From assembly GCA_030836185.1 (NCBI GenBank), contig JAURQH010000021.1, forward strand, positions 1-64,000: a stretch of DNA of 64,000 nucleotides, given 5' to 3'. Source of the stretch: Planctomycetota bacterium. Its GTDB lineage: Bacteria; Planctomycetota; Planctomycetia; Planctomycetales; Planctomycetaceae. Within the stretch, counting starts at the first letter, position 1. Each line of letters starts with the position of its first letter. A program made the position numbers and the translations under genes. Below are positions 1-64,000 of this stretch, in pieces. The notes beneath the pieces were generated by a model. The model was not told where the DNA came from, made no database searches, and worked only from the letters and a program-made list of their open reading frames with translations.

Positions 1-186
1 ATCTGCTCCTCGCTGTACCCCTTTTGTACCCCTTGAGAGTGTCTCCGTTTGCTTGAGAGCATCAGAGTGCGTCGAGAAACGAACACTTCCAGAATGTCAT
101 GAGACCCTTTTTCTACCGTCTCTTTTCGATCTCCGGCGAGCAGTGATATATTGCGGCGAAGAATATCGAATTGAGGGCTGGGCGGT

Positions 187-230
187 CTACGGAACCGAAG
201 GCGTAAGAACCGTTACAAGGTGCCCAGATT
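187..230 (+). repeat. Dispersed repeat fragment (15-mer plus 26-base block)
   Basis: Positions 187-201 are CTACGGAACCGAAGG, found again exactly at 346-360, 10961-10975 and 23898-23912. Positions 205-230 match 23599-23624 with one mismatch in 26 bases. In one frame both copies of the 26-base block read RKNRYKV followed by P or T, then R, so the block may derive from an old coding sequence. This is the left-most fragment of the repeat family seen in five gaps of the first 24 kb. Confidence 0.75.
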
Positions 231-264
231 CGCTCCGAATCGAGTCCGAGAGGACACTTTAGAG

Positions 265-294
265 CGTCTCGGATACCGTCTCGGATACCGTCTC
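265..294 (+). repeat. 12-base tandem repeat, 2.5 copies
   Basis: The unit CGTCTCGGATAC occurs at 265-276 and 277-288, and a partial third copy starts at 289. The copies are perfect, which suggests recent slippage within otherwise decayed repeat DNA. Confidence 0.85.
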
Positions 295-345
295 GAAATG
301 GCCTTTACCGACGCCCGACTGATGCCAGACGGGATCATTCTCCGG

Positions 346-360
346 CTACGGAACCGAAGG
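346..360 (+). repeat. Second exact copy of the dispersed 15-mer
   Basis: CTACGGAACCGAAGG is identical to the copy at 187-201. A diverged version (CTGCGAAGCCGAAGG, three mismatches) lies at 527-541. Confidence 0.7.
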
Positions 361-576
361 GTTTTGCTTGCGCGTCGTTGTAGGCATGGCCTGATTCTTG
401 TGAATCGGGCCGTTTGCGGGAAGAGCTCAGCGGCATTTTGGCGCGTCCAGGGTGTCGAGAACTCGCGCGGAAAACTCCAGAATGTCGTGACATACAGCAC
501 GGCTTGCAGAATTGGGTGCATCCTAACTGCGAAGCCGAAGGGGCTTTACGTTGTTTCATCGTTCGATCTCCCTAGG

Positions 577-1848
577 TCAGTACTTCGGGAAGATAGCCGG
601 GGTCGGGAAGCGGTGTTCGGGGTTGCTGCCGTCCCCGATGAATTCTTCGCGGGGAAGGTTGACTTGGGGCCAGCTGGCGGGGCAGACCCGCACGACTCTA
701 CCGGGACGGATGCCTTCGATGATCAGGTCGGTTTCAAAACGAATTTGAACGCCGCTGCTGCCCAGTGGCGTCTTTCCGTCTGTCTTTGTGACATTGAGGA
801 TCGACCCGCGCGATGCCATGTGCGCAGGGCCATAGTTGCCGCCAGCGTGCTTCAGGGTGTTTTCGGCCCCATTCATCATGGCAGAGACACCCTTTTTGAA
901 GTCGTTGTAGAGTGAGTCATCCATGCCGCCGAAAAGAGTCGCGGTCACGGTCGCGCGGCCGAACTTTCCATACTCGACGGCATCAATCCAGGCCGGCATC
1001 CAGCGGCTGCGGATGAAGGCCTTGTGCGTTTCGTTTTGATTGCGTGCGGCGCGTTGCATTGCGATATCGTCCAGCCAAATGTCCGAGATATGGAACCGAG
1101 TGAACACACCGCTCGGCGCGGGCTTCCAGGTGATTCCGAGCTGGACGGTCTGGCCATCGAGAGGCTTCTTGCCACTGGCGGGCCAGAGACCCTCGTCAAT
1201 CAAATCTTCCACTCCGAGGCACTCGCGGCCGCGCCAGATGCGAGTCGCGGCATCGAAGGTCATTGATTCCTCGCTGACCTGACCCTCTCCGCCTGACTTC
1301 GATTGACGACTGGCGACGATCATTCCCTGATTGTTCTGGATGTCTACTTCCTTCAGCATCCAGACGTTGCCCTCGCGCAGGCAGTAGCTCGATTCATCTT
1401 CGAGCAAAAGAACGTGGTTTTCGGCGGGGTAGATGCCAGTGCCGCTGTAGCCAGAGTTTTTTTTCCGGCTATCAATCGGCAACACCGGTACGGCGGAGGT
1501 CTGTGGATCCGGCGGGAGGAAGGCTTGGACGTGCATCACTGTCCCGAGCGGTATATCGCGGAGATCTGCCGGAGCGCCGTGATAGCGGACAATGCCGTAG
1601 GGGAGCATGGCGAAAGGATGCGGGGCATTTCGGAAATATGTTCCCTCTCCCTGAATGCGAATGCTACCGCGGCGGTTGGCATGGTCCACGAAGACAAGTT
1701 CGCCCCGGTAGGAATGTGCCTTTTCGAGAGGGGGGAACTTTCCGGCTTGAGGGCGGAAGAGTTCGCCTTCGGCGTTGGCGGTGCTCGCTAACAGAGACAT
1801 GCCAAGATACAGGGCGGCGACCCAGTAGGAAAATTTAAGTTGTGTCAT
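577..1848 (-). CDS. Secreted planctomycete protein of unknown function (paralogue B)
   Basis: The protein has 423 residues and a Sec signal peptide ending near ASTANA (about residue 26). I do not recognise a named domain. Two internal segments look like small beta-barrels: one begins [18 protein letters not shown] and continues through a G-T-V-M-H-V turn, and the second contains [13 protein letters not shown] and a GQTVQLGI turn. This resembles OB/DUF5666-like repeats, which is inference only. It is closely similar along its whole length to the gene immediately upstream (1866-3200), so the two are a tandem duplication. Only 17 bases separate them, and it is the last gene of a minus-strand operon with DUF1592- and DUF1552-type genes. 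A surface or periplasmic accessory role is likely but unproven. Confidence 0.85.
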   Translation of the reverse strand: MTQLKFSYWVAALYLGMSLLASTANAEGELFRPQAGKFPPLEKAHSYRGELVFVDHANRRGSIRIQGEGTYFRNAPHPFAMLPYGIVRYHGAPADLRDIPLGTVMHVQAFLPPDPQTSAVPVLPIDSRKKNSGYSGTGIYPAENHVLLLEDESSYCLREGNVWMLKEVDIQNNQGMIVASRQSKSGGEGQVSEESMTFDAATRIWRGRECLGVEDLIDEGLWPASGKKPLDGQTVQLGITWKPAPSGVFTRFHISDIWLDDIAMQRAARNQNETHKAFIRSRWMPAWIDAVEYGKFGRATVTATLFGGMDDSLYNDFKKGVSAMMNGAENTLKHAGGNYGPAHMASRGSILNVTKTDGKTPLGSSGVQIRFETDLIIEGIRPGRVVRVCPASWPQVNLPREEFIGDGSNPEHRFPTPAIFPKY

Positions 1849-1865
1849 GATTCGATTTCCCTAGA

Positions 1866-3200
1866 TCAGTATTTCGGGAAGATGTCGGGGGATGGAAAGC
1901 GATCCTCGGGTTTGTTCTCGAAAAGATATTCCTCCCGGGGGATCTGAGTCTTAGGCCAGCTTTCTGGTCGGATGCGAACGACTCTGCCGGGGCGGATCCC
2001 TTCGATGATCAGGTCGGTCTCAAACTGTACTTGGATGCCGCTGCTGCCGAGGGGTATTTCTCCGGTTACCCGGGTGACGTCAAGAATTTTACCACTGGAA
2101 GCAATGTGGCTGGGGCCATAGTGACCGGCTGCATGCTTCAACGTATTTTCGGCTCCATTCATTTGAGCCCCAACGCCTTCCAGGAAATCGTCATAGAGCG
2201 AGGAATCTATACCGCCGAAGAGCGTCGCGGTGACGGTCGCGCGGCCAAACTTACCATACTTGACGGCATCGACCCAGGCCGGCATCCAGCGACTACGGAT
2301 GAATGTTTTATGTGTCTCAGTCTGAAATTGGGATGCGTTTTGAATAGCGTCTTCGTCCAGCCAGATGTCTGAAATGTGGAATTGAGTGAAAGCGCCACTC
2401 AACCCATCTCCCGGTGCAGGCTTCCAAGTAATTCCGAGCAGGACGGCCTGCCCACCGAGTTGTTTCTTCCCGTTCGCGGGCCACGCTTTTTCGGCGACAA
2501 GGTCCGCAACGCGAATGCGCTCGCGACCGCGCCAGATACGGGTGGCGGCGTCGAAGGTCAACTCTTCTTCCGTGAAATTGCCTTCACCACCAGTCTTTGG
2601 TACGCGGCTGGCGATGATCTTTCCTGCGTAGTTCTTAAGTTCCACTTCTTTCAGCTTCCAGACCATGCCCTCGCGCTGGCAGTGACTGGGCTCGTCTTCG
2701 AGGAGCAGCACATGGTTCTCGGCGGGAAAGATACCGGTGCCACGATAATGCCCCGCGTCTTTCTCCTTGTTGTTGACCGGCAACACCGGTACGGCGGACA
2801 GCTTCGGGTCAGGCGGGAGATAGGCCCGGACATGCATTACGGTGCCAAGCGGAATATCGCGAAGATCCGCTGGAGCGCCGTGATAGCGGACAATGCCATA
2901 CGGCAGCATGGCGAAGGGGTGTGGATCGTTTCGGTAAAACTTGCCATCTCCCTGCACACGGATGCTGCCACGACGGTTGGCATGATCTACGAATACAAGC
3001 TCGCCCCGGTAGGAATGTGCCTTTTCGAGAGGCGGGAATTCTCCTGGCTTGGGACGGAAAATTTCGTTTTCTTGTTTCTGGTTTTTCGTACTTGCGTCTT
3101 CACTCATCGCAGGCGAATGAATGCCTAATGAGAAAGCAATCACCAACAACCAGTAACCACGAATCAGAAACAAAGAATGAAGAGCAAAGAGCGGTTTCAT
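1866..3200 (-). CDS. Secreted planctomycete protein of unknown function (paralogue A)
   Basis: The protein has 444 residues. The N-terminus is a hydrophobic signal ([16 protein letters not shown]), then a charged linker, then the same architecture as the neighbour at 577-1848: [20 protein letters not shown] near the start, [18 protein letters not shown] in the C-terminal half, and a closing IFPKY. Its start overlaps the end of the DUF1552 gene by four bases, which indicates translational coupling. The first half appears more conserved between the two copies than the linker. No catalytic motif is visible. The association with DUF1552/DUF1592 proteins suggests that it works with that secreted complex. 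Confidence 0.85.
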
Positions 3201-4552
3201 ACTTCAATTACCTTATTGCTATCGCCAAACGTGTCGATCTCCACGCCCATCCGCTGAGCCATGAGGAGCAGCAGATTGCTCACATGGGCATCTGAGTTTG
3301 CAGGGCGACTGCAGAGGCCGTAATGCTCGCCCGGCTTATCGAGCTGATAACCCCCGAAGTGACCCTGATTGAAGTCAAGGTGGCTGCCGTGCTTCAGGCC
3401 GAGGTCTGAACCACCGGCGAGTACCAGCGGCAGGTTGGCGTTGCCGTGGCTGTGGCCGTAGCTCATCCCGCTGCCAAAGAGCGACATCGTCGAGCTCAGG
3501 AGCGGCTTGCCATTGAAGTCCTTGGTCTCTTCGAGTCGCGAGAGGAAGTAACGAAACTGCTCTATGGCGAATGTGTCGTAGTTGGTGAGTTTCTCCATAT
3601 AGCCTTCATCACCGCCGTGGTGGCTGAGCTGATGGCGGGACTCGGAGATGCCAATCTCAGGAATGGCGAACGCATCTCCCTCACCGCCTAGACTAAAGGT
3701 GGCCACTCGGGTCACATCCGTCTGGAAGGCCAGCACGATGAGGTCATAAACCGTGCGGAAATAGTCACCCGCTTGGGTTTTAGGAATGTCGCGGTTGGTG
3801 CGTTTGCGGTCGGTGTCGGAGATATCGGGAAGCGGTGTATCGAGCCACGCATCGGCCCGCCGTGTGCGGATCTCGGCCTCACGAACAGAGGTGAGGTATT
3901 GATCGAGGCGTCCCTTGTCGGTCGCACCCATCTTCTGCTCCAGCCGACGTACTTCCGCGAGGTTGTCATCAAGCACACTGGCTTTACGGCGTAAGGCTCT
4001 TCGCTGCGCTGCGATGCCTCCTTTTGGCTCCTCAAAGAGGGACGCGAAAATCTCGCTGCAACGCCGCATCGCAGGAAGCTGGACGCCGTCTGCGGTCCAG
4101 GCGAGTGAACCCTGCGTGAGGGCAATCTCCATGGAGGGATAGCGGGTGTGCTGTGCGGTGACCTCGGCCATCTTCTGGTCCACGGATATGGTGTTATGTT
4201 CCGAAGGGCCGATCTTTCCGCCGGTCAGCCAGATGTTGATGCAGTTGTGGTGGTGGCCGAGACTTCCCGGATGATGCAGACCGCTGACAGGAGTAATGAC
4301 CTCGCGGTACTTCTCCAGAGGCTTAAGCGATCGTGATAATTTATAGTCTTTGCCTGGAGTCGTGATCTGATAATTCAGTGAATGGACCCCGTTTGCGAGA
4401 TAGATGAAGGCGCTGCGCCCGGGTGAGGCATCTGGCTCGGCTGCGTTGAGAGGAGCCATACATTCCAGGAATGGAAGCGAGATGCAGGTGCCCATTGCGC
4501 GAAGGGCATGCCGGCGGTCGAGCAGCCAAGATTGGGATAGAAAGTTGCTCAT
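3197..4552 (-). CDS. DUF1552 family secreted protein
   Basis: The protein has 451 residues. Near the start, [12 protein letters not shown] followed by a short hydrophobic stretch forms a twin-arginine-like leader, as is usual in DUF1552 proteins. Family hallmarks seen are the [13 protein letters not shown] segment, SLDQ-like SVDQKMAE, and the C-terminal [20 protein letters not shown] and [20 protein letters not shown] stretches. DUF1552 is distantly related to DUF1501 and to alkaline-phosphatase-like folds, but its reaction is not known. It lies between the DUF1592-type gene (74 bases upstream) and the two paralogues of unknown function. DUF1592-DUF1552 pairs are standard in Planctomycetes and act outside the cytoplasm. 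Confidence 0.93.
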
Positions 4553-4626
4553 TGTGAAACCTTTAGTGGTTAGGGGTTGATGTGCAATTGCTGGTCATCG
4601 GTTATCAGCCATTGGTCGCTAATAAC

Positions 4627-7128
4627 TCATCTCTTCCCGATCAGTTCAGACAAGGCCACGGCGCGCACGATGTCTCTGACGCCGTATTGGTGTTGCTTCG
4701 CTTCGTCGAGGATTGCCTCGACACCGTCCCGGTCATCCACGGTCAGCACGCGACGAAGCGCGTAGATGCAAAGATGTTCAATGAAGGCTTGTGCTACCTT
4801 GTCGCGGTCTTCGAATAGCAGATGTTTGAATTCATCCGAATCGGTGAACGGGCGACCGTCGGGCATCACGCCGGAGGCATCAACCAGTGGGTCTTCACCC
4901 TTACCCGTAGGAACGTGCTCGCGCGTTCGCCACTGACCGACGGCATCGTACTGGTCAAATGCCAGTCCCAGGGGATCGATGTTCCGATGACAGGCGGCAC
5001 AACTTGTGTGTTTGGCATGTGCTTCAATTCTCTGTCGGATCGTGATCTTGTTTCCCTGGGGTGGAATCGGCTCGATCGGATCCACATTGGCCGGAGGTGA
5101 CGGAGGAGTCCTGTTAAAGATCGCTTCGCTGACCCAGACACCGCGATGAACCGGGCGGTGGCGAGTTCCGTCCGAGGTCAATCCGAGCACCGCGCCCATC
5201 GTGAGCAGACCGCCTCGATGGTCCTCGGACTTTAGCGAGACACGCTGGAAGCCGTCTTTCTTCGGCTCGGGCAGTCCGTAGAAATCGCACAGCCGGGCGT
5301 TGGCTATCGTCCAGTCGGAATCGAGGAATGCCGCGATGGGCAGGTTCTTTGCGAGCATTTCACGGAAGTACTCGACCGGTTCCTCACGCATGCTCGTCTC
5401 GAGCCAGTCATCGTAGGTGGGGTAGAGTTTCTTATCTGGTGGGAACATGCCGACGCGGTGTAGTTGCAGCCACTGCCGCGAGAAGTCGTCGATGAAGCGG
5501 TTAATCCGGTCGTCTGTCAACATCCGGTCTACTTCTTTCTTCAGCCCCTCGCTGTTCAAATTCCCGCTTCTGGACGCACTGAAGAGAGCGTCGTCTGGCA
5601 TCGAACTCCAGAGGAAATACGACAGCCGAGATGCGAGTTCCCAATCGGTCAGACCTTCGCGGGCTTCGGGTTCCCCCTCAACGAGATAGATGAAGTTCCT
5701 GGATGTCAGTACGCTCTGCAACATGATTCGATAAGCATCGGCTAGCTTTTCACCCGCCTCACGCTCGGCACGGTAAGACTCCAGATAGTCCTTCAGTTCC
5801 TCCTTCTTCACCGGTCGTCGCCAGACGCGTTCAGTAAATCGTTGCAGATGCTCCGCGACCACTTCGTCAGTCGCGTCATCGGGCGGCAGTACGTTAGCGC
5901 GGCGTGACTTCTCGGCTTTCGAGACCAGCGGGCCTTCCCATTCAATCCAATCGAGGATCACCGTCGAGAAGATGCCGTTCCCTTCCCCATCGAACATCTG
6001 CGGAGCATTGGGGTTAAGCAGCAGGGTCTCGCTGCTGTGAGTAAAGATATATCCTCCGCGGCTGGCGAGTGCATTACGGAAGGCAGCGCCGCCTCGTCGG
6101 TCCACAACATCAGTGGCGACCACGGCGAAATGCAACTGGGTTGGCATCTCGAGAAACACCTCGAACTCATAAACCTGCGGACTGTCTTCCGATGCGGTGA
6201 TGTCAAATTCAATGAGTCCGTCAACAGTCTCCTCACTGGTCTTCATGCCGATGCTCAGGTGGGCCGGTTGACCACCGGGGGGACGGATACCGCTGGCCTG
6301 AAGACGGAGTTTGTAGAGCCCGCTGTGCTCTGGTCCCGTCTTTCCAAACCAGTTGGAGGACAAGGCGGGCTGTACTCGACCGGGAAAAAGGAGATAACGG
6401 AGCGGTCGCTTAATGCCAAACCGATCCAGTGCTTCCTGCTGTTTCTTGCCGCCAGAATAACGCAATTCTGCGGCCGTTCTTCGAACTTTGCGAGCCTCAC
6501 TGGTCGTACTGGGGAAAGCACGGTCGAGCACGATGTCCGCCGCACGGTAATAGCGGTCCACGTGTGAAGGCGAGAGTGAAAGTTGCGCCCCGATGCGTTC
6601 ATAGCCATGCCATAACGTGTCTTCGTTCAACTCCCCAGGTTTAGCCGGATCATATCGAACTCCTAACAAATCATAGACCGTGTTCTGATATTCCTTCCGG
6701 CTTAAACGATAGTGAGACACCGCCGGTCGCGCCGCCATCCGCGCCGCTCGCCCTTCCTTCAACAGCGAGTCGAGTTTGGTGACGAATGTCGCGATCTCGT
6801 CCTGCGTCGGCTGTGGTTCATCTTCCGGCGGCATCTCGCCGCTGTTGAGTTTGTCGAGCGCCTCTGCCCAGTGATGCGTGTCCACTCCCGCTTTGAAATC
6901 ACGAGACAACTGGTCGATCCGAATGTCGCCTTCCTCTTTCTGAGGGCCGTGACAGCGAACGCAGTGTTTCTCAAGAAAGGCTTCAAACGGTTCCGCAGCA
7001 GAAGCAGACACAGCCATGGAAACAAATGCGAAGCTGATCAAACAGGATTTCACCGATAATCTCCAACTCGAAAGGCCTGGAGTCTGGAGAAGATTGCGAT
7101 ATAAATATTGGCGTGGACTATTGGGCAT
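4627..7128 (-). CDS. DUF1587/1592/1588/1595/1585-type dihaem secreted protein
   Basis: The protein has 833 residues. A signal peptide ends near SASAAEP. A planctomycete cytochrome c domain follows, with CVRCH at residues 56-60. The middle shows the DUF1587-like [17 protein letters not shown]1595/1592 segments ([27 protein letters not shown]), then DUF1588 ([16 protein letters not shown]) and a second haem motif, CAACH, at 710-714. DUF1585 ends the protein. These proteins are thought to be periplasmic dihaem redox partners of DUF1552 proteins in polysaccharide breakdown, but no substrate is known. It is the first gene of the minus-strand operon running to 577. No strong ribosome-binding site was seen for the chosen start. 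Confidence 0.93.
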
Positions 7129-7225
7129 ACATCACTTCACTTAAATTCAAAAGCGGCCGTAAATTTCTGTGCTTCATTACCACAAACGTGATTGTAACAG
7201 AGAACACCACCAGAGTTTACAAAAT

Positions 7226-7253
7226 TTTCCCGTCAGGACCCGTTGACGGGAAA
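7226..7253. other. Perfect 10-base inverted repeat
   Basis: The left arm TTTCCCGTCA (7226-7235) and right arm TGACGGGAAA (7244-7253) are perfectly complementary around an 8-base loop. The site lies about 100 bases upstream of the DUF1592-type gene. It could be an operator or a hairpin. There is no clear T-run on either side, so a terminator is less likely. Confidence 0.6.
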
Positions 7254-7414
7254 CAAGTCGTTTATCGCGTTCTCTGCGGATCAAACTTGGGGCAAGGCTC
7301 GTTTTCTTTAAAGAAACGTCCATCAGCAGTAACACGAGAGGGGCGCCTTGGTCTTGGGCCAACACGCGACCGCAGAAACTTGTTCTCTTCCTTCAGGTCT
7401 TTCAGGACTGGACA

Positions 7415-7650
7415 GACTTCGCGAACTCTCTGTCTGTGGCCAAGGCAATCAAAGCCAGCAGAGGGTGAAATGCTTGGTCATTTCGATATTTTGTCACTTT
7501 GTCATTTGGAGCCATGGAACAGATTCGTTGCACAGGTCTCAGTCCCTGTTGGGAGGTGAAACGATGGTCCAAAATCTGGGGCTTTTGGAAGCCGACTTCA
7601 GTGGGCGAAAGAGTCGGTTCAACGGCTCTGCCGATGGCTTTACCGAAAGG
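7415..7650 (+). repeat. Dispersed repeat, copy A
   Basis: About 155 bases (7454-7610) align almost without gaps to 23443-23600. Shared blocks include CAGTCCCTGTTGGGAGGT versus AAGTCCCTGTTGGGAGGT and CATTTTGGAAGCC-like runs. In the plus frame both copies read LVIS, then SLLGG, QNLG, LEA and RK.R at matching spacing. This points to a decayed coding sequence rather than a structured RNA. Confidence 0.75.
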
Positions 7651-7752
7651 TAGTTGGCATTCATCGCAAAGAAACGCTTGCACTGATGGCTTACGCTGAC
7701 AGACAATATGCCAACAGGCGACGCAATTTCATCAAGTCAGGAAGCAACTAAT

Positions 7753-10302
7753 ATGGAAATATCTCGTTTTTTCAGCAGTTCAATCATTCTCGTATTCATC
7801 CTGACTTGTGCCACACATGTCCAAGCAGATGAGACGGTCGTGTGCCGGGATGGCGAGGCATATCTGAGCATCATCGTCAGTCCTCAAGCACCTGAAAAGA
7901 TCCTTCAAGCAGCGGACCACCTGGCAGACTACTTAGAACGTATCTCAGGAGCAACATTCGAAGTCAAGGAAGGGACAGGGGAGCAAGGCTTGGTTGTTGG
8001 CGTCCCCAGCAGTTTCACGAAATTGCCTGTCACGACGAAATTCACGAAGGGAGCATTCACTCGTGAAGACTATCGAATAGTGACTAAGGATGATTCTTTA
8101 TACTTGCTAGGAGCATCGCCAAACGCCGTCGAGTTTGCGGTCTGGGATCTGCTCCATGAATTTGGTTACCGGTACTACTTTCCGTCAGCACATTGGGAAA
8201 TCGTTCCCAAGAAGCAGACACTAAAAATCACGATTGACCGCACGGAACGTCCCGACTTTTACGAACGGAGCGCTCCTCGAGGAGGAATTCGGATAGGGCT
8301 ACAGCCATGGCTTGAAGATGCCTGGCAAGCCTGGCGAGTACGGAACCGAACCGCGTCCAGTTTCAAGCTGAATACGGGTCATGCATATGATGGTATCATC
8401 GACCGCAATCGAGAAAAGTTCGAGCAAAACCCCGATTATCTGGCGTTAATTGACGGCGAACGAGGTGGCAACAAGTTTTGTATTTCCAATCAGAAACTAC
8501 GAGCCCTCGTGGTACAGGATGCCCTAGCACAGTTCAAAGCCGACCCTCAACGCGATTCGGTTTCGCTCGACCCCAGTGATGGAGGTGGCTGGTGTACTTG
8601 TCAGGCTTGTAAAGAGATGGGCAGCGTGAGTGATCGTGTCATACTTCTGGCCAACACGGTGGCTGAGGCCATCAATCGGCTCGGGCTGGGGGACAAGTAC
8701 GTCGGAACTTACGCCTACAATTATCATTCCCCACCACCTTCAATCAAGGTCCATCCAAAGGTGATCGTCAGCTTGGCGACGGCCTTCATCAAGGGAGATC
8801 AGACGTTCGACGAAATGATCGCTGATTGGTCTCAGCAGGCAGACTTGATCGGTATCCGAGAGTATTATGGGCTACCGGTCTGGCATCAGTCATTGCCGGG
8901 CTCAGCGAAAGCAGCGAGTCCTCTGATGCTGGCCGACTCCATTCGCGAACAGTACGCCGTGGGGGCAAGATTTATCAATGCGGAATCAGATAACGCATGG
9001 GGGCCAAATGGATTGGGCTATTATGTGGCCAGCCGTATGTTATGGGATGTCGAAACAAACTCACACTCCGTGATCGACGACTTCCTCGGTAACTGTTTCG
9101 GTCAGGCAGAAGAACCGATGCGAGAATTCTATGCGTTCATCGGGTCTCGTCCGAGGCATAGTGACCACATGATTGGGATTATGTATCGCAAGCTAAAAGC
9201 AGCTCGTGAGCTTGCTCGTGACCCACAAGTCCGTCGTCGAATTGATGATTTGGTGCTCTACACTCGCTATGTTGAGCTTTATCGCCAGGCGGATGATCAA
9301 CAAGGTTTTGACGAGTTAGTCAATTTTCTTTGGCGATCACGTCAGACCAACATGGCCGACGCTATTGGAATGTTTTCGTATCTCAATCGTAGTGCTCGAA
9401 AAAGTGAAACAATAACTTGGACGCCAGGAACGCCAGAATCTCGTTCGTTACCGCCGGAGCGTCTTCGGAGCCGTGGAGACGAATCATTTTCTGAGTCTGA
9501 ACTCACGGCATTCATTCGCGAGGGAATCATGAATTATGATGTGCTCGACTTCGCTCCCTTGGAATTCAGTGAAGAATTAGCTCCCGCGTTTCAAGCATTG
9601 AACTTAGAGGATGTCAAACCACTGGGAAATGATTTCTTTGGGGGAGCAGAAGGATCGACGACCACACGAGGTGAATTGCAGAATTATACCTGGGTCGAGA
9701 ATCCTCCGCAGGAAATTGGTTTGGAAGTGCGGACTGGCCTCATATATGATGTCCGTGGCCCTGCTCGTGTGGAATTATCCCACCATGGTCCTATTGGTGT
9801 CGAAGAGATCGGATTTTCTCCGGTTGATCATGCGGAGATTCCCGAGGACAAAAAGTGGCATGAAGTCCAATTTATAGCCAAGAAACGAGGATTGTATCGT
9901 ATCACTTGGAGTGAACGACTTTCAGGGACACAAGTGAAATGGCCGGAGGATCTCCCGCGAACGGTCCTCATCAGCGAAGGATCCAGAAAACAAGTATCGG
10001 GGCGTCATAGCTGGTATTTCTATGTTCCGAAGGGAACGCGCGTTGTGGGAGCCTATAGCGAAGCCGGTGCAGGCGGACTTTACGATGCCGAGGGAAAACA
10101 AGTTCTCGACTTCAGCCAAACATCTCGCGACTACGTGTCTGTCGACGTGCCGGAAGGACATGATGGGAAGCTTTGGAGCATACGCAAGCTCTCCGGTCGA
10201 TTTCGCTTACTGAATGTTCCCCCTTTCGCTGCCGGAAACGCAGCCGATTTGCTGCTTCCCCTCGAAGTTTTAAAACGCGACCGCACTCCGGAGGACGAAT
10301 GA
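7753..10302 (+). CDS. DUF4838 domain secreted glycosidase-like protein
   Basis: I place the start at 7753, where MEISRFF opens a clear signal peptide ending near THVQADE and a GGA-containing site lies upstream. An upstream in-frame ATG at 7708 would put 15 polar residues before the signal. The protein then has about 849 residues. The N-terminal part (about residues 35-150) looks like the alpha/beta domain that precedes many family 20/67-type glycosidases (AADHLADYLERISGATFEV, then LLHEFGYRYYFPS). The central DUF4838 part contains SLDPSDGGGWCTCQAC and RFINAESDNAWGPNGLGYY. The C-terminal third is beta-rich. It is probably an exported carbohydrate-active enzyme with unknown substrate. It stands alone between two repeat copies. 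Confidence 0.88.
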   Translation: MEISRFFSSSIILVFILTCATHVQADETVVCRDGEAYLSIIVSPQAPEKILQAADHLADYLERISGATFEVKEGTGEQGLVVGVPSSFTKLPVTTKFTKGAFTREDYRIVTKDDSLYLLGASPNAVEFAVWDLLHEFGYRYYFPSAHWEIVPKKQTLKITIDRTERPDFYERSAPRGGIRIGLQPWLEDAWQAWRVRNRTASSFKLNTGHAYDGIIDRNREKFEQNPDYLALIDGERGGNKFCISNQKLRALVVQDALAQFKADPQRDSVSLDPSDGGGWCTCQACKEMGSVSDRVILLANTVAEAINRLGLGDKYVGTYAYNYHSPPPSIKVHPKVIVSLATAFIKGDQTFDEMIADWSQQADLIGIREYYGLPVWHQSLPGSAKAASPLMLADSIREQYAVGARFINAESDNAWGPNGLGYYVASRMLWDVETNSHSVIDDFLGNCFGQAEEPMREFYAFIGSRPRHSDHMIGIMYRKLKAARELARDPQVRRRIDDLVLYTRYVELYRQADDQQGFDELVNFLWRSRQTNMADAIGMFSYLNRSARKSETITWTPGTPESRSLPPERLRSRGDESFSESELTAFIREGIMNYDVLDFAPLEFSEELAPAFQALNLEDVKPLGNDFFGGAEGSTTTRGELQNYTWVENPPQEIGLEVRTGLIYDVRGPARVELSHHGPIGVEEIGFSPVDHAEIPEDKKWHEVQFIAKKRGLYRITWSERLSGTQVKWPEDLPRTVLISEGSRKQVSGRHSWYFYVPKGTRVVGAYSEAGAGGLYDAEGKQVLDFSQTSRDYVSVDVPEGHDGKLWSIRKLSGRFRLLNVPPFAAGNAADLLLPLEVLKRDRTPEDE

Positions 10303-10416
10303 CTCTTAGAGATCTGACTTCCTCATGCGATCGAGAACTCGGAGTACAATACAATTCCTGAATACGATTCATCGGTGTTTCGTCATTGATCTCGACGAGC
10401 CCGTAAGGTCAAAGAG

Positions 10417-10800
10417 CTGAAACGACTGTCAACTTTTTGGAGCCAATTCAACTTGAGTCTGGCCGAGAGTCCGCTATTCCGTCGAGACATAAACTACCTG
10501 AACGTCACTTCGTTGCGATTCCGTCCTGAGGCTCCACGAAACGCGATTGCCACGTCGGCTTCTCTCCAAATCGAAACAACACCAGCAGATTGTGCTAGTA
10601 TTACTTGAGCATTCCCCTCTTGTTCAACAGAAGTATTAGAGGGCCTGGAGCACATTCGTTGTACCGGGCTAAGTCCCCCTTTGCAGGCGAATCGACAGTC
10701 CAGATTCCGAGGATTTGAGAAGCCCATTTCGAGGACCGGAAGAGTCGGTTCAGAGTGCCCAGATTGGTTGCGTAGACAAGGCAGTCGGTGGGCGAAAAAG
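10417..10800 (+). repeat. Dispersed repeat, copy D
   Basis: It matches copy C (19090-19520) over most of its length, starting at CTGAAACGAC. A well-kept block reads CTATTCCGTCGAGACATAAA here and CTATTCTGTCGAGGCATAAA there. The right half shares CATTCGTTGTACCGGGCTAA with copy B. In the frame used by copies A and B it reads HSLYRAKS and RKSRF but has a stop between them, so it no longer encodes anything. Confidence 0.78.
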
Positions 10801-10960
10801 AAGGTTGAAGCTCTACGGAATTCTACGGAGGAACCACGAGAATACTGAGTTTCCTCGCATGTTCTTACTACAGTTTGCTACTACTTGCGAAAATCACTGT
10901 TTTGCATAAATCATGAATTGATAATTAGTTGAGGCCGTTTCCGACGAAATCGTTTTTCGT

Positions 10961-10975
10961 CTACGGAACCGAAGG
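10961..10975 (+). repeat. Isolated exact copy of the dispersed 15-mer
   Basis: CTACGGAACCGAAGG is identical to the copies at 187, 346 and 23898. Here it stands about 160 bases past repeat copy D. Confidence 0.7.
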
Positions 10976-11197
10976 CAGTTCATCTATGATGTAACGCAAG
11001 GTCAGTGGTACCTTTTCAGTTCTCTCTAAAGACCTTGACGGCACAGTCTTTGTAGACAGGTTGATGAGAATGAGAGGCGAAGATACCGAGAGGTTCCCGC
11101 GAGAGATTTGGATTTGCAGGTTGTGAAGTGACAGTGATCTCAAGTAATATTGAACACAATATCACTCTCGATGTTGGCTATCCAGGAATCGCCAAAT

Positions 11198-13360
11198 ATG
11201 ACAATTTCGAACTCCCGTACTGATTGCTTCTCCAAGATGGTGGCTTTCTGTCTGATGACCCTGAGTTTGCTGGCACAAATTGAAGGAGGTGATCTTCTCA
11301 GCTTTACTGCCAGAGAGGTTCCCCAAATACAGGCTCTCTCGGAAAGTTTGGCAACGGAATACAACCTCGATCCCGGCTTCTACGAGAAAGCAACCGTGTC
11401 CGAAGGGATCTTGATCGTGTCTTCCGAGAAGGTTTCGGATAATGCTCATCTAGAAGCCGCGTATCAGTTCGGCATGATCATGCAACGCATCAACAATGAT
11501 ATCGCTCAGCGAATTCGCGAACAGAAAGTGTTGTGTCTGTTGATCGGACACGACGAACTGACCTCTCAACTGCCGCAATTTGCTTCCGATAAAACGGGTG
11601 AAGAACTCGATTTTTACAACTGGCGAAATCGAGGTTTTTTGAGTCGAAAAAACGGACGAGCTGTAGTCGTCTTCGCGGAAGAGGATGTCCTTGAATATGA
11701 AGGTGGGATGCAGGAGGAAAGTATTCTGATTCACGAGTTTGGTCACGTGGTGCACATCGTCGGTTTCGACAAAGGATTACAGGATCGTTTGACCGAGTGT
11801 TATGAGACAGCAATCGCAAATGGTCTCTATAATGACGGTCGGGCCGCGCAACGGTTTCGACGGGTCAAAGGAGACCAACCCGTCAAATTACTTACCGCAC
11901 TGATTGAATGGTTTCCCGCTGAGTCGCCAGTGTTGTTGAAAAAATGTCTCGACTCGGGTGACATTCTGGTGAATGGAAAGCCGACCGATTGCCATGTCGA
12001 AGTCACTGAGAAGGACAAGGTTCTCATCATGTTCGGCGGTGACAAGAAATGTTACGCCACCCGTAATCGGTCCGAGTATTGGGCCGAGGGATTTCAGTGC
12101 TGGTATAACACCAATCGCACGATGGATCACGATCACAACCATCTGCAGACTCGCGAGCAATTGAAAGATTACGACAAGCCACTTGCTCAGTTATGCAGTG
12201 ATGTACTGGGAAATCCAGAGTGGCGGTTTGTCTCGCCGCGCGAACGAGCGGGAGAGGGACACCTGAAATACTTCGACCCCAAAGCGTCGCCAACGGTCGT
12301 CGACCTACCCCATATCCAGAAAGCCGCCAACGATTACTACGATGGCTATTGGCGCGAATTCTGGCAGCGATTACGAGATAAGCACAACGTCAAAACACAT
12401 CCCATTCCGTGGAGTGAAAACTGGCTCATCTATAAGGGAGGAATTGGGCCGGGGGCCGGTAAGCATGTCGTACTGATAGCAGCCGATCAGGAATACCGCA
12501 GTGAGCAGGTCATGCCGATGCTGGCAAAGATTCTCTCTAAACGTCACGGCTTTGATTGCACGGTGCTGTTCTCTCTAAATGACAAGGGGGAAGTCGATCC
12601 GACGCAAAAGATTCGCTGGCAGGATAAAACCGTCATACATGATGTTCCGGGACTGGAACATCTGACAACAGCCGACCTGATGATTCTCTTCAGTCGACTC
12701 ATCACCCTGCCCGACGAACAGATCCAACATATCATCGACTACCTGGAATCCGGAAAAGCTGTCATCGGCATTCGGACCGCCAATCACGGGTTTCTGGAGA
12801 ACTTTCCTTATGAAATCGACAGCAAGCAGGTGCGGTTCGGTGAGGATGTTCTTGGGGGATCGTTTCGTTCGCATCACGGCAATTGGCATCGCGATTCAAC
12901 ACGCGGAATCATCCTCGAAGAGGCGAAGGACCATCCGATTCTGACAGGGGTGAGCGATATCTGGGGGCCGTCGGATGTCTATCGAACATATCCCGAAGGG
13001 AAGAGTCTCCCGGAGGGCTGTATTCCGCTAGTGATGGGACAACCGTTATCGGGTAGAAGTCCTGATGACAAACCAAATCCCAAGAAGATACCATTGCCTA
13101 TCGCTTGGACGAATTTCTGGACGGGGAGCACAGGCAAAACTGCGAGAGTCTTCCATGTGACAATGGGGAGTGCAAAAGATTACCAGTCTTCGGGACTGCG
13201 ACGCATGACAGTGAACGCTGCCTATTGGTGTCTCAATATGGAAGTCCATATTGATGCCAAAAGTAGTGTTGACTACATCGGCGAGTATACACCCCTGAGG
13301 AGTGGCTTCAATTACGAGAAACTGAATGTCGTTCCTCAAAAACCCGAGGCGTTGCAATGA
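11198..13360 (+). CDS. Secreted zincin metallopeptidase-ThuA fusion
   Basis: The start at 11198 follows AGGA with good spacing and opens a signal peptide (KMVAFCLMTLSLLAQIEG). An alternative ATG at 11150 is less likely. The protein has about 720 residues. The first domain carries HEFGHVVH (His179, Glu180, His183) and a later RSEYWAEGFQ segment with Glu293 or Glu297 as likely third zinc ligand, typical of zincins. Between them is a short insert (LDSGDILVNGKPTD, VTEKDKVLIMFGG) that resembles an S4-like fold. From about residue 420 a ThuA-like domain begins (GKHVVLIAADQEYRSEQ), with FRSHHGNWHRDSTRGI later. ThuA folds are related to glutamine amidotransferases, but their role is unclear. The stop overlaps the next start by four bases, so the hexahaem gene is co-translated. 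Confidence 0.88.
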   Translation: MTISNSRTDCFSKMVAFCLMTLSLLAQIEGGDLLSFTAREVPQIQALSESLATEYNLDPGFYEKATVSEGILIVSSEKVSDNAHLEAAYQFGMIMQRINNDIAQRIREQKVLCLLIGHDELTSQLPQFASDKTGEELDFYNWRNRGFLSRKNGRAVVVFAEEDVLEYEGGMQEESILIHEFGHVVHIVGFDKGLQDRLTECYETAIANGLYNDGRAAQRFRRVKGDQPVKLLTALIEWFPAESPVLLKKCLDSGDILVNGKPTDCHVEVTEKDKVLIMFGGDKKCYATRNRSEYWAEGFQCWYNTNRTMDHDHNHLQTREQLKDYDKPLAQLCSDVLGNPEWRFVSPRERAGEGHLKYFDPKASPTVVDLPHIQKAANDYYDGYWREFWQRLRDKHNVKTHPIPWSENWLIYKGGIGPGAGKHVVLIAADQEYRSEQVMPMLAKILSKRHGFDCTVLFSLNDKGEVDPTQKIRWQDKTVIHDVPGLEHLTTADLMILFSRLITLPDEQIQHIIDYLESGKAVIGIRTANHGFLENFPYEIDSKQVRFGEDVLGGSFRSHHGNWHRDSTRGIILEEAKDHPILTGVSDIWGPSDVYRTYPEGKSLPEGCIPLVMGQPLSGRSPDDKPNPKKIPLPIAWTNFWTGSTGKTARVFHVTMGSAKDYQSSGLRRMTVNAAYWCLNMEVHIDAKSSVDYIGEYTPLRSGFNYEKLNVVPQKPEALQ

Positions 13361-16146
13361 ACCGAATGGTCAAAGCTCAATCGATTATCTGTTCGACCTT
13401 TATCGCTCTTATTGCGATTTCCGGGGGGAACGTCTTCTCACAGACATTGACAGAAAAACTGAAAGAAGAATCACTCGATGATCTCAACAAGGCAGTTCAA
13501 CAACAGGGAAATGCTGTCCGAGGAGCAATTTTGTTCTCTCAGCAGAAACTCGGCTGTGTGAACTGTCACGCTACTGGCAATAATGCCCTGCTCGGCCCCG
13601 ACTTGACGCGTCCGACGGAGAAACTCGAGGATAAGCTTTATGTCGAAGCACTCTTGTATCCCTCCGAACGAATTCCAAAGGGGTATGAGACGGTGACGGT
13701 CGTGACGAAAGCAGGTAAGTCATTGACTGGTCGAATGATTGATCGGACCGAAATAAATCTCACGATACGCGAGAACACACCCGAACGTCGTTTGGTCAAT
13801 CTTGAGTTCAGCGACATTGATGAAATGGTAACGAACAAAGTCTCCAGTATGCCAGAAAAGCTGGTCAATCAATTGAAAGACAGGCAGGAATTCCTCGATC
13901 TTGTCCGTTATGTAATTCAACTGTCGACCTCCGGTGCGTCGATCGTTCAGCCTACGAGGGATCAGGTCACGCTCTCGCCCGAAATACAGGGCATGTTGTT
14001 GATCAAGGAACTCCATTGCGCTGCCTGTCACCAGGATGATGTGACCAATGTACCGTTGCAGGTGAAACATGCACCCAAATTGAGTTGGTCCGCAGGCAGG
14101 ATCAATCCTGATTACATTCAACGATATATCTCTGATCCTTTACACGTGAAGCCGGGTACTACGATGCCGGACGTTCTGTCGACGCTCTCGGCAGAGAAAC
14201 GAAACGAAACCGCGACGCTCATCACGCATTATCTGACCTCACTCGGCGAAAGCGAATTTGAGTTTCAAGAGACTGATCCCAAACGAGTCACCGATGGTCG
14301 AGAGTTATTTCATTCAATTGGCTGTGTCGCCTGTCATTCGCCCCGCGATGAGCAAGGGCAGGAGCTGTTGAAGGAAAATTCGGTTCCGCTGGGGAAACTG
14401 GGAGACAAATACAATCTCGATGGACTTATCGAATTTCTGAAAACCCCGCATGAAGTTCGTCCCTCTCGACGCATGCCCGACATGAAACTCACTCATTGGG
14501 AGGCTCTCGATCTGGCTCATTATCTCACTGCAGATCGAACCATTTCAAAGGTTGACTTCGAAACCAAATCGTCACTCGCCGCCAGAGGTCGTCTAGAATT
14601 TCACGAAAAACAATGCGTGCAATGTCATACTGTGTCTGGGAAAGGTCACAACTTTAACTCGGCTCCCCTGTCAAGTGTCCGTATCGATCGGGGATGTCTG
14701 TCAGACGAGACAGGCATCTGGCCGAACTTCGCACTGTCGGAAGGCGATCGTGATTCTATCCGTTCCGCACTCTCCTCAGAGGAGAAGAACCTTTCTCTCG
14801 AAGATCGCATTGCCGTCACTCTAGCGGGGCTCCGTTGCGTGAATTGTCACGAACGAAATGGTTTGGGAGGTGTCGAGGAGGAACGGAATTCCTATTTTCT
14901 CACGACGAATCCAAATCTTGGACCACAAGGCAGAATTCCACCAACATTGACACACGCGGGAGCCAAGTTGAGACAAAAGTGGATGAGGCAGGTTCTGGTG
15001 AGTGGGCGTTCGATTCGTCCTTACGTCAAGACTCGAATGCCTCAATACGGTACAGAGAATGTCAAAGAATTGATCTCATTAATTCAGAATGCGGATCAAC
15101 TAGCGGAGGTGAAGTATCCCGAGTTCGATGATCAGAAAGTGATGCGACAAACCGGTGCGGAAATGGTCGGCGTCGGCGGTTTGAACTGTATTGCCTGTCA
15201 TACTTTTCAATTGAAACAAGCCGCCACGATGCCTGCCGTCGATCTGACAGAGATGGCGGAACGTCTGCAGAAACCTTGGTTCTATCATTACATGAAACGT
15301 CCCCAGCAGCTCAGCGCGAATACCATTATGCCCTCCTTCTGGCCGGGCGGGACAGCGATTCGAAAAGACATTCTCGATGGCGATCCCAGTCTGCAAATTG
15401 AGGCACTCTGGCAATATCTCTTGGATGGGCGTCAGGCCCGGACGCCGCGGGGGCTGATTATCGAACCGATTGAATTATTGGCGACCGATGAAGCAGTGAT
15501 GCTGCGTCGATCGTATCCGGAAGTCGGCAAACGCGGGATTGGAGTCGGTTACCCAGCGAATGTAAATATTGTCTTCGATGCCGAACAGATGCGACTTGCC
15601 ACTCTCTGGACCGGTAAGTTCGCCGATCCGGGTGGTGTCTGGAGAAGTCAAGGGCATGGGAGAGTGCGACCACTCGGGGAGCGGATCGCGCAGTTTGCAA
15701 AAGGTCCCGATCTCGATCTTGCTCAATCGCCCTGGACGGTCGATGACGGTCGCCCGCCGCATCATAAGTTCCGCGGCTATCGCCTCGATGAAAAGCGACG
15801 ACCAGTCTTCATGTATGAGTTTCAGGGAGTTCAGGTTGAAGACTATTTCGTCGACACGAAGTCAGACGGAGATGGCCCCCCAACTTTGACTCGTCACCTA
15901 AAGCTGCAGTCTGAAAAGCCTGTCGCAGGCTTGCGCCTGCGTTTGGGAAGTGGAAAAAAAATCGAATCGTCTGGACAGAACTCCTTTCAGGTTGATGGAA
16001 TTTTAAATGTCAGAGTTGGAGGGAAGACGGAAATTAGAACCGGTATGGACAATATGCAGGAATTGTATCTGCTGTTCGATTTGTCTGCCGGAGTAACCAC
16101 TCTCAAAGTCAAATACGACTGGCCTGATCGCTCATCGCAAAAATAA
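13357..16146 (+). CDS. Secreted hexahaem cytochrome c protein
   Basis: The protein has 929 residues and an N-terminal signal (IICSTFIALIAISGGNVFSQ). Six CxxCH motifs begin at Cys67 (CVNCH), Cys221 (CAACH), Cys323 (CVACH), Cys420 (CVQCH), Cys494 (CVNCH) and Cys611 (CIACH). The first is followed by the usual PVC-type haem domain tail (PSERIPKGYETVTVVTKAG, then LTGRMIDRTE). The C-terminal 300 residues lack haem motifs and look beta-rich, with EFQGVQVEDYFVDTK. The arrangement suggests an electron conduit in the periplasm or cell envelope serving the propeller protein encoded next. It is translationally coupled to the zincin-ThuA gene. No close relative with a known substrate comes to mind. Confidence 0.92.
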   Translation: MNRMVKAQSIICSTFIALIAISGGNVFSQTLTEKLKEESLDDLNKAVQQQGNAVRGAILFSQQKLGCVNCHATGNNALLGPDLTRPTEKLEDKLYVEALLYPSERIPKGYETVTVVTKAGKSLTGRMIDRTEINLTIRENTPERRLVNLEFSDIDEMVTNKVSSMPEKLVNQLKDRQEFLDLVRYVIQLSTSGASIVQPTRDQVTLSPEIQGMLLIKELHCAACHQDDVTNVPLQVKHAPKLSWSAGRINPDYIQRYISDPLHVKPGTTMPDVLSTLSAEKRNETATLITHYLTSLGESEFEFQETDPKRVTDGRELFHSIGCVACHSPRDEQGQELLKENSVPLGKLGDKYNLDGLIEFLKTPHEVRPSRRMPDMKLTHWEALDLAHYLTADRTISKVDFETKSSLAARGRLEFHEKQCVQCHTVSGKGHNFNSAPLSSVRIDRGCLSDETGIWPNFALSEGDRDSIRSALSSEEKNLSLEDRIAVTLAGLRCVNCHERNGLGGVEEERNSYFLTTNPNLGPQGRIPPTLTHAGAKLRQKWMRQVLVSGRSIRPYVKTRMPQYGTENVKELISLIQNADQLAEVKYPEFDDQKVMRQTGAEMVGVGGLNCIACHTFQLKQAATMPAVDLTEMAERLQKPWFYHYMKRPQQLSANTIMPSFWPGGTAIRKDILDGDPSLQIEALWQYLLDGRQARTPRGLIIEPIELLATDEAVMLRRSYPEVGKRGIGVGYPANVNIVFDAEQMRLATLWTGKFADPGGVWRSQGHGRVRPLGERIAQFAKGPDLDLAQSPWTVDDGRPPHHKFRGYRLDEKRRPVFMYEFQGVQVEDYFVDTKSDGDGPPTLTRHLKLQSEKPVAGLRLRLGSGKKIESSGQNSFQVDGILNVRVGGKTEIRTGMDNMQELYLLFDLSAGVTTLKVKYDWPDRSSQK

Positions 16147-16157
16147 ACCTCACGGAA

Positions 16158-17693
16158 ATGATGATCATGTGTGATATCCATCAATCTCTCGTCAAGACAT
16201 TCCAGTTTTCATTCATACTGCTGTGCCTCTCGACCAGTTCTTCAAGGGCTCAGCAACCGTTGGGCGAATACTGGGAAACGGCGGAAGAGGAATCCAAGTA
16301 TTATGAAATCGTCGAGATTCCTCTCCCGGAAGAGACAGCGCTTGAGGCCGGTAGTTTCGAGGTTTTGCCCGATAATCGTCTGGCAATCGGTACCCGCCGA
16401 GGAAACATCTATTTGATCGAGGGAGCTTTCGCAGAAAACCCTAAGCCCAAGTATCACATCTACGCAAGTGGGCTCGATGAGATTTTCGGCATGTCTTACA
16501 AGGACGGTTCCTTCTTTATTACGCAACAGACAGAAGTGACGAAGATCACCGATACCGATGGCGACGAACGCGCCGATCTGTTCGAGACACTCAGCGATGT
16601 CTGGGGATTTCGGAACTATCATGAATTCGCATTCGGGTCCAAATTGGACAAAGAGGGCAATATCTGGGTCGCGCTGTGTCTCTCGGAATCTTATCGCTCG
16701 AAGGTTCCTTTTCGTGGCTGGTGCCTCAAAGTGACTCCCGATGGAAAGACCGTTCCCGTCTGCAGTGGCCTTCGCAGTCCCTGCGGAATTGGTCCCAACG
16801 AACACGGCGTCATGTTTTATGCGGAAAGTCAAGGGCCCTGGAATGGTTCCTGCTCTCTGAAGGTCCTCGAACCAGGCGGATTTATGGGGCATCCCGTCAG
16901 TTTCAACTGGTATCCCCTGGCCCCCGAATTGGGACCGGCTCCGGTCGAACCGAATTCCCCATCTCGTCTGGAGATTGAACGCAAACGTGTCAAAGAATTA
17001 GTTCCTTACGCGGTAGTGTTTCCTTACATCAAAATGGGGCGTTCTATTTCAGGTTTCATGGTCGATCAAACGAGAGGAAAGTTCGGTCCGTTCGAAAATC
17101 AAATCTTCATCGGAGATTTCAGTCTCAGTTTGATGATGCGTGCCACCACCGAAAAGGTGAACGGCGTCTGGCAAGGTGCCTGTTATCCATTCCGGGAAGG
17201 ACTCGCGACCGGCTTGCTCGCTTGTCAGTTCACTCCCGCAGGAGATCTGGTTGTCGGTGGGACAAATCGCGGTTGGCCCGTGCGAGGTCCGCGACCCTAT
17301 GCGTTGCAGCGAATCGAATGGACTGGTATCACGCCCTTTGAAGTGAAGGAAATCAACGCATTACCGCGAGGTTTTCGGGTCACCTTTACCAAGCCTGTCG
17401 ACAAAAAAATCGCGGCCGACCCGAATTCATACGCTTTGCAGACCTACACACATATGTATCGTCAGGCTTATGGCAGCCCGGAGGTCGATCACACCACGCC
17501 GACGATCTTAAGTGCTGATGTCTCAGAGGACGGCTTGCAGGTTGATCTGCAAATCAAAGGTTTAGTGCAAGGTCACGTCCACGATTTCGATTTCTCGAAG
17601 ATCCAATCCGCGGAAGATGGCTCCCTCGTTCACTCGAAAGCGTATTACACGCTCAACGAAATTCCGGAAGCTGAACTCACCTCGCAGAATTAA
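16158..17693 (+). CDS. Secreted beta-propeller, sorbosone/PVC dehydrogenase-like
   Basis: The protein has 511 residues with a signal peptide ending near SSSRAQQP. The body has the repeated beta-propeller pattern of PVC-type membrane-bound dehydrogenase and glucose/sorbosone dehydrogenase-like proteins: VLPDNRLAIGTRRGNIYLIE, TDTDGDERADLFETLSDVWG (a D-x-D-x-D calcium-type loop), KLDKEGNIWVALCLSE and GLRSPCGIGPNEHG. The last 130 residues look like a C-terminal beta domain (RVTFTKPVDKKIAADP). It has no haem motif of its own, so the hexahaem protein 11 bases upstream is the obvious electron acceptor. Cofactor use (for example PQQ) cannot be settled from the sequence. It is the last gene of the three-gene operon. 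Confidence 0.88.
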   Translation: MMIMCDIHQSLVKTFQFSFILLCLSTSSSRAQQPLGEYWETAEEESKYYEIVEIPLPEETALEAGSFEVLPDNRLAIGTRRGNIYLIEGAFAENPKPKYHIYASGLDEIFGMSYKDGSFFITQQTEVTKITDTDGDERADLFETLSDVWGFRNYHEFAFGSKLDKEGNIWVALCLSESYRSKVPFRGWCLKVTPDGKTVPVCSGLRSPCGIGPNEHGVMFYAESQGPWNGSCSLKVLEPGGFMGHPVSFNWYPLAPELGPAPVEPNSPSRLEIERKRVKELVPYAVVFPYIKMGRSISGFMVDQTRGKFGPFENQIFIGDFSLSLMMRATTEKVNGVWQGACYPFREGLATGLLACQFTPAGDLVVGGTNRGWPVRGPRPYALQRIEWTGITPFEVKEINALPRGFRVTFTKPVDKKIAADPNSYALQTYTHMYRQAYGSPEVDHTTPTILSADVSEDGLQVDLQIKGLVQGHVHDFDFSKIQSAEDGSLVHSKAYYTLNEIPEAELTSQN

Positions 17694-17702
17694 GCATGTC
17701 TG

Positions 17703-18920
17703 TTAATCCATCTTGGACAACGCCTCCGCGAAGGCTTTGCCTATCTGTCCGAGAATCTTTGAACTTCCCAGGTAATGATACTCTGCGTTGGAGACCCCGA
17801 CTTCGAGGATTTTTCGTTCTCGATCCGTGAATGATTTCTGATAGAGTTGCGCGGTCAGTTCTCTGGCTTGATCGCGGGTCAAATTTTCTTCCTGTTGCTG
17901 CTTCTTGACCTGTTGTCGTATTTGAGATTCGCGATATCTCAGGTCCGACAGCTCGTTGTCCCAATAGTTCTCCGTACGGACGGCGACGACATTTTCTTTG
18001 AACTCCGGCATCTCGGCAGGAGCTGCCATTGCATCCCGGAAGTACGAATGAACTCCCGCGTAGCGTTTCTGATTCGCGTGATACTTTTCCACCGGACCCC
18101 CAGCTCCCATCACTCCTATTACAAACGGCAGCTCGGGAGCTTTCAGGTCTTTGCGAACGTCGCGAATAAAATGTGCCAACACTTTGCTGTACTCCTCGTA
18201 ACCGCCCGGCTGATAACGATTGGGATAAGTTCCTCCGTCGACCATGTCATTCCAGCCCTGAAACCAGACAAACCCCGCCAGTTCATAACCCCGTTTCGGA
18301 TCGTAATCGGGAGAGACTTTCTTGAGGTCGGCGAGAACCGCGTTCACGTGATCGATCATTAAGCGATAATAATGGCCGGTCGCTTCTTCTTTAGCCGCTT
18401 TGATCTCCGTCAGGTCTTTCCCCTGCTTTCTCCAGTTGGCCAACTGATTTTCATCGAACTGATAAGGACCAGCACTCGGTGGACGAAAGTCGGTGTTAAG
18501 ACTCTTGCCGCCCCAGGCGGTTTTGATGATCAAAATCGGCTCACCCAACTGCTGCTGCATGGTGATACCAAACGTCAATTCGGGACCGATTTTCTCATCG
18601 CTGGCCCCAAATCCTGTCGTCAATTGCCCCCGCTTCACATCTCCCGAAGAGAGGTATGAGATAGAGATGTCTTTGTGGACCTTTGGTGTCCCATCCGCAT
18701 TTTGAATCTGATCCAACAAGGGCTTGGTTTTCGGGTCCATGCCGAGATGTTTCAGCGTCCGCACGTGGGCATGCCCCTGCATGTTGGACTGGCCGGACAG
18801 TATGAAAACTTGCAACGGCTTGTCGGCTGCATGAGAAATACCTGACACAAACAAGCTCAGTAAGCAGAATAACAGTGGCATCATGGAGACACATGAGTGG
18901 GAGTGAAATTCGATCTTCAT
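17703..18920 (-). CDS. Sialate O-acetylesterase-like secreted esterase (SASA family)
   Basis: The ATG at 18920 is chosen because AGGAC lies just upstream and a signal peptide follows (LLFCLLSLFVSGISHA). A longer frame from 19073 would place 51 atypical residues first. The protein has about 405 residues. SGNH/SASA marks are VFILSGQSNMQGHAH with the nucleophile serine, FVWFQGWNDM as the third block, and EYHYLGSSKILGQIG with the probable catalytic histidine. SASA enzymes remove acetyl groups from sialic acids or plant sugars. Here a role in deacetylating polysaccharide is inferred. It converges on the propeller operon with only nine bases between stops. Confidence 0.9.
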   Translation of the reverse strand: MKIEFHSHSCVSMMPLLFCLLSLFVSGISHAADKPLQVFILSGQSNMQGHAHVRTLKHLGMDPKTKPLLDQIQNADGTPKVHKDISISYLSSGDVKRGQLTTGFGASDEKIGPELTFGITMQQQLGEPILIIKTAWGGKSLNTDFRPPSAGPYQFDENQLANWRKQGKDLTEIKAAKEEATGHYYRLMIDHVNAVLADLKKVSPDYDPKRGYELAGFVWFQGWNDMVDGGTYPNRYQPGGYEEYSKVLAHFIRDVRKDLKAPELPFVIGVMGAGGPVEKYHANQKRYAGVHSYFRDAMAAPAEMPEFKENVVAVRTENYWDNELSDLRYRESQIRQQVKKQQQEENLTRDQARELTAQLYQKSFTDRERKILEVGVSNAEYHYLGSSKILGQIGKAFAEALSKMD

Positions 18921-19659
18921 ATCGTCCTCTTGGCTGAATGTGATCAACAGGGCTGAAAATATTCTTAGAGTCAAGATATCAATTCCAGAATAGGATTGCA
19001 TGAGAGTGTTGGTCAGAAATTGGTGATCAGCGTATCCTGATCCATCGACCTGCCTCGGAATTTCCGTTGCCACTAGAAAGATTAAAAAACTGAAACGACA
19101 ATCAAATCTCTGAACCCGCTCAATTTGAGACGGACTGAGAGTTCCCTATTCTGTCGAGGCATAAACCACCTGAACATCACTTCTTTGCGATTCAGTTCTG
19201 AGGTTTCACGAAATGCACCTGTCATGCGGACTTCTTGCGATAACAAAACAGCACCAGCAGATCGAACCGGCTTAAGCCGCGCCGTGGTCGTCATACTTGA
19301 GCAGCCCGCCGAGTCGCTCACGATGTGGACACCATCAGTGTCCAATACGATCCACAAGTTACTCAAGCTTTGAGAGTCAGCAGTGGGTGGAAAATTCTGA
19401 CGATGTACAGCAATTGCTATTCGGTAAATTCAAGCGGTGTTTCACATTCGTTGTCTAGAGCTAAGTCCGTGTTGGGACGGACGTAAGTCCGGTTACACGG
19501 TGGCCGAGATCGTCGTCTGATCATCAAAGCGAGACCCTCATTTTCGATCGTCAGTCACGGTCTCCAGCAAGGCCATCACCGCCTGCTTGGTGTAATCAGT
19601 CAGAGAATTTCAGGCCGAGGACAACTGCGAAAAAGCCCCCTTAATGAGGACGAGCGTAG
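18921..19659. other. Intergenic gap with repeat copy C
   Basis: About 0.74 kb lies between the esterase start and the end of the metallophosphoesterase-like gene. Most is repeat copy C (19090-19520). The rest (19520-19659) shows no recognisable gene. A short minus-frame stretch reading TDYTKQAVMALLETVTDD is too small to call. Confidence 0.6.
19090..19520 (+). repeat. Dispersed repeat, copy C
   Basis: It pairs with copy D (10417-10800) from CTGAAACGAC onward and with copy B in its right half (AGCAGTGGGTGGAAAAT, GCGGTGTTTCACATTCGTTG). It carries roughly 100 bases between the two halves that copy D lacks or has lost. The frame reads HSLSRAKSVLGR, then a stop. Confidence 0.78.
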
Positions 19660-20805
19660 TCATGGGGATCGCGACTCATTACCTAGTATGAAGTTTTGCC
19701 GATCCAGCACCTTGTTGTCCAGACTTTTGATTTCAACTGTCATGGGTCCCCCCCGTTTTACGGTCAGCAGGACATAGCTGTCTTCCCCGGCGAGGAATTT
19801 GGATTGAGGGTCGGGGTATTGGTGGCCTTTGCCGCTGAGCGAAGTGTTGTAGTATGGGCAACCATCCACCTCGGCACGCTCGGCATAATATCCAAATCCC
19901 GTGATACAGCATGTGCCCCGTCGAAACAGGTCGTGCCATTGCTTCTGGGCTTGGTTTCGGACGCTGGCATTTCGCTCGTTGTAGAGCGTGACCACGAAGC
20001 TCGGCGAATTCTCCATCAGCTTTTTGTACCAGCGGAACTGGTCTGACTTCTCATCGAACGCATGACAGGTCTGCCACGTCGTACCGAAGTCGGAGATGTG
20101 GTTGAGGTCGAGGGCCACGAACCTCAGATCAAAATCGGGTAGATCAAAATGCCACTTCCACTCATCGTCCGGTAACTCGAAAAATTGCCGGAAGGCAGTA
20201 GCGTCCACATCATACACCGACTCGGCAGGCGGCTTGTCCCCACGAGGCCGTATCTCTCGGTCGTGATTCCCCAAGACTGGCAGGAATGGAGTGGAGCGGA
20301 ATAGGTCTGGATAGGCGGCGATCAATTCGGCATACGGCTTGATGCAGTCCTTGTTTCCCTTACCGCATTTGTCCCACAAACGAGCGATGTTGTCGCCAGC
20401 CGTTAGCAGCAGATGTACGTCCTCTTTCACAATCGACGACAGATCTGGTTTTCCCTGCCAATCGGCGACCACGGCAACTCTCAGCAGTTCCGTCGGGTAA
20501 GCCTGGAACGTGGCGTCTGCAGATTGCTGCCTCCCAGTACTGACGGAGTAATGGTAGATCGTATCTCGGTGTTTAAGGGGAATTTCAACGTGGTGCAAAG
20601 TGGCGTTTTCGTCGATCCGCACCGTCTCGTGAGAATCCTTCGATATCCCATAACGGACGACAGAATCTCCCGGTTCGTCGCTCATCCAATTCACGACTAT
20701 TTTGCTCGGATCCTTCGTCTTGTGCGTCAGCCAGATGCGTTCGATCTCTGCGGCCGCAAGCTGTGAACTGAGCGTGAGCAAGAGGAGCGTCGGAATGATT
20801 CTCAT
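19660..20805 (-). CDS. Metallophosphoesterase-like secreted protein, ligands partly lost
   Basis: The start at 20805 opens a clear signal peptide ([17 protein letters not shown]), giving 381 residues. Residues 20-103 look like the fibronectin-like N-terminal domain of purple acid phosphatases. The catalytic domain keeps an Asp in VVADWQG (115), AGDN (Asp138) and LGNHD (Asn180, His181). The usual DxH/DxG second residue is Gln-Gly. The expected VxxH and GHxH motifs appear as VVTLYNERN (271-279) and [10 protein letters not shown] (301-310), where histidines are replaced. The protein may therefore bind fewer metals, use other ligands, or be a non-catalytic homologue. It stands alone and diverges from the TIM-barrel gene at 20923. 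Confidence 0.85.
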
Positions 20806-20922
20806 GGTAAATCTCGCGGTTGACGACGAGGGAATCACTTTTTTTCTTAAATAATGAGGCTTCCATCGTGTAGCATCAGTGAATCATATTTCAAATGCAA
20901 AAGAAACTCGGGGCTCAACACG

Positions 20923-22080
20923 ATGCCAAAAAACACTTTATCAATTACACACCTCATCCCTCGACGAACGGCGATCAAGCAGTGTGCTGCCGGGGTCATC
21001 GCGGCAGGAACATTGACCACGAGCCTGCAAGCTGCTGACGACACTCAGAGTGTACCTCGCCCCTGGATTAAGATTCGAGGAATTTATGGCGGGTTCCCTG
21101 ACGCGATTCTGGACAAAGGTAAAACTCCCGCCGACTATGGCATCAACGCCATCTGGGTCGGCTCAGGTGGCCTCAAGCACGAGGAAATCCACCGCTATCA
21201 CGACATGGGGCTGAAGGTATTCGCCGAATTCAATTCGATGCACTTTGTCAATTATCTCAAAGACCATCCCGATGCGGCACCAATCGGATCGGATGGAAAG
21301 CCGTCACCGCCCCCACACGGCTGGCAGGGTGTGAGTCCATTTCATGCAGATTATCGCCGCAATCGGATGGACGAGTTCCAACGTATCCTTGAAACCTATG
21401 AGATTGACGGCATCTGGCTCGATTATCATCACTCTCACGCGAGTTGGGAACGTGCCGAACCGGCAATGCCGGATACCGATTTTTCCTCTGTCGCTCTCCA
21501 ACAGTTCACCGAACAGACCAAGATCAAGCTGCCCTCTTCCACACCCGATGCAGCGAAATTGCTGCTTGGAAAGTATCAAGACCAGTGGACGCAGTTCCGC
21601 TGCGATGTGTTCACCGACTGGGTGCGAGAATACCGTGAAATCCTGGAAGCGACTCGGTCCCAGGCTCTCCTGGGGACGTTTCACTGCCCTTGGTCCAAAG
21701 AGGATCACGATGGAGCCATCCGTCACAAGCTGGCGATTGATCTGCGCGCTCAAGCAAAGTTCATCGACATCTTCAGCATAATGCCTTACCACGCACGGTT
21801 TGGGCATCCAAACGAACCGGAGTGGATTGCCAGTCAAACTCGCAGCTTGGGGAAACTACTCAACATCCAAGGCCAGCCGGAGGAAAAACAGCAAATTTGG
21901 CCCATCGTGCAACTCGCCGACTGGGGAGAAACAGTCTCCGTCGAACAGGTCGCTGAGGTGATTGACTACGGTACGCGAAAACCAGTCACCGGAGTAATGG
22001 TCTTCCACTGGAGCGGTGTGTCAAAACAATGGGACAAGGTCGAAGCAGTGGGAGAAGCCTATCGAGCGATACGCCCATAA
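20923..22080 (+). CDS. Secreted TIM-barrel glycoside hydrolase-like protein
   Basis: The ATG at 20923 gives 385 residues and a twin-arginine-like leader (PRRTAIKQCAAGVIAAGTL). An upstream in-frame ATG at 20854 adds 23 unlikely residues. The rest fits a (beta/alpha)8 barrel of the glycosyl-hydrolase-like (GHL) groups: KIRGIYGGFPDAI, GINAIWVGSGG, YHDMGLKVFAEF and IDGIWLDYHHSH, whose Asp is a usual active-site position, then FIDIFSIMPYHARFG and VTGVMVFHWSG. The substrate is unknown. It is followed 29 bases later by a small Rieske protein and precedes two broken genes. Confidence 0.85.
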   Translation: MPKNTLSITHLIPRRTAIKQCAAGVIAAGTLTTSLQAADDTQSVPRPWIKIRGIYGGFPDAILDKGKTPADYGINAIWVGSGGLKHEEIHRYHDMGLKVFAEFNSMHFVNYLKDHPDAAPIGSDGKPSPPPHGWQGVSPFHADYRRNRMDEFQRILETYEIDGIWLDYHHSHASWERAEPAMPDTDFSSVALQQFTEQTKIKLPSSTPDAAKLLLGKYQDQWTQFRCDVFTDWVREYREILEATRSQALLGTFHCPWSKEDHDGAIRHKLAIDLRAQAKFIDIFSIMPYHARFGHPNEPEWIASQTRSLGKLLNIQGQPEEKQQIWPIVQLADWGETVSVEQVAEVIDYGTRKPVTGVMVFHWSGVSKQWDKVEAVGEAYRAIRP

Positions 22081-22109
22081 ACCTCATTACTAAGGCTGAG
22101 TTGCTGATC

Positions 22110-22430
22110 ATGTCCAACTTCCAAACCGTCTGCCAAACCAAATTCATTCCCGAAGGAGAGGCTCGGATGTTCGTCGTCGACGAAGTTCCAGTGGGTGTGT
22201 TCCGCGTCGATGGCAACTTCTTCGCTCTCCACAACGAATGCCCGCACGCGGGCGCCTCACTGGCCCATGGATTAATCGATGGAGACGTGGTCAGCTGCCG
22301 CATCCATCACTGGCGGTTCTGTGTCAGAGATGGCACTTACCTCGACCAAAACCAGCCGGAGCAGAATGCAAAGACGATACCTGTGCGAGTAGTTGGAGCT
22401 GAAGTGCAAATCGACATTGCCGTCGACTGA
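22110..22430 (+). CDS. Small Rieske [2Fe-2S] ferredoxin (NirD-like)
   Basis: Starting at MSNFQTV the protein has 106 residues, typical of soluble Rieske ferredoxins. The cluster ligands are visible as CPHAGASLAHG and CRIHHWRFCVRDG, giving the C-x-H and C-x2-H pattern. No signal peptide is present, so it is cytoplasmic. Such proteins serve as electron carriers for dioxygenases or as NirD-type subunits, but no oxygenase or nitrite reductase is encoded nearby, so the partner is unknown. It follows the TIM-barrel gene by 29 bases and may be co-transcribed. Confidence 0.92.
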   Translation: MSNFQTVCQTKFIPEGEARMFVVDEVPVGVFRVDGNFFALHNECPHAGASLAHGLIDGDVVSCRIHHWRFCVRDGTYLDQNQPEQNAKTIPVRVVGAEVQIDIAVD

Positions 22431-22768
22431 TTCACTGGAGCATCTGGGCAATTACCAATCAACCTCCTTTTTTAATAGAGGTTTTCGAAGACAAACTCCG
22501 TATTCACCATGAATGAGATCAACGAAATCTGTCTTCACAGCCATCACCTCGATGGTCAACTTCTCGACTTCACTCGCATCTTCTCTGATAGTGATAGATG
22601 ATCTCTCAATATGTGGCTGCGGCGAACCGAAAGAGTGTCATCATCGTTGACACAGAGTCGATCTGAGAATGATCAGTTGTAGTCGCCGGACGAATGATCT
22701 GTCATTGTAGCTCTGAAGAACGATTTGTTTCTTTTAGTTGCAGCCCTTAATCTTTAGGATCTACCGCT
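22431..22768. other. Intergenic stretch, weak terminator only
   Basis: Nothing recognisable is encoded. A 6-base stem (AACCTC at 22461-22466, GAGGTT at 22478-22483) followed by two T could be a weak terminator for the Rieske gene. The string GCGGCGAACCGAAAG near 22620 resembles the dispersed 15-mer only loosely. Confidence 0.5.
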
Positions 22769-23186
22769 ATGAATAAGTTACTCACCGCCACAGGAATTTG
22801 TCTATTAGCACTAGTCACATTGACTGCCGCTGAAGAGAAAAAAGTGGAGCCGCAATGCCCGGTTTCTGGAAAAGCTATCTCCAAAGAATTCACGGTCGCT
22901 TACAAAGGCGCCAAGGTTTATTTCTGTTGCCCGAATTGTCCGAAGGCGTTTGAGAAGAGCCCCGAAAAGTTTGTCGCCAAAGCCAATCATCAACTCGTGC
23001 AAACAGGTCAAATGCCCTATTGCCGGTCGTCCGACCAAGGATGATAAATCGGTCACTGTCAGCGGTGTGAAAGTCAATGTTTGCTGCGGTAACTGCCTGA
23101 AAGCGGCCACCGAAGCCGATGATAAAGTGGCGTTGCTGTTTAGTGACAAGGCTTTTGAAAAAGGATTCAAAGTCACGGAAGAGTGA
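22769..23186 (+). pseudogene. Frameshifted two-domain CPxxG/CCxxC exported metal-binding-like protein
   Basis: The first frame (from 22769) has a signal peptide (LLTATGICLLALVTLTAA) and one domain with QCPVSGKAI and YFCCPNCPKAFE. It then loses the frame near 23010 and ends at 23044. The shifted frame resumes with KQVKCPIAGRPT and VNVCCGNCLKAA and runs to 23186. Each half is a YHS/TRASH-like CPxxG...CCxxC unit, so the ancestral gene clearly encoded both. The junction CAAACAGGTCAAATGC could come from slippage between two short direct repeats. Real decay, a sequencing error or programmed frameshifting cannot be told apart here. A likely terminator follows at 23219. Confidence 0.8.
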
Positions 23187-23218
23187 TTCGTATTACTGTT
23201 TTCTCGGGTGACAATATG

Positions 23219-23251
23219 GGCGGCTCAATCACGTTTGGGTCGCCTTTTTTT
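23219..23251 (+). terminator. Rho-independent terminator after the CCxxC gene
   Basis: The stem GGCGGCTCAA (23219-23228) pairs with TTGGGTCGCC (23235-23244), including two G-T pairs, around a 6-base loop. Seven T follow at 23245-23251. It lies 33 bases after the stop of the frameshifted gene. Confidence 0.85.
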
Positions 23252-23399
23252 GCACACTGTTGGAACAAAAGGTGACAACAACTTAGTTGACAGGCTATTT
23301 TCTCGCCTCTGTATTGGCGTACTGTCCACTTCGGATGACGATTGCGTGAATCTTCAGTTGACTTTGAACTTGGAAACAACCATTGAAAGAGGGGGACTC

Positions 23400-23640
23400 G
23401 ACATACTTTGCGAGTTCCCGATCAGTAGCGGAAGCGATCAAGGCCAGCAGTGGGTGGAAAATCCTAGTCATTTCTGTAGATTGCTATTCTGTAATTTGGA
23501 GCGGTGTTTCACATTCGTTGTACCGGGCTAAGTCCCTGTTGGGAGGTAAAAATGCCGCCCAAAATCTCGGCATTTTGGAAGCCACTTTTGGGCCCCGAAA
23601 GAACCGTTACAAGGTGACCAGATTGGCGTCCGGGAGAAGC
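23400..23640 (+). repeat. Dispersed repeat, copy B
   Basis: This is the best-preserved copy. It contains GTACCGGGCTAAGTCCCTGT, the 26-base block at 23599-23624 shared with 205-230, and an unbroken frame reading VAEAIKASSGWKILVIS, then HSLYRAKSLLGG, QNLGILEATF and RKNRYKV. The matching frame in copies A, C and D shares many of these residues. Confidence 0.78.
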
Positions 23641-23897
23641 AGAGCAGGGTGATGTAGAAACTCCATTATGGAGCCGTGGAAACGCCCAAAAATCGCCCAC
23701 TTGACAATTGGTTTCCAAGACTCGGGACTCGTGATACCGATTTGTGAATTCACAGAAATGTACTTTGTTTCCTTTCGCCTGAGGCGAAAGTAGGCGAAAC
23801 TCTCGAAAGTAAATTCGCGCATAAATCCCTGTGAAATAAACGCTTAATGCTCTAAGTGCAAGTAAAGCAGTAACTTGCAGAATCGCTCCCGTTCAAA

Positions 23898-23912
23898 CTA
23901 CGGAACCGAAGG
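23898..23912 (+). repeat. Exact 15-mer beside the acyltransferase remnant
   Basis: This fourth exact copy of CTACGGAACCGAAGG lies about 45 bases before the point where acyltransferase similarity begins. It may mark the breakpoint that removed the gene's 5' half. Confidence 0.7.
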
Positions 23913-23956
23913 ACCAAGCAAACTTACTATTAACAAAGCACTCATCACCATCTCAG

Positions 23957-24376
23957 ATTATTCGCAAGGCGATTCGCGAACTTGAGGCAGGGCGCTATCT
24001 TTCCATTTCCGCCGATGGCGAGAAAGGAAATGCAGGGTTGGAAATTGACTTCTTAGGGAGGCAAAGAGTCTTTCGTACCGGGTTTGCTCAGTTAGCGATC
24101 AAAACAGGAGTACCCGCGATCCCATTTTTTGCCCCCGTGGATGAAAGCGGTGTGGTCCATATTCAGATTCACGAACCTCTCGACTCTGGTAACAGCACAC
24201 AACCGAAGAGTGAACGTATTTCTTCACTGATCGAACAATATGCAAAACTATTGGAAGGTTATTGGATTGCCGATCCGGGAAATATTCGCAAAGAACAGTT
24301 TCTAAGTCACCAGAATCACTATGGTCGACAAACTGAGCCAACAGTTCCGTCACCATCAAGATCACGAGCGGCATGA
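23957..24376 (+). pseudogene. 5'-truncated LpxL/HtrB-like acyltransferase remnant
   Basis: The open frame from about 23957 reads IRKAIRELEAGRYLSISADG, then IDFLGRQRVFRTGFAQLAIK, TGVPAIPFF and ERISSLIEQYAKLLEGYWI. This is the C-terminal half of LpxL/HtrB-type lipid A acyltransferases. The N-terminal half with the catalytic HxxxxD motif is missing, and upstream sequence is repeat DNA. The frame's first ATG (24038) starts inside the fold. The last 20 residues look unrelated, so the 3' end may also be altered. It is probably a dead gene fragment. Confidence 0.7.
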
Positions 24377-24459
24377 CAACGACAAGGGGGCTTCATTGAC
24401 CTGTCTGATGAACGCTGCTCGATAAGAAACAGCGTCCATCGTCGGTCGTGAATCAATAG

Positions 24460-27400
24460 TCATGGTTTGAAGGCACCATCATTCTCGTTTCCAAGTGCCA
24501 GCACATATGCCAGCAAGTCGAGAATTTGCTCTTTTTCCAACGAATTGAGCAAGCCAACTGGCATGATCGAAACGGGAGAAGACCGTCGAGCTTCGATGGA
24601 GCTTTTGGCGACCTTCTTCTCTTTGATCTCTGGCGGTCCCGTGAGAATCGTTAACTCGGTTTTATTCTCAGAGACGATATTTCCGTTGAGGGTCGTGCCG
24701 TCTTCCAAGACAAGTAGTACCGTTCGATACTTATCTTCAATCTTTCGTGAGGGCTCCAGAATCTCTGCCAAAATGGCTTTGGGATCGCTCTTATGTTTCT
24801 TCTTAACGACCTCATCCAGATTAGGACCAATGGTGAGATTACGACCGAGCGTGACACTGTTTTCGTCCAGTTTATGACATTGTGCACAGGCAAGCTTTTT
24901 GAAGAGGTGCTGACCTTGTACAAAATTTCGCTGGCGGCCAACATGCTTTAACTCCTGATCAAGATCGGTGAGTTTCCACTCCGTATTCTTGATCATCTGC
25001 TGAGGATTCTTGGCGAGGAACTCTTTGAGATTATCCGTCACGTAAAGAGTGCCACGCATGAGCAAATGATGGCCCGGGAATGAGCAGATATAAGGATAAG
25101 CACCTTCCTTCTTCGGAGACGTGAACTCGATGGTTTCTTCCTGTCCATGATCGATAAGCTTGCTGGCCCAAAGGATTTCGTCACTTTCTGGTACGAAACC
25201 AACCGAAAAGCCGCTGGCTCCCAATGCAATGGCCTGTAATCCTACTTCGTCGGCCTTACCTGGATTGACTAGCATGATGTTGTGAGGCATATAATCCGGG
25301 TTGGCAAATGTCAGTTTGATTTTTTTACCGGGCTTCACCGTGAGTTCGGTGACATCATAACGCATCCGTTCACGCACGGTCCCGATACGAATGGTTGTTA
25401 ATTCGGGCGTGTCGCTGAGAATTCCCGATTTTTGAGTTGCAGCTTCTTCAGCTTCTGCAATCACTCCCCCACGCATCGTACTTTCGACATTGAACCACAA
25501 ATGCTTGACCGTGTTCGCAGCGATGCGAGCATGTGGCTCGGGAGACATCAACAGTTGCCCGAGAAGATCCAGATTTCTGTCATCGTGTTGCTGATGCAAC
25601 CAGAGTGCTTCGAGCAAATGGTGTGCATCTTCTTTTTTAGTGGGATCAAACTGTTTGACCCATTCTGTGGTCGCGGCGATCACTGCACTCGAATCACGCT
25701 CACTCAATTCAATACGTGTGCGTTGCCGGATACCGTCAATAGGTGATTTCAGATTTTCAAGGAGTGCGTTAATTGGCTCACCATCAATGGCAACCGGCTT
25801 TTGTAGAGGACGACCGATAGCCGTCATGCGGTAGACACGGCCGTGAGCGTGATCGCGATTTGGATCACGCACATTATGTTGCATATGACCAATAATGACG
25901 TTGTGCCAGTCACAGAAATATAAGGATCCATCTGGAGCGAAGATCGCATCAGCAGGGCGGAAGTTTTTGTCTCCACTCATCATTAGACCACGAGATTTTT
26001 CAGTAGTCGTACTGCCATCGGCATTGACAGTTGAAACGGTGAGTTCGTCACCGGCTGGCTCACCCCAAACTGTTCCTTTTTCACCATCGCGAACAAGGTC
26101 GTAGTGCTTGATGCCCAGGAATCCAATAACATTGCAGATCAGAAAGTCACCCTGCATTGACTCCGGGAAGTGGGAACTACTAACAACTTCGCTTGCCGTC
26201 ACCGGACGCACTTCTTTCTTCAATAACTCGTGCATCTTGAAGCCCTTGGCTTCTGGTCGAACTTGATAAGCTCGACCACCAGTACCATCTGTCGCATAGT
26301 GATAACCCCAATAGTCAAAGGAGATTCCATGAGGGTTTGGGGAGTTGTCGGCATGACGCGAAATGGTGAATCGTCGCGGATCGAAGCGGTACATGGCTGA
26401 TGCGCCGGTTTGGAGTGACGGTCCCCATGGATGTTCGTGGTTATGCATCATGAAGACACCACTTTGCCAGTAGATCGCACCGTCAGGTCCATAGATAAAG
26501 TTGTTTGCACCGTGATGAGTGTCTGAGGAATCGAGTCCCTGCAACAGCGTGATTCGAACATCGGCCACATCGTCGCCGTCGGTGTCTTTCAGAAACAGAA
26601 TTTCTGGTGCACGATTAACGATGACACCACCATTCCAAAACTCGAAGCCGAGCGGATTCTGAACGCGAGCAAATTCGGTGACACGATCTGCTTTGCCATC
26701 GTTGTTGTCATCGTGCAAAATGATCAATGCATCATTCATCTCTTTCAATGGTTCCCACTTGGGATAGGTGGGCCAAACAGCAGCCCAGAGTCGGCCTTTG
26801 GTATCGAATTGCATTTGCACCGGGTTGACCAATTCCGGGAATTGTTCGTCATCCGCAAACAGGCTGACTTCAAAGCCCTTCGCGACAGCCATGTGCTTGA
26901 TCCCTTCTTCGCCGCTAATATATTTCAGGCGGCCTTCTTTCATGGCGTTGGAGCTTTTACTGCCACCACCGACATTCGAAATCACTTCAATTGGCTTGGG
27001 GACATTGCTGTCATCGACTTTGATATCTTCACCTTTTGCGACAGCCCAGACTCGCAAATCGCGATTTTTGGTCATCACATCCAGCATCGTCTGCTCGTGT
27101 TGTAAGACAACCGCATTCGTCTGATCGTTGGTGAACTTCAATGTGGAGCGTCCACCCCAGACATCGTTTCCATCGCGAGCACGGTAGCGATTGTTCCAAT
27201 GATAATTCTTATCGATCACAGCAGACCGAAGTTGTTCCAGTGAGGGTGAAGCGGTCACTTTCTGACCAAAGAGCGATGAAGCAATCACTCCCGCCAGTAA
27301 CCGGTTGCCTTCCTCAGTGAGATGTACGCCGTTGACTGTAAGTGGTGTGCTCGACTCCTTGAACAACTGCATGGAGGGATGGAATAAATCCACGTAGCCG

Positions 27401-29496
27401 ACACCCGCTTCGCGTGCAGCAGCTTCAGTTGCCTTGGTATAAGCGGCAAGCTGAATGTTGTGACGTTTACCGTCAGGGACGTTTTTATTGCCGGTGTCTT
27501 CATGGGCAATTGGGCTGAACAGGATAATGCGAGGGAATGATTTTCCATTGGCTTTTGAACCGCGAGTTCTTTTGACGAACTCGACGAGTTTTCTTTGGTG
27601 TTCACCGGCTTTTTTCACGCCTTCAAACGATTCGTTGTAGCCGAAGAATGCAAACACAACATCTGCTTGCACATACTGAAGGTATTCGGTCATCGAAGCC
27701 GCACCTGAACTGCGCGGAAATGAGTCCGGGCGATCTCCACTCGCGCTCATGTTGCGGAAACGGACTTTCTTACCTTGCAATTCATTCTGCAAGAGAGTTT
27801 CTAACCACCCATCATGCTGCATCCGATCCGGTAATCCATTCCCCAAAATGGCGACGACATCGCCTTCCTGAAATTCAAACGGTAGCGGGTCGCGATAGTC
27901 ATCAGGCACGTCTACCAGCAAGGGGTTTTTGGAAGCCGAGTTCGCCACGAAAGGCTTGCCCGGTTTTCCGTTGTAGCTGAGATAGGTTGTTTTCCCGGAT
28001 TTTTTGACATCAACTTGCATAATCTCTGGTGCGGCAACATTTGAAACGCGAAAGACCGGTTTACGCTCTGCATCTAATAACGTGAGAGTGAAATTCTGGA
28101 GACGACTTTCAAAGCCTTTACGATTCCAGATACCAATCTGCTCAACGTCGACAGCCTTTCCGAGATCGACTTCCCACCAAGGGTTTGTTGTCCCCGAGTT
28201 CGCGGTATGTGTCTGACCGCCTTTGTTCCAGTCAGAGTCTTTGTTTCCATCTAATGCTTTTGCTGCAACACCCCCACTATTCGTGCTTGACTGCGTGGCC
28301 TTGCCACCCTTTGCGACGTTCTTTCCTCCACTAATCACTTCTACTTCTGCCAGTGTCAAAATTCGTTTGTTGCCGGGAAGTTCGATACGAACGAAGCGTG
28401 CTGGTTTACCTGTCGCGAGAGCCGTAGCGGACGGTTTCTTTGTCTTGGAATTATTGGCCCTCTTTTTTGTGTCTGTTTTTTTTGTATTGTTGTTCGCTGG
28501 AATGGGACTTTTGTACCCCACATACATCTCTGGTTTGATTCCACGAGCGTAGGTACCACCGCCAAAAGTATTGGGTTTGAATGGTCCCACGAATGCGATG
28601 TTGGCATCCGCTTTGATGGAATCTTCCATACCAAGCGACCAAAAGCAGCCGTTGACAAGCATGCGGCGGTAGCCATCATTCAGAAGATCTTCAGGGGTAC
28701 CATAAAGGGAGGTAAAGACGCGACCTTTCACTCCTGACTTGGAAGTGTAACTTCGAGTCCATTCCGAAGGCATCGGTGGCTTTGTTTCATCGGCTGGAGA
28801 AGCCGGAGTCATACCATTCAGTGGTTGAGCCATCGTCAAGGTTTCACCATCGACAGGTTTACCCACATAACCGCCCGCCTGTACCCAGATATCTTTCACA
28901 CCCCGCAAGATCGGGTGACTCTCTTTGCCTTTGACCACTGTGATGCGTGTGCTCTGCACGTGATTTCGACCGTAGTGGCCAACCCAAGTTTGGCCCAAGA
29001 CCTGATTTCCAAAGCCGAGTTGATAATCTTTGTCTTTACTGTCGTAGGAATACTTTGAAAACGGTTCGTCAGCTTTCATTTTGAAGCCGTGAGTTGCAGT
29101 TCGCATTCCCACGACGGGGCCACCTCGATTGAGATAGTCATCAAAGTGCTTCATTTGTTCGGGAGGGAAGCTTTGGAACCTTAGAAATACGACCGCAAGG
29201 TCGGCTGTGTTTAATGCTTCGATGCCGGGCATGTTTGAGTTTCCGGCAACAATTTCTCCCGACTCTTGATCGATATTGAACAGAACGGTGCATTTGAAAC
29301 CGTGATGCTTTGCCAAGATGCGCGCCATCGCTGGCAGCGACTCTTCCGAGCGATATTCATGATCTCCTGCGAGGAAGACAATGTGCTTGCCTTTGCCGAC
29401 TCCTTCAGTCCCTTCATAGACAAGTGGGGCCGCGTTAGCAAAACCTGTCACGAGGAGTGTTAAACAAACGAAAACAGCATGAGAAAAAGATTTCAT
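24460..29496 (-). CDS. Giant secreted ThuA/discoidin/SGNH/propeller/azurin/cytochrome c protein
   Basis: The protein has 1678 residues with a signal peptide ending near GFANAAP. Domains in order are: ThuA-like (about 35-310, GKHIVFLAGDHEYRSEES), a Lys/Asn/Thr-rich linker (about 330-355), discoidin-like (about 360-500, NPWWEVDLGKAVDVEQIGIW), SGNH-like (about 545-740), PVC-type dehydrogenase propeller (about 870-1220, KDTDGDDVADVRI), a helical HEAT-like part, an azurin-like cupredoxin with ligands His1405, Cys1471, His1476 and Met1480, and a PVC-type cytochrome c with CAQCH at 1537-1541. The Cys-x4-His-x3-Met spacing equals that of azurin. The SGNH block has GNGLPDR instead of GDS and NGVH instead of DxxH, so esterase activity is doubtful. 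A full chain from sugar oxidation through copper to haem on one polypeptide is inferred. Confidence 0.93.
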   Translation of the reverse strand: MKSFSHAVFVCLTLLVTGFANAAPLVYEGTEGVGKGKHIVFLAGDHEYRSEESLPAMARILAKHHGFKCTVLFNIDQESGEIVAGNSNMPGIEALNTADLAVVFLRFQSFPPEQMKHFDDYLNRGGPVVGMRTATHGFKMKADEPFSKYSYDSKDKDYQLGFGNQVLGQTWVGHYGRNHVQSTRITVVKGKESHPILRGVKDIWVQAGGYVGKPVDGETLTMAQPLNGMTPASPADETKPPMPSEWTRSYTSKSGVKGRVFTSLYGTPEDLLNDGYRRMLVNGCFWSLGMEDSIKADANIAFVGPFKPNTFGGGTYARGIKPEMYVGYKSPIPANNNTKKTDTKKRANNSKTKKPSATALATGKPARFVRIELPGNKRILTLAEVEVISGGKNVAKGGKATQSSTNSGGVAAKALDGNKDSDWNKGGQTHTANSGTTNPWWEVDLGKAVDVEQIGIWNRKGFESRLQNFTLTLLDAERKPVFRVSNVAAPEIMQVDVKKSGKTTYLSYNGKPGKPFVANSASKNPLLVDVPDDYRDPLPFEFQEGDVVAILGNGLPDRMQHDGWLETLLQNELQGKKVRFRNMSASGDRPDSFPRSSGAASMTEYLQYVQADVVFAFFGYNESFEGVKKAGEHQRKLVEFVKRTRGSKANGKSFPRIILFSPIAHEDTGNKNVPDGKRHNIQLAAYTKATEAAAREAGVGYVDLFHPSMQLFKESSTPLTVNGVHLTEEGNRLLAGVIASSLFGQKVTASPSLEQLRSAVIDKNYHWNNRYRARDGNDVWGGRSTLKFTNDQTNAVVLQHEQTMLDVMTKNRDLRVWAVAKGEDIKVDDSNVPKPIEVISNVGGGSKSSNAMKEGRLKYISGEEGIKHMAVAKGFEVSLFADDEQFPELVNPVQMQFDTKGRLWAAVWPTYPKWEPLKEMNDALIILHDDNNDGKADRVTEFARVQNPLGFEFWNGGVIVNRAPEILFLKDTDGDDVADVRITLLQGLDSSDTHHGANNFIYGPDGAIYWQSGVFMMHNHEHPWGPSLQTGASAMYRFDPRRFTISRHADNSPNPHGISFDYWGYHYATDGTGGRAYQVRPEAKGFKMHELLKKEVRPVTASEVVSSSHFPESMQGDFLICNVIGFLGIKHYDLVRDGEKGTVWGEPAGDELTVSTVNADGSTTTEKSRGLMMSGDKNFRPADAIFAPDGSLYFCDWHNVIIGHMQHNVRDPNRDHAHGRVYRMTAIGRPLQKPVAIDGEPINALLENLKSPIDGIRQRTRIELSERDSSAVIAATTEWVKQFDPTKKEDAHHLLEALWLHQQHDDRNLDLLGQLLMSPEPHARIAANTVKHLWFNVESTMRGGVIAEAEEAATQKSGILSDTPELTTIRIGTVRERMRYDVTELTVKPGKKIKLTFANPDYMPHNIMLVNPGKADEVGLQAIALGASGFSVGFVPESDEILWASKLIDHGQEETIEFTSPKKEGAYPYICSFPGHHLLMRGTLYVTDNLKEFLAKNPQQMIKNTEWKLTDLDQELKHVGRQRNFVQGQHLFKKLACAQCHKLDENSVTLGRNLTIGPNLDEVVKKKHKSDPKAILAEILEPSRKIEDKYRTVLLVLEDGTTLNGNIVSENKTELTILTGPPEIKEKKVAKSSIEARRSSPVSIMPVGLLNSLEKEQILDLLAYVLALGNENDGAFKP

Positions 29497-29654
29497 AGGT
29501 GAGCCTGCAACGATGTGTAAAATATTTCAGGACCGACACACAATTTGTCAGAGAATGCGTCTGGAATGAGGACGTTCCAGTCTAATTGTATATAAAGGTG
29601 GAAGATAGTGTTTTACTTCCCAATCGATAGAAAAAATTGAAGGTTATGAATGAT

Positions 29655-29668
29655 CGGCTGAAAAGCCG
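29655..29668 (-). terminator. Possible hairpin terminator of the sugar kinase gene
   Basis: CGGCT (29655-29659), loop GAAA and AGCCG (29664-29668) form a tight stem 30 bases past the stop of the kinase gene. T-rich sequence follows on the minus strand but not at once, so termination is only possible. Confidence 0.35.
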
Positions 29669-29697
29669 GAAGTTGTGACTTTGGCAGGCCCGTCAAG

Positions 29698-30747
29698 CTA
29701 TCGCCTGACACGACCGGAGGCGTTGCCAGTCATTAAGATTTCAATTTCTGCTCGCGAGGAATAGTGGTAATCACCTTCGTTGGAGTGAGCGAGGCAGCCT
29801 GCCGCTGTTGCGAACTGGATTGCGGTTTTGGGATCCGCTAACTCTGCCGTTGTCATCGCGAATAACAAACCCGCCGTAAAAGCATCACCCGCACCAAGTC
29901 GATCAATGATGGGGTTGATTTCATAGAGTGAGTGTTCCGACGGTGCATAATGCACCTGGTCCGACTCCACGTCATAGAGTAAGCCACCATACTTTTCGAC
30001 ACTGGCGGACGCGCTGGCTCTGCGAGACATCGCCACAGAACCAATCTTGGGGAACTCGGCAATCAACGGCTGGATCAATGACTTGTGATCGGCATGAGGG
30101 GCATACCCCAGTGTGTCTGTGAGATCTTCGTGGCCTGCAATCAACAGATCGACGGACGGCAACAACTGACGCATCATTTGCCCAGCCAGTTCTCGGGAAG
30201 AAAGCGAGGGATCCCACTTCCAAAGTTTGCTGCGGTAGTTCATGTCGCAGCAAATACGCACATTCCGTCGGGCCGCTTCTTCAATCGCGATGCGTGAGAC
30301 TGTTGCCGCGTTTCGAGAGATCGCCGGCGTAATGCCTGAGATCACAAACCAATCTGCCTGCTCGAAGATTCGATCCCAGTCGTAATCCTCTGCGGGCGTG
30401 ATAGAGACTGACGAACCGTCTCGATCATAAATCACATTCGCGGTGCGTTGATTCACGCCACGCTCAAAGTAATAAAGCCCCAAACGTCCGTCGTGAGTTC
30501 GCACGATGTTTCGCGTATTCACTCCGAGTGATCGAAGGTCTGCAAGACACGCCTTTGCAATTTCGTGATAGGGAAGTGCCGTGACAAAAGTGGCTTCACC
30601 TCCCAAATAAGAATAAGAGGCGGCAATAGACGCTTCGGATCCGGCAAACGTCACTTTCAAACTGCCAGGCATGGCTTGTTGAAATCGTTGATAACCAGGA
30701 GGCTCTAACCGAGCCATGATTTCACCAAAAGTCACGATTCGAGACAT
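29698..30747 (-). CDS. kdgK: PfkB-family sugar kinase, 2-keto-3-deoxygluconate kinase-like
   Basis: The protein has 349 residues, normal for PfkB/ribokinase-family enzymes, with no signal peptide, so it is cytoplasmic. The start IVTFGEIMARLEPPGYQRF and AGSEASIAASYSYLGGEATF match KDG kinases. The ATP/anion-hole motif is IDRLGAGDAFTAGLLFA near the C-terminus, where Asp is the catalytic base. KDG kinase phosphorylates 2-keto-3-deoxygluconate made from uronic acids, which fits the polysaccharide-degrading neighbours. Substrate assignment inside the PfkB family by sequence alone is moderate. No aldolase or dehydratase is adjacent. Confidence 0.85.
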   Translation of the reverse strand: MSRIVTFGEIMARLEPPGYQRFQQAMPGSLKVTFAGSEASIAASYSYLGGEATFVTALPYHEIAKACLADLRSLGVNTRNIVRTHDGRLGLYYFERGVNQRTANVIYDRDGSSVSITPAEDYDWDRIFEQADWFVISGITPAISRNAATVSRIAIEEAARRNVRICCDMNYRSKLWKWDPSLSSRELAGQMMRQLLPSVDLLIAGHEDLTDTLGYAPHADHKSLIQPLIAEFPKIGSVAMSRRASASASVEKYGGLLYDVESDQVHYAPSEHSLYEINPIIDRLGAGDAFTAGLLFAMTTAELADPKTAIQFATAAGCLAHSNEGDYHYSSRAEIEILMTGNASGRVRR

Positions 30748-30879
30748 TGCAGATCAATTCGAAAGACAGGAATGAGAGAAACTCACTGTACATCTTCGGG
30801 ATCAAGAGTGAAAACCAGATTTCGCTAATGAACCAGATCAAAAACAATTTAACACGTAAGCCGGAAAAACATTACTGAC

Positions 30880-31491
30880 CTATGGAACAAGCGGCTTTTT
30901 CAATGACTCCCGCTTCAAGTCCTGCTCGACTTCAATTTTCATCATTTTGAATTCTTCATCATCGGGCCTTCGCTCCAAAGCCATTTGTAAGAAGGATAAC
31001 GCTTTTTGTGGACGGCCATTGTTCAACGAAGCTTCGGAGGCTTTTCTCAGCATCCAGACTTTTCCTGAAGTTGTCTCGATGTCAAATTCCATGAGTCGTA
31101 TGCCATCGTCAATGCGATCGTCTTTGATCAGTTGAGTAGCCAATGCGAAATTGCTACCACCCCAAGCCGCTTTTTTCCCGTTGGTCTTGAACCATTCGAT
31201 CGCCGCTTCAACGCCTGCGGATTTGACGAGCTGATACATTCGTTGTTCCTGTGTGAGACGAGTTTTTGCCGGCATTCGATAGGGTTGGTCGGTGACGAGC
31301 ACCGCACCTGTAAACAACTTTGTTTCTGCAGTCGCTTGGCATAATCGGCGTAATACCTCGACTTTGTCGGGACCGACTTCCTCATACCCCTTGGGGAGGG
31401 TTATCTTTTTCTCTTGCGCCTGAGTCGACTGAATAAGAGAAAGTGACAGGGCTACAGAAAGTACTTTTAAGAGTGCGGGAATAAAATTCAT
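30880..31491 (-). CDS. Secreted helical-repeat protein of unknown function
   Basis: The start at 31491 (MNFIPAL) gives 203 residues and a signal peptide ending at QSTQAQE. An ATG six codons upstream is possible. The middle and end look like TPR-type helix pairs: YQLVKSAGVEAAIEWFKTNG, NFALATQLIKDDRIDDGIRL and NNGRPQKALSFLQMALERRP. The last is a good TPR. No cysteine pair or catalytic motif is seen. I do not recognise the family. A periplasmic scaffold or adaptor role is a guess. It is a single-gene unit between the kinase and the DUF1559 gene. Confidence 0.82.
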   Translation of the reverse strand: MNFIPALLKVLSVALSLSLIQSTQAQEKKITLPKGYEEVGPDKVEVLRRLCQATAETKLFTGAVLVTDQPYRMPAKTRLTQEQRMYQLVKSAGVEAAIEWFKTNGKKAAWGGSNFALATQLIKDDRIDDGIRLMEFDIETTSGKVWMLRKASEASLNNGRPQKALSFLQMALERRPDDEEFKMMKIEVEQDLKRESLKKPLVP

Positions 31492-31791
31492 CGTCTCTTT
31501 CTGGAACATGAATCTTCGAAATTTGAAGCACAGGGTTTGTCTGTTTTAGAGGTCTTCAGAGTATATATGTTTAGATTGGACTACTCACGACTGGTTCCAG
31601 TGAAAATGGCGAAACAACGCTGATTCGATTTCTACTCGCTTGAGATTTTGCGATGTTTTCTCGAGATCGAGCCTCAATTTTTTTGCTCTTTCGGAGGGAT
31701 TCGAGTATTTTACATTGATCTATGTTTATGTATAGATCCTTTTGCGCTGGCGACTATCGCGCACCAGTCTTGAATTTTTAAAGGGCCAATC
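31492..31791. promoter_or_regulatory. Divergent promoter region with 7-base inverted repeat
   Basis: This 300-base AT-rich gap must carry promoters for genes on both sides. A perfect inverted repeat, GATCTAT (31717-31723) and ATAGATC (31732-31738), lies about 55 bases before the DUF1559 start. It could be an operator or a leader hairpin. No confident -35/-10 pair was assigned. Confidence 0.45.
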
Positions 31792-32688
31792 ATGAATCAA
31801 CGACATCTTCGACGTGGATTTACGCTGATTGAACTGCTTGTTGTCATTGCGATTATCGCAGTGCTGGTTGCGTTGCTGTTGCCTGCCGTTCAGCAAGCGC
31901 GTGAAGCGGCACGACGTTCTTCATGTAAGAACAACATGAAACAACTCGGATTGGCTCTGCACAATTATCATGACACCACAAACATTCTCCCCTGTGGTCG
32001 CTTCCACTCCGGGGTGGGGACTTATCGCTGGGGTTGGATGCCGATGCTTCTTCCTTATGTTGATCAGGCACCCATGTTCAATCAGATAGATTTTAATGTG
32101 AATGGTTGGGAAAACGGTAACTACGATTTCTTCAAGCAGCCTCAGTCTGCATTTCTTTGCCCCTCGGATGCGCTGCGAGACGAAATCAGAGAAGAAGAAG
32201 GGTTTGCGGCACCAACCTGGATCCTGGCTCAAACTGATTATGCGGGTGTCATAGGAGATTACCAAAACACGACCGGTCTCGGTCAGACTCCCGGCTATGG
32301 GAATGTCGGATACCATAACCGTATCCGCGGTATGATCGGGCGCTGGGGAACCTCGGCCACATTTGCTAAGGTGACTGATGGATTATCGAATACAATGATG
32401 GTGGGAGAGTGCATCGGTGCAATGAGTATCACTCAGAATTGGGGGACTCAAAGTTGGGGGACAACCGCCCATCCCATTAATTTTATGAATGAATCACTGA
32501 AACAGAATCTTCCCACTCAAGCAAATCCGCGGTGGGATGAGCCCATCGGCTTTCGGAGTTTTCATGTGGGTGGATGTCACTTTTTGCTAGGAGATGGCTC
32601 GGTTCGATTTGTGAGTGAAAATATCGATGGAGCAACCTACCGAGCCTTAGCCTCGCGTGATGGAGGAGAAGTGATCGGCAACTTCTAG
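31792..32688 (+). CDS. DUF1559 protein with prepilin-type N-terminus
   Basis: The protein has 298 residues. It opens with the type IV prepilin signal [20 protein letters not shown], where cleavage would fall between Gly9 and Phe10, followed by [20 protein letters not shown]. The DUF1559 body has [14 protein letters not shown], the FLCPSD box and the C-terminal [20 protein letters not shown]. These pseudopilin-like proteins are hugely expanded in Planctomycetes and are thought to be exported surface or fibre components, without a proven function. A ribosome-binding site (AAGGG) precedes the start. A small lipoprotein follows 46 bases later, a very common pairing. Confidence 0.95.
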
Positions 32689-32734
32689 CCGGCCCATTCC
32701 TTTAACCTCACTCTCCTTCTCAGAAGATGATTCT

Positions 32735-33208
32735 ATGACTGATTATTCATGCGTGCTGCAACCAGTAACGCATTCCCTCTCAGCCGCGATTTTGTGCATT
32801 GTTCTCTCCGGTTGTGGTGGTGGTCCTGAGCGTTCGCCGACGGCTGCGATTACCGGCACGGTGACGCTTGATGATCAACCGATTGAAGCGGGAACAATTA
32901 TCTTTGAATCAGACAGTACCCGTCCCGCTACTGGTAAAATCATCGACGGAAAAATCGTCGAAGTCATGACTTACGAGGCCGGTGATGGTGTTCCTATCGG
33001 AACTCAGAGAGTGGCTATACAAGCAGCGTCTTCAGGTGAGTCGGTCGAAGCAGCCGACCCCTCGGCATCCGGTCCGGTGGACATGAATTATATGGGCGGT
33101 GGAGAATCCCTGGTCCCCAATAAATACACTGACCCCAAAAACTCTGGTCTCACAGTGGAAATCGTGGCTGGTGAAAATCAGGTCTCTTTTAAGCTGAAGA
33201 GTGAGTAA
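32735..33208 (+). CDS. Small lipoprotein with carboxypeptidase-regulatory-like fold
   Basis: The protein has 157 residues. The leader ends in a lipobox (IVLSGCGGG), so it is a lipid-anchored envelope protein. The rest reads ITGTVTLDDQPIEAGTIIFE and GDGVPIGTQRVAIQAA, then VPNKYTDPKNSGLTVEI, the usual transthyretin/carboxypeptidase-regulatory-like sandwich found next to DUF1559 genes in this phylum. It is probably co-expressed with the DUF1559 gene. Its job is not known. Confidence 0.88.
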   Translation: MTDYSCVLQPVTHSLSAAILCIVLSGCGGGPERSPTAAITGTVTLDDQPIEAGTIIFESDSTRPATGKIIDGKIVEVMTYEAGDGVPIGTQRVAIQAASSGESVEAADPSASGPVDMNYMGGGESLVPNKYTDPKNSGLTVEIVAGENQVSFKLKSE

Positions 33209-33248
33209 TCTCAAAGAGATAAGCGCCACAAGAAAAGGCTCCTCGTAC

Positions 33249-34169
33249 ATGCGATTATGCGTCCTCCCATTCTCATCTGTTCTCGTCTTGACCACACTCG
33301 TCCTGGTCGGATTTCATTTATCAATTTGCGACGCCCGTGAACCAGACGTGATGATCGATTTGTGGACAGCATTGCCGGCGGGTGAAACCGTGAAGAACAC
33401 CGGAGAAGCATTGCCCACACGCCCCGATGAAAAGCCACCAGCGACACGCATCAAAGATATTACCTTTCCGCGATTGTTTATCTATCAACCCCCGAAAGAA
33501 AAACGAAATGGAACCGCCGTCATTGTGTTTCCCGGTGGTGGCTATAACTATGTCGTCATGGACAAAGAAGGTTCGGAAGTTGCCGATTGGCTCAATCCGC
33601 TCGGCGTAACAGTGTTTGTCGCCCATTATCGTACGAAACGAACGAAGTCGGAACCCGACTCGTGGATCAGGCCGCTCGAAGATGGGCAGCGTGCCGTTTC
33701 GCTTGTTCGCTCTCGTGCTGAGGAATGGGGCGTTAGCCCCAAACAAATTGGAGTCCTCGGTTTCTCTGCGGGTGGCCAATGCGCGGCATTGGTCACGACA
33801 CGTTTTTCAGAGAGACAATACAAAGCTGTTGATGAGATTGATCAAGTCTCGTGTCGTCCCGATTTCAGCTTGCTGCTTTATCCTTGGCAATTAGTCGATG
33901 GGGAGGGAGAATTGCGAGACTTCGTGACGATCAACGCAAAGACGCCCCCCACTTTTTTGGCGCACACTCATGATGATCCAATTACTTCTCTGAGTAGCAT
34001 CGAATTTTATAAGCGATTGAAACACCATAAAATTCCTGCCGCTATGCACATCTACAGCAACGGCGGTCATGGATACGGTATGCGTCCTGTGGAAGGATCG
34101 GATGTCGATACTTGGCGCGACCGAGCCACCGAATGGCTGACATTGCATGGGTACCTAAGCGGTTCCTGA
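33249..34169 (+). CDS. Secreted alpha/beta hydrolase (BD-FAE-like esterase)
   Basis: The start at 33249 puts a signal peptide first (FSSVLVLTTLVLVGFHLSI), giving about 306 residues. A frame extension to 33201 would overlap the previous stop. The alpha/beta hydrolase fold shows the oxyanion segment VIVFPGGGYNYV, the nucleophile elbow GFSAGG, the acid in AHTHDDPI and the base in NGGHGYG. This layout matches small feruloyl/acetylxylan esterase-like enzymes. A role in removing acyl groups from polysaccharide outside the cytoplasm is likely, but the substrate cannot be read from the sequence. Confidence 0.9.
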   Translation: MRLCVLPFSSVLVLTTLVLVGFHLSICDAREPDVMIDLWTALPAGETVKNTGEALPTRPDEKPPATRIKDITFPRLFIYQPPKEKRNGTAVIVFPGGGYNYVVMDKEGSEVADWLNPLGVTVFVAHYRTKRTKSEPDSWIRPLEDGQRAVSLVRSRAEEWGVSPKQIGVLGFSAGGQCAALVTTRFSERQYKAVDEIDQVSCRPDFSLLLYPWQLVDGEGELRDFVTINAKTPPTFLAHTHDDPITSLSSIEFYKRLKHHKIPAAMHIYSNGGHGYGMRPVEGSDVDTWRDRATEWLTLHGYLSGS

Positions 34170-34381
34170 GTTCAGGAATCACGGATAAACCCTACAAGCC
34201 CTCAAGTTGCGGCGTCTGAGACTCTAAAAGTCGTGTTTTTTTTGAAATCCATCGCGTAGGTGGATATACTGAAATGACAGCGATGAACTCTCTTGTGGAT
34301 ACAGATTCCCGCATCATTGCTGCCCGCCTCGTAATTCCCACCTGCGAACACTCAACAATCTTCCCGTTGATGAGATAAAAG

Positions 34382-37300
34382 ATGTATTTCATGCGCTACT
34401 TTCTAATTTCCACTTTTGGCCTGCTGCTCTCAACAATGAGCGTTCAGGCGCAATCCACGAAAATCCGCTTCGACCGTGATATCAAGCCGATCTTGTCTGA
34501 TCGTTGTTTTCATTGTCACGGCCCCGATCAAGAACATCGGGAGGCCGACTTACGACTCGATCTCAAAGAGGCCGCGTTCGCTGATCGAGACGGGAACTTT
34601 GCCCTCATTCCCGGCAGCTTGGAGAACAGTGCGATTTGGGAACGAATTTCGAGCCACGATGAGTTCGTGAAAATGCCGCCGCTTGAATCGAACAAAAAAC
34701 TCACCACGAAAGAAATCGATCTGTTCAAACGCTGGATTGAACAGGGGGCCGAGTGGAGTGATCATTGGTCGTTTGTAACTCCTGTTAAGCCGGAGCCACC
34801 AAAGGTCACGACGGATGTTCCCGTGAAGAATCCCATTGATCAGTTCATTGGTCAAAAACTACTTGAAAACGGCTTGTCACTTTCTCCCGAAGCCGACCGA
34901 CGCACATTGATTCGTCGCTTGAGCTTCGACCTCACCGGTTTGCCGCCGACTCCCGAAGAAGTGCAAGCCTTCGTCGATGATCAAGCCCCCAACGCCTACG
35001 AGCGAGTCGTTGATCGCTTCTTCTCATCACCTCATTATGGAGAGCGGATGGCGGTGATGTGGCTCGACGCGGCCCGATATGGCGATACGAGTGTCTTTCA
35101 TGCGGATGGCCCACGCGACATGTGGGCTTGGCGTGATCGTGTCGTTCAGGCTTACAACGAGAACATGCCCTTCGATCAGTTTTCGATTCTGCAACTCGCC
35201 GGTGACCTGGTTCCCGAAGCGAGTATCAGCGAAAAAGTATTGGCCGGTTTCAATCGTAACAACGGCACGACCGATGAAGGAGGAGCCATCGCAGAAGAGT
35301 ACCGTGTCGAGTATGTGGTGGATCGTGTGAAAACAACATCGACCGTCTGGTTGGGAATGAGCATGGAATGTGCTCAATGTCATGACCATAAGTACGATCC
35401 CATCTCGCACGAAGACTACTATCGCTTCTATGCGTTCTTCAATGTGAGTGCCGATGGTGGTATGCAAACTCGAAAAGGGAACGCCACTCCCACTCTGGCA
35501 ATCCCCGATCCTGAAAAGCAGGAACAGCTTCCGAAAACTGAAAAACAACTAGCAAGTGTCAAAGAAAAACTCGTCAATCGACGTACCGTCGCCCAGTCTT
35601 CGTATGACGAATGGTTGGACATGAAAGAGAAAGAAGTTGCCGAGAATCCCAGCGGTTCAACACCGGTCGGAATTACCGTGCATCTTCCGTTTGATGAGGG
35701 GGACGGAAGCAAAGTTGGCAACGTGGCAAACGCAGACAAGCCGGGAAGTATTCAGGGGAAATTTGAATGGGTTGAAGGGCGTAGCGGCAAAGCACTGAAG
35801 CTGGATGGATCGAGTTATGTTGACTTGGGTGATCAGGGGCGATTCGATCGCACTGATGCCGCCTCTTATGGGGGTTGGGTCAAGATTCCTAAAAATGGAT
35901 CGGGAGCACTCATTGCCCGGATGGATGATGGAGATTCCTATCGTGGGTTTGATTGTTTGATTACCGGCGGCAAAATTGCCCCTCATATTATTCACTCCTG
36001 GCCCACTAATGCCATCAAAGTGAACTCGAAGAAAGCTCTCGAAGCCGACAAATGGCAGCATGTCATGGTGACATACGATGGGTCTTCAAAAGCCGCCGGT
36101 GTGAAAATTTATGTCAACGGCGAAAATTGGGAGTGGACGGTCGAGCAAGATCGACTTTCGAAGACAATCATTACCGAGAAAAGTTTGCTGGTCGGCAGCC
36201 GGCATCCAAGTAGTCGATTAAAGGGAGAGGTGGACGACGTTCGTTTCTATCCCCGAGCTCTCAGCGAAACTGAAGTCAAACAACTCTCGGGTGCTGATCC
36301 GATTCTCCCCATTCTGCAACTCGCCTCCGACAAACGGAGTGAAGAACAGCAGAAGACTTTGTTCGATTACTACCTGAATAATGCCGATGAGGAATTTCAG
36401 ACTCTGACCGCCGAACAGAACAAACTGCAACAACAAATCATTGATCTGAAAAAACCACTCACGACTGTGATGATCATGAGTGATCAGCCGAAACCACGAG
36501 AGACCTTCGTGCTGATGCGTGGGCAGTATAATTCTCCTTCCGATCAAAAAGTCGAACCGGGAACACCTTCTGCACTACCAGCCATGCCCGACGACTTTCC
36601 TGCTAATCGATTAGGAATGGCGAAATGGCTGTTTGCTCCCGAGCATCCACTCACGTCGAGAGTCGCCGTCAATCGTTATTGGCAAATGTTATTTGGCAAA
36701 GGACTCGTCAGCACTCCTCAAGATTTCGGCGCACAGGGCGAATACCCGACACATCCCGAGTTGCTCGATTGGCTGGCTGTCGACTTCCGTGAGAACGGCT
36801 GGGACATCCAACGATTTCTCAAACAGATAGTCATGTCTCATACCTACCGTCAGACATCGCGAGTCACTCCTGAATTGCTGGAACAGGATCCCGAAAATGT
36901 CTTGTTGGCTCGATCACCCCGTTTTCGTTTGCAGTCTGAATTTATTCGGGACAATGCACTGGCAATCAGCGGTATGCTCAATGAAAAAATGGGCGGTCCC
37001 GGCGTTAAGCCGTATCAGCCACCCGGTTTATGGGCGGAAGTGGGCCTGAGTGGCAGACCGATCTTCAAACCCGATCAGGGCGAAAAGTTGTATCGCCGCA
37101 GTCTTTATACCTATTGGAAACGTTCCGCGCCTCCACCCAACATGCAAATCTTCGACGCCCCCACACGCGAGAAATGCACCATCAATCGACCGCGAACCAA
37201 TACTCCGTTGCAAGCACTTGTCATGCTAAACGATGTTCAATTTGTGGAAGCGTCTCGACAGATGGCGGCACGGATGATGAGCGAAGGTGGCGTCCTTCCC

Positions 37301-37549
37301 GTTGAACGTCTCGAACAGGGATTTCTGTTGACCGTCGCACGACCACCCAGCGCGACGGAACAAAGTGTCCTGACGCAACTTTATCAACAATCGTTGCAAC
37401 ATTATCGCGAGAACACCGAAGCCGCGACAAAGTTGCTCAGTCTGGGAGAATCGAAGATCCCGGCAGGGCTCGATCCGGTCGAGCATGCGGCGTGGACAAT
37501 CGTAGCCTCCACGTTGCTCAATATGGATGAAGCACTGACTCGGAACTAG
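34382..37549 (+). CDS. PSCyt1-DUF1549-LamG-DUF1553 dihaem secreted protein
   Basis: The protein has 1055 residues with a signal peptide ending near SVQAQS. Domains are a planctomycete cytochrome c domain with CFHCH at residue 42, DUF1549 (about 150-345) containing a second haem motif CAQCH at 330, a LamG/concanavalin-like domain (about 428-636, GKALKLDGSSYVDLG, then LKGEVDDVRFYPRALSE) and DUF1553 (about 743-1010, HPLTSRVAVNRYWQMLFGKG). Such proteins pair with DUF1501 proteins encoded just downstream. The pair is thought to act on polysaccharide outside the cytoplasm with electron transfer through the haems. The LamG insert suggests glycan binding. Confidence 0.95.
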   Translation: MYFMRYFLISTFGLLLSTMSVQAQSTKIRFDRDIKPILSDRCFHCHGPDQEHREADLRLDLKEAAFADRDGNFALIPGSLENSAIWERISSHDEFVKMPPLESNKKLTTKEIDLFKRWIEQGAEWSDHWSFVTPVKPEPPKVTTDVPVKNPIDQFIGQKLLENGLSLSPEADRRTLIRRLSFDLTGLPPTPEEVQAFVDDQAPNAYERVVDRFFSSPHYGERMAVMWLDAARYGDTSVFHADGPRDMWAWRDRVVQAYNENMPFDQFSILQLAGDLVPEASISEKVLAGFNRNNGTTDEGGAIAEEYRVEYVVDRVKTTSTVWLGMSMECAQCHDHKYDPISHEDYYRFYAFFNVSADGGMQTRKGNATPTLAIPDPEKQEQLPKTEKQLASVKEKLVNRRTVAQSSYDEWLDMKEKEVAENPSGSTPVGITVHLPFDEGDGSKVGNVANADKPGSIQGKFEWVEGRSGKALKLDGSSYVDLGDQGRFDRTDAASYGGWVKIPKNGSGALIARMDDGDSYRGFDCLITGGKIAPHIIHSWPTNAIKVNSKKALEADKWQHVMVTYDGSSKAAGVKIYVNGENWEWTVEQDRLSKTIITEKSLLVGSRHPSSRLKGEVDDVRFYPRALSETEVKQLSGADPILPILQLASDKRSEEQQKTLFDYYLNNADEEFQTLTAEQNKLQQQIIDLKKPLTTVMIMSDQPKPRETFVLMRGQYNSPSDQKVEPGTPSALPAMPDDFPANRLGMAKWLFAPEHPLTSRVAVNRYWQMLFGKGLVSTPQDFGAQGEYPTHPELLDWLAVDFRENGWDIQRFLKQIVMSHTYRQTSRVTPELLEQDPENVLLARSPRFRLQSEFIRDNALAISGMLNEKMGGPGVKPYQPPGLWAEVGLSGRPIFKPDQGEKLYRRSLYTYWKRSAPPPNMQIFDAPTREKCTINRPRTNTPLQALVMLNDVQFVEASRQMAARMMSEGGVLPVERLEQGFLLTVARPPSATEQSVLTQLYQQSLQHYRENTEAATKLLSLGESKIPAGLDPVEHAAWTIVASTLLNMDEALTRN

Positions 37550-37651
37550 AAAAGCTGGCAGAAATCACAAAGTGCTGGAACCAGTCCCAGCCTACAAAAC
37601 CATAGATCGTTCCTGATAAACATTGGGGACAGAGTACGAAGGAAGTAGACG

Positions 37652-39112
37652 ATGAACCCGCAACTCGAATTTGATCGTCAGATGACCCGCCGGCAATTGC
37701 TCTCTCATGGCCGAAGCGGTTTGGGAGCGGCAGCCTTGGCATCTTTATTGAATGCCGATCTCGGGCAAGCCTCCGCAGCGGAAAGTGGATCTCACGGTCT
37801 TTCTGAACTGCCCCACTTTACTCCCAAAGCGAAACGGGTGATCTATTTGTTTATGGCGGGGGGGCCGAGTCACATCGACATGTTCGATTACAAACCGGCG
37901 ATGCGAAAAATTCACGGTAGCGAACTGCCCGAATCAATTCGGCAGGGACAACGACTCACCGGAATGACCAGTGGTCAGAAATCGTTTCCGTGTGTCGCAC
38001 CGATGTTTGAGTTCGGTCGGCATGGTGAGCGAGGGACTTGGATTAACGATAAAATCTTGCCTCACACCGCCAAGATTGCGGACGACATTGCCATTATTCG
38101 TACGATGAATACCGAAGCCATCAATCATGATCCGGCCATCACGTTTATCAACACCGGGACACAACAACTGGGGCGTCCCAGTTTTGGGTCGTGGCTCAGT
38201 TATGGTCTTGGTAGCCCGAACAAAGATCTTCCCGCCTATGTCACGATGATTTCCGTCGGTGCGAAGCCGGGCCAAGCGCTTTATTCCCGTATCTGGGGTA
38301 GTGGATTTTTGCCATCGAAGCATCAGGGAGTTCAATTCCGTAGTGGTGCAGATCCTGTGTTGTATTTATCAAACCCAGCGGGAGTCAGCAGCGACTTGCG
38401 GCGTAACATGCTTGATAGTCTCGCTCGTATCAACGAAGAGAATTACAACAAACTCGGTGATCCTGAAATTCAAGCTCGTATTGCCCAGTACGAGATGGCG
38501 TATCGAATGCAGACATCGGTTCCCGACCTGATGGAAATCAACGACGAACCGGAATCCACTTTCGATCTCTATGGTGAAGACTCAAAAAAACCGGGAACAT
38601 TTGCCGCCAACTGTGTTCTCGCACGCCGATTAGCTGAACGAGGCGTCCCGTTTGTCCAACTCTTTCATCGCGGCTGGGATCAACACGGCAATCTGCCCAA
38701 CGAGATTCGTAAAAATACACTCGGCACCGATCAGCCGGCTGCCGCATTGGTCAAAGATCTCAAGCAACGAGGGATGCTGGAAGACACAGTGGTCATTTTT
38801 GGTGGTGAATTTGGTCGCACGATCTACAGTCAGGGTAAATTGACCAAAGAGAGTCATGGTCGCGACCATCACGGGCGCTGTTTCTCAACGTGGGTTGCGG
38901 GTGGAGGATTCAAACCGGGTATTGATTACGGTCTCACCGATGATTATTCCTATAATATTGTCGAGAATCCCGTTCACATCAATGACTTGAACGCAACAGT
39001 GCTTCATAATTTAGGCATCGATCACAACCGCTTTACTGTCAAGTATCAGGGCCTAGACTCAAAATTGACGGGCGTTGAAGGAGCGAAGGTGATCGACGGA
39101 TTACTCGCTTGA
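37652..39112 (+). CDS. DUF1501 secreted protein (partner 1)
   Basis: The protein has 486 residues, preceded by AAGGAAG at good spacing. The leader [20 protein letters not shown] is twin-arginine-like, so export in folded form is likely. DUF1501 is related to the alkaline phosphatase/sulfatase fold. Seen here are [57 protein letters not shown] and [17 protein letters not shown], whose Asp/His residues probably bind metal. The substrate is unknown. It is paired with the PSCyt1-DUF1549 gene 102 bases upstream. Confidence 0.95.
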
Positions 39113-39138
39113 TACAATGCAGTCCATGACGGAAAGAG

Positions 39139-42100
39139 ATGATGTCCATGTTACGTCGAGCCTCAGACGAAACACTCCGACGGCTTGTCGCATATGTGAT
39201 CTTATTCTGTCTGGCATTATCATTAACGGGAACGGTTTGTGCGGAAGGGGTTGATTACACTCGCGACATCAAACCGATTCTCGCGCGTAAATGCTATGCG
39301 TGTCATGGAGCCCTCAAACAGGAATCATCGCTCCGACTCGATACGGTCAAATTGATGCAACAGGGAGGTGACAGCGGAGCAGCCGTCACTTCTAAGAATC
39401 TGGACGAAAGCTTGATTTGGCAGCGAGTCAGTTCCAAGGAAGAGTTTGAACGAATGCCCCCGGAGGGCGAACCACTCTCTGAAACAGAGTTGAAACTCGT
39501 CCAACAATGGATTCTCTCAGGAGTGAACGCTCCCGCTAATGAACAGGCCCAATCCGATCCCACTTCACATTGGTCATTCCAACCACTGAAAGCGGTCACA
39601 CCACCTGCCGGGAAAGGCCATCCGATTGATCAATTCATCCACCAGAAACTTGAGTCTGCAGGTATTCAGTCATCGCCACGCGCAGAACCCTCGACTCTTG
39701 TCCGGCGGCTTTATCTCGATTTACACGGTCTTCCACCAACCTTGGAAGAACACGAGCATTGGACGAAGAAGCTGGATACTGAAAATGGTTTGAACGAACT
39801 GATGGACTCACTACTGGACAGTCCGCGTTATGGAGAACAAATTGCACAGACCTGGTTGGATTTGGTTCGGTACGCTGACACTCATGGCTATGAAGTCAAC
39901 ACTCCCCGACCAAATGCTTGGCCATACCGCGATTATGTCATCGAGTCTTTCAACCAAGACAAGCCTTACAATCAATTTGTCACCGAACAATTGGCCGGCG
40001 ACCAGTTTGATGCCGATGCCGCCACCGGTTTTTTAGTCGCTGCTGCGGTGTTACTTCCCGGACAAATTGGCAAAGACGACGCCTCCAAAAGACTCGCTCG
40101 GCAAGATGCCCTCGACGAGATCATCATTGGGACAAGTGCGACTTTCTTAGGCCTCACAATCGGATGTGCCCGCTGCCACGATCATAAATTCGATCCCATT
40201 GCGCAGGAAGATTATTACGCGCTCCAGGCATTTTTTGCGGGTGTCGATTACGGAGATCGACCCATCAAAGACGAAGGTTTCGAACAACGATTGGCAGAAG
40301 CAGAGCGGCTTACTCCACAAATCAAACAATTGGAATCGCAGCTCTCATCTATGGAACCTCTCGCATTCTCGGGTGAAACATTGGTCATCGATGATGAGGA
40401 TCTCGAAAGAGTCACGTTGCTCAAAACAAAAAATGGCCATGGTACTAATCCCGATGGTCAAAAACGTGGCTATGCCGATGATCCTGGCAGTCTTGATCGC
40501 ATGCCCAACCTCAGCGAAGGACGTTACACCTGGTGGGACAACCATCCCGGCGAAGATGTTTTCACCTGGAATCCACAAGCAAAGGGTCGATATCGGCTCT
40601 GGATATCGTGGGGCGTGCATGGAAGTGGTGTCCATACCCGTGATGCTCGATACATTCTTGATCAAGATGGAGACCTTGAAACTCGCGATGATCAATCTGA
40701 AGTCGCCACCGCTGATCAGTATTATTACGCAGGGCAATCCAGAGGAGACTCCGAGAAGAAACCTCGCTGGAGTGGATTATTTGATGCCGGATTTCATCAA
40801 TTCGATGAGCAATCAAGAATCATCTTGAGAGGTGGCGAAACGGGAACCGGCATCACGGCTGATGTCATCGTCATGCAGGAAGCGGTTGAAAGTTCTGCGG
40901 AAACATCGACACTCCCACGTATGCGGGCTCCTGTCAATTTCGAGTTGAATATTGAGGCCTTTCCGATCAGTCAGGCAAAATTCGTTCGCTTCACCTCATA
41001 CGAAACGACCAATGATAACAGATATGAACCATGTCTCGACGAGTTGGAAGTATTCACATCGGGCGAAGAACCTGTCAACATCGCGCTTGCAACGCACGGC
41101 ACCAAACCCAGTTCGTCGGGGAATCTCTCTAATACAGGCCGACATCAACTCAAACACATCAACGACGGTAACTACGGCAACCCCCAAAGCTGGATCTCGA
41201 ATGAAAAAGGAAAAGGTTGGGTGCAACTCGAATTCCCCGAGGTCGCCCAGATCAATCGCATCGTTTGGGGACGCGACCGCAACGGAAAGCTGAAAGACCG
41301 GTTACCTGTCATTTATGAAATTGAAATTTCAATCGATGGCACCCAATGGAAACGGGTGGCCTCATCAGATGATCGTCTTTTCCGGGAAACTCCGTTTGAT
41401 GAAACAACGATGTTGGCTCGAAACGCTCCCATCAACCTGCAACAAACTGTCAAAAAGACAATTCAGAACCTTGAAGACTTACAAAAGCGTCAGGCTCAAC
41501 TAAAGACTCCCAATATGGTTTATGCGGGCCGTTTCCGACAGCCGGATGAAACCTTTCTGCTCAGTCGCGGAGACCCTGAGCAACCCCAAGATCGGGTTCC
41601 ACCTCATGTCCCGGCGGTTCTTTCCGATGTATCACTGACATCGGAATCGAAAGAGCAAGATCGTCGTCTCGAACTGGCCGAGTGGATTACCGATCCCGAC
41701 AATTCACTCACTGCACGTGTGATGGTCAATCGAATTTGGCAAATGCACTTCGGAAACGGGTTAGTAGAGACACCCAGCGATTTCGGTATGAATGGAGCCA
41801 ATCCAACACATCCCGAACTGCTCGATTGGATGGCTCTCCAATTCATCGAAAGCGATTGGTCGGTGAAGGCCATGCACCGTCTGATTCTCACTTCGCAAAC
41901 CTATCAACAAACTTCACGCATCAATGCACAAGCTCAGAAGCTCGATGCCGATTGTCGATTCTTGTGGCGGTTTCCCTCTCGACGTCTCCGTGCCGAAGCC
42001 ATCCGTGACAGTATGTTGGTTGTGACGGGTGAGTTAAACTTAAAAATGGGAGGCCCGGGATTTGATTTTTTCAAAACAAAGGGAGGGCTCTCTGGCTTTC

Positions 42101-42492
42101 CTCCGGTCGAAAAATTTGGTCCCGACAAACTCCGGCGGATGATCTACTCTCACAAAATTCGGATGGAGCAGGTTCCTATTTTTGGGGCATTTGACTGTCC
42201 GGACGCTGGGCAGCCCACGCCGCAACGAACTCAGTCAACCACTGCGATCCAAGCACTTAATTTGTTCAACAGCGATTTTGTTTATGACCGCGCAAAGGCG
42301 GTTGCGGAACGAATTCGTAGTGAAACTGGTGACGACGTCAACAGGCAAGTGTCGGCAACTTTCCAATTGATGCTGGGTCGTGTGCCGAACAAGACAGAAT
42401 TCGCAGCAGCAAAGTCGGCGGTTTCTCAATATGACCTTGCGACATTAGCCAGAGTTTTGTTTAACAGTAACGAGTTCCTGTTCCTCCCCTGA
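39139..42492 (+). CDS. PSCyt1-DUF1549-discoidin-DUF1553 dihaem secreted protein
   Basis: The protein has 1117 residues. Three ATG codons lie close together (39139, 39142, 39148), and the last has the best spacing to GGAAAGAG. The cytochrome motif CYACH starts at residue 52, and CARCH at 343 lies in DUF1549. The middle differs from the paralogue at 34382: a golvesin-like beta domain ([34 protein letters not shown]) and a discoidin-like domain (about 617-750, [19 protein letters not shown]). DUF1553 starts near 844. The stop overlaps the next ATG by one base (TGATG), so the second DUF1501 gene is coupled. Confidence 0.95.
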
Positions 42493-43970
42493 TGAGAAAT
42501 CAGATGCAATATTATTCCGAAAACATGACTTCACTGGGGCGTTCATTTCTCGACCGTCGTGAGTTTCTGGGACAAACAGCATCAGGGCTCTCCGCCGTGG
42601 CGCTCGCATCGCTTCTCGATCAAGATCGACTGCTTGCTGACACGCCCAAAGTTGATCCCAGCCAACCGCATTCGCCCAGGAAGGGGCACTTTGATGCTAA
42701 AGCTAAAAATGTACTCGTCATTTTTTGTGCTGGCGCTTGTAGCCAATTAGAGACTTACGATTACAAACCCGAATTGATCAAATACGATGGCAAGCCGTTT
42801 GAAGGAGGACCGCCTGTTACATTTCAAGGACCGGCGGGAGATCTGGCTCGTCCACAATATGAATTTCGTCCCAAAGGTGAGACCGGCAAAATGGTCTCTG
42901 ACATGATCCCCCATCTGGGAGAGATTGTTGACGACATCTCTTTCATTCATACACTTACCAGCAAATCGAATACACACGGGCCTGCCGAGAACTTTCTTTC
43001 AACCGGTTTCATTCTCGACGGTTTTCCCAGTATGGGCGCTTGGTCAAGTTACGCTCTAGGGACAGAGAATCAAAATCTTCCTGCGTTTGTCGCGATCCCC
43101 GATCCGCGTGGTGTTCCGCAAGCGAGCATCAACAACTGGGGACCAGGCTTTCTCCCTGCCGTGTTTCAGGGGACACCATTCAGCAGCACTCAGCCGATTC
43201 GAAATCTTCAACCTCCAAAATCAGTGACAGGCAAGCAAGATCAAGCGGCTCGCGACTTACTAAACCTAGTCAATCGAGAACACCTGAATCAAAATCCGCA
43301 CGATAGTGAATTAGCAGCACGCATTGCCAGTTATGAGCTGGCCGCTCGTATGCAACTTTCCGTACCGGAAATCAGCGATCTCTCAACCGAGACAAAAGAG
43401 ACACTGAAAATGTACGGGGCCGACTCTCAGAACGAGAATAAAGCGGCCTTCGCACGTAATTGTATTCTCTCACGTCGCCTGATCGAATCGGGCGTCCGTT
43501 TCGTACAACTCTTCAATGGCGCGTATGCCAGTGGAGGCAATCTGAATTGGGACGGGCATCAAAAGCTCCGCGAACAGTACGACGTTCACGGCGAGATTAT
43601 GGATCAACCCGCAGCCGCGCTATTCAAAGACATGAAACAACGTGGCCTACTCGACGATACCCTCGTCGTTTGGTGTACCGAATTCGGTCGGATGCCGATG
43701 TTCCAGAAAGGGGCCAAAGGCCGCGATCACAATCCGCAAGGCTTTACCGCTTGGCTCGGTGGGGCGGGAGTCAAGCCGGGCGTCAGTTACGGACAGACAG
43801 ACGATCTTGGATTCAAAGCGGTCGAGGATATTTCCAGCGTTCATGACTTACACGCCACTATGCTGCATCTGCTAGGTCTCGATCACACTCGCTTGACCTT
43901 CCGGCATAACGGTCTCGATCGTCGCCTCACCGATGTTCATGGCCACGTGGTGAAAGAAATATTGAGTTAA
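42492..43970 (+). CDS. DUF1501 secreted protein (partner 2)
   Basis: The protein has 492 residues, with a twin-arginine-like leader ([20 protein letters not shown]). Typical DUF1501 segments are [63 protein letters not shown] and [17 protein letters not shown]. Compared with partner 1, the metal-site strings are kept with small changes (FCAGACS for MAGGPSH, CTEFGRM for GGEFGRT). It is translationally coupled to the upstream DUF1549/1553 gene. The two pairs are probably an old duplication that has diverged for different glycans. Confidence 0.95.
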
Positions 43971-44037
43971 TCAGGGTCAACATTGTAAGAAGCATCGCAG
44001 CTCGGCACTTCTCCAATACTCAGAAGATACATCGTTC

Positions 44038-44547
44038 TTACGGCGTAAGGATGTGCTTGCCGTCTTCAAATTGCTTGTGACAGTCATTACAACTATTGAG
44101 CATCGCCTTGTAATGTTTCGTAGCGGAGGCAAAGTCTTTTGCGCGGGCCGACGTGTAGAACTCTTTGCCGTGATTTCGAACATCGACGCTGTACTTGTTC
44201 CAATCTTTCGCGTCTTCTCCGGGAGGACGCATGATGATCAAGTTGGCGGCTTCAGCCAGAGACAGCGAATCAGCTTTGATGGCTTTCCAACCCGCGTTGT
44301 CAGCAGGAGCCGTTGCCATTGAGACTTTCAGTCGCTTGTAGGTTGGCTGAAAGACATACTCCATGAATTCGTGCATGTCTTCTTCGACAGGAACCAACTC
44401 CCCGTCGTCTTCCAGATTCACCGGCTGAGTTGCCGACGCGAGGCTCGATTTTTCTCCTCCAACAGTCGATTGAGGCATCATCACAGTTCCCAAGAGACAG
44501 GAAACAACAGCCAGAACGGTGAACGCCAGAATCAAAGAAGCACGCAT
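44038..44547 (-). CDS. Exported monohaem cytochrome c
   Basis: The start at 44547 is chosen because GGAG lies eight bases ahead. An ATG two codons earlier is too close to it. The protein has 169 residues, and a signal anchor or signal peptide follows (LILAFTVLAVVSCLLGTVMM). The single haem motif CNDCH (from residue 153) is near the C-terminus, in SCNDCHKQFEDG, and the rest is helical, as in cytochrome c-prime-like four-helix proteins. Its acceptor or donor is unknown. It converges on the DUF1501 gene. Confidence 0.9.
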   Translation of the reverse strand: MRASLILAFTVLAVVSCLLGTVMMPQSTVGGEKSSLASATQPVNLEDDGELVPVEEDMHEFMEYVFQPTYKRLKVSMATAPADNAGWKAIKADSLSLAEAANLIIMRPPGEDAKDWNKYSVDVRNHGKEFYTSARAKDFASATKHYKAMLNSCNDCHKQFEDGKHILTP

Positions 44548-44742
44548 TTCCATTTCTCCGTGGTGTGTATCAAAGTCGGTTCATCAGCCTCCAGCTTCAG
44601 GGGTAGGGAACTAAAAATCAAGCCTGAAAACTGCTTATGACGATTCTTAGGACTCATCTGGACCCATTTCACGTCATGTTCTAATCTTGGGGCCAATCTC
44701 CACAGAATATTCCCATCCGCTGCAGAAAGGATTCTCGGCACG

Positions 44743-45744
44743 ATGGCCAAAACGAAGCGTAAGTCCGGTGGTAGAAGTACCTTATCAACGATCATCGCAT
44801 TCCTGGTTATTCTGGGAATCGGCGTGGTCAATTTCTACAACGGGAAATTTGATCGCAGTAGCGTCTGGGACTGGCTCGCTGATCTCAGCGGCCCGAAAGT
44901 CGAGCAACGTGAAGCAGCGGTCCCGATCCCCAAAGCCCCTCAGACAATCCGTCTGGGAACATTTAATATTCAGGTTTTTGGGAAAAGCAAACTCGCTAAA
45001 CCGGATGTCATGGGCGTCTTAGCGGATGTCGCGAGACAATTTGACATTCTAGCGATTCAGGAAATCCGCACTCAAGATGACGGTCATCTCGACGACTTTC
45101 TCCGAATGGTCAACCAAACCGGTCGACAATATCGCGGCGTTGTGGGTGATCGTATTGGACGAACAACGAGTACCGAGCAGTACGCTTTCGTTTACGATTC
45201 AGACATCATCGAAGTCGTCGAAGGATCTGTTTACACGATTCAAGATCCTCACGACCGGTTGCATCGCGAGCCTCTCATTGCCAATTTCCAGGTGCGCGGT
45301 CCTGCTTCGCGCGAACCATTCGGGTTTCGACTGATCAACATTCATACGGACCCGGACGAAACCAAAACCGAACTTGATGCCTTGGCCGATGTCTTTGCCG
45401 TCGTACAACAGTCTGCAAGCGAAGACGATACCATCCTGCTAGGAGATTTGAATGTCGATGTGAATCATTTCGGGCGTCTCGCTTATCTTCCCGGCATCAC
45501 ACCCGTTGTACGCAGTCAAAACACCAACACACGCGGTACGTCGCAAATAGATAACATCGTTTTCGACCGACGCTACACAGTCGAAATGACGGGCCAATCA
45601 GGCGTCATGGATTTGATGAAAATGTATGGGCTCTCTCAAGAGGACGCTCTGAAAGTTTCTGACCATCTACCTGTCTGGGCCGACTTTTCCATGTTTGAGA
45701 GTCAACGTGGCCCCGTCGCATCGTCACCTACTGAATTGAATTAA
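44743..45744 (+). CDS. Membrane-anchored EEP-fold endonuclease/phosphodiesterase
   Basis: The protein has 333 residues with one N-terminal membrane helix (TIIAFLVILGIGVVNFY), then a linker. The exonuclease/endonuclease/phosphatase fold shows the whole site: GTFNIQVFG (Asn), AIQEIRT (Glu), INIHTDPDE (His), LLGDLNVDVN (Asp, Asn), SQIDNIVFD (Asp) and VSDHLPVWADF (Asp, His). It may be a DNase I-like nuclease or a phosphodiesterase facing the periplasm. It is followed 23 bases later by an FKBP lipoprotein gene, so the two may be co-transcribed. Confidence 0.92.
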   Translation: MAKTKRKSGGRSTLSTIIAFLVILGIGVVNFYNGKFDRSSVWDWLADLSGPKVEQREAAVPIPKAPQTIRLGTFNIQVFGKSKLAKPDVMGVLADVARQFDILAIQEIRTQDDGHLDDFLRMVNQTGRQYRGVVGDRIGRTTSTEQYAFVYDSDIIEVVEGSVYTIQDPHDRLHREPLIANFQVRGPASREPFGFRLINIHTDPDETKTELDALADVFAVVQQSASEDDTILLGDLNVDVNHFGRLAYLPGITPVVRSQNTNTRGTSQIDNIVFDRRYTVEMTGQSGVMDLMKMYGLSQEDALKVSDHLPVWADFSMFESQRGPVASSPTELN

Positions 45745-45767
45745 TCAGACCTGAGTGAGATTGAACA

Positions 45768-46298
45768 ATGATTCGAAATCAAACCTACCATTTGGCAGCA
45801 TTTCTACTATCGGCGATCTGTTGCGTTGTGTGCATGGGATGCAGTTCAACTCGCTCACAGAGCGTGTCGCAATCTGAACCCACGATGCCGGTGGCTTCCA
45901 AGTCAGATTTGATTCAAGCCAGCTTTCGAGAAGAAGGACCGGATGGTCCTGCAGCAGAATCAGAGTTTCGAAGTACACCAAGCGGATTGAAGTATCGGAT
46001 ATTACGCCGAGGGAATGGCAAAAAACCAACGGAATATAATCAGGTACAAGTTAGCTATCGGGGCTGGCTCGATGACGGAAGCGTGTTTGACTCTTCTTAC
46101 GAGCGCGGCAAGCCGATTTCCTTTAAGCTGAGGAACGTCGTTAAAGGCTGGACGGAAGGCATGCAGTACGTTTCTGAAGGTGGCAAGATCGAACTAGAGA
46201 TCCCATCGGGCCTCGGATATGGAGCTCAGGGATCACCACCATCGGTTCCGCCGTTCGCAACACTGCACTTCATTGTTGAACTGCACGAAGTCTATTAA
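45768..46298 (+). CDS. FKBP-type peptidyl-prolyl isomerase lipoprotein
   Basis: The protein has 176 residues. The leader ends in a lipobox-like VVCMGCSSTR. After a 60-residue spacer a single FKBP domain follows (TPSGLKYRILRRGNGKKP, then VQVSYRGWLDDGSVFDSSYE, VVKGWTEGMQYVSEGGKIEL, GLGYGAQGSPPSVPPFATLH). It catalyses cis-trans isomerisation of Xaa-Pro bonds and here probably helps folding of exported proteins. Typical substrate-pocket residues (Tyr, Asp, Trp, Tyr) are kept. Confidence 0.94.
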   Translation: MIRNQTYHLAAFLLSAICCVVCMGCSSTRSQSVSQSEPTMPVASKSDLIQASFREEGPDGPAAESEFRSTPSGLKYRILRRGNGKKPTEYNQVQVSYRGWLDDGSVFDSSYERGKPISFKLRNVVKGWTEGMQYVSEGGKIELEIPSGLGYGAQGSPPSVPPFATLHFIVELHEVY

Positions 46299-46326
46299 GC
46301 GAACGAGGACACAACCAAAAGGAAAA

Positions 46327-46348
46327 CTCACACCTGCACTTCTGTGAG
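46327..46348. terminator. Possible bidirectional hairpin between convergent genes
   Basis: CTCACA (46327-46332) and TGTGAG (46343-46348) form a stem with a 10-base loop, and AAGG/CCTT outside could extend it. It sits between the FKBP and glycosyltransferase stops. There is no good T-run, so the call is weak. Confidence 0.35.
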
Positions 46349-46373
46349 AACCTTTAAGATAGATGTGAGAGTC

Positions 46374-47813
46374 TTACGAAACACCGATTTGACGCGGCGA
46401 AGTGTGCATGTGGAGATGAGTGGGTGGCTTGATGTTTTTTTCAAGAATTCCCATCAGCTCCAACTCGCGGTCCGCCACATGTTCCACCGAATATTTCCGG
46501 GCAATCTCACGAGCCTGTGAAGCAAACCGCGAATACATATCACCGTCACTCAGCAAGCGTTCAATTTGGTCTGCCAAGTCAGCACTGTCCCAGGATCGAA
46601 ACTGCAACCCCGCCTGCAGGTTATCGGCAAATGGCAATTCGGCCACTCCACCAATATCGGGAACTATCACTGGAGTGGCTTGGGTCATCGCTTCAACGGG
46701 TACCATTCCAAATGGCTCCCGGTGGATCGAAGGATAAATGACGCTATGACTGACACGATACAATGCCGTTCTTTCTTCATCGCTGAGAAAACCTGTCTCG
46801 AGAACCGAGAGACGCAGATTGTCTGCAATACGATGACACGCTTGGCGATAGGAACTGCCCCAAGCAGTGGTTCCACAAATCGCCAATTGAAAATCGAGTC
46901 CACGATCCTGCAGAATTTTGGCGGCGTATAACAGTAAATCGATACCCTTTTCCGGGTCTTGCCGTCCCATATACGTGATCATGGGGCAATCGGGCCGATA
47001 GCCATCCAGCTTGGAGTCAACAAGTTGTTCGGCGCGTTCAATCGGCATGAGGTCTGTAAAATCGACGCATGCAGGCATCACACAAAGATCGTTATCAGTC
47101 AGTCCGAGATCCTGTTTTACTCGATTCTTATAATCCAGACTGACCGTCATCGAGGGGTAATCGGCATCTCGGGCGCCTTTTGTCAACGCACGAAACAAAT
47201 CGTCTCGAAGTCCAATATCCTCTGCATAATTTGAATAGACTTCATATCCCTGAAAGATATTCAAGTACTTGACATCATGATTAACGTACGGCTTAACGGC
47301 GGAACAGAACGGACCAAAAATTGACAAGTTTGGTAACAGATGTGTGATCTTCTCACGGTTGATGACTCGCGCGAATCGCTTGAGCATCCCTGGGTCGTTT
47401 TCGACACCTCGACTAACGTGTCGAATTAAACCCGTGAGTGACCACTTGATAAAATCGAAGCCCCCCAAGCCTTGCTGATACAACTTCAGACGCATTTTTT
47501 GTGGAAACAAAGACGTAAATGCACTGCCCGCAAAATCATCGATCGGACTGATCTTCCAGCGAAATATGTTTTGCAGGATCCCGTTGTATCGAGCCGCATT
47601 GAAAAACTTATGATGGACAATGTCGGGATGAAGGTCGTAAGGACAACTTTCATCAATGGCCCAGAAGACATGGACTCGATACCCGCGTGCGGCAAGTTCG
47701 TTAGCAATTCGTAAATCACGAATCACAGAACCGACCACTGCGCCACCGATCATAATCAGGCCGAAGCTGGGCTGATCAATTCGTTTCAACTCGCTTTGAT
47801 TTGACTGGCTCAT
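46374..47813 (-). CDS. Glycosyltransferase family 4-like enzyme
   Basis: The protein has 479 residues with no signal peptide. The GT-B fold shows an N-terminal GGAVVGSVIRDLRIANELAA segment (nucleotide-sugar acceptor side) and a C-terminal GT4 domain with MITYMGRQDPEKGIDLLLYA, FLSDEERTALYRVSHSVIYP and the E-x7-E motif EPFGMVPVEAM. It transfers a sugar from a nucleotide donor to an unknown acceptor, probably cell-surface polysaccharide. It stands alone, convergent with the FKBP gene. The donor cannot be read from the sequence. Confidence 0.92.
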   Translation of the reverse strand: MSQSNQSELKRIDQPSFGLIMIGGAVVGSVIRDLRIANELAARGYRVHVFWAIDESCPYDLHPDIVHHKFFNAARYNGILQNIFRWKISPIDDFAGSAFTSLFPQKMRLKLYQQGLGGFDFIKWSLTGLIRHVSRGVENDPGMLKRFARVINREKITHLLPNLSIFGPFCSAVKPYVNHDVKYLNIFQGYEVYSNYAEDIGLRDDLFRALTKGARDADYPSMTVSLDYKNRVKQDLGLTDNDLCVMPACVDFTDLMPIERAEQLVDSKLDGYRPDCPMITYMGRQDPEKGIDLLLYAAKILQDRGLDFQLAICGTTAWGSSYRQACHRIADNLRLSVLETGFLSDEERTALYRVSHSVIYPSIHREPFGMVPVEAMTQATPVIVPDIGGVAELPFADNLQAGLQFRSWDSADLADQIERLLSDGDMYSRFASQAREIARKYSVEHVADRELELMGILEKNIKPPTHLHMHTSPRQIGVS

Positions 47814-47947
47814 GTGTCTTTGCTTTTAAGGCGGCATACTTAAGGATTGGGTACATCATGTCACATCGGGCCGAAGATCAATCCTGATCCAGTTTTGTTA
47901 CCCGAATTACCCCATACCGCCAGCAATCCTATGCCGTTCGGTGCATT

Positions 47948-48847
47948 CTAACGACTCCTCTCAGATTTTTCAGCCGAATATGCCAGATAGACGGCACTAT
48001 TATCGAATTCTCCCCAGCCTTCATTATGGCACCGTTCGAGTATCTCCGCATGCAGTTTTGACAAGGGAAGCTCAATCTGAGCACGGGCTGCCTGAGCGAT
48101 GATCAGTTTCACATCTTTCCAGTGTTGGTCCAGACGCGCCTGAGGCACCCAATCTTCCTTAATTATCTTTTCCCCCTTTGTTGTCATGACATGCGAACGT
48201 GCTGGACCGGCCTTCAATATATCGAGTGTTTTGTTCAGGTTGAGCCCCATACTTTTTGCCAAATGGAAGCCTTCCACCAAGGCTAACCTCTCCAACCCCA
48301 GAACAAGATTCGTGACCAGTTTCACCCGAGCCCCATCACCGGCAAGTCCGACATAAAAAACTTGTCTGCTCATAATATTCAGAATTTTCTCACTGCTCTC
48401 AAATGTTGCCATGTCGCCTCCCACCATCAGAATGGCCTCCCCCTGCTCAGCTTCCACCGAAGAACCACCAACGCAGGTGTCGAGATAAGAGGTTCCTTGA
48501 GCGGCGCAAATTGCCACATTCTCTTGCATGACATCAGGAGCCCCTGTCGTCATATCGAGAATGGTCAATTCTCGGAATGACTCTCTGCATGATAAGAGTT
48601 CTGTAAGGACTTTCCGCGAAACATTTTCGTCTGGCAAACAGAACAGGCAATACTGACTTCCCTCGACGCAATCAAAAAGGGACGTTGCCACTTGGCCTCC
48701 CTCGGAACCAAACTTCTGGAGTATTTCTGGGTTCAAATCGTAACCGACAACCTGCCATCCATGTGACATAAATCGCCGGGCAACGGCAGAACCAAGAAGC
48801 CCCAAACCAATCAGAGAGATCTGCCGAGTTGAAAGGTCTGTTGTCAT
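47948..48847 (-). CDS. NAD(P)-dependent 3-hydroxyisobutyrate dehydrogenase-like oxidoreductase
   Basis: The protein has 299 residues, the normal length. The Rossmann motif GLGLLG lies at residues 14-19, followed by GWQVVGYDLNPE. The substrate-binding segment is DTCVGGSSVEAEQGEAIL (usual DAPVSGG), and the catalytic lysine is in GARVKLVTNLVLG. The C-terminal helical domain reads HWKDVKLIIAQAARAQIELP. Such enzymes oxidise beta-hydroxyacids such as 3-hydroxyisobutyrate or tartronate semialdehyde. The variant VGGSS makes the substrate unclear. It is a monocistronic unit diverging from ppa. Confidence 0.9.
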   Translation of the reverse strand: MTTDLSTRQISLIGLGLLGSAVARRFMSHGWQVVGYDLNPEILQKFGSEGGQVATSLFDCVEGSQYCLFCLPDENVSRKVLTELLSCRESFRELTILDMTTGAPDVMQENVAICAAQGTSYLDTCVGGSSVEAEQGEAILMVGGDMATFESSEKILNIMSRQVFYVGLAGDGARVKLVTNLVLGLERLALVEGFHLAKSMGLNLNKTLDILKAGPARSHVMTTKGEKIIKEDWVPQARLDQHWKDVKLIIAQAARAQIELPLSKLHAEILERCHNEGWGEFDNSAVYLAYSAEKSERSR

Positions 48848-49059
48848 GAGAAGCCTCAGAATAGAAATAAAGAGAACAATGAAGCCAGTTTGATGGTCTG
48901 GACATTTTCCATCAATGTCAGAATTTCATGAATCTCAAGAAGAAGAGGGCTTGAGTCCTCTGGGAAGGAGTGTGACAATGCGATCACACACTTGGCCTCC
49001 GAATGGGTCAAGAGCTTCAATATGACGGGTCACGGACGATTAACGAGAGAACTTCACGC

Positions 49060-49605
49060 ATGACACACCCTTGGCACGATATCACTCCGGGAGAGGATCT
49101 CCCGCGCGAATTCACCGTAGTTGTTGAAATCCCGACTGGCTCCAAAGTTAAATACGAACTCGACAAAGAGACCGGGCTGATGAGAGTCGACCGGATTCTC
49201 TATTCTGCCGTCCATTATCCCGCGAATTATGGGTTCATCCCTCAAACTCTGGCAGAAGATGATGACCCGATTGACGTGCTGGTACTTTGTCAGGAAAAGG
49301 TCGAGCCAATGGCGCTGATGACGGCTCGTGCGATCGGACTGATGACGATGGTTGACAGCGGCAAACAGGACCACAAAATCTTGGCAGTTGCTTCCCACGA
49401 TCCGGCCTACAACTCCTTTCACGATGCCAGCGAACTCCCCCCGCATCGCTTGCAGATGCTCCGTCGTTTCTTCCAGGATTACAAAACGCTGGAAGAGAAA
49501 AAGGTGGAAGTGGATGAGTTTCAGTCTGTAGAAACAACTTGGCCCGTGATTAACGATGCTCTCGAACGATACAGTTCGCAGCGTCGCAAAGGGTTTCATT
49601 ATTGA
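49060..49605 (+). CDS. ppa: Family I inorganic pyrophosphatase
   Basis: The start at 49060 (MTHPWHD) gives 181 residues, right for soluble family I enzymes. Upstream in-frame codons (from 49003) are unlikely. The signature DDDPIDVLV holds the metal-binding Asp residues, with YELDKETGLMRVDR and VHYPANYGFIPQTL also typical. It hydrolyses pyrophosphate to phosphate in the cytoplasm and pulls biosynthetic reactions forward. It is followed by an Old Yellow Enzyme gene, but no functional link is apparent. Confidence 0.97.
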   Translation: MTHPWHDITPGEDLPREFTVVVEIPTGSKVKYELDKETGLMRVDRILYSAVHYPANYGFIPQTLAEDDDPIDVLVLCQEKVEPMALMTARAIGLMTMVDSGKQDHKILAVASHDPAYNSFHDASELPPHRLQMLRRFFQDYKTLEEKKVEVDEFQSVETTWPVINDALERYSSQRRKGFHY

Positions 49606-49665
49606 TCTCGGAAGAGGATCGCCCGGCTACTCAATTCGCATCGCCTTTGGCACACATCGTCTCTC

Positions 49666-51099
49666 ATGGCTCGCTTTTTCAAATACAAGTCAACCGACGA
49701 CCTGATTCAAGACGCACATGAACTCGGTGGAGAGATTCAAACCAGCGAGGATTTTTCGACGCTGTTTGAACCACTGGAAATTCGTGGTCAGACACTGAAA
49801 AACCGACTCGCGATCCAGCCGATGGAAGGTTGCGATGGCACATTGGATGGCTTCCCGGATGAATTGACGTACCGCCGTTATCAGCGATTCGGAGCAGGAG
49901 GAGCAGGACTCATCTGGGGCGAGGCGACCGCCATCGCCGATGAAGGTCGGATGAATCCCCGACAACTCTGGATTCATAATAAAACAGTCCCCGCATTGAC
50001 GAAGATGCTCGATCAATGTCGCAACGCTCATCAAGAAGCAACCGGCTCGACCGACGGGCTGCTCATTGGATTGCAATTGACGCACTCAGGACGTTTCTCA
50101 TTTCAGAAACCTCTCATCGCAACCCGCGATCCTCTGCTTGATTCTCTGACTCTCGACAAATCAACTGGCAAGATGCTGGACGATCAATACCCGCTGCTGA
50201 CCGATGATGATCTCAAACGGATTGAGGACCAGTATCTGGTTGCCGTCAGGCTAGCGGTTCAGTGCGGCGTCGATTTCATCGACCTCAAACAATGTCATCG
50301 TTATCTCCTCTCAGAATTGCTGGGGGCTTACAATCGGGAAGGCGAATACGGAGGCAGTTTTGAAAATCGGACACGGTTGATACGCAACATTGTTCAGCGA
50401 ACGCGTGCTGAATATCCTGATCTGATCATCGCCACTCGCTTCAATGCCTATGATGGAATTCCTTTCCGTGGAGAGGGAGAGGATTTCGTCGGTCAACCGG
50501 TGCCTCACGACCTGCCTCTCGTCAATGGATTCGGTATGAATCTCGACGAGCCCACTAAAGAAGAAATCAGCGAACCGATCAAGTTGGCCCAGCAAATGCG
50601 TGATTGGGGTGTCGATTTATTGAATGTTTCTGCCGGTAATCCCTATGCCTGTCCACACTATGTTCGGCCCGCAGAATTTCCTCCAGTGGATGGCTACAAT
50701 GCTCCCGAGCATCCGCTGCTGGGAGTCATGCGACACTTCCGTCTGACGCGTGCCATTCAGGAAGCCGTACCCGATATTCCTGTTATTGGCAGCGGCTATA
50801 GCTGGCTGCAGGATTATGCTCTGCATGCTGGTGCCGCCAATGTCAAAAATGGACACGCCGCCATTGTCGGCATGGGACGCGCCACCTTGTCTCATCCCGA
50901 CTTTGCGATTGCCGTCGAGAAGCATGGCAAGATGAATCGGAAACAGATCTGCCGAACATTTTCTTATTGCACCAATCTGATGCGAACGAAAGATCACCCG
51001 CTGGGCCAATACCCAACGGGTTGCCCTCCCTTTGACAAAGAGGTGTACGACCCGCTGTGGAAAGAAGCCAAGGCCAAAATTGACGCCAAAGCGGACTAA
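49666..51099 (+). CDS. NADH:flavin oxidoreductase (Old Yellow Enzyme family)
   Basis: The protein has 477 residues. It is a TIM-barrel FMN enzyme with LKNRLAIQPMEGCDGTLDGF, YQRFGAGGAGLIWGEATAIA, LLIGLQLTHSGRFS and FIDLKQCHRYLLSELLGAYN, followed by EYGGSFENRTRLIRNIV. The last two are hallmarks of the 2,4-dienoyl-CoA reductase/OYE group. A short N-terminal extension precedes the barrel. The C-terminal iron-sulfur and NAD(H) domains of long dienoyl-CoA reductases are absent. The physiological substrate is unknown. The protein has no signal and is cytoplasmic. Confidence 0.92.
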   Translation: MARFFKYKSTDDLIQDAHELGGEIQTSEDFSTLFEPLEIRGQTLKNRLAIQPMEGCDGTLDGFPDELTYRRYQRFGAGGAGLIWGEATAIADEGRMNPRQLWIHNKTVPALTKMLDQCRNAHQEATGSTDGLLIGLQLTHSGRFSFQKPLIATRDPLLDSLTLDKSTGKMLDDQYPLLTDDDLKRIEDQYLVAVRLAVQCGVDFIDLKQCHRYLLSELLGAYNREGEYGGSFENRTRLIRNIVQRTRAEYPDLIIATRFNAYDGIPFRGEGEDFVGQPVPHDLPLVNGFGMNLDEPTKEEISEPIKLAQQMRDWGVDLLNVSAGNPYACPHYVRPAEFPPVDGYNAPEHPLLGVMRHFRLTRAIQEAVPDIPVIGSGYSWLQDYALHAGAANVKNGHAAIVGMGRATLSHPDFAIAVEKHGKMNRKQICRTFSYCTNLMRTKDHPLGQYPTGCPPFDKEVYDPLWKEAKAKIDAKAD

Positions 51100-51208
51100 C
51101 GATCAATCCAGGGATCTTTCCCGGAATCTTCTGGATCTGAATGAAAGTGGTGGCTAATTTTGAGAGAGCCATACTTTCAGACTGGTTCCCCAAGCTCACA
51201 GGTGCTCG

Positions 51209-52105
51209 ATGTCAGAGTTCAAATTGGTGTTTGTAAATAAAATCTCCCTTCTCTTTGTTATGGCTGCGTTCACGTTTTTACTGTCGGGTTGCGATGATCT
51301 TTCCCTTTCTGGAACGGGAAGTAGCACTCCACCGCCAGTCTCTTACAAGCCACCACGGATCTCCTCGCCGTTCTCCTCTCAGCAGGTAGGGATGGGGAAT
51401 ACCACTCTCTATCAATCCGTAAACAAGTCATTGAAGTTTCAGATTTCCAACTTGCGCAAATTACCCAATGATCGCTTTGAAATTGACTGGAGTCGAACCG
51501 GGGCAGCCAACACTTTTGACACGGCATTTTCGTCTCTCGTCATCAGATTTCCATCTCAAGACAGTCCCGTCAAAATCAGTCTGCACATCTGGGATAATCA
51601 AGAGAGCGGAACCATCTCTGGTCACCTCATTTCATTCAATTTTGGAGGACCGAAGCAACAAGGTCATGCCTTGGATCGAGGGTGTGAAATTTTCATCGCA
51701 AATGTCACAGGGTTTGAAGCCTATAAACTCTCCAACTCGATCACGGTGGGAGGTGTCTCCCAATTAACGCCCAAAACTCCCCCCGCAAATCCAAAGCCCT
51801 CCAAGGCCAACAACCAGTCGGCAGCAAAGACCAATCAATACGCACAGCAAGAACCTACCGAAAAGGAACCGGTCCCGGAAACAGAACTCAGCCCTCTACC
51901 CGCCTCGCTTCGACTCACCGAAGGCCTCTATCTGTATGCTCAACTCAGTGGAAACTGGATTCCCATTAAGGTGATAGGGGTTGAAGCAGGTGAAAATGTG
52001 AAAGCTCACTGGCTCGGTTTTAACGATGCCTGGGACACCACATTGGAACGGAGAAAACTGAAGGTCAAGACGAGTGAATTGGAGTTGTTGAGTAGAAAAC
52101 CATGA
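51209..52105 (+). CDS. Lipoprotein of unknown function
   Basis: The protein has 298 residues. A signal with lipobox (FTFLLSGCDDL) anchors it to a membrane. The N-terminal linker is Ser/Pro-rich, a middle beta domain spans about residues 65-190, a low-complexity Pro/Lys/Gln linker lies around 190-230, and a C-terminal 65-residue segment reads VIGVEAGENVKAHWLGFNDA. That piece resembles a short SHD1/Tudor-like module of planctomycete proteins, but this is a weak guess. I do not recognise the family. It lies just before tRNA-Lys. Confidence 0.8.
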   Translation: MSEFKLVFVNKISLLFVMAAFTFLLSGCDDLSLSGTGSSTPPPVSYKPPRISSPFSSQQVGMGNTTLYQSVNKSLKFQISNLRKLPNDRFEIDWSRTGAANTFDTAFSSLVIRFPSQDSPVKISLHIWDNQESGTISGHLISFNFGGPKQQGHALDRGCEIFIANVTGFEAYKLSNSITVGGVSQLTPKTPPANPKPSKANNQSAAKTNQYAQQEPTEKEPVPETELSPLPASLRLTEGLYLYAQLSGNWIPIKVIGVEAGENVKAHWLGFNDAWDTTLERRKLKVKTSELELLSRKP

Positions 52106-52267
52106 GGCAAAGCGGTGAACCTTTCTCCCGGTGATGGCGTCTGTTGCGAGGGTAGCCGAAAGAAATCACGCCAAAGTGGGTCTTTTTTGAGATCAGGCAA
52201 TCCTGAACTGTGGAAAACAGTGCCTCCTGTTGGGTTGTAATCACCCACCTGGATGGTATTATTTTCC

Positions 52268-52285
52268 TTCCGCTTTTTAGCGGAA
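52268..52285. other. Perfect hairpin abutting the tRNA gene
   Basis: TTCCGCT (52268-52274) and AGCGGAA (52279-52285) form a 7-base stem around a TTTT loop, ending two bases before the tRNA starts. It could be a processing signal, a terminator for upstream transcription, or part of an insertion scar. Confidence 0.6.
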
Positions 52286-52286
52286 T

Positions 52287-52359
<73 letters not shown>

Positions 52360-52399
52360 TTTTTCTTTTTGGCCGTTGCCCTGCTTTTGATGCGAAACT

Positions 52400-53071
52400 A
52401 TGAGCGCATCCCAAAAATATTTAACTCATCCCTACCACCGAAATTTCTTGTGGTTCGGGTTTCAAATGCTTCTGAGGCTGATATTTCCAGTGCTGTTTCG
52501 TTATCGTTCCAGACACTGCGAGAGACTCCCAGAAACTAATGGTGGGCTCATTCTGAGCAATCATCAATCCTATCTCGATCCTCTATTGATCGGATTACCA
52601 ATTCCCCGCCCCATTAGTTTTATTGCACGGGAAAATCTTGTTCGAATCCCCATTCTGGGCACGATTCTGCGAAGTTGCTATGTGATCCCCATCAACAGGG
52701 ACTCGGCAGGGACAGAAAGCGTTCGTGAAGCGGTTCGGCGAATGAATGCCGGATTTCTCGTTGGAGTTTTCCCGGAGGGGACTCGCTCTGCTGATGGAAA
52801 TCTCGGCGAAATCAAACCAGGATTCGTTGCTCTCGCGCGACGTGCCAAGCAACCGATTTACCCAATCGGCATTGCTGGCGCTGATCGCGCGATGCCAAAA
52901 GGCGGCTTGAAAGTCTACCCGAAGAAAATTCGTGTCATCTACGGAGAACCGATTCCCGCTGAGGAAGTGCTGCGGCTTGCGAAAAAAGGAAACGAAGAAG
53001 AGTTCCTGAAAGTCATCCATGCCAAATTGCAAGAATGTCTCGACGAAGCCAACGCTTGGTACGAATCGTAG
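52400..53071 (+). CDS. plsC: 1-acyl-sn-glycerol-3-phosphate acyltransferase (PlsC-type) 1
   Basis: The protein has 223 residues with a hydrophobic N-terminal segment (FQMLLRLIFPVLF). The catalytic HxxxxD motif is in LSNHQSYLDPLLIG, the second block is IPINRDSAG, the third is GVFPEGTRSADG and the fourth is IGIAGADRAMP. It transfers an acyl chain to lysophosphatidate in phospholipid synthesis at the membrane. It lies 40 bases past tRNA-Lys and converges on the dynamin-like GTPase gene with eight bases between stops. Confidence 0.94.
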   Translation: MSASQKYLTHPYHRNFLWFGFQMLLRLIFPVLFRYRSRHCERLPETNGGLILSNHQSYLDPLLIGLPIPRPISFIARENLVRIPILGTILRSCYVIPINRDSAGTESVREAVRRMNAGFLVGVFPEGTRSADGNLGEIKPGFVALARRAKQPIYPIGIAGADRAMPKGGLKVYPKKIRVIYGEPIPAEEVLRLAKKGNEEEFLKVIHAKLQECLDEANAWYES

Positions 53072-53079
53072 ACAGCATT

Positions 53080-54909
53080 CTACTTCACTGTTGTTGGCAA
53101 CGCGGTGGGATCTTTTCGTCCCAGCGACCCACTGTCGGAAAGTGCTAATGAATGTCTCAAATTATCGGCTGATTGCTGCATGCCCTTGAGAGAATCGCGA
53201 TCGTGCTCGATCAGACGAACGGCATCTTCGAGTGCCGGGAAAAGGCCACCTTCAAATCGGCTCTCTGCCAAATCTTGCGCGAGTGCCTCAATTTTCTGGT
53301 CGAGTCCTCGTCGACATTTTCGGATATACATCATCATTAACAATCCCGACCAAAGCAGCAAAAATATCCCGGCAGGAATGTAGAAGTCGACGGTGTAGAG
53401 GTCCTTCTCGCCCAAATAAAATGAGTCATAGAAGAAGTTTTTCCCGATGGCGTACAACAAAAATGCCGGGTAAGAGAGGAATAGTAACTCATAGATGGTA
53501 CGGGTCAATCCGCCAGTATGCCGACGAGCCTGCTGTTCGATCAAATAATCGATTTTACGGCCAGCTTCTCCGAGAAACGAATCCTGAACTTTCGCGGCAG
53601 TTTGACGCATGGAATCCATCGTGGTCTGCATGAGATCGTCGTCAACAATATCGGCTGATCGCGCATACCCGCGAATAATCATTTGAGCTTCACGAAGTTC
53701 GTCGTCGTTCATACCGAATGATGAAACACGTTCTAACCGTTCTTCTGCATCGCTGGCTTGAAAATGAGATCGCAAACGTCGAGCTCCTTCCATCGCCCCA
53801 ATAACGGCCATCTGAACGGGAGTTCGCGCACGAAAGAAACTGAAGGAGGCAATAAAACTTCCCAACCCGTTGTAAAATCGGAGCACCGATGAAAACGGAC
53901 TGAATCCCCAAACTTCGGTCACACGAGACAACAGCCGGCGTTCCCACAAATTCGAACTGACTTCGAGTTCTTGTTTGAGAATCTCCGACATGGAGCCGCA
54001 AAGACGATGCTTCTGTTCTTCGAGGGCGGTCTTCAATTCCTCAATTTCCGGCCATTCTCTATCGACGTTCTGCACGCACAGTTCCAAAGTTTCCAATGCC
54101 AAATCCAAAAGATTGGCCCGCCGAATCTGCACCCGTTGCGAGGAGATCATCCGACCGGTCAGCATGTCTTGCAAGCGTGCGAAATCTCCCGAGGGACGTT
54201 GGCTGGCTTGCTGTTCCTGCAAGGCACGCAAAGAGTCGACAAAGAATAACTCTGGCACCTCGTAATGCTCGGCTAATTGTTTGGCCCAGTCTTGACGAAC
54301 ATCGTCATCGACATCCGCATGAGACTGCACAAACAGTAATCGGCATCCCGCCGCGGCCCGTGCCAATTCATCCGTCACAACAGCATCGCGATATTTTTGT
54401 TGGGTGGAAACGATAATCAGCACATCACTCAGCGGAAGCACTCGACGTAAAAGATCGAGATTACTGCCAGCAGTTTCGAGTTCGGGAGTGTCCATGTCGG
54501 GACAATCCACGATGACGATGTCCCGTAGCAATGCAGATTCCACCACATGCAGTTCAAACTCATCCAGAGGTAAACCCAGAGTTTCAGGTTCACACTGCGG
54601 ATGCACGAGCAGTAAAGGTTTCGTGGTGGTGGGGCGTTGTTTTCCGGTTCGGCTAATCTCTTGACCAATCAGTGCATTCACAAGCGAGCTTTTGCCAGTG
54701 CCTGTTCCTCCGAAAGTCGCAATGACCAGTGGTGCTTCGAGCCGAATTCTGAGATTATCAACTCGCTTGAGTAATCGGTTCAACAACGATCGACATTGCC
54801 GAGCCGATCCCCAGGGAACATCCTGTTCAACCCAACGAGAAATGCGCGCAACTAACTCGTCAATTTCCGCCAGCATCTGCAACTGGGCTAATTCAGGGTT
54901 ATTGCTCAT
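53080..54909 (-). CDS. Dynamin-like GTPase with C-terminal membrane helices
   Basis: The protein has 609 residues. The G domain shows GGTGTGKS (67-74), VDCPDMDTPE (about 134-143) as G3 and VQSHADVDDD as a G4-like site, where N/TKxD is not canonical. The IVSTQQKYRDAVV segment is shared with the upstream gene. A long helical part follows, then two membrane helices near residues 475-490 and 508-525 (YPAFLLYAIG, AGIFLLLWSGLLMMMYI). This layout fits bacterial dynamin-like or membrane-associated GTPases. It is the second of two tandem paralogues (33-base gap). Its role is inferred to be membrane remodelling or repair. Confidence 0.85.
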   Translation of the reverse strand: MSNNPELAQLQMLAEIDELVARISRWVEQDVPWGSARQCRSLLNRLLKRVDNLRIRLEAPLVIATFGGTGTGKSSLVNALIGQEISRTGKQRPTTTKPLLLVHPQCEPETLGLPLDEFELHVVESALLRDIVIVDCPDMDTPELETAGSNLDLLRRVLPLSDVLIIVSTQQKYRDAVVTDELARAAAGCRLLFVQSHADVDDDVRQDWAKQLAEHYEVPELFFVDSLRALQEQQASQRPSGDFARLQDMLTGRMISSQRVQIRRANLLDLALETLELCVQNVDREWPEIEELKTALEEQKHRLCGSMSEILKQELEVSSNLWERRLLSRVTEVWGFSPFSSVLRFYNGLGSFIASFSFFRARTPVQMAVIGAMEGARRLRSHFQASDAEERLERVSSFGMNDDELREAQMIIRGYARSADIVDDDLMQTTMDSMRQTAAKVQDSFLGEAGRKIDYLIEQQARRHTGGLTRTIYELLFLSYPAFLLYAIGKNFFYDSFYLGEKDLYTVDFYIPAGIFLLLWSGLLMMMYIRKCRRGLDQKIEALAQDLAESRFEGGLFPALEDAVRLIEHDRDSLKGMQQSADNLRHSLALSDSGSLGRKDPTALPTTVK

Positions 54910-54942
54910 GTGATGATCGGCCTCTGGATTGAGGGAGATGGA

Positions 54943-56838
54943 TTATTCGGCTGTTGAGGGACTGCTTGTTTGTATTGCCAAGGTTTCAATGGTTCGCTGG
55001 AGCTGGTGGGTTAGTTCGTCCACAGCCTTGAACTCCTCGGACTCACACATCTCTGCTCCGGTTTGCAGATCCTCCAAGAAACTGCCCCACAGATTGTTTT
55101 GGAGTTGTTCCAGCAACCAGGTCACACGATGTGCGACGAAGGCGGCATGTAACGCACGAAATCTCGCTTCGAGGTTGGCCGACAAGGAAGAGGCTCCCGA
55201 GCTGACGGCGGTTTCTCCGACGGCGGCGGCAGCCGTCCCGCCCACAACATCACCGGCAACATGAACGACTGAACCGAGTGCCGAATGGGCGACCGCTTGA
55301 GCGGCAGCATCACCGGCCGGACCGAAGCCCACCATGAATAAGGCAACGCTCGTCGCTGGACGAACGGCGGCACTAATCTGATCAATTCGTTTGAAAAACT
55401 GATAGGACTGAGGACTATCCTGCTGAAACTTTTTCATTTCCGTGGCGACGGTTTCTCGCAGTTCCTGCTCCAGGTCCAATGCCGTGTGCGAGTTTTCCAA
55501 AAGCCGAAACAAATCGGAACGTGACTTTCCATCGAGTAGTGACTTGAGCCTTTCGGATAGTACTTTGTTGTCTGTTTCCGACATGAACTCCAAACGATCA
55601 AAAACACGTTTCACGGTTTCCAGAATCGCCGACCATTCTTTCTTCCGATAAACTTCGATCAGCGGCTCTTCCGGGCCAGAGAAACTTTCTTTCGCCTTCC
55701 TGTAAGGCCACATGACCCCTTTGCCGACGGAGTTATAAAAATCATGCACGGATCGTGACCAGCCTTCTCGTTGATCACGCCACCATTCACGAATGAGAGT
55801 CACGACCAAACTATTAGGCGCGGCTGGCCAATGTTCGGAGCCAGCGAGTTGGTCGTCCCCCAGATGGGCCGTCGCTGATTGATAGACTCCTGAACGCTGA
55901 CGAATTTCGTTCAGCCAGGCAGGAATTCCAAGTTCATCATCCATCAAGGAGCGTAACGAACCACGCAGTGAACGAAGTTTGATATCGGCAAAGTGTAGTT
56001 GAGACAAATCTTCTAACAAGCTGTGAGCCTGTTGAAGGTCTTCTTCCGGCTGTGCTGGCCAGGACCGTTGATAAAACGGTAACCGATTTTCCTGGGCCGC
56101 CTGCTTATCGCGAGGAGCAAGGTAGACAAATTCGGGCAGAATATCGGTTTCACTACAAAATTTCTCCAACCACAGTGGCCAGTATTCTTCATCATCGGGA
56201 AGGTCACACTGGTTGAACACCACCAGAATTGCTTTATCCTCGGCAGCCGCCTTGCGAAAGAATTTTTTGACAACTGCATCGTTATATTTTTGTTGTGTCA
56301 GCACGGCAATGAGCACATCCGACGCACGACGGATCATGTCGGCTCGATCCCAGTTCACCGGCGCATCGCTATCAACATCGGGTGTATCGAGAATCAATAG
56401 ATTTTCAGGAGTTTGCTGGCTTGTCTTCCAGAACAGATAATGCTCGTCCGATTCCATGATGGCTTTGGACGCATCGCTCCACGGTTCGAGTTCGAAATCA
56501 CTGAAAATCTGTGTCAGCTTAAATTCTTCAGTGAATCCCGGGGGAACAAGACAGGTGGCATGTTTGGTCCCCGACGCTAAAGGGCAAACTTCACTCGCCG
56601 AAAATCCAGCCAGATGATTAAAAATCACACTCTTACCGATGTTCGTCCCACCGACCACGGCGGCAATCAGAAACGACTTCTCTCCGAGTTGAGGCAATAA
56701 TTTTTGCCGAAGTGTTTCGTGCCATTCGTGAGTTTGCAGATCTTTGAGTTTGAGCAACGACGCACGTTGGTCGAGCGTTTGAATCGCGTCCGCCAGATGC
56801 CGGACGACCGTCGATGATTCTTGAAACAGTTCGTTCAT
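54943..56838 (-). CDS. Dynamin-like GTPase, first of tandem pair
   Basis: The protein has 631 residues. G1 is GGTNIGKS (63-70), G3 is ILDTPDVDSDAP, and G4 is VVFNQCDLPDDEE, which is close to NKxD. AVLTQQKYNDAVV matches the downstream paralogue. Long helical stretches follow, then a Gly/Ala-rich hydrophobic segment (VALFMVGFGPAGDAAAQAV) that may insert into a membrane. Paired dynamin-like proteins often form heteromeric complexes, which is an established theme but not shown here. The two genes form one transcription unit. The upstream neighbour is a LarA-like gene in the same orientation, 260 bases away. Confidence 0.85.
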   Translation of the reverse strand: MNELFQESSTVVRHLADAIQTLDQRASLLKLKDLQTHEWHETLRQKLLPQLGEKSFLIAAVVGGTNIGKSVIFNHLAGFSASEVCPLASGTKHATCLVPPGFTEEFKLTQIFSDFELEPWSDASKAIMESDEHYLFWKTSQQTPENLLILDTPDVDSDAPVNWDRADMIRRASDVLIAVLTQQKYNDAVVKKFFRKAAAEDKAILVVFNQCDLPDDEEYWPLWLEKFCSETDILPEFVYLAPRDKQAAQENRLPFYQRSWPAQPEEDLQQAHSLLEDLSQLHFADIKLRSLRGSLRSLMDDELGIPAWLNEIRQRSGVYQSATAHLGDDQLAGSEHWPAAPNSLVVTLIREWWRDQREGWSRSVHDFYNSVGKGVMWPYRKAKESFSGPEEPLIEVYRKKEWSAILETVKRVFDRLEFMSETDNKVLSERLKSLLDGKSRSDLFRLLENSHTALDLEQELRETVATEMKKFQQDSPQSYQFFKRIDQISAAVRPATSVALFMVGFGPAGDAAAQAVAHSALGSVVHVAGDVVGGTAAAAVGETAVSSGASSLSANLEARFRALHAAFVAHRVTWLLEQLQNNLWGSFLEDLQTGAEMCESEEFKAVDELTHQLQRTIETLAIQTSSPSTAE

Positions 56839-57098
56839 GGACTCATAGTTTCAGCCACGAGAACAACTTGCTCTTTTTCGTGGCCGCGATGACGCATTTT
56901 TGCCCTTGAAAAGCAGACTCTAACGAGCCTGTACCAACCGCCGATTTTCGTAAACTGCTATAACGAGCAGCGAAAAACGTCACTGTCCCGATCCGGGGAC
57001 TCTCGAAAAAGTATAACAGATGTCTGGCCTGCGAATAGAGAACGGTGAGAGACCCATTGAGGATCTTTACTTGACTCAAATCGTTGCAAGAATTGTGT

Positions 57099-58334
57099 TT
57101 ACGCTTCCTGAATACGTCCCCACGCATGCTGGGCCGACTCGACAAAGACGCAATTTTCGGCGGCACCAATCAATCTCTCTGTCTCGTCGGGTGATTCCAA
57201 AGCGGTCAGATGTAACTCCTCCACTTCCTCACTGGGTAATTGGCTCAACAGATAAATCGAAGCATGTTCCAGAGCATCAATCAACTCGATGGCTTCCGCT
57301 TGGTCATCGGTATGCATTTGACCGAGTGGCTCGTAACAATCCCGAGGCTCGTGAGCTTTCTTCAACAACGAAATCCCCTCGCCTGGTTTTTCACGAAGAT
57401 CTGTGAGTAGTACGATTTTTCCTTCGCGACGCACAAGCTGTCGCGCCGTGGAAATCGCCGAGACCACCTGTCTCCACCCATGTCCCCCCGCATCAAGGTC
57501 AACACTCGCAATGACCATCTCGGGGCGTTCATCAATCTTGATCATCCAATGGTCTTCGAGCCATTGCGTCATCCCTGTATAGATCGATTCGATTTCCCCA
57601 GCTTCAATATGAGCAAACGACCCATCTCGAGAGGCGATGACCTGCACGGTGAATTGTGTGCCAAGCAACCAAGCTGTTTCATTGTTGAGATCGCGGAGAG
57701 GCCGATGATCTTCGGGGGCGAGTTCTCGATGACCGACACCCTGAGATTTTTTTAGAGCTTCGGCATTGGAAAGTCCCGGATAGAGAGGGCTGGTTGTGCC
57801 GCGATAACCGAGGCGTCGATCAAACGCCATTTGACCAATCATCACCACAACATCAGCTTCTGTCACTTCTCGTGAGAGATAGAGCCGTTCACCACCGGCT
57901 GTTGACGCCAGATAGGCACAGGCAGACTCATCCTCGGGATCATGAACTGACCAGCGAATTTTTGACAGAAGCTCTTTCGGCAAATCGACACGCGGATCGT
58001 ATTGTTCGCCCATCCCCGGTGTGTGAGGTTGTACAATCACCACATTTTCGGGATTCACTCCCGATTTGGAAAGTTCCTCCCAAACTCCCGCAATGAGCAA
58101 AGATGAGCCGGGAGTATTCGTGTCGAGAATAATCGCGACATGGTCGTCATTGAGGACTGCCTGATAGAGACAAGGAAAATCTCGCGGCTGCGCAAAGGCA
58201 TTTTTGATGGCTTCCAGCGGATTTTCTTGTGGTTGAGGCGCGTGAAAGCTCCCTAATAACTTGTCCGGGTCTACCGAACAGGAAAACTGTCTCTGCAAAC
58301 CATATTTGAGTTTCAACAGACTCGAGGAATTCAT
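57099..58334 (-). CDS. LarA-like protein (lactate racemase domain), atypical
   Basis: The start at 58334 (MNSSSLL) has GGAG at the right distance. A GTG three codons earlier is the only alternative. The protein has 411 residues. The N-terminal part resembles the LarA/DUF2088 fold: DDHVAIILDTNTPGSSLLIA, a PHTPGMGEQ loop and HDPEDESACAYL. The segment that in nickel-pincer lactate racemases holds the cofactor-binding lysine (GGAKS-like) is here LGYRGTTSPLYPGLS, so true LarA chemistry is doubtful. The C-terminal half (REGKIVLLTDLREKPGEGIS) keeps the family pattern. No LarB/C/E genes are adjacent. It diverges from the ECF sigma gene. Confidence 0.8.
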   Translation of the reverse strand: MNSSSLLKLKYGLQRQFSCSVDPDKLLGSFHAPQPQENPLEAIKNAFAQPRDFPCLYQAVLNDDHVAIILDTNTPGSSLLIAGVWEELSKSGVNPENVVIVQPHTPGMGEQYDPRVDLPKELLSKIRWSVHDPEDESACAYLASTAGGERLYLSREVTEADVVVMIGQMAFDRRLGYRGTTSPLYPGLSNAEALKKSQGVGHRELAPEDHRPLRDLNNETAWLLGTQFTVQVIASRDGSFAHIEAGEIESIYTGMTQWLEDHWMIKIDERPEMVIASVDLDAGGHGWRQVVSAISTARQLVRREGKIVLLTDLREKPGEGISLLKKAHEPRDCYEPLGQMHTDDQAEAIELIDALEHASIYLLSQLPSEEVEELHLTALESPDETERLIGAAENCVFVESAQHAWGRIQEA

Positions 58335-58491
58335 GATCCTCACTCCTTATTTAAGATCGAGGTGAGAAACCATTTTCGCACTCGATCCGACTCGTTACTA
58401 TTGTTGGTACAGTCGGGATGATGGTCAACCGCAGCGATGATCTCGAACTGCCAATTCCCAATTACATTCCCAGCGAAGTCGAATTATCCCA

Positions 58492-59118
58492 GTGTCTCCT
58501 GCTCCCAAAACTGAACCCAACGAAGACGATGAACTGATGATTCAGCTTCAAAGCGGTGACCAAACCGCATTTGAGACGCTGGTAAATAAGTATCGCGCTC
58601 CGTTGGAAGGATTTTTTCATAAAAACCTCAGAGACCGCCAACTGGCCGAAGATTTGACTCAAGAGACATTACTGAAGGTCTATAATGTGGCATGGGACTA
58701 CCTGCCACTCGGACGATTTCGAGGTTGGATGTACCGAATCGCCAAAAATCTGATGATCGACAAGATTCGCCGCCGCACAAACGACGTGCTGATTCTGGCT
58801 CGAAAAACACGTCCCAGCCAGGAAGATTTCGATCCTCTCAACTGGATCGCGGGAGATCGATTACCTCCTGAAGAAATCGCCAGTCATCAGGAACTTGCCG
58901 ATACGGTCGATGAATTGTTGCTCGAAATCCCGGAAGAACAGCGACTGACCTTCACGCTGCACCATTATTCGGGACTTTCGTTACCTGAAGTGGCTGAAAT
59001 TATGGAATCCAATCTCCCTACCACAAAAAGCCGATTACGACTCGCACGAGAAAAACTGTCTTCACAGTTGAATGCCAGAGGCGTCCATCTTGATTTGGAG
59101 CAGACAGATGAAAGCTAG
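58492..59118 (+). CDS. ECF-type RNA polymerase sigma factor
   Basis: The frame opens with GTG at 58492 and has 208 residues. Region 2 is seen as AFETLVNKYRAPLEGFF, DLTQETLLKVYNVAWDY and FRGWMYRIAKNLMIDKIRRR. Region 4 is EEQRLTFTLHHYSGLSLPEV followed by LPTTKSRLRLAREKL, the DNA-binding helix pair. It directs RNA polymerase to an unknown regulon. No anti-sigma gene is adjacent, but a PspA gene follows 105 bases later, which suggests an envelope-stress regulon. An overlapping 38-codon frame (58421-58537) ends inside it. Confidence 0.92.
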   Translation: MSPAPKTEPNEDDELMIQLQSGDQTAFETLVNKYRAPLEGFFHKNLRDRQLAEDLTQETLLKVYNVAWDYLPLGRFRGWMYRIAKNLMIDKIRRRTNDVLILARKTRPSQEDFDPLNWIAGDRLPPEEIASHQELADTVDELLLEIPEEQRLTFTLHHYSGLSLPEVAEIMESNLPTTKSRLRLAREKLSSQLNARGVHLDLEQTDES

Positions 59119-59223
59119 TCTGGGAATTCCAAAAAATCAATCATTCTTCCGAAGAACTCTTGATCCTGATTTGCTGCTGCTCGTTAGTGAGTTTTGTTGC
59201 CCACCTGAATACGGAGCCATCCG

Positions 59224-59772
59224 ATGAGTTATTTTAGTCGTCTCACTGATATTGTGACCTGCAACCTCTCCGAAATTCTTGCACAAGAAGAAAACCCGGA
59301 AGAAGCGATCGAGCAAATCATCTATGAAATTCAGGAAGGTGTTGCGGGGGCTTTACGCAGCCTGAAAACAGCCGGCAATAATGCTGACCGTCTGAAACAG
59401 GAGATCGTAACTCACACCGAGCAAGGTGAGAAACTCGCACAACAAGCAATTTCTGCCATCGAAAATGATCAAGAAAATGCTGCTCGTGAGTTACTTGTAC
59501 GCAAAACGGAACAGTTCGATCTTGTCGCAGGTCTCCAGCAACAACTCACCTCGGCTAACAATCTGGTGCAACACTTGACCACCACTCATAGAGCGCTTGA
59601 AGCAAGGCTCCACGACGCTCAACGAAAGCAACAGGATCTGAAAGACGGTGTGATCGGAAATGCGGGAGAAGTCCAACCATCGGCTCCCGAAAATGAAACG
59701 TCCGCACCTGATCGAAATCAACAGATTGAAGATGAGCTGGCAGCCCTTAAAAAGAAGCTGGGCAAAGAATAA
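59224..59772 (+). CDS. PspA/IM30 family membrane-stress protein
   Basis: The protein has 182 residues, somewhat shorter than E. coli PspA. The start follows GGAG. It begins with an amphipathic segment (MSYFSRLTDIVTCNLSEIL), then EENPEEAIEQIIYEIQEGVA and a long coiled-coil (HTEQGEKLAQQAISAIENDQ, AGLQQQLTSANNLVQHLTTT). It belongs to the PspA/ESCRT-III-like superfamily, which coats and repairs stressed inner membranes. The C-terminal linker is Pro/Asn-rich, then a short helix DELAALKKKLGKE. The neighbouring ECF sigma gene suggests control by envelope stress. Confidence 0.9.
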   Translation: MSYFSRLTDIVTCNLSEILAQEENPEEAIEQIIYEIQEGVAGALRSLKTAGNNADRLKQEIVTHTEQGEKLAQQAISAIENDQENAARELLVRKTEQFDLVAGLQQQLTSANNLVQHLTTTHRALEARLHDAQRKQQDLKDGVIGNAGEVQPSAPENETSAPDRNQQIEDELAALKKKLGKE

Positions 59773-59782
59773 TCTCGCTCGG

Positions 59783-60970
59783 CTAGTCCGATTGAATTTG
59801 TTTGCCAGCCGGGATCAAATTCTCACGAGCGGGGCCAACTCTCAGATTACGGTACTTCACCACCGAACTGTGATTCTGCAGCCCCAGAAACCCCTCCACT
59901 TTTCTGAGCCCCAACAACGGATGGCTATCCGAATTGATGTGAACGACAACGACTCCATTATGAATGGTTGTCACTTCTTGTCCGTGACAATTGATTTCCA
60001 ACGTGTTCCATTTACCCGGTGATTTGCTGACTCGAGGATCGGCTCCTTCGATGTCATAAACAGAAGCGCTGTATTGATAGGGCTTCAATTTTCGATATTG
60101 GGCAGCAGAATCTTCGAGAACTTGTACTTCAAACCCTGCTTCCGGTTGAGATTGATTATCTCGATGGTGAAGACCATCTTTAGGAACGCGAACATAGATT
60201 CCCGAGTTCCCTCCCCCTTGTAATTGATAATCGAATCGGAAATTGAAGTCTCCATACACGTTTTTACTTCGTAACCATGTTCCTCCCTTTTCCCCGCTGC
60301 ATACAATTTGGCTGTCATCGACAGACCAGCACGATTCTGCGGGGGCTTTCGCACCTTCCCACTCAGCAAGCGTTTTACCATCAAACACTGATTGACTGTC
60401 ATATTCCGTCACACGAATATGGCGGAACTCAAACTGACCGCCCAACGGAACTTCAATCTGCAATCCCAAAAAACCCGGACGAACCTCGACACCGTTCAGG
60501 TCGTATGCGAGTTGATCGTTGAACATCAAAGAAGCACGATCACCTCGGACGGTTAAATCGAAGGAATTCCACTCTCCTGCCGGTTTAGCCATCCCCCGGC
60601 ATTGGCCGTCCTTTAACCCAATGAGCGTTCCTTCTTGTCCTTCCAGAAGATTGACTTGATAAGCTGGCTTCGGAAACGGTTTACCATGATTGGCGGCTCG
60701 AAAGAAAATTCCCGCATCGTATTTCGTCGGCTTGAGTGTCCGCCATTCCAGTTGCAAGCGAAAATCCTGGAACTGATGATGTGTCCGTAGCCACCCGTTT
60801 CCCGAGAGAAACTTGAGGGTTCCTTCTGAAGTCACTTCCGCCGTCGCATCATTCTCGATGGTCCAGCCGTTGAGAGTTTCACCATCAAATAACGAATATG
60901 AAAAGTCTTCTGCAGTCGCAGATGAAGAGATCAACACGCAGACAACCAGTGAAACACGAAACATTCTCAA
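59783..60970 (-). CDS. Secreted double-DUF1080 (3-keto-disaccharide hydrolase-like) protein
   Basis: The protein has 395 residues with a signal peptide ending at SSSATAED. It has two DUF1080 domains: the first (about 23-190) with YSLFDGETLNGWTIEND and KYDAGIFFRAANHGKPFPKP, and the second (about 192-385) with SVFDGKTLAEWEGAK, GGGNSGIYVRVPKDG and GKWNTLEINCHGQEVTTIHN. DUF1080 domains adopt a concanavalin-like fold, and some act on 3-keto-sugars. The doubling suggests an enzyme plus a binding domain or an internal duplication. It stands alone and converges on the pspA gene. Confidence 0.92.
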   Translation of the reverse strand: MRMFRVSLVVCVLISSSATAEDFSYSLFDGETLNGWTIENDATAEVTSEGTLKFLSGNGWLRTHHQFQDFRLQLEWRTLKPTKYDAGIFFRAANHGKPFPKPAYQVNLLEGQEGTLIGLKDGQCRGMAKPAGEWNSFDLTVRGDRASLMFNDQLAYDLNGVEVRPGFLGLQIEVPLGGQFEFRHIRVTEYDSQSVFDGKTLAEWEGAKAPAESCWSVDDSQIVCSGEKGGTWLRSKNVYGDFNFRFDYQLQGGGNSGIYVRVPKDGLHHRDNQSQPEAGFEVQVLEDSAAQYRKLKPYQYSASVYDIEGADPRVSKSPGKWNTLEINCHGQEVTTIHNGVVVVHINSDSHPLLGLRKVEGFLGLQNHSSVVKYRNLRVGPARENLIPAGKQIQSD

Positions 60971-61063
60971 CTCCTGAAAAGAATCACCAAACAGTTTGCT
61001 CTTAATCTCAGTTTACTCAGAAGAGAATGCGATCTGCACACGTTTTTTGAAGAATAACGGGCT

Positions 61064-61849
61064 CTAGCTGGTATGCCGTTCTTCACCCGGTTCGAGACAT
61101 CGGTAGCCGGTCATGTCTTCTCCACCAAGTCGCCCGACTTCGTGCATGATTTTCAGAGTCACTTCGGCAGAAAGTTCAAAATTCTTTTTCTGTGAATAGA
61201 ACTCTTCAAACGTCATCGGGTCACCATAGGACATCCGAACTGGCTGAAAATTAAAAAAGGGTTGTACCATAGTATGGCCAAGCGGTGCGTTATGGATGAA
61301 AACGGGATATACCGGACACTTGGCGGTTAACGCTAACCAACCGACTCCCGGGTCAGCCGGTAATAAGCTTTTCCCCAAGTTGATCCCTGCTTCGGGAAAG
61401 ATGCCGATGAGGTTCCCACCTTTGAGTGCGCGAACAGCTTGCTTGATGGGGCCCATATCTTTCCCGGTTCGAGAAACGGGAATAACATCCATTGATCGAC
61501 AAACTTTGGAAACAAACGGATGAATGTCGTAATAGGTATCGACCATCAAGTAGTGAATGACCCGAAACAATCCCCGTGGATGCTCGTTGACATGAATATT
61601 ATAAGAGAGAAACATCGGATCAAGAGGACTCCGATGGTTGGCAACAATAATGGCCGGCCCATCGAGAGGAAACGGACAACGTCGATTGGTCCGCATGCGA
61701 AAACAAATTCCCGCATAAAGACGGACCACCATATAAAGAAAATAGACAAACCATCCCCCATCGAACCGTCGAATATCCCGGACAATGATCGCCAGCCACA
61801 CCAGCAACAAGATTGCCAAGATCAATGCGGCAGATTGGTTTGGTGTCAT
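61064..61849 (-). CDS. 1-acyl-sn-glycerol-3-phosphate acyltransferase (PlsC-type) 2
   Basis: The protein has 261 residues and a strong N-terminal membrane helix (SAALILAILLLVWLAIIV). The HxxxxD motif is VANHRSPLDPMFLSYN, followed by VIPVSRTGKDMG and GIFPEAGINLGKS, where the usual EGTR is EAGI. It is a second acyltransferase in the window, only distantly like the one at 52400. It probably acts in phospholipid or related lipid synthesis. The unusual third motif may change substrate preference. Confidence 0.88.
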   Translation of the reverse strand: MTPNQSAALILAILLLVWLAIIVRDIRRFDGGWFVYFLYMVVRLYAGICFRMRTNRRCPFPLDGPAIIVANHRSPLDPMFLSYNIHVNEHPRGLFRVIHYLMVDTYYDIHPFVSKVCRSMDVIPVSRTGKDMGPIKQAVRALKGGNLIGIFPEAGINLGKSLLPADPGVGWLALTAKCPVYPVFIHNAPLGHTMVQPFFNFQPVRMSYGDPMTFEEFYSQKKNFELSAEVTLKIMHEVGRLGGEDMTGYRCLEPGEERHTS

Positions 61850-61991
61850 CAGACCACTCAGGGAGTTGGGGGATTCAAGGAAAGTCTGACGTTGTCAGAT
61901 CAAGGTCAAATAGAGTAACAATATGAGCGTGATAGGCAATCCTCATCGTGGGGTCAACGCTGATCTCGATCCCTGATCCTGCGAATCAAAT

Positions 61992-62996
61992 ATGTTCCAG
62001 AAATTTCGCGAAAACTTGATCGACGAAGCCGTTTCCGGTCTTCTTCTGCGAAATATCTTTCGATACCGGAATCATCTCCCCACGCATCTTGATCGGTCAC
62101 AGCTTTCACCAGAAACCCTTTCAGGAGACCGCGCGAGCTTCTTCAAATCTGATCGATCAATTGTCACCAGTGAGCGGCATGGCTCCCCTCTCATAATTTC
62201 TCCCCGATTGGTAAGGCACGACCTTCAGTTTGAAAGTGAGATCCAGACACCCTTCCCGGAATCGAATCGTGTGATTTATTCACGTTGGTCGGATCCTGAA
62301 CATCCCAACCAGCGAGTCATTGTAGGAGTTGACGGCATCGTTCAATTCCGAGATTCCTGGTTCCGCACATTAGCAGAGCAAGTCGTCCCTGCTGGCTGGG
62401 ATGTCGTGATGATGGATGCTCCCTTTAACCACCGTAGAACTCCAACCGGTTACCGACCAGGGCAACTGTTGTTAGGTGGCAATTACTATCACCTGCTCAA
62501 CACCGGTCGTCAGTCCATTCTTGATCTGAGAAGTCTAGTTGAGAGTTTGCAAGGTGACGCAGAGGAGATCGGACTTATCGGGGTCAGTTTGGGAGGTTGG
62601 ATGGTGACGACTCTTTCGCAGATTGTCTCACCACTGAAATTTCTGTACGCCGTGACACCGCCATTAGAAATGAGCTGGATGCTACGAGAAGGAGGAGCCA
62701 TCGTCCGTGCGGCCTGGCAAGGACTCTCTCAAGATGATCTCAGTTGGGATGAAATGCAAACCTTGATGCGTCCCCTTTCGCCCTATCATTATCGCCCCAC
62801 GATGAGCCCCGAGAATATCCGTTTTTACACAGCACGTTACGACCGATTTGTGTCCACTTCAAGAATCGAACAATACTCAAAAGCCATCGGTGCACAGTTG
62901 GAACAGTGGCCCTGCGGACATATCACGGCAACGTGCCGTCGTGAAGTGGCCAAAGACATTGGACAGCAAATTCGCGAACAATTCGGCGTCGTTTAG
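61992..62996 (+). CDS. ABHD18-like alpha/beta hydrolase
   Basis: The protein has 334 residues with no signal peptide. The alpha/beta fold shows VVMMDAPFNHRRTPTGYRPG, the nucleophile elbow IGVSLGGWMVT, the acid in YTARYDRFVST and the base in WPCGHITATCR. The layout matches ABHD18-type hydrolases of unknown substrate. It might act on lipids, given the acyltransferase gene diverging next to it, but this is only inference. It converges on the WD40 gene. Confidence 0.88.
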   Translation: MFQKFRENLIDEAVSGLLLRNIFRYRNHLPTHLDRSQLSPETLSGDRASFFKSDRSIVTSERHGSPLIISPRLVRHDLQFESEIQTPFPESNRVIYSRWSDPEHPNQRVIVGVDGIVQFRDSWFRTLAEQVVPAGWDVVMMDAPFNHRRTPTGYRPGQLLLGGNYYHLLNTGRQSILDLRSLVESLQGDAEEIGLIGVSLGGWMVTTLSQIVSPLKFLYAVTPPLEMSWMLREGGAIVRAAWQGLSQDDLSWDEMQTLMRPLSPYHYRPTMSPENIRFYTARYDRFVSTSRIEQYSKAIGAQLEQWPCGHITATCRREVAKDIGQQIREQFGVV

Positions 62997-63047
62997 CAGT
63001 CTGTTGATCAACGGATTCGTCGCAGAATTAAGTTTTTCGACGGGCTG

Positions 63048-64000
63048 TTAGGGCGAACTCGTAACAACCGTACCAATCAAAGATTCGCCGGGAATCGTCC
63101 AAAATCGTATCAATCCATCGCTTGACGATGAATACAACAAATTCCCATCCATCGAGAAACGTGCTCCAGTTCCAGTTCCCATATCGGGATCGGTCAACCA
63201 GATTATTGGTTCTCCTGTGTTTAGATCACGGACGGTGATGGTATCAGTATCCCCATGGCATACGAACGTTTTTTCGTCTCGTGAAATTTGCAGACTGCGA
63301 GCACAAGGAAGAGACAGTTTCTGCTCCCAGAATCGTTCTTGCGTTGACAAATCCCAGCAAGTCACCTTTCCATCAAATGACGCAGCTAACAAATAATGGC
63401 CATCGGAGGTGACTTCCATCTCACGAGCGACGGATTGATCGATTCTCCAGGATTTCGATCTGCGCCAGCGTTTTCTGGAGCCGTTCGGTTCTCGGAATCT
63501 CCAGTGTTCGAGACCGTTATCAAAACTGATCAACAAGCTGGTTGGGGTGTCGAATAGAACACAGAATGCAGTTGTATTCTTTCCTCGAATGACACCGACC
63601 GTCTCCAGTGATTGCGTATCCCAGACAATGACAGATCCATTTGTCATTCCGGCTGCCAACAAATTTCCATCAGGACTAAACGCCAAAGATTCAGTGATTC
63701 GATCACTCTCGCCTAAGAGGATGATTGGATCACCCGAAGTATCCAATTTTTTAAGACAAACTTCACCCGTCGAGAATGTGACAGCAAGCGTATTTCCGAC
63801 CGGAGACATCTTCATGCCTTCGCACGACATTCCGGGAAAGAGATCGATCACAGAGCCACGACGATCCTGACTTGTTACTAGCTCTTGTTGATAAACTTTG
63901 CCGTGATGATCGCGATAAAGTAATGTTTCTCCGAATGGCGAAATCACCAGGTCATAAATCGGGTTACGCTGCTCCACAACCTCTGCTGATTCGGGGAGAA
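63048..64000 (-). CDS. WD40-repeat protein, 5' part outside the window
   Basis: The frame stays open to the right edge, so the N-terminus is missing. The visible 317 or so residues form WD40-type beta-propeller repeats: GESDRITESLAFSPDGNLLA, NGSVIVWDTQSLETVGVIRG, VTSDGHYLLAASFDGKVTCW, DLSTQERFWEQ and FSMDGNLLYSSSSDGLIRFW. In Planctomycetes such repeats are often the C-terminal sensor of serine/threonine kinases or of cytochrome-linked proteins. Which one cannot be known from this window. The apparent GTG start at 63977 lies inside the frame. Confidence 0.88.
   Translation of the reverse strand, partial: LPESAEVVEQRNPIYDLVISPFGETLLYRDHHGKVYQQELVTSQDRRGSVIDLFPGMSCEGMKMSPVGNTLAVTFSTGEVCLKKLDTSGDPIILLGESDRITESLAFSPDGNLLAAGMTNGSVIVWDTQSLETVGVIRGKNTTAFCVLFDTPTSLLISFDNGLEHWRFREPNGSRKRWRRSKSWRIDQSVAREMEVTSDGHYLLAASFDGKVTCWDLSTQERFWEQKLSLPCARSLQISRDEKTFVCHGDTDTITVRDLNTGEPIIWLTDPDMGTGTGARFSMDGNLLYSSSSDGLIRFWTIPGESLIGTVVTSSP

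Follow-up and report, generated by a model that had tools for sequence, protein, structure and literature searches.

Judged by gene neighbourhoods, the conserved core of the cassette described here is a ThuA domain, a c-type cytochrome with usually five haems and a beta-propeller, and the zincin-type peptidase domain that precedes ThuA in the window (the whole stretch of 64,000 nucleotides that was analysed) is an optional member. The cassette looks widespread but unstudied, and the zincin looks to have been added to ThuA in this lineage. With somewhat less than even confidence, we read the operon as one lineage's version of a redox cassette that is conserved in Planctomycetota; the propeller would oxidise a saccharide, the cytochrome would take up the electrons and ThuA and the zincin would assist.

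Layout of the operon and its domains

The three-gene operon with a 4-base overlap that had been proposed in a preliminary description was confirmed in the window. Three consecutive open frames on the plus strand encode a zincin-ThuA fusion, a cytochrome and a propeller; the first two have the bases ATGA in common and the third begins 11 bases past the end of the second. The features are:

11198..13360, plus strand: gene 1, putative secreted zincin-ThuA fusion, 720 amino acids from the ATG at 11198 (open frames, Pfam, orthologue alignments)
11309..12460, plus strand: zincin domain with a predicted fold like the Pro-Pro endopeptidases PPEP-2/PPEP-3 (profile match, VIA-align, Foldseek)
11732..11746, plus strand: HEXXH zinc motif, HEFGH, at residue 179 of 720
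11846..12046, plus strand: insert of about 66 residues between HEXXH and the downstream Glu motif, weakly S4-like (gap in paralogue matches, profile comparisons)
12074..12088, plus strand: EYWAE, candidate third zinc-ligand region (conservation in orthologues)
12470..13348, plus strand: ThuA domain (PF06283, predicted fold, alignment)
13357..16146, plus strand: gene 2, c-type cytochrome with six CXXCH, 929 amino acids (open frame, Pfam, NCBIfam)
13507..13914, plus strand: N-terminal TIGR02603 mono-haem domain of gene 2 (72.3 bits, above the cut-off of 68.15)
15568..15840, plus strand: DUF6797, C-terminal domain of gene 2 (27.2 bits, above the cut-off of 24.9)
16158..17693, plus strand: gene 3, beta-propeller (residues about 44-391) and C-terminal strand-rich domain (open frame, predicted structure)
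16620..16622, plus strand: His155 of gene 3, which may correspond to the catalytic His of soluble glucose dehydrogenase (invariant in 30/30)
16773..16838, plus strand: Arg206 to Gln225-Gly226-Pro227 in gene 3, which may correspond to the PQQ-contacting Arg and the calcium loop of aldose sugar dehydrogenases (invariant in 30/30)
17703..19073, minus strand: SASA-type carbohydrate esterase, convergent neighbour (PF03629, tblastn)
24460..29496, minus strand: separate gene for a single protein with ThuA, F5/8, GDSL, DUF7133 propeller, azurin-like and TIGR02603 haem domains (Pfam, NCBIfam)

An alternative TTG start of gene 1 at 11150 gives 736 residues, and either start leads to the same end at 13360. 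All three proteins have a hydrophobic N-terminus resembling a signal peptide, as judged by eye, and the cassette is probably periplasmic. Homologues of the SASA-type esterase adjoin the cassette in several relatives (tblastn; e.g. at locus L095). The ThuA domain of the protein at 24460..29496 shares about 40% identity with the gene 1 ThuA, and the joining of ThuA, propeller, azurin-like and haem domains in this one protein was counted for the redox-cassette reading. An ordinary trehalose (Thu) locus was considered and rejected, as neither a trehalose transporter nor a ThuB-like family was found in two profile scans (9 and 8 proteins).

The metallopeptidase-ThuA fusion held up. Gene 1 contains one HEXXH motif, where 0.052 are expected by residue shuffles, and the motif is kept in 19/19 fused orthologues (HEFGH in 16, HEFAH in 3), as is the downstream Glu motif (EYWAE in 18, EYFAE in one) at a spacing of 113-114. 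A loss of the peptidase motif, named beforehand as speaking against the proposal, did not occur. The predicted structure of the zincin superimposes on 9g5j_D (Z 12.1, 186 residues, 3.6 A) and 6fpc_B (Z 11.8, 171 residues, 3.4 A) in VIA-align, and Foldseek finds 6fpc with an E-value of 2.4e-3. Fold (Z about 12 to PPEP), HEXXH and a later Glu are common to this domain and the PPEP, ATLF and M90 zincins, whereas the gene 1 domain is larger, has the S4-like insert and is fused to ThuA. The ATLF profile PF07737 reached only 11.4 bits (E 0.26) for L129, far under the cut-off of 27.4, and gave no Pfam match for the gene 1 protein of the window. The widespread stand-alone paralogues lack the insert: their matches stop near query position 217 and restart near 283. 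Its likeness to S4 is faint: the Pfam S4 profile matched one of five inserts, at 17.5 bits and below the cut-off of 22.8, the insert of the window itself gave no match, and RluD, YabO, HslR and YbcJ appeared as weak matches only.

The ThuA domain of gene 1 shares profile and fold with the ThuA family, scoring 39.5 bits with PF06283 (Pfam cut-off 33.4) and matching the class I GAT-like fold of 4e5v_B (Z 18.3, 232 residues, 3.6 A) and 1t0b_A (Z 17.8, 199 residues, 2.6 A) by VIA-align of the predicted structure. In contrast to other members of this family, the ThuA domains of the cassette form a distinct clade (outgroup branch of 1.4 changes per column) that is tied to the cytochrome and the propeller. 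ThuA is also the best conserved part of the cassette, with 59-82% identity within the clade compared to 34-66% for the cytochromes, and its alignment contains many invariant polar and His residues.

The cytochrome matches the cytochrome c profile PF00034 with 82.1 bits. It had been described as a six-haem protein, and gene 2 indeed has exactly six CXXCH motifs (residues 67, 221, 323, 420, 494 and 611; 0.001 expected by shuffles), but this number does not describe the cassette in general: five motifs are usual (37/43 frames) and six occur in the nearest relatives only. Since the matches of most five-haem cassette relatives to gene 2 begin at about residue 193, the N-terminal TIGR02603 domain appears to supply the extra haem.

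A conserved core and an optional peptidase

The search for co-occurrence of the genes showed that they are linked in relatives and not, as would have spoken against an operon of functional meaning, unlinked in all of them. At 48 of the 80 named ThuA loci, a propeller immediately precedes a ThuA that lacks this zincin; the two are separate genes at 41 loci (three of which, L152, L155 and L180, were scored on short propeller pieces only) and one open frame at seven. The order found in the window is present at 4/80 loci. Out of the other 28 genomes, 24 hold a propeller at least 55% identical elsewhere, three of these in pieces. A cytochrome or propeller gene lies within 1.5 kb at 12/14 loci of the cassette clade, compared to 0/16 of the paralogous ThuA loci listed as a control, one of which (L127) has a shortened flank. 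Looked at from the propeller, a cytochrome gene adjoins 25 of 30 loci examined, and four of the remaining five stop at a contig end. The clade-level propeller is present in 17 genomes; four of them lack an intact linked ThuA of the same clade, and in a fifth, G032, ThuA sits on another contig. Moreover, the single propeller-ThuA open frame requires at least five changes on the starred branches of the ThuA tree. Conservation of the neighbourhood and the recurrence of propeller-ThuA open frames support the view that ThuA, cytochrome and propeller are functionally linked.

This core is the part of the proposed three-gene set that stood, whereas the peptidase turned out not to be a fixed member, and the idea of a fixed unit of all three genes was dropped. 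The zincin is fused to ThuA at 19/80 loci, 15 of which lack the cytochrome-propeller pair in the DNA examined; 14 of these 15 genomes hold a propeller at least 70% identical elsewhere, in pieces in three. Close relatives of the zincin occur without ThuA in five genomes (G007, G010, G015, G045 and G056), so neither the zincin nor the cassette is essential to the other. Zincin matches were obtained in 52/99 genomes, but they are not all orthologues: the operon type is present in only nine, this genome included, and the remaining matches are to paralogues that align without the insert. In G057, a similar linker joins this ThuA to a different zincin, and the fusion lies directly upstream of cytochrome and propeller. 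A coupling of peptide cleavage to electron export, as suggested earlier, would therefore fit one lineage only.

A gene of the planctomycete-specific cytochrome type (PSCyt/PSD) follows zincin-ThuA at 8/15 loci without the pair (checked with Pfam for L135 and L136), and six of these eight (L136-L141) are close relatives in the ThuA tree. Overall, such genes are linked to 10/20 zincin loci, the window included, and to 7/61 others, counted with a profile built from six of those same sequences, one of which (L132) is another PSCyt/PSD type. The copy in the window lies on the opposite strand. PSCyt/PSD proteins, from the same superphylum, are haem proteins of unassigned function for which a part in carbohydrate metabolism is suspected (PMC5615132), but their domains are unrelated to those of the cassette and Pfam finds none inside the zincin-ThuA operon.

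The propeller and its possible cofactor

The dehydrogenase-like character earlier ascribed to gene 3 agrees with its predicted fold. PQQ-type sugar dehydrogenases take the first six ranks in VIA-align (Z 25.3-27.4), led by 3a9g_A (Z 27.4, 299 residues, 3.1 A) and including 2ism_A (Z 26.6), 3das (Z 25.9) and E. coli Asd, 2g8s_A (Z 25.3); these lists re-examine the ranks of Foldseek, and absence from them excludes no family. The first other structures, the SMP-30-type proteins 2p4o (Z 23.7) and 4gn7 (Z 22.7), score just about 4 Z below the top sugar dehydrogenases. At the level of sequence, gene 3 is barely over the cut-off for DUF7133 (28.2 versus 27 bits) and fails TIGR02604 (21.3 versus 122.2 bits, NCBIfam). 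Pfam gave no PQQ-dehydrogenase family, only DUF7133 and two sub-threshold others, and neither the propeller nor zincin-ThuA or ThuA retrieved anything useful from the PDB by sequence.

The soluble aldose sugar dehydrogenases (Asd, sGDH) share the propeller fold (Z 21.6-27.4) and the candidate Arg and QGP loop with gene 3. However, the loop GLRSP...QGP aligns only weakly with GIRNP...HGPRG of E. coli YliI (hhalign E 0.099, probability 0.6%), the alignment of His155 to YliI is ambiguous and off by one residue, and Ser207 takes the place of the Asn next to the PQQ Arg. Gene 3 also differs from these enzymes in its lack of a sequence-family match and in its multihaem c-type partner, ThuA and the zincin. 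A sugar-oxidising propeller joined to a cytochrome is likewise found in the fungal AA12 quinohaemoprotein CcPDH, but there the partner is a cytochrome b (PMC6881789).

The supply of the cofactor speaks against the redox-cassette reading. pqqC is missing from 98/99 relatives, with one strong match showing that the search works, and no pqqE match passed the cut-off in this genome. Since broad-family propellers are nevertheless present in 94/99 relatives, PQQ would need uptake or replacement, and the usual cofactor cannot be assumed.

Possible functions of the cassette

In the redox cassette that we tentatively favour, the propeller would bind and oxidise a saccharide or glycoside, as we infer from its fold and kept loop residues, and the adjoining cytochrome would pass electrons toward the respiratory chain, which is suggested by its haem motifs and the pairing of the genes. 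ThuA has been linked to the use of 3-keto-disaccharides. Together with the linkage and the recurrent propeller-ThuA frames, this suggests that ThuA would process the oxidised sugar or keep it in place for the propeller. The weakest step is that the PPEP-like zincin with its S4-like insert would, in this lineage, probably cut or anchor to a substrate-holding peptide. It is doubtful, but to be taken seriously, that the zincin is instead a passenger, a stand-alone peptidase that was fused by chance and contributes nothing to the redox cassette. Its occurrence without ThuA in five genomes and the 15/19 fused loci without the pair fit this, but the fusion and zinc ligands persist at 19 loci, a second, different zincin joined the same ThuA in G057, and nearly all pair-less genomes hold the close propeller elsewhere.

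We consider it unlikely that the propeller is a lactonase of the SMP-30/gluconolactonase type, or a lyase or hydrolase acting on sugars, with the cytochrome serving a different step. The close SMP-30-type structures and the missing pqqC are in line with it. So is Lac161_ORF7, a related verrucomicrobial TIGR02604-HEAT-cytochrome protein that released glucose from lactose when purified; the available part of that report describes the activity as hydrolysis with a glucose oxidase readout, does not mention PQQ and shows an architecture different from the cassette (PMC5342196). Its release of glucose from lactose was also counted for the redox-cassette reading. Such PVC-type proteins (TIGR02604/DUF7133 with TIGR02603) come from the same superphylum and combine a propeller of like kind with a TIGR02603-type haem domain, but Lac161_ORF7 unites these parts with HEAT repeats in a single polypeptide whose haem domain is of the CxxCH type, whereas the cassette has separate genes, five or six haems, ThuA and the zincin, and gene 3 is far under the TIGR02604 cut-off. 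The regular adjacency of a cytochrome gene, haem domains fused to related propellers in other proteins, the sugar dehydrogenases at the first six fold ranks and the weakly aligned quinoprotein loop argue for a dehydrogenase. Less likely still, propeller and ThuA would be binding or scaffold domains without catalytic activity, docking a glycan on a multihaem wire for extracellular electron transfer; this accords with the multihaem cytochrome and with the ThuA-like domain of Agd3 having been examined as a carbohydrate-binding module (PMC7229062), but the conservation of ThuA and its invariant polar and His residues are more in keeping with an active site than with a loose binding surface.

More speculative than any of these, and improbable as it stands, is a redox glycan-cleaving machine without cell-made PQQ. 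The propeller, with another quinone or none, would oxidise a ring hydroxyl, the cytochrome would take and perhaps return the electrons, and ThuA would finish the cleavage of the keto-sugar; here, with zincin and S4-like insert built in, one complex would dismantle a glycan and its peptide carrier. If true, a widespread way of breaking down glycans in Planctomycetota would have gone unrecognised.

Our literature search, which covered open-licence papers only, found no account of ThuA in a cassette with cytochrome and propeller, and in that literature Planctomycetota have many haem-propeller and ThuA genes without known function. The compact trio, with its recurrent fusions, its homologues in many genomes and three or four apparently soluble proteins, offers a testable handle on them. 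Should the propeller oxidise glycans in organisms that do not make PQQ, scavenging of PQQ would have to be common in these habitats, or a different cofactor would have to exist.

Layout and predicted folds of the operon

The three genes of the operon are read as follows:

11198-13360, plus strand: gene 1, zincin-ThuA fusion, 720 aa counted from the ATG at 11198
13357-16146, plus strand: gene 2, multihaem cytochrome
16158-17693, plus strand: gene 3, propeller

Genes 1 and 2 have ATGA in common, and the gap between genes 2 and 3 is 11 bases. The three-gene operon with a 4-base overlap claimed in the preliminary description stands with the coordinates as read. The roughly 850-900 bases upstream of gene 1 contain no listed frame of at least 100 aa, and a convergent esterase gene lies downstream of gene 3. 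By domain scanning, gene 1 has a ThuA domain, gene 2 matches cytochrome c, TIGR02603 and DUF6797, and gene 3 gives a marginal DUF7133 match. Gene 2 carries six CXXCH motifs (0.001 expected from shuffles) and gene 1 a single HEXXH (0.052 expected).

In the model of gene 1 (32 sequences, mean pLDDT 81.1), residues 420-696 are predicted to resemble ThuA proteins (4e5v_B, Z 18.3) and residues 48-339 Pro-Pro endopeptidases (9g5j_D, Z 12.1; 6fpc_B, Z 11.8), with Foldseek PPEP matches reaching only E 2.4e-3 at best. Conservation of the peptidase motif, which the preliminary description had named as a test, was confirmed, since the HEXXH is kept in all 19 fused zincin-ThuA loci as HEFGH or HEFAH, along with EYWAE or EYFAE. 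Compared with the widespread paralogues, the operon-form zincin is about 66 residues longer between the first and second halves of its site. This insert looks weakly S4-like: one of five inserts gave an S4 match (E 0.0034, short of the curated threshold), a profile scan of the insert from the window gave none, and RluD, YabO, HslR and YbcJ match only weakly (hhalign probabilities 4.7% and 2.9%). How weak the likeness is can be seen from kinesin, endonuclease and UreE, which appear in the same listing beside the S4-type matches.

The first structural matches of the propeller model (30 sequences, mean pLDDT 86.2) are sugar dehydrogenases (3a9g_A, Z 27.4; 2ism_A, 26.6; 7cgz_A, 26.0; 3das, 25.9; 7cdy_A, 25.8; E. 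coli Asd 2g8s_A, 25.3), followed by an SMP-30-type protein (Z 23.7), and the Foldseek ranking agrees. The calcium of sGDH is described as stabilised by a Gly-Pro loop, with His144, Arg228 and Asn229 working at PQQ (PMC6881810); the arginine and the catalytic histidine are described as common to sGDH and CcPDH (PMC6881789). In all 30 aligned propellers His155, Arg206 and Gln225-Gly226-Pro227 are invariant. The window's propeller has Ser207 at the position of the PQQ asparagine, and His155 is one residue out of register with the catalytic histidine in an ungapped reading. A profile comparison aligned GLRSPCGIG...ESQGPWN with GIRNPQGMA...NEHGPRG of E. coli YliI, at a weak score (E 0.099, probability 0.6%).

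Conservation of the cassette

The cassette of ThuA, multihaem cytochrome and propeller is real and conserved. The analysis shows its gene linkage, domain identity, predicted folds and conserved residues. Loci were obtained for 20 propellers among the 99 relatives; 17 of them (L059-L075) score at the level of the cassette clade, from which the profile itself was built, and L076-L078 score far lower. In 12 of the 17 loci a cassette-clade ThuA lies next to the propeller or beyond the cytochrome, in the order ThuA-cytochrome-propeller (n=5) or propeller-ThuA (n=7, one of them, in G035, with ThuA read in two frames). The cassette-clade ThuA is on another contig in G032 and elsewhere and broken in G092, and only ThuA paralogues were seen in G034, G090 and G064. 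A cytochrome or propeller occurs within 1.5 kb of 12 of the 14 cassette-clade ThuA loci (L099-L111, L119) and of none of the 16 paralogous control loci (L112-L118, L120-L128). The cytochrome adjoins the propeller in 25 of 30 propeller loci examined. Among those without it, the contig ends on the relevant side in L061 and L213 (one and the same place), L070 and L075; L078, outside the propeller clade, has no cytochrome within 1.5 kb.

When named genomes were searched with the ThuA alignment, 80 loci out of 240 were retained (Table).

Table. Arrangement at the 80 named ThuA loci
Zincin-ThuA, cytochrome, propeller: 4
Zincin-ThuA without the cytochrome-propeller pair in the flanking DNA examined: 15
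Propeller just upstream of a separate ThuA: 41 (L152, L155 and L180 counted on short propeller pieces, 28-104 bits)
Propeller and ThuA as one open frame: 7
Neither cytochrome nor propeller in reach, some on short contigs: 13

Judged by length, the contigs of two of the four full-operon loci (L129, L133) are those of G001 and G023, so the full operon was seen in five genomes, including the window's. A propeller at least 55% identical occurs elsewhere in 24 of the 28 genomes without linkage (in three of the 24, in pieces); in the other four it is only 52-53% identical. In L135, L136-L141 and L150, zincin-ThuA lacks the pair and has a PSCyt/PSD-type gene downstream in the same orientation, with one other gene intervening in L150.

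Eight further relatives have zincin orthologues (62-78% identity), fused to ThuA in G001, G023 and G032; the frame stops without ThuA in G007, G010, G015, G045 and G056, the last split between two contigs. In G057 a ThuA of the same kind has a different zincin attached (HELAH; M90 and ATLF matches, both sub-threshold), with a similar linker (GPG-GKH) in between, and lies directly upstream of cytochrome and propeller.

Evolution and neighbouring genes

In the ThuA tree (87 rows, bootstrap not settled), the window's nearest named loci are Planctomycetaceae and Pirellulaceae MAGs, and its genome is Planctomycetota-like. Zincin-fused forms lie near the clade base, mixed with the unfused G052, L134, L146, L175 and L187, and the fusion may have a single origin. 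The cytochrome-propeller-ThuA forms group with their kin in 58 rows, with support 83/92 and no star. To account for the propeller-ThuA open frame, five or more changes have to be placed on starred branches, and single cases may be assembly errors, since the frames come from MAG contigs. Five CXXCH is the count in 37 of the 43 cytochrome frames above 500 bits; three others (L129, L130, L133) have six as in the window, and the last three, all in split frames, have one or three.

The full-operon cytochrome at L132:11344-13671 is divided between two frames, of 519 and 397 aa, by either a frameshift or a true split. L196 is labelled Methylotetracoccus (Pseudomonadota), a label that is probably due to binning contamination; its ThuA is nearly identical to that of the Pirellulaceae MAG L199 from the same sample series. 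Elsewhere in the window's genome, a 142-residue fragment (G000:C42:12865-13290), 63% identical to the propeller end, is possibly a decayed second copy.

The window also encodes, at 24460-29496 on the minus strand, a 1678-aa protein with ThuA, F5/8-type, GDSL esterase, DUF7133 propeller, azurin-like and TIGR02603 haem domains; in L165, propeller-ThuA is followed after about 1.2 kb by a stretch 70% identical to this protein. A tandem pair on the minus strand (577-1848 and 1866-3200, about 70% mutual identity, the latter without a Pfam match at E 0.001) sits beside genes of the DUF1552 (3197-4552) and PSCyt/PSD (4627-7128) kinds.

Putative mechanism and novelty

The propeller would oxidise a sugar, ThuA would act with the propeller, the cytochrome would accept the electrons and the zincin would cleave a peptide. 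Supporting context comes from a purified verrucomicrobial TIGR02604-HEAT-cytochrome protein that reportedly freed glucose from lactose with a glucose oxidase readout (PMC5342196), and from SASA-type esterase homologues in 9 of 80 loci (26-53% identity), several of which adjoin the cassette. Sugar oxidation by the propeller is weakened by the finding of pqqC in only one of the 99 relatives and by a pqqE search of the window's genome that gave no match above the cut-off. Lactose use by oxidation and then cleavage via a 3-keto-sugar has been proposed for other enzymes (PMC9007349).

We found no earlier description of the cassette in the literature searched. Each part falls in, or looks like, a known family, but the combination is new to us, and the window holds a rarer, peptidase-fused version of the cassette.
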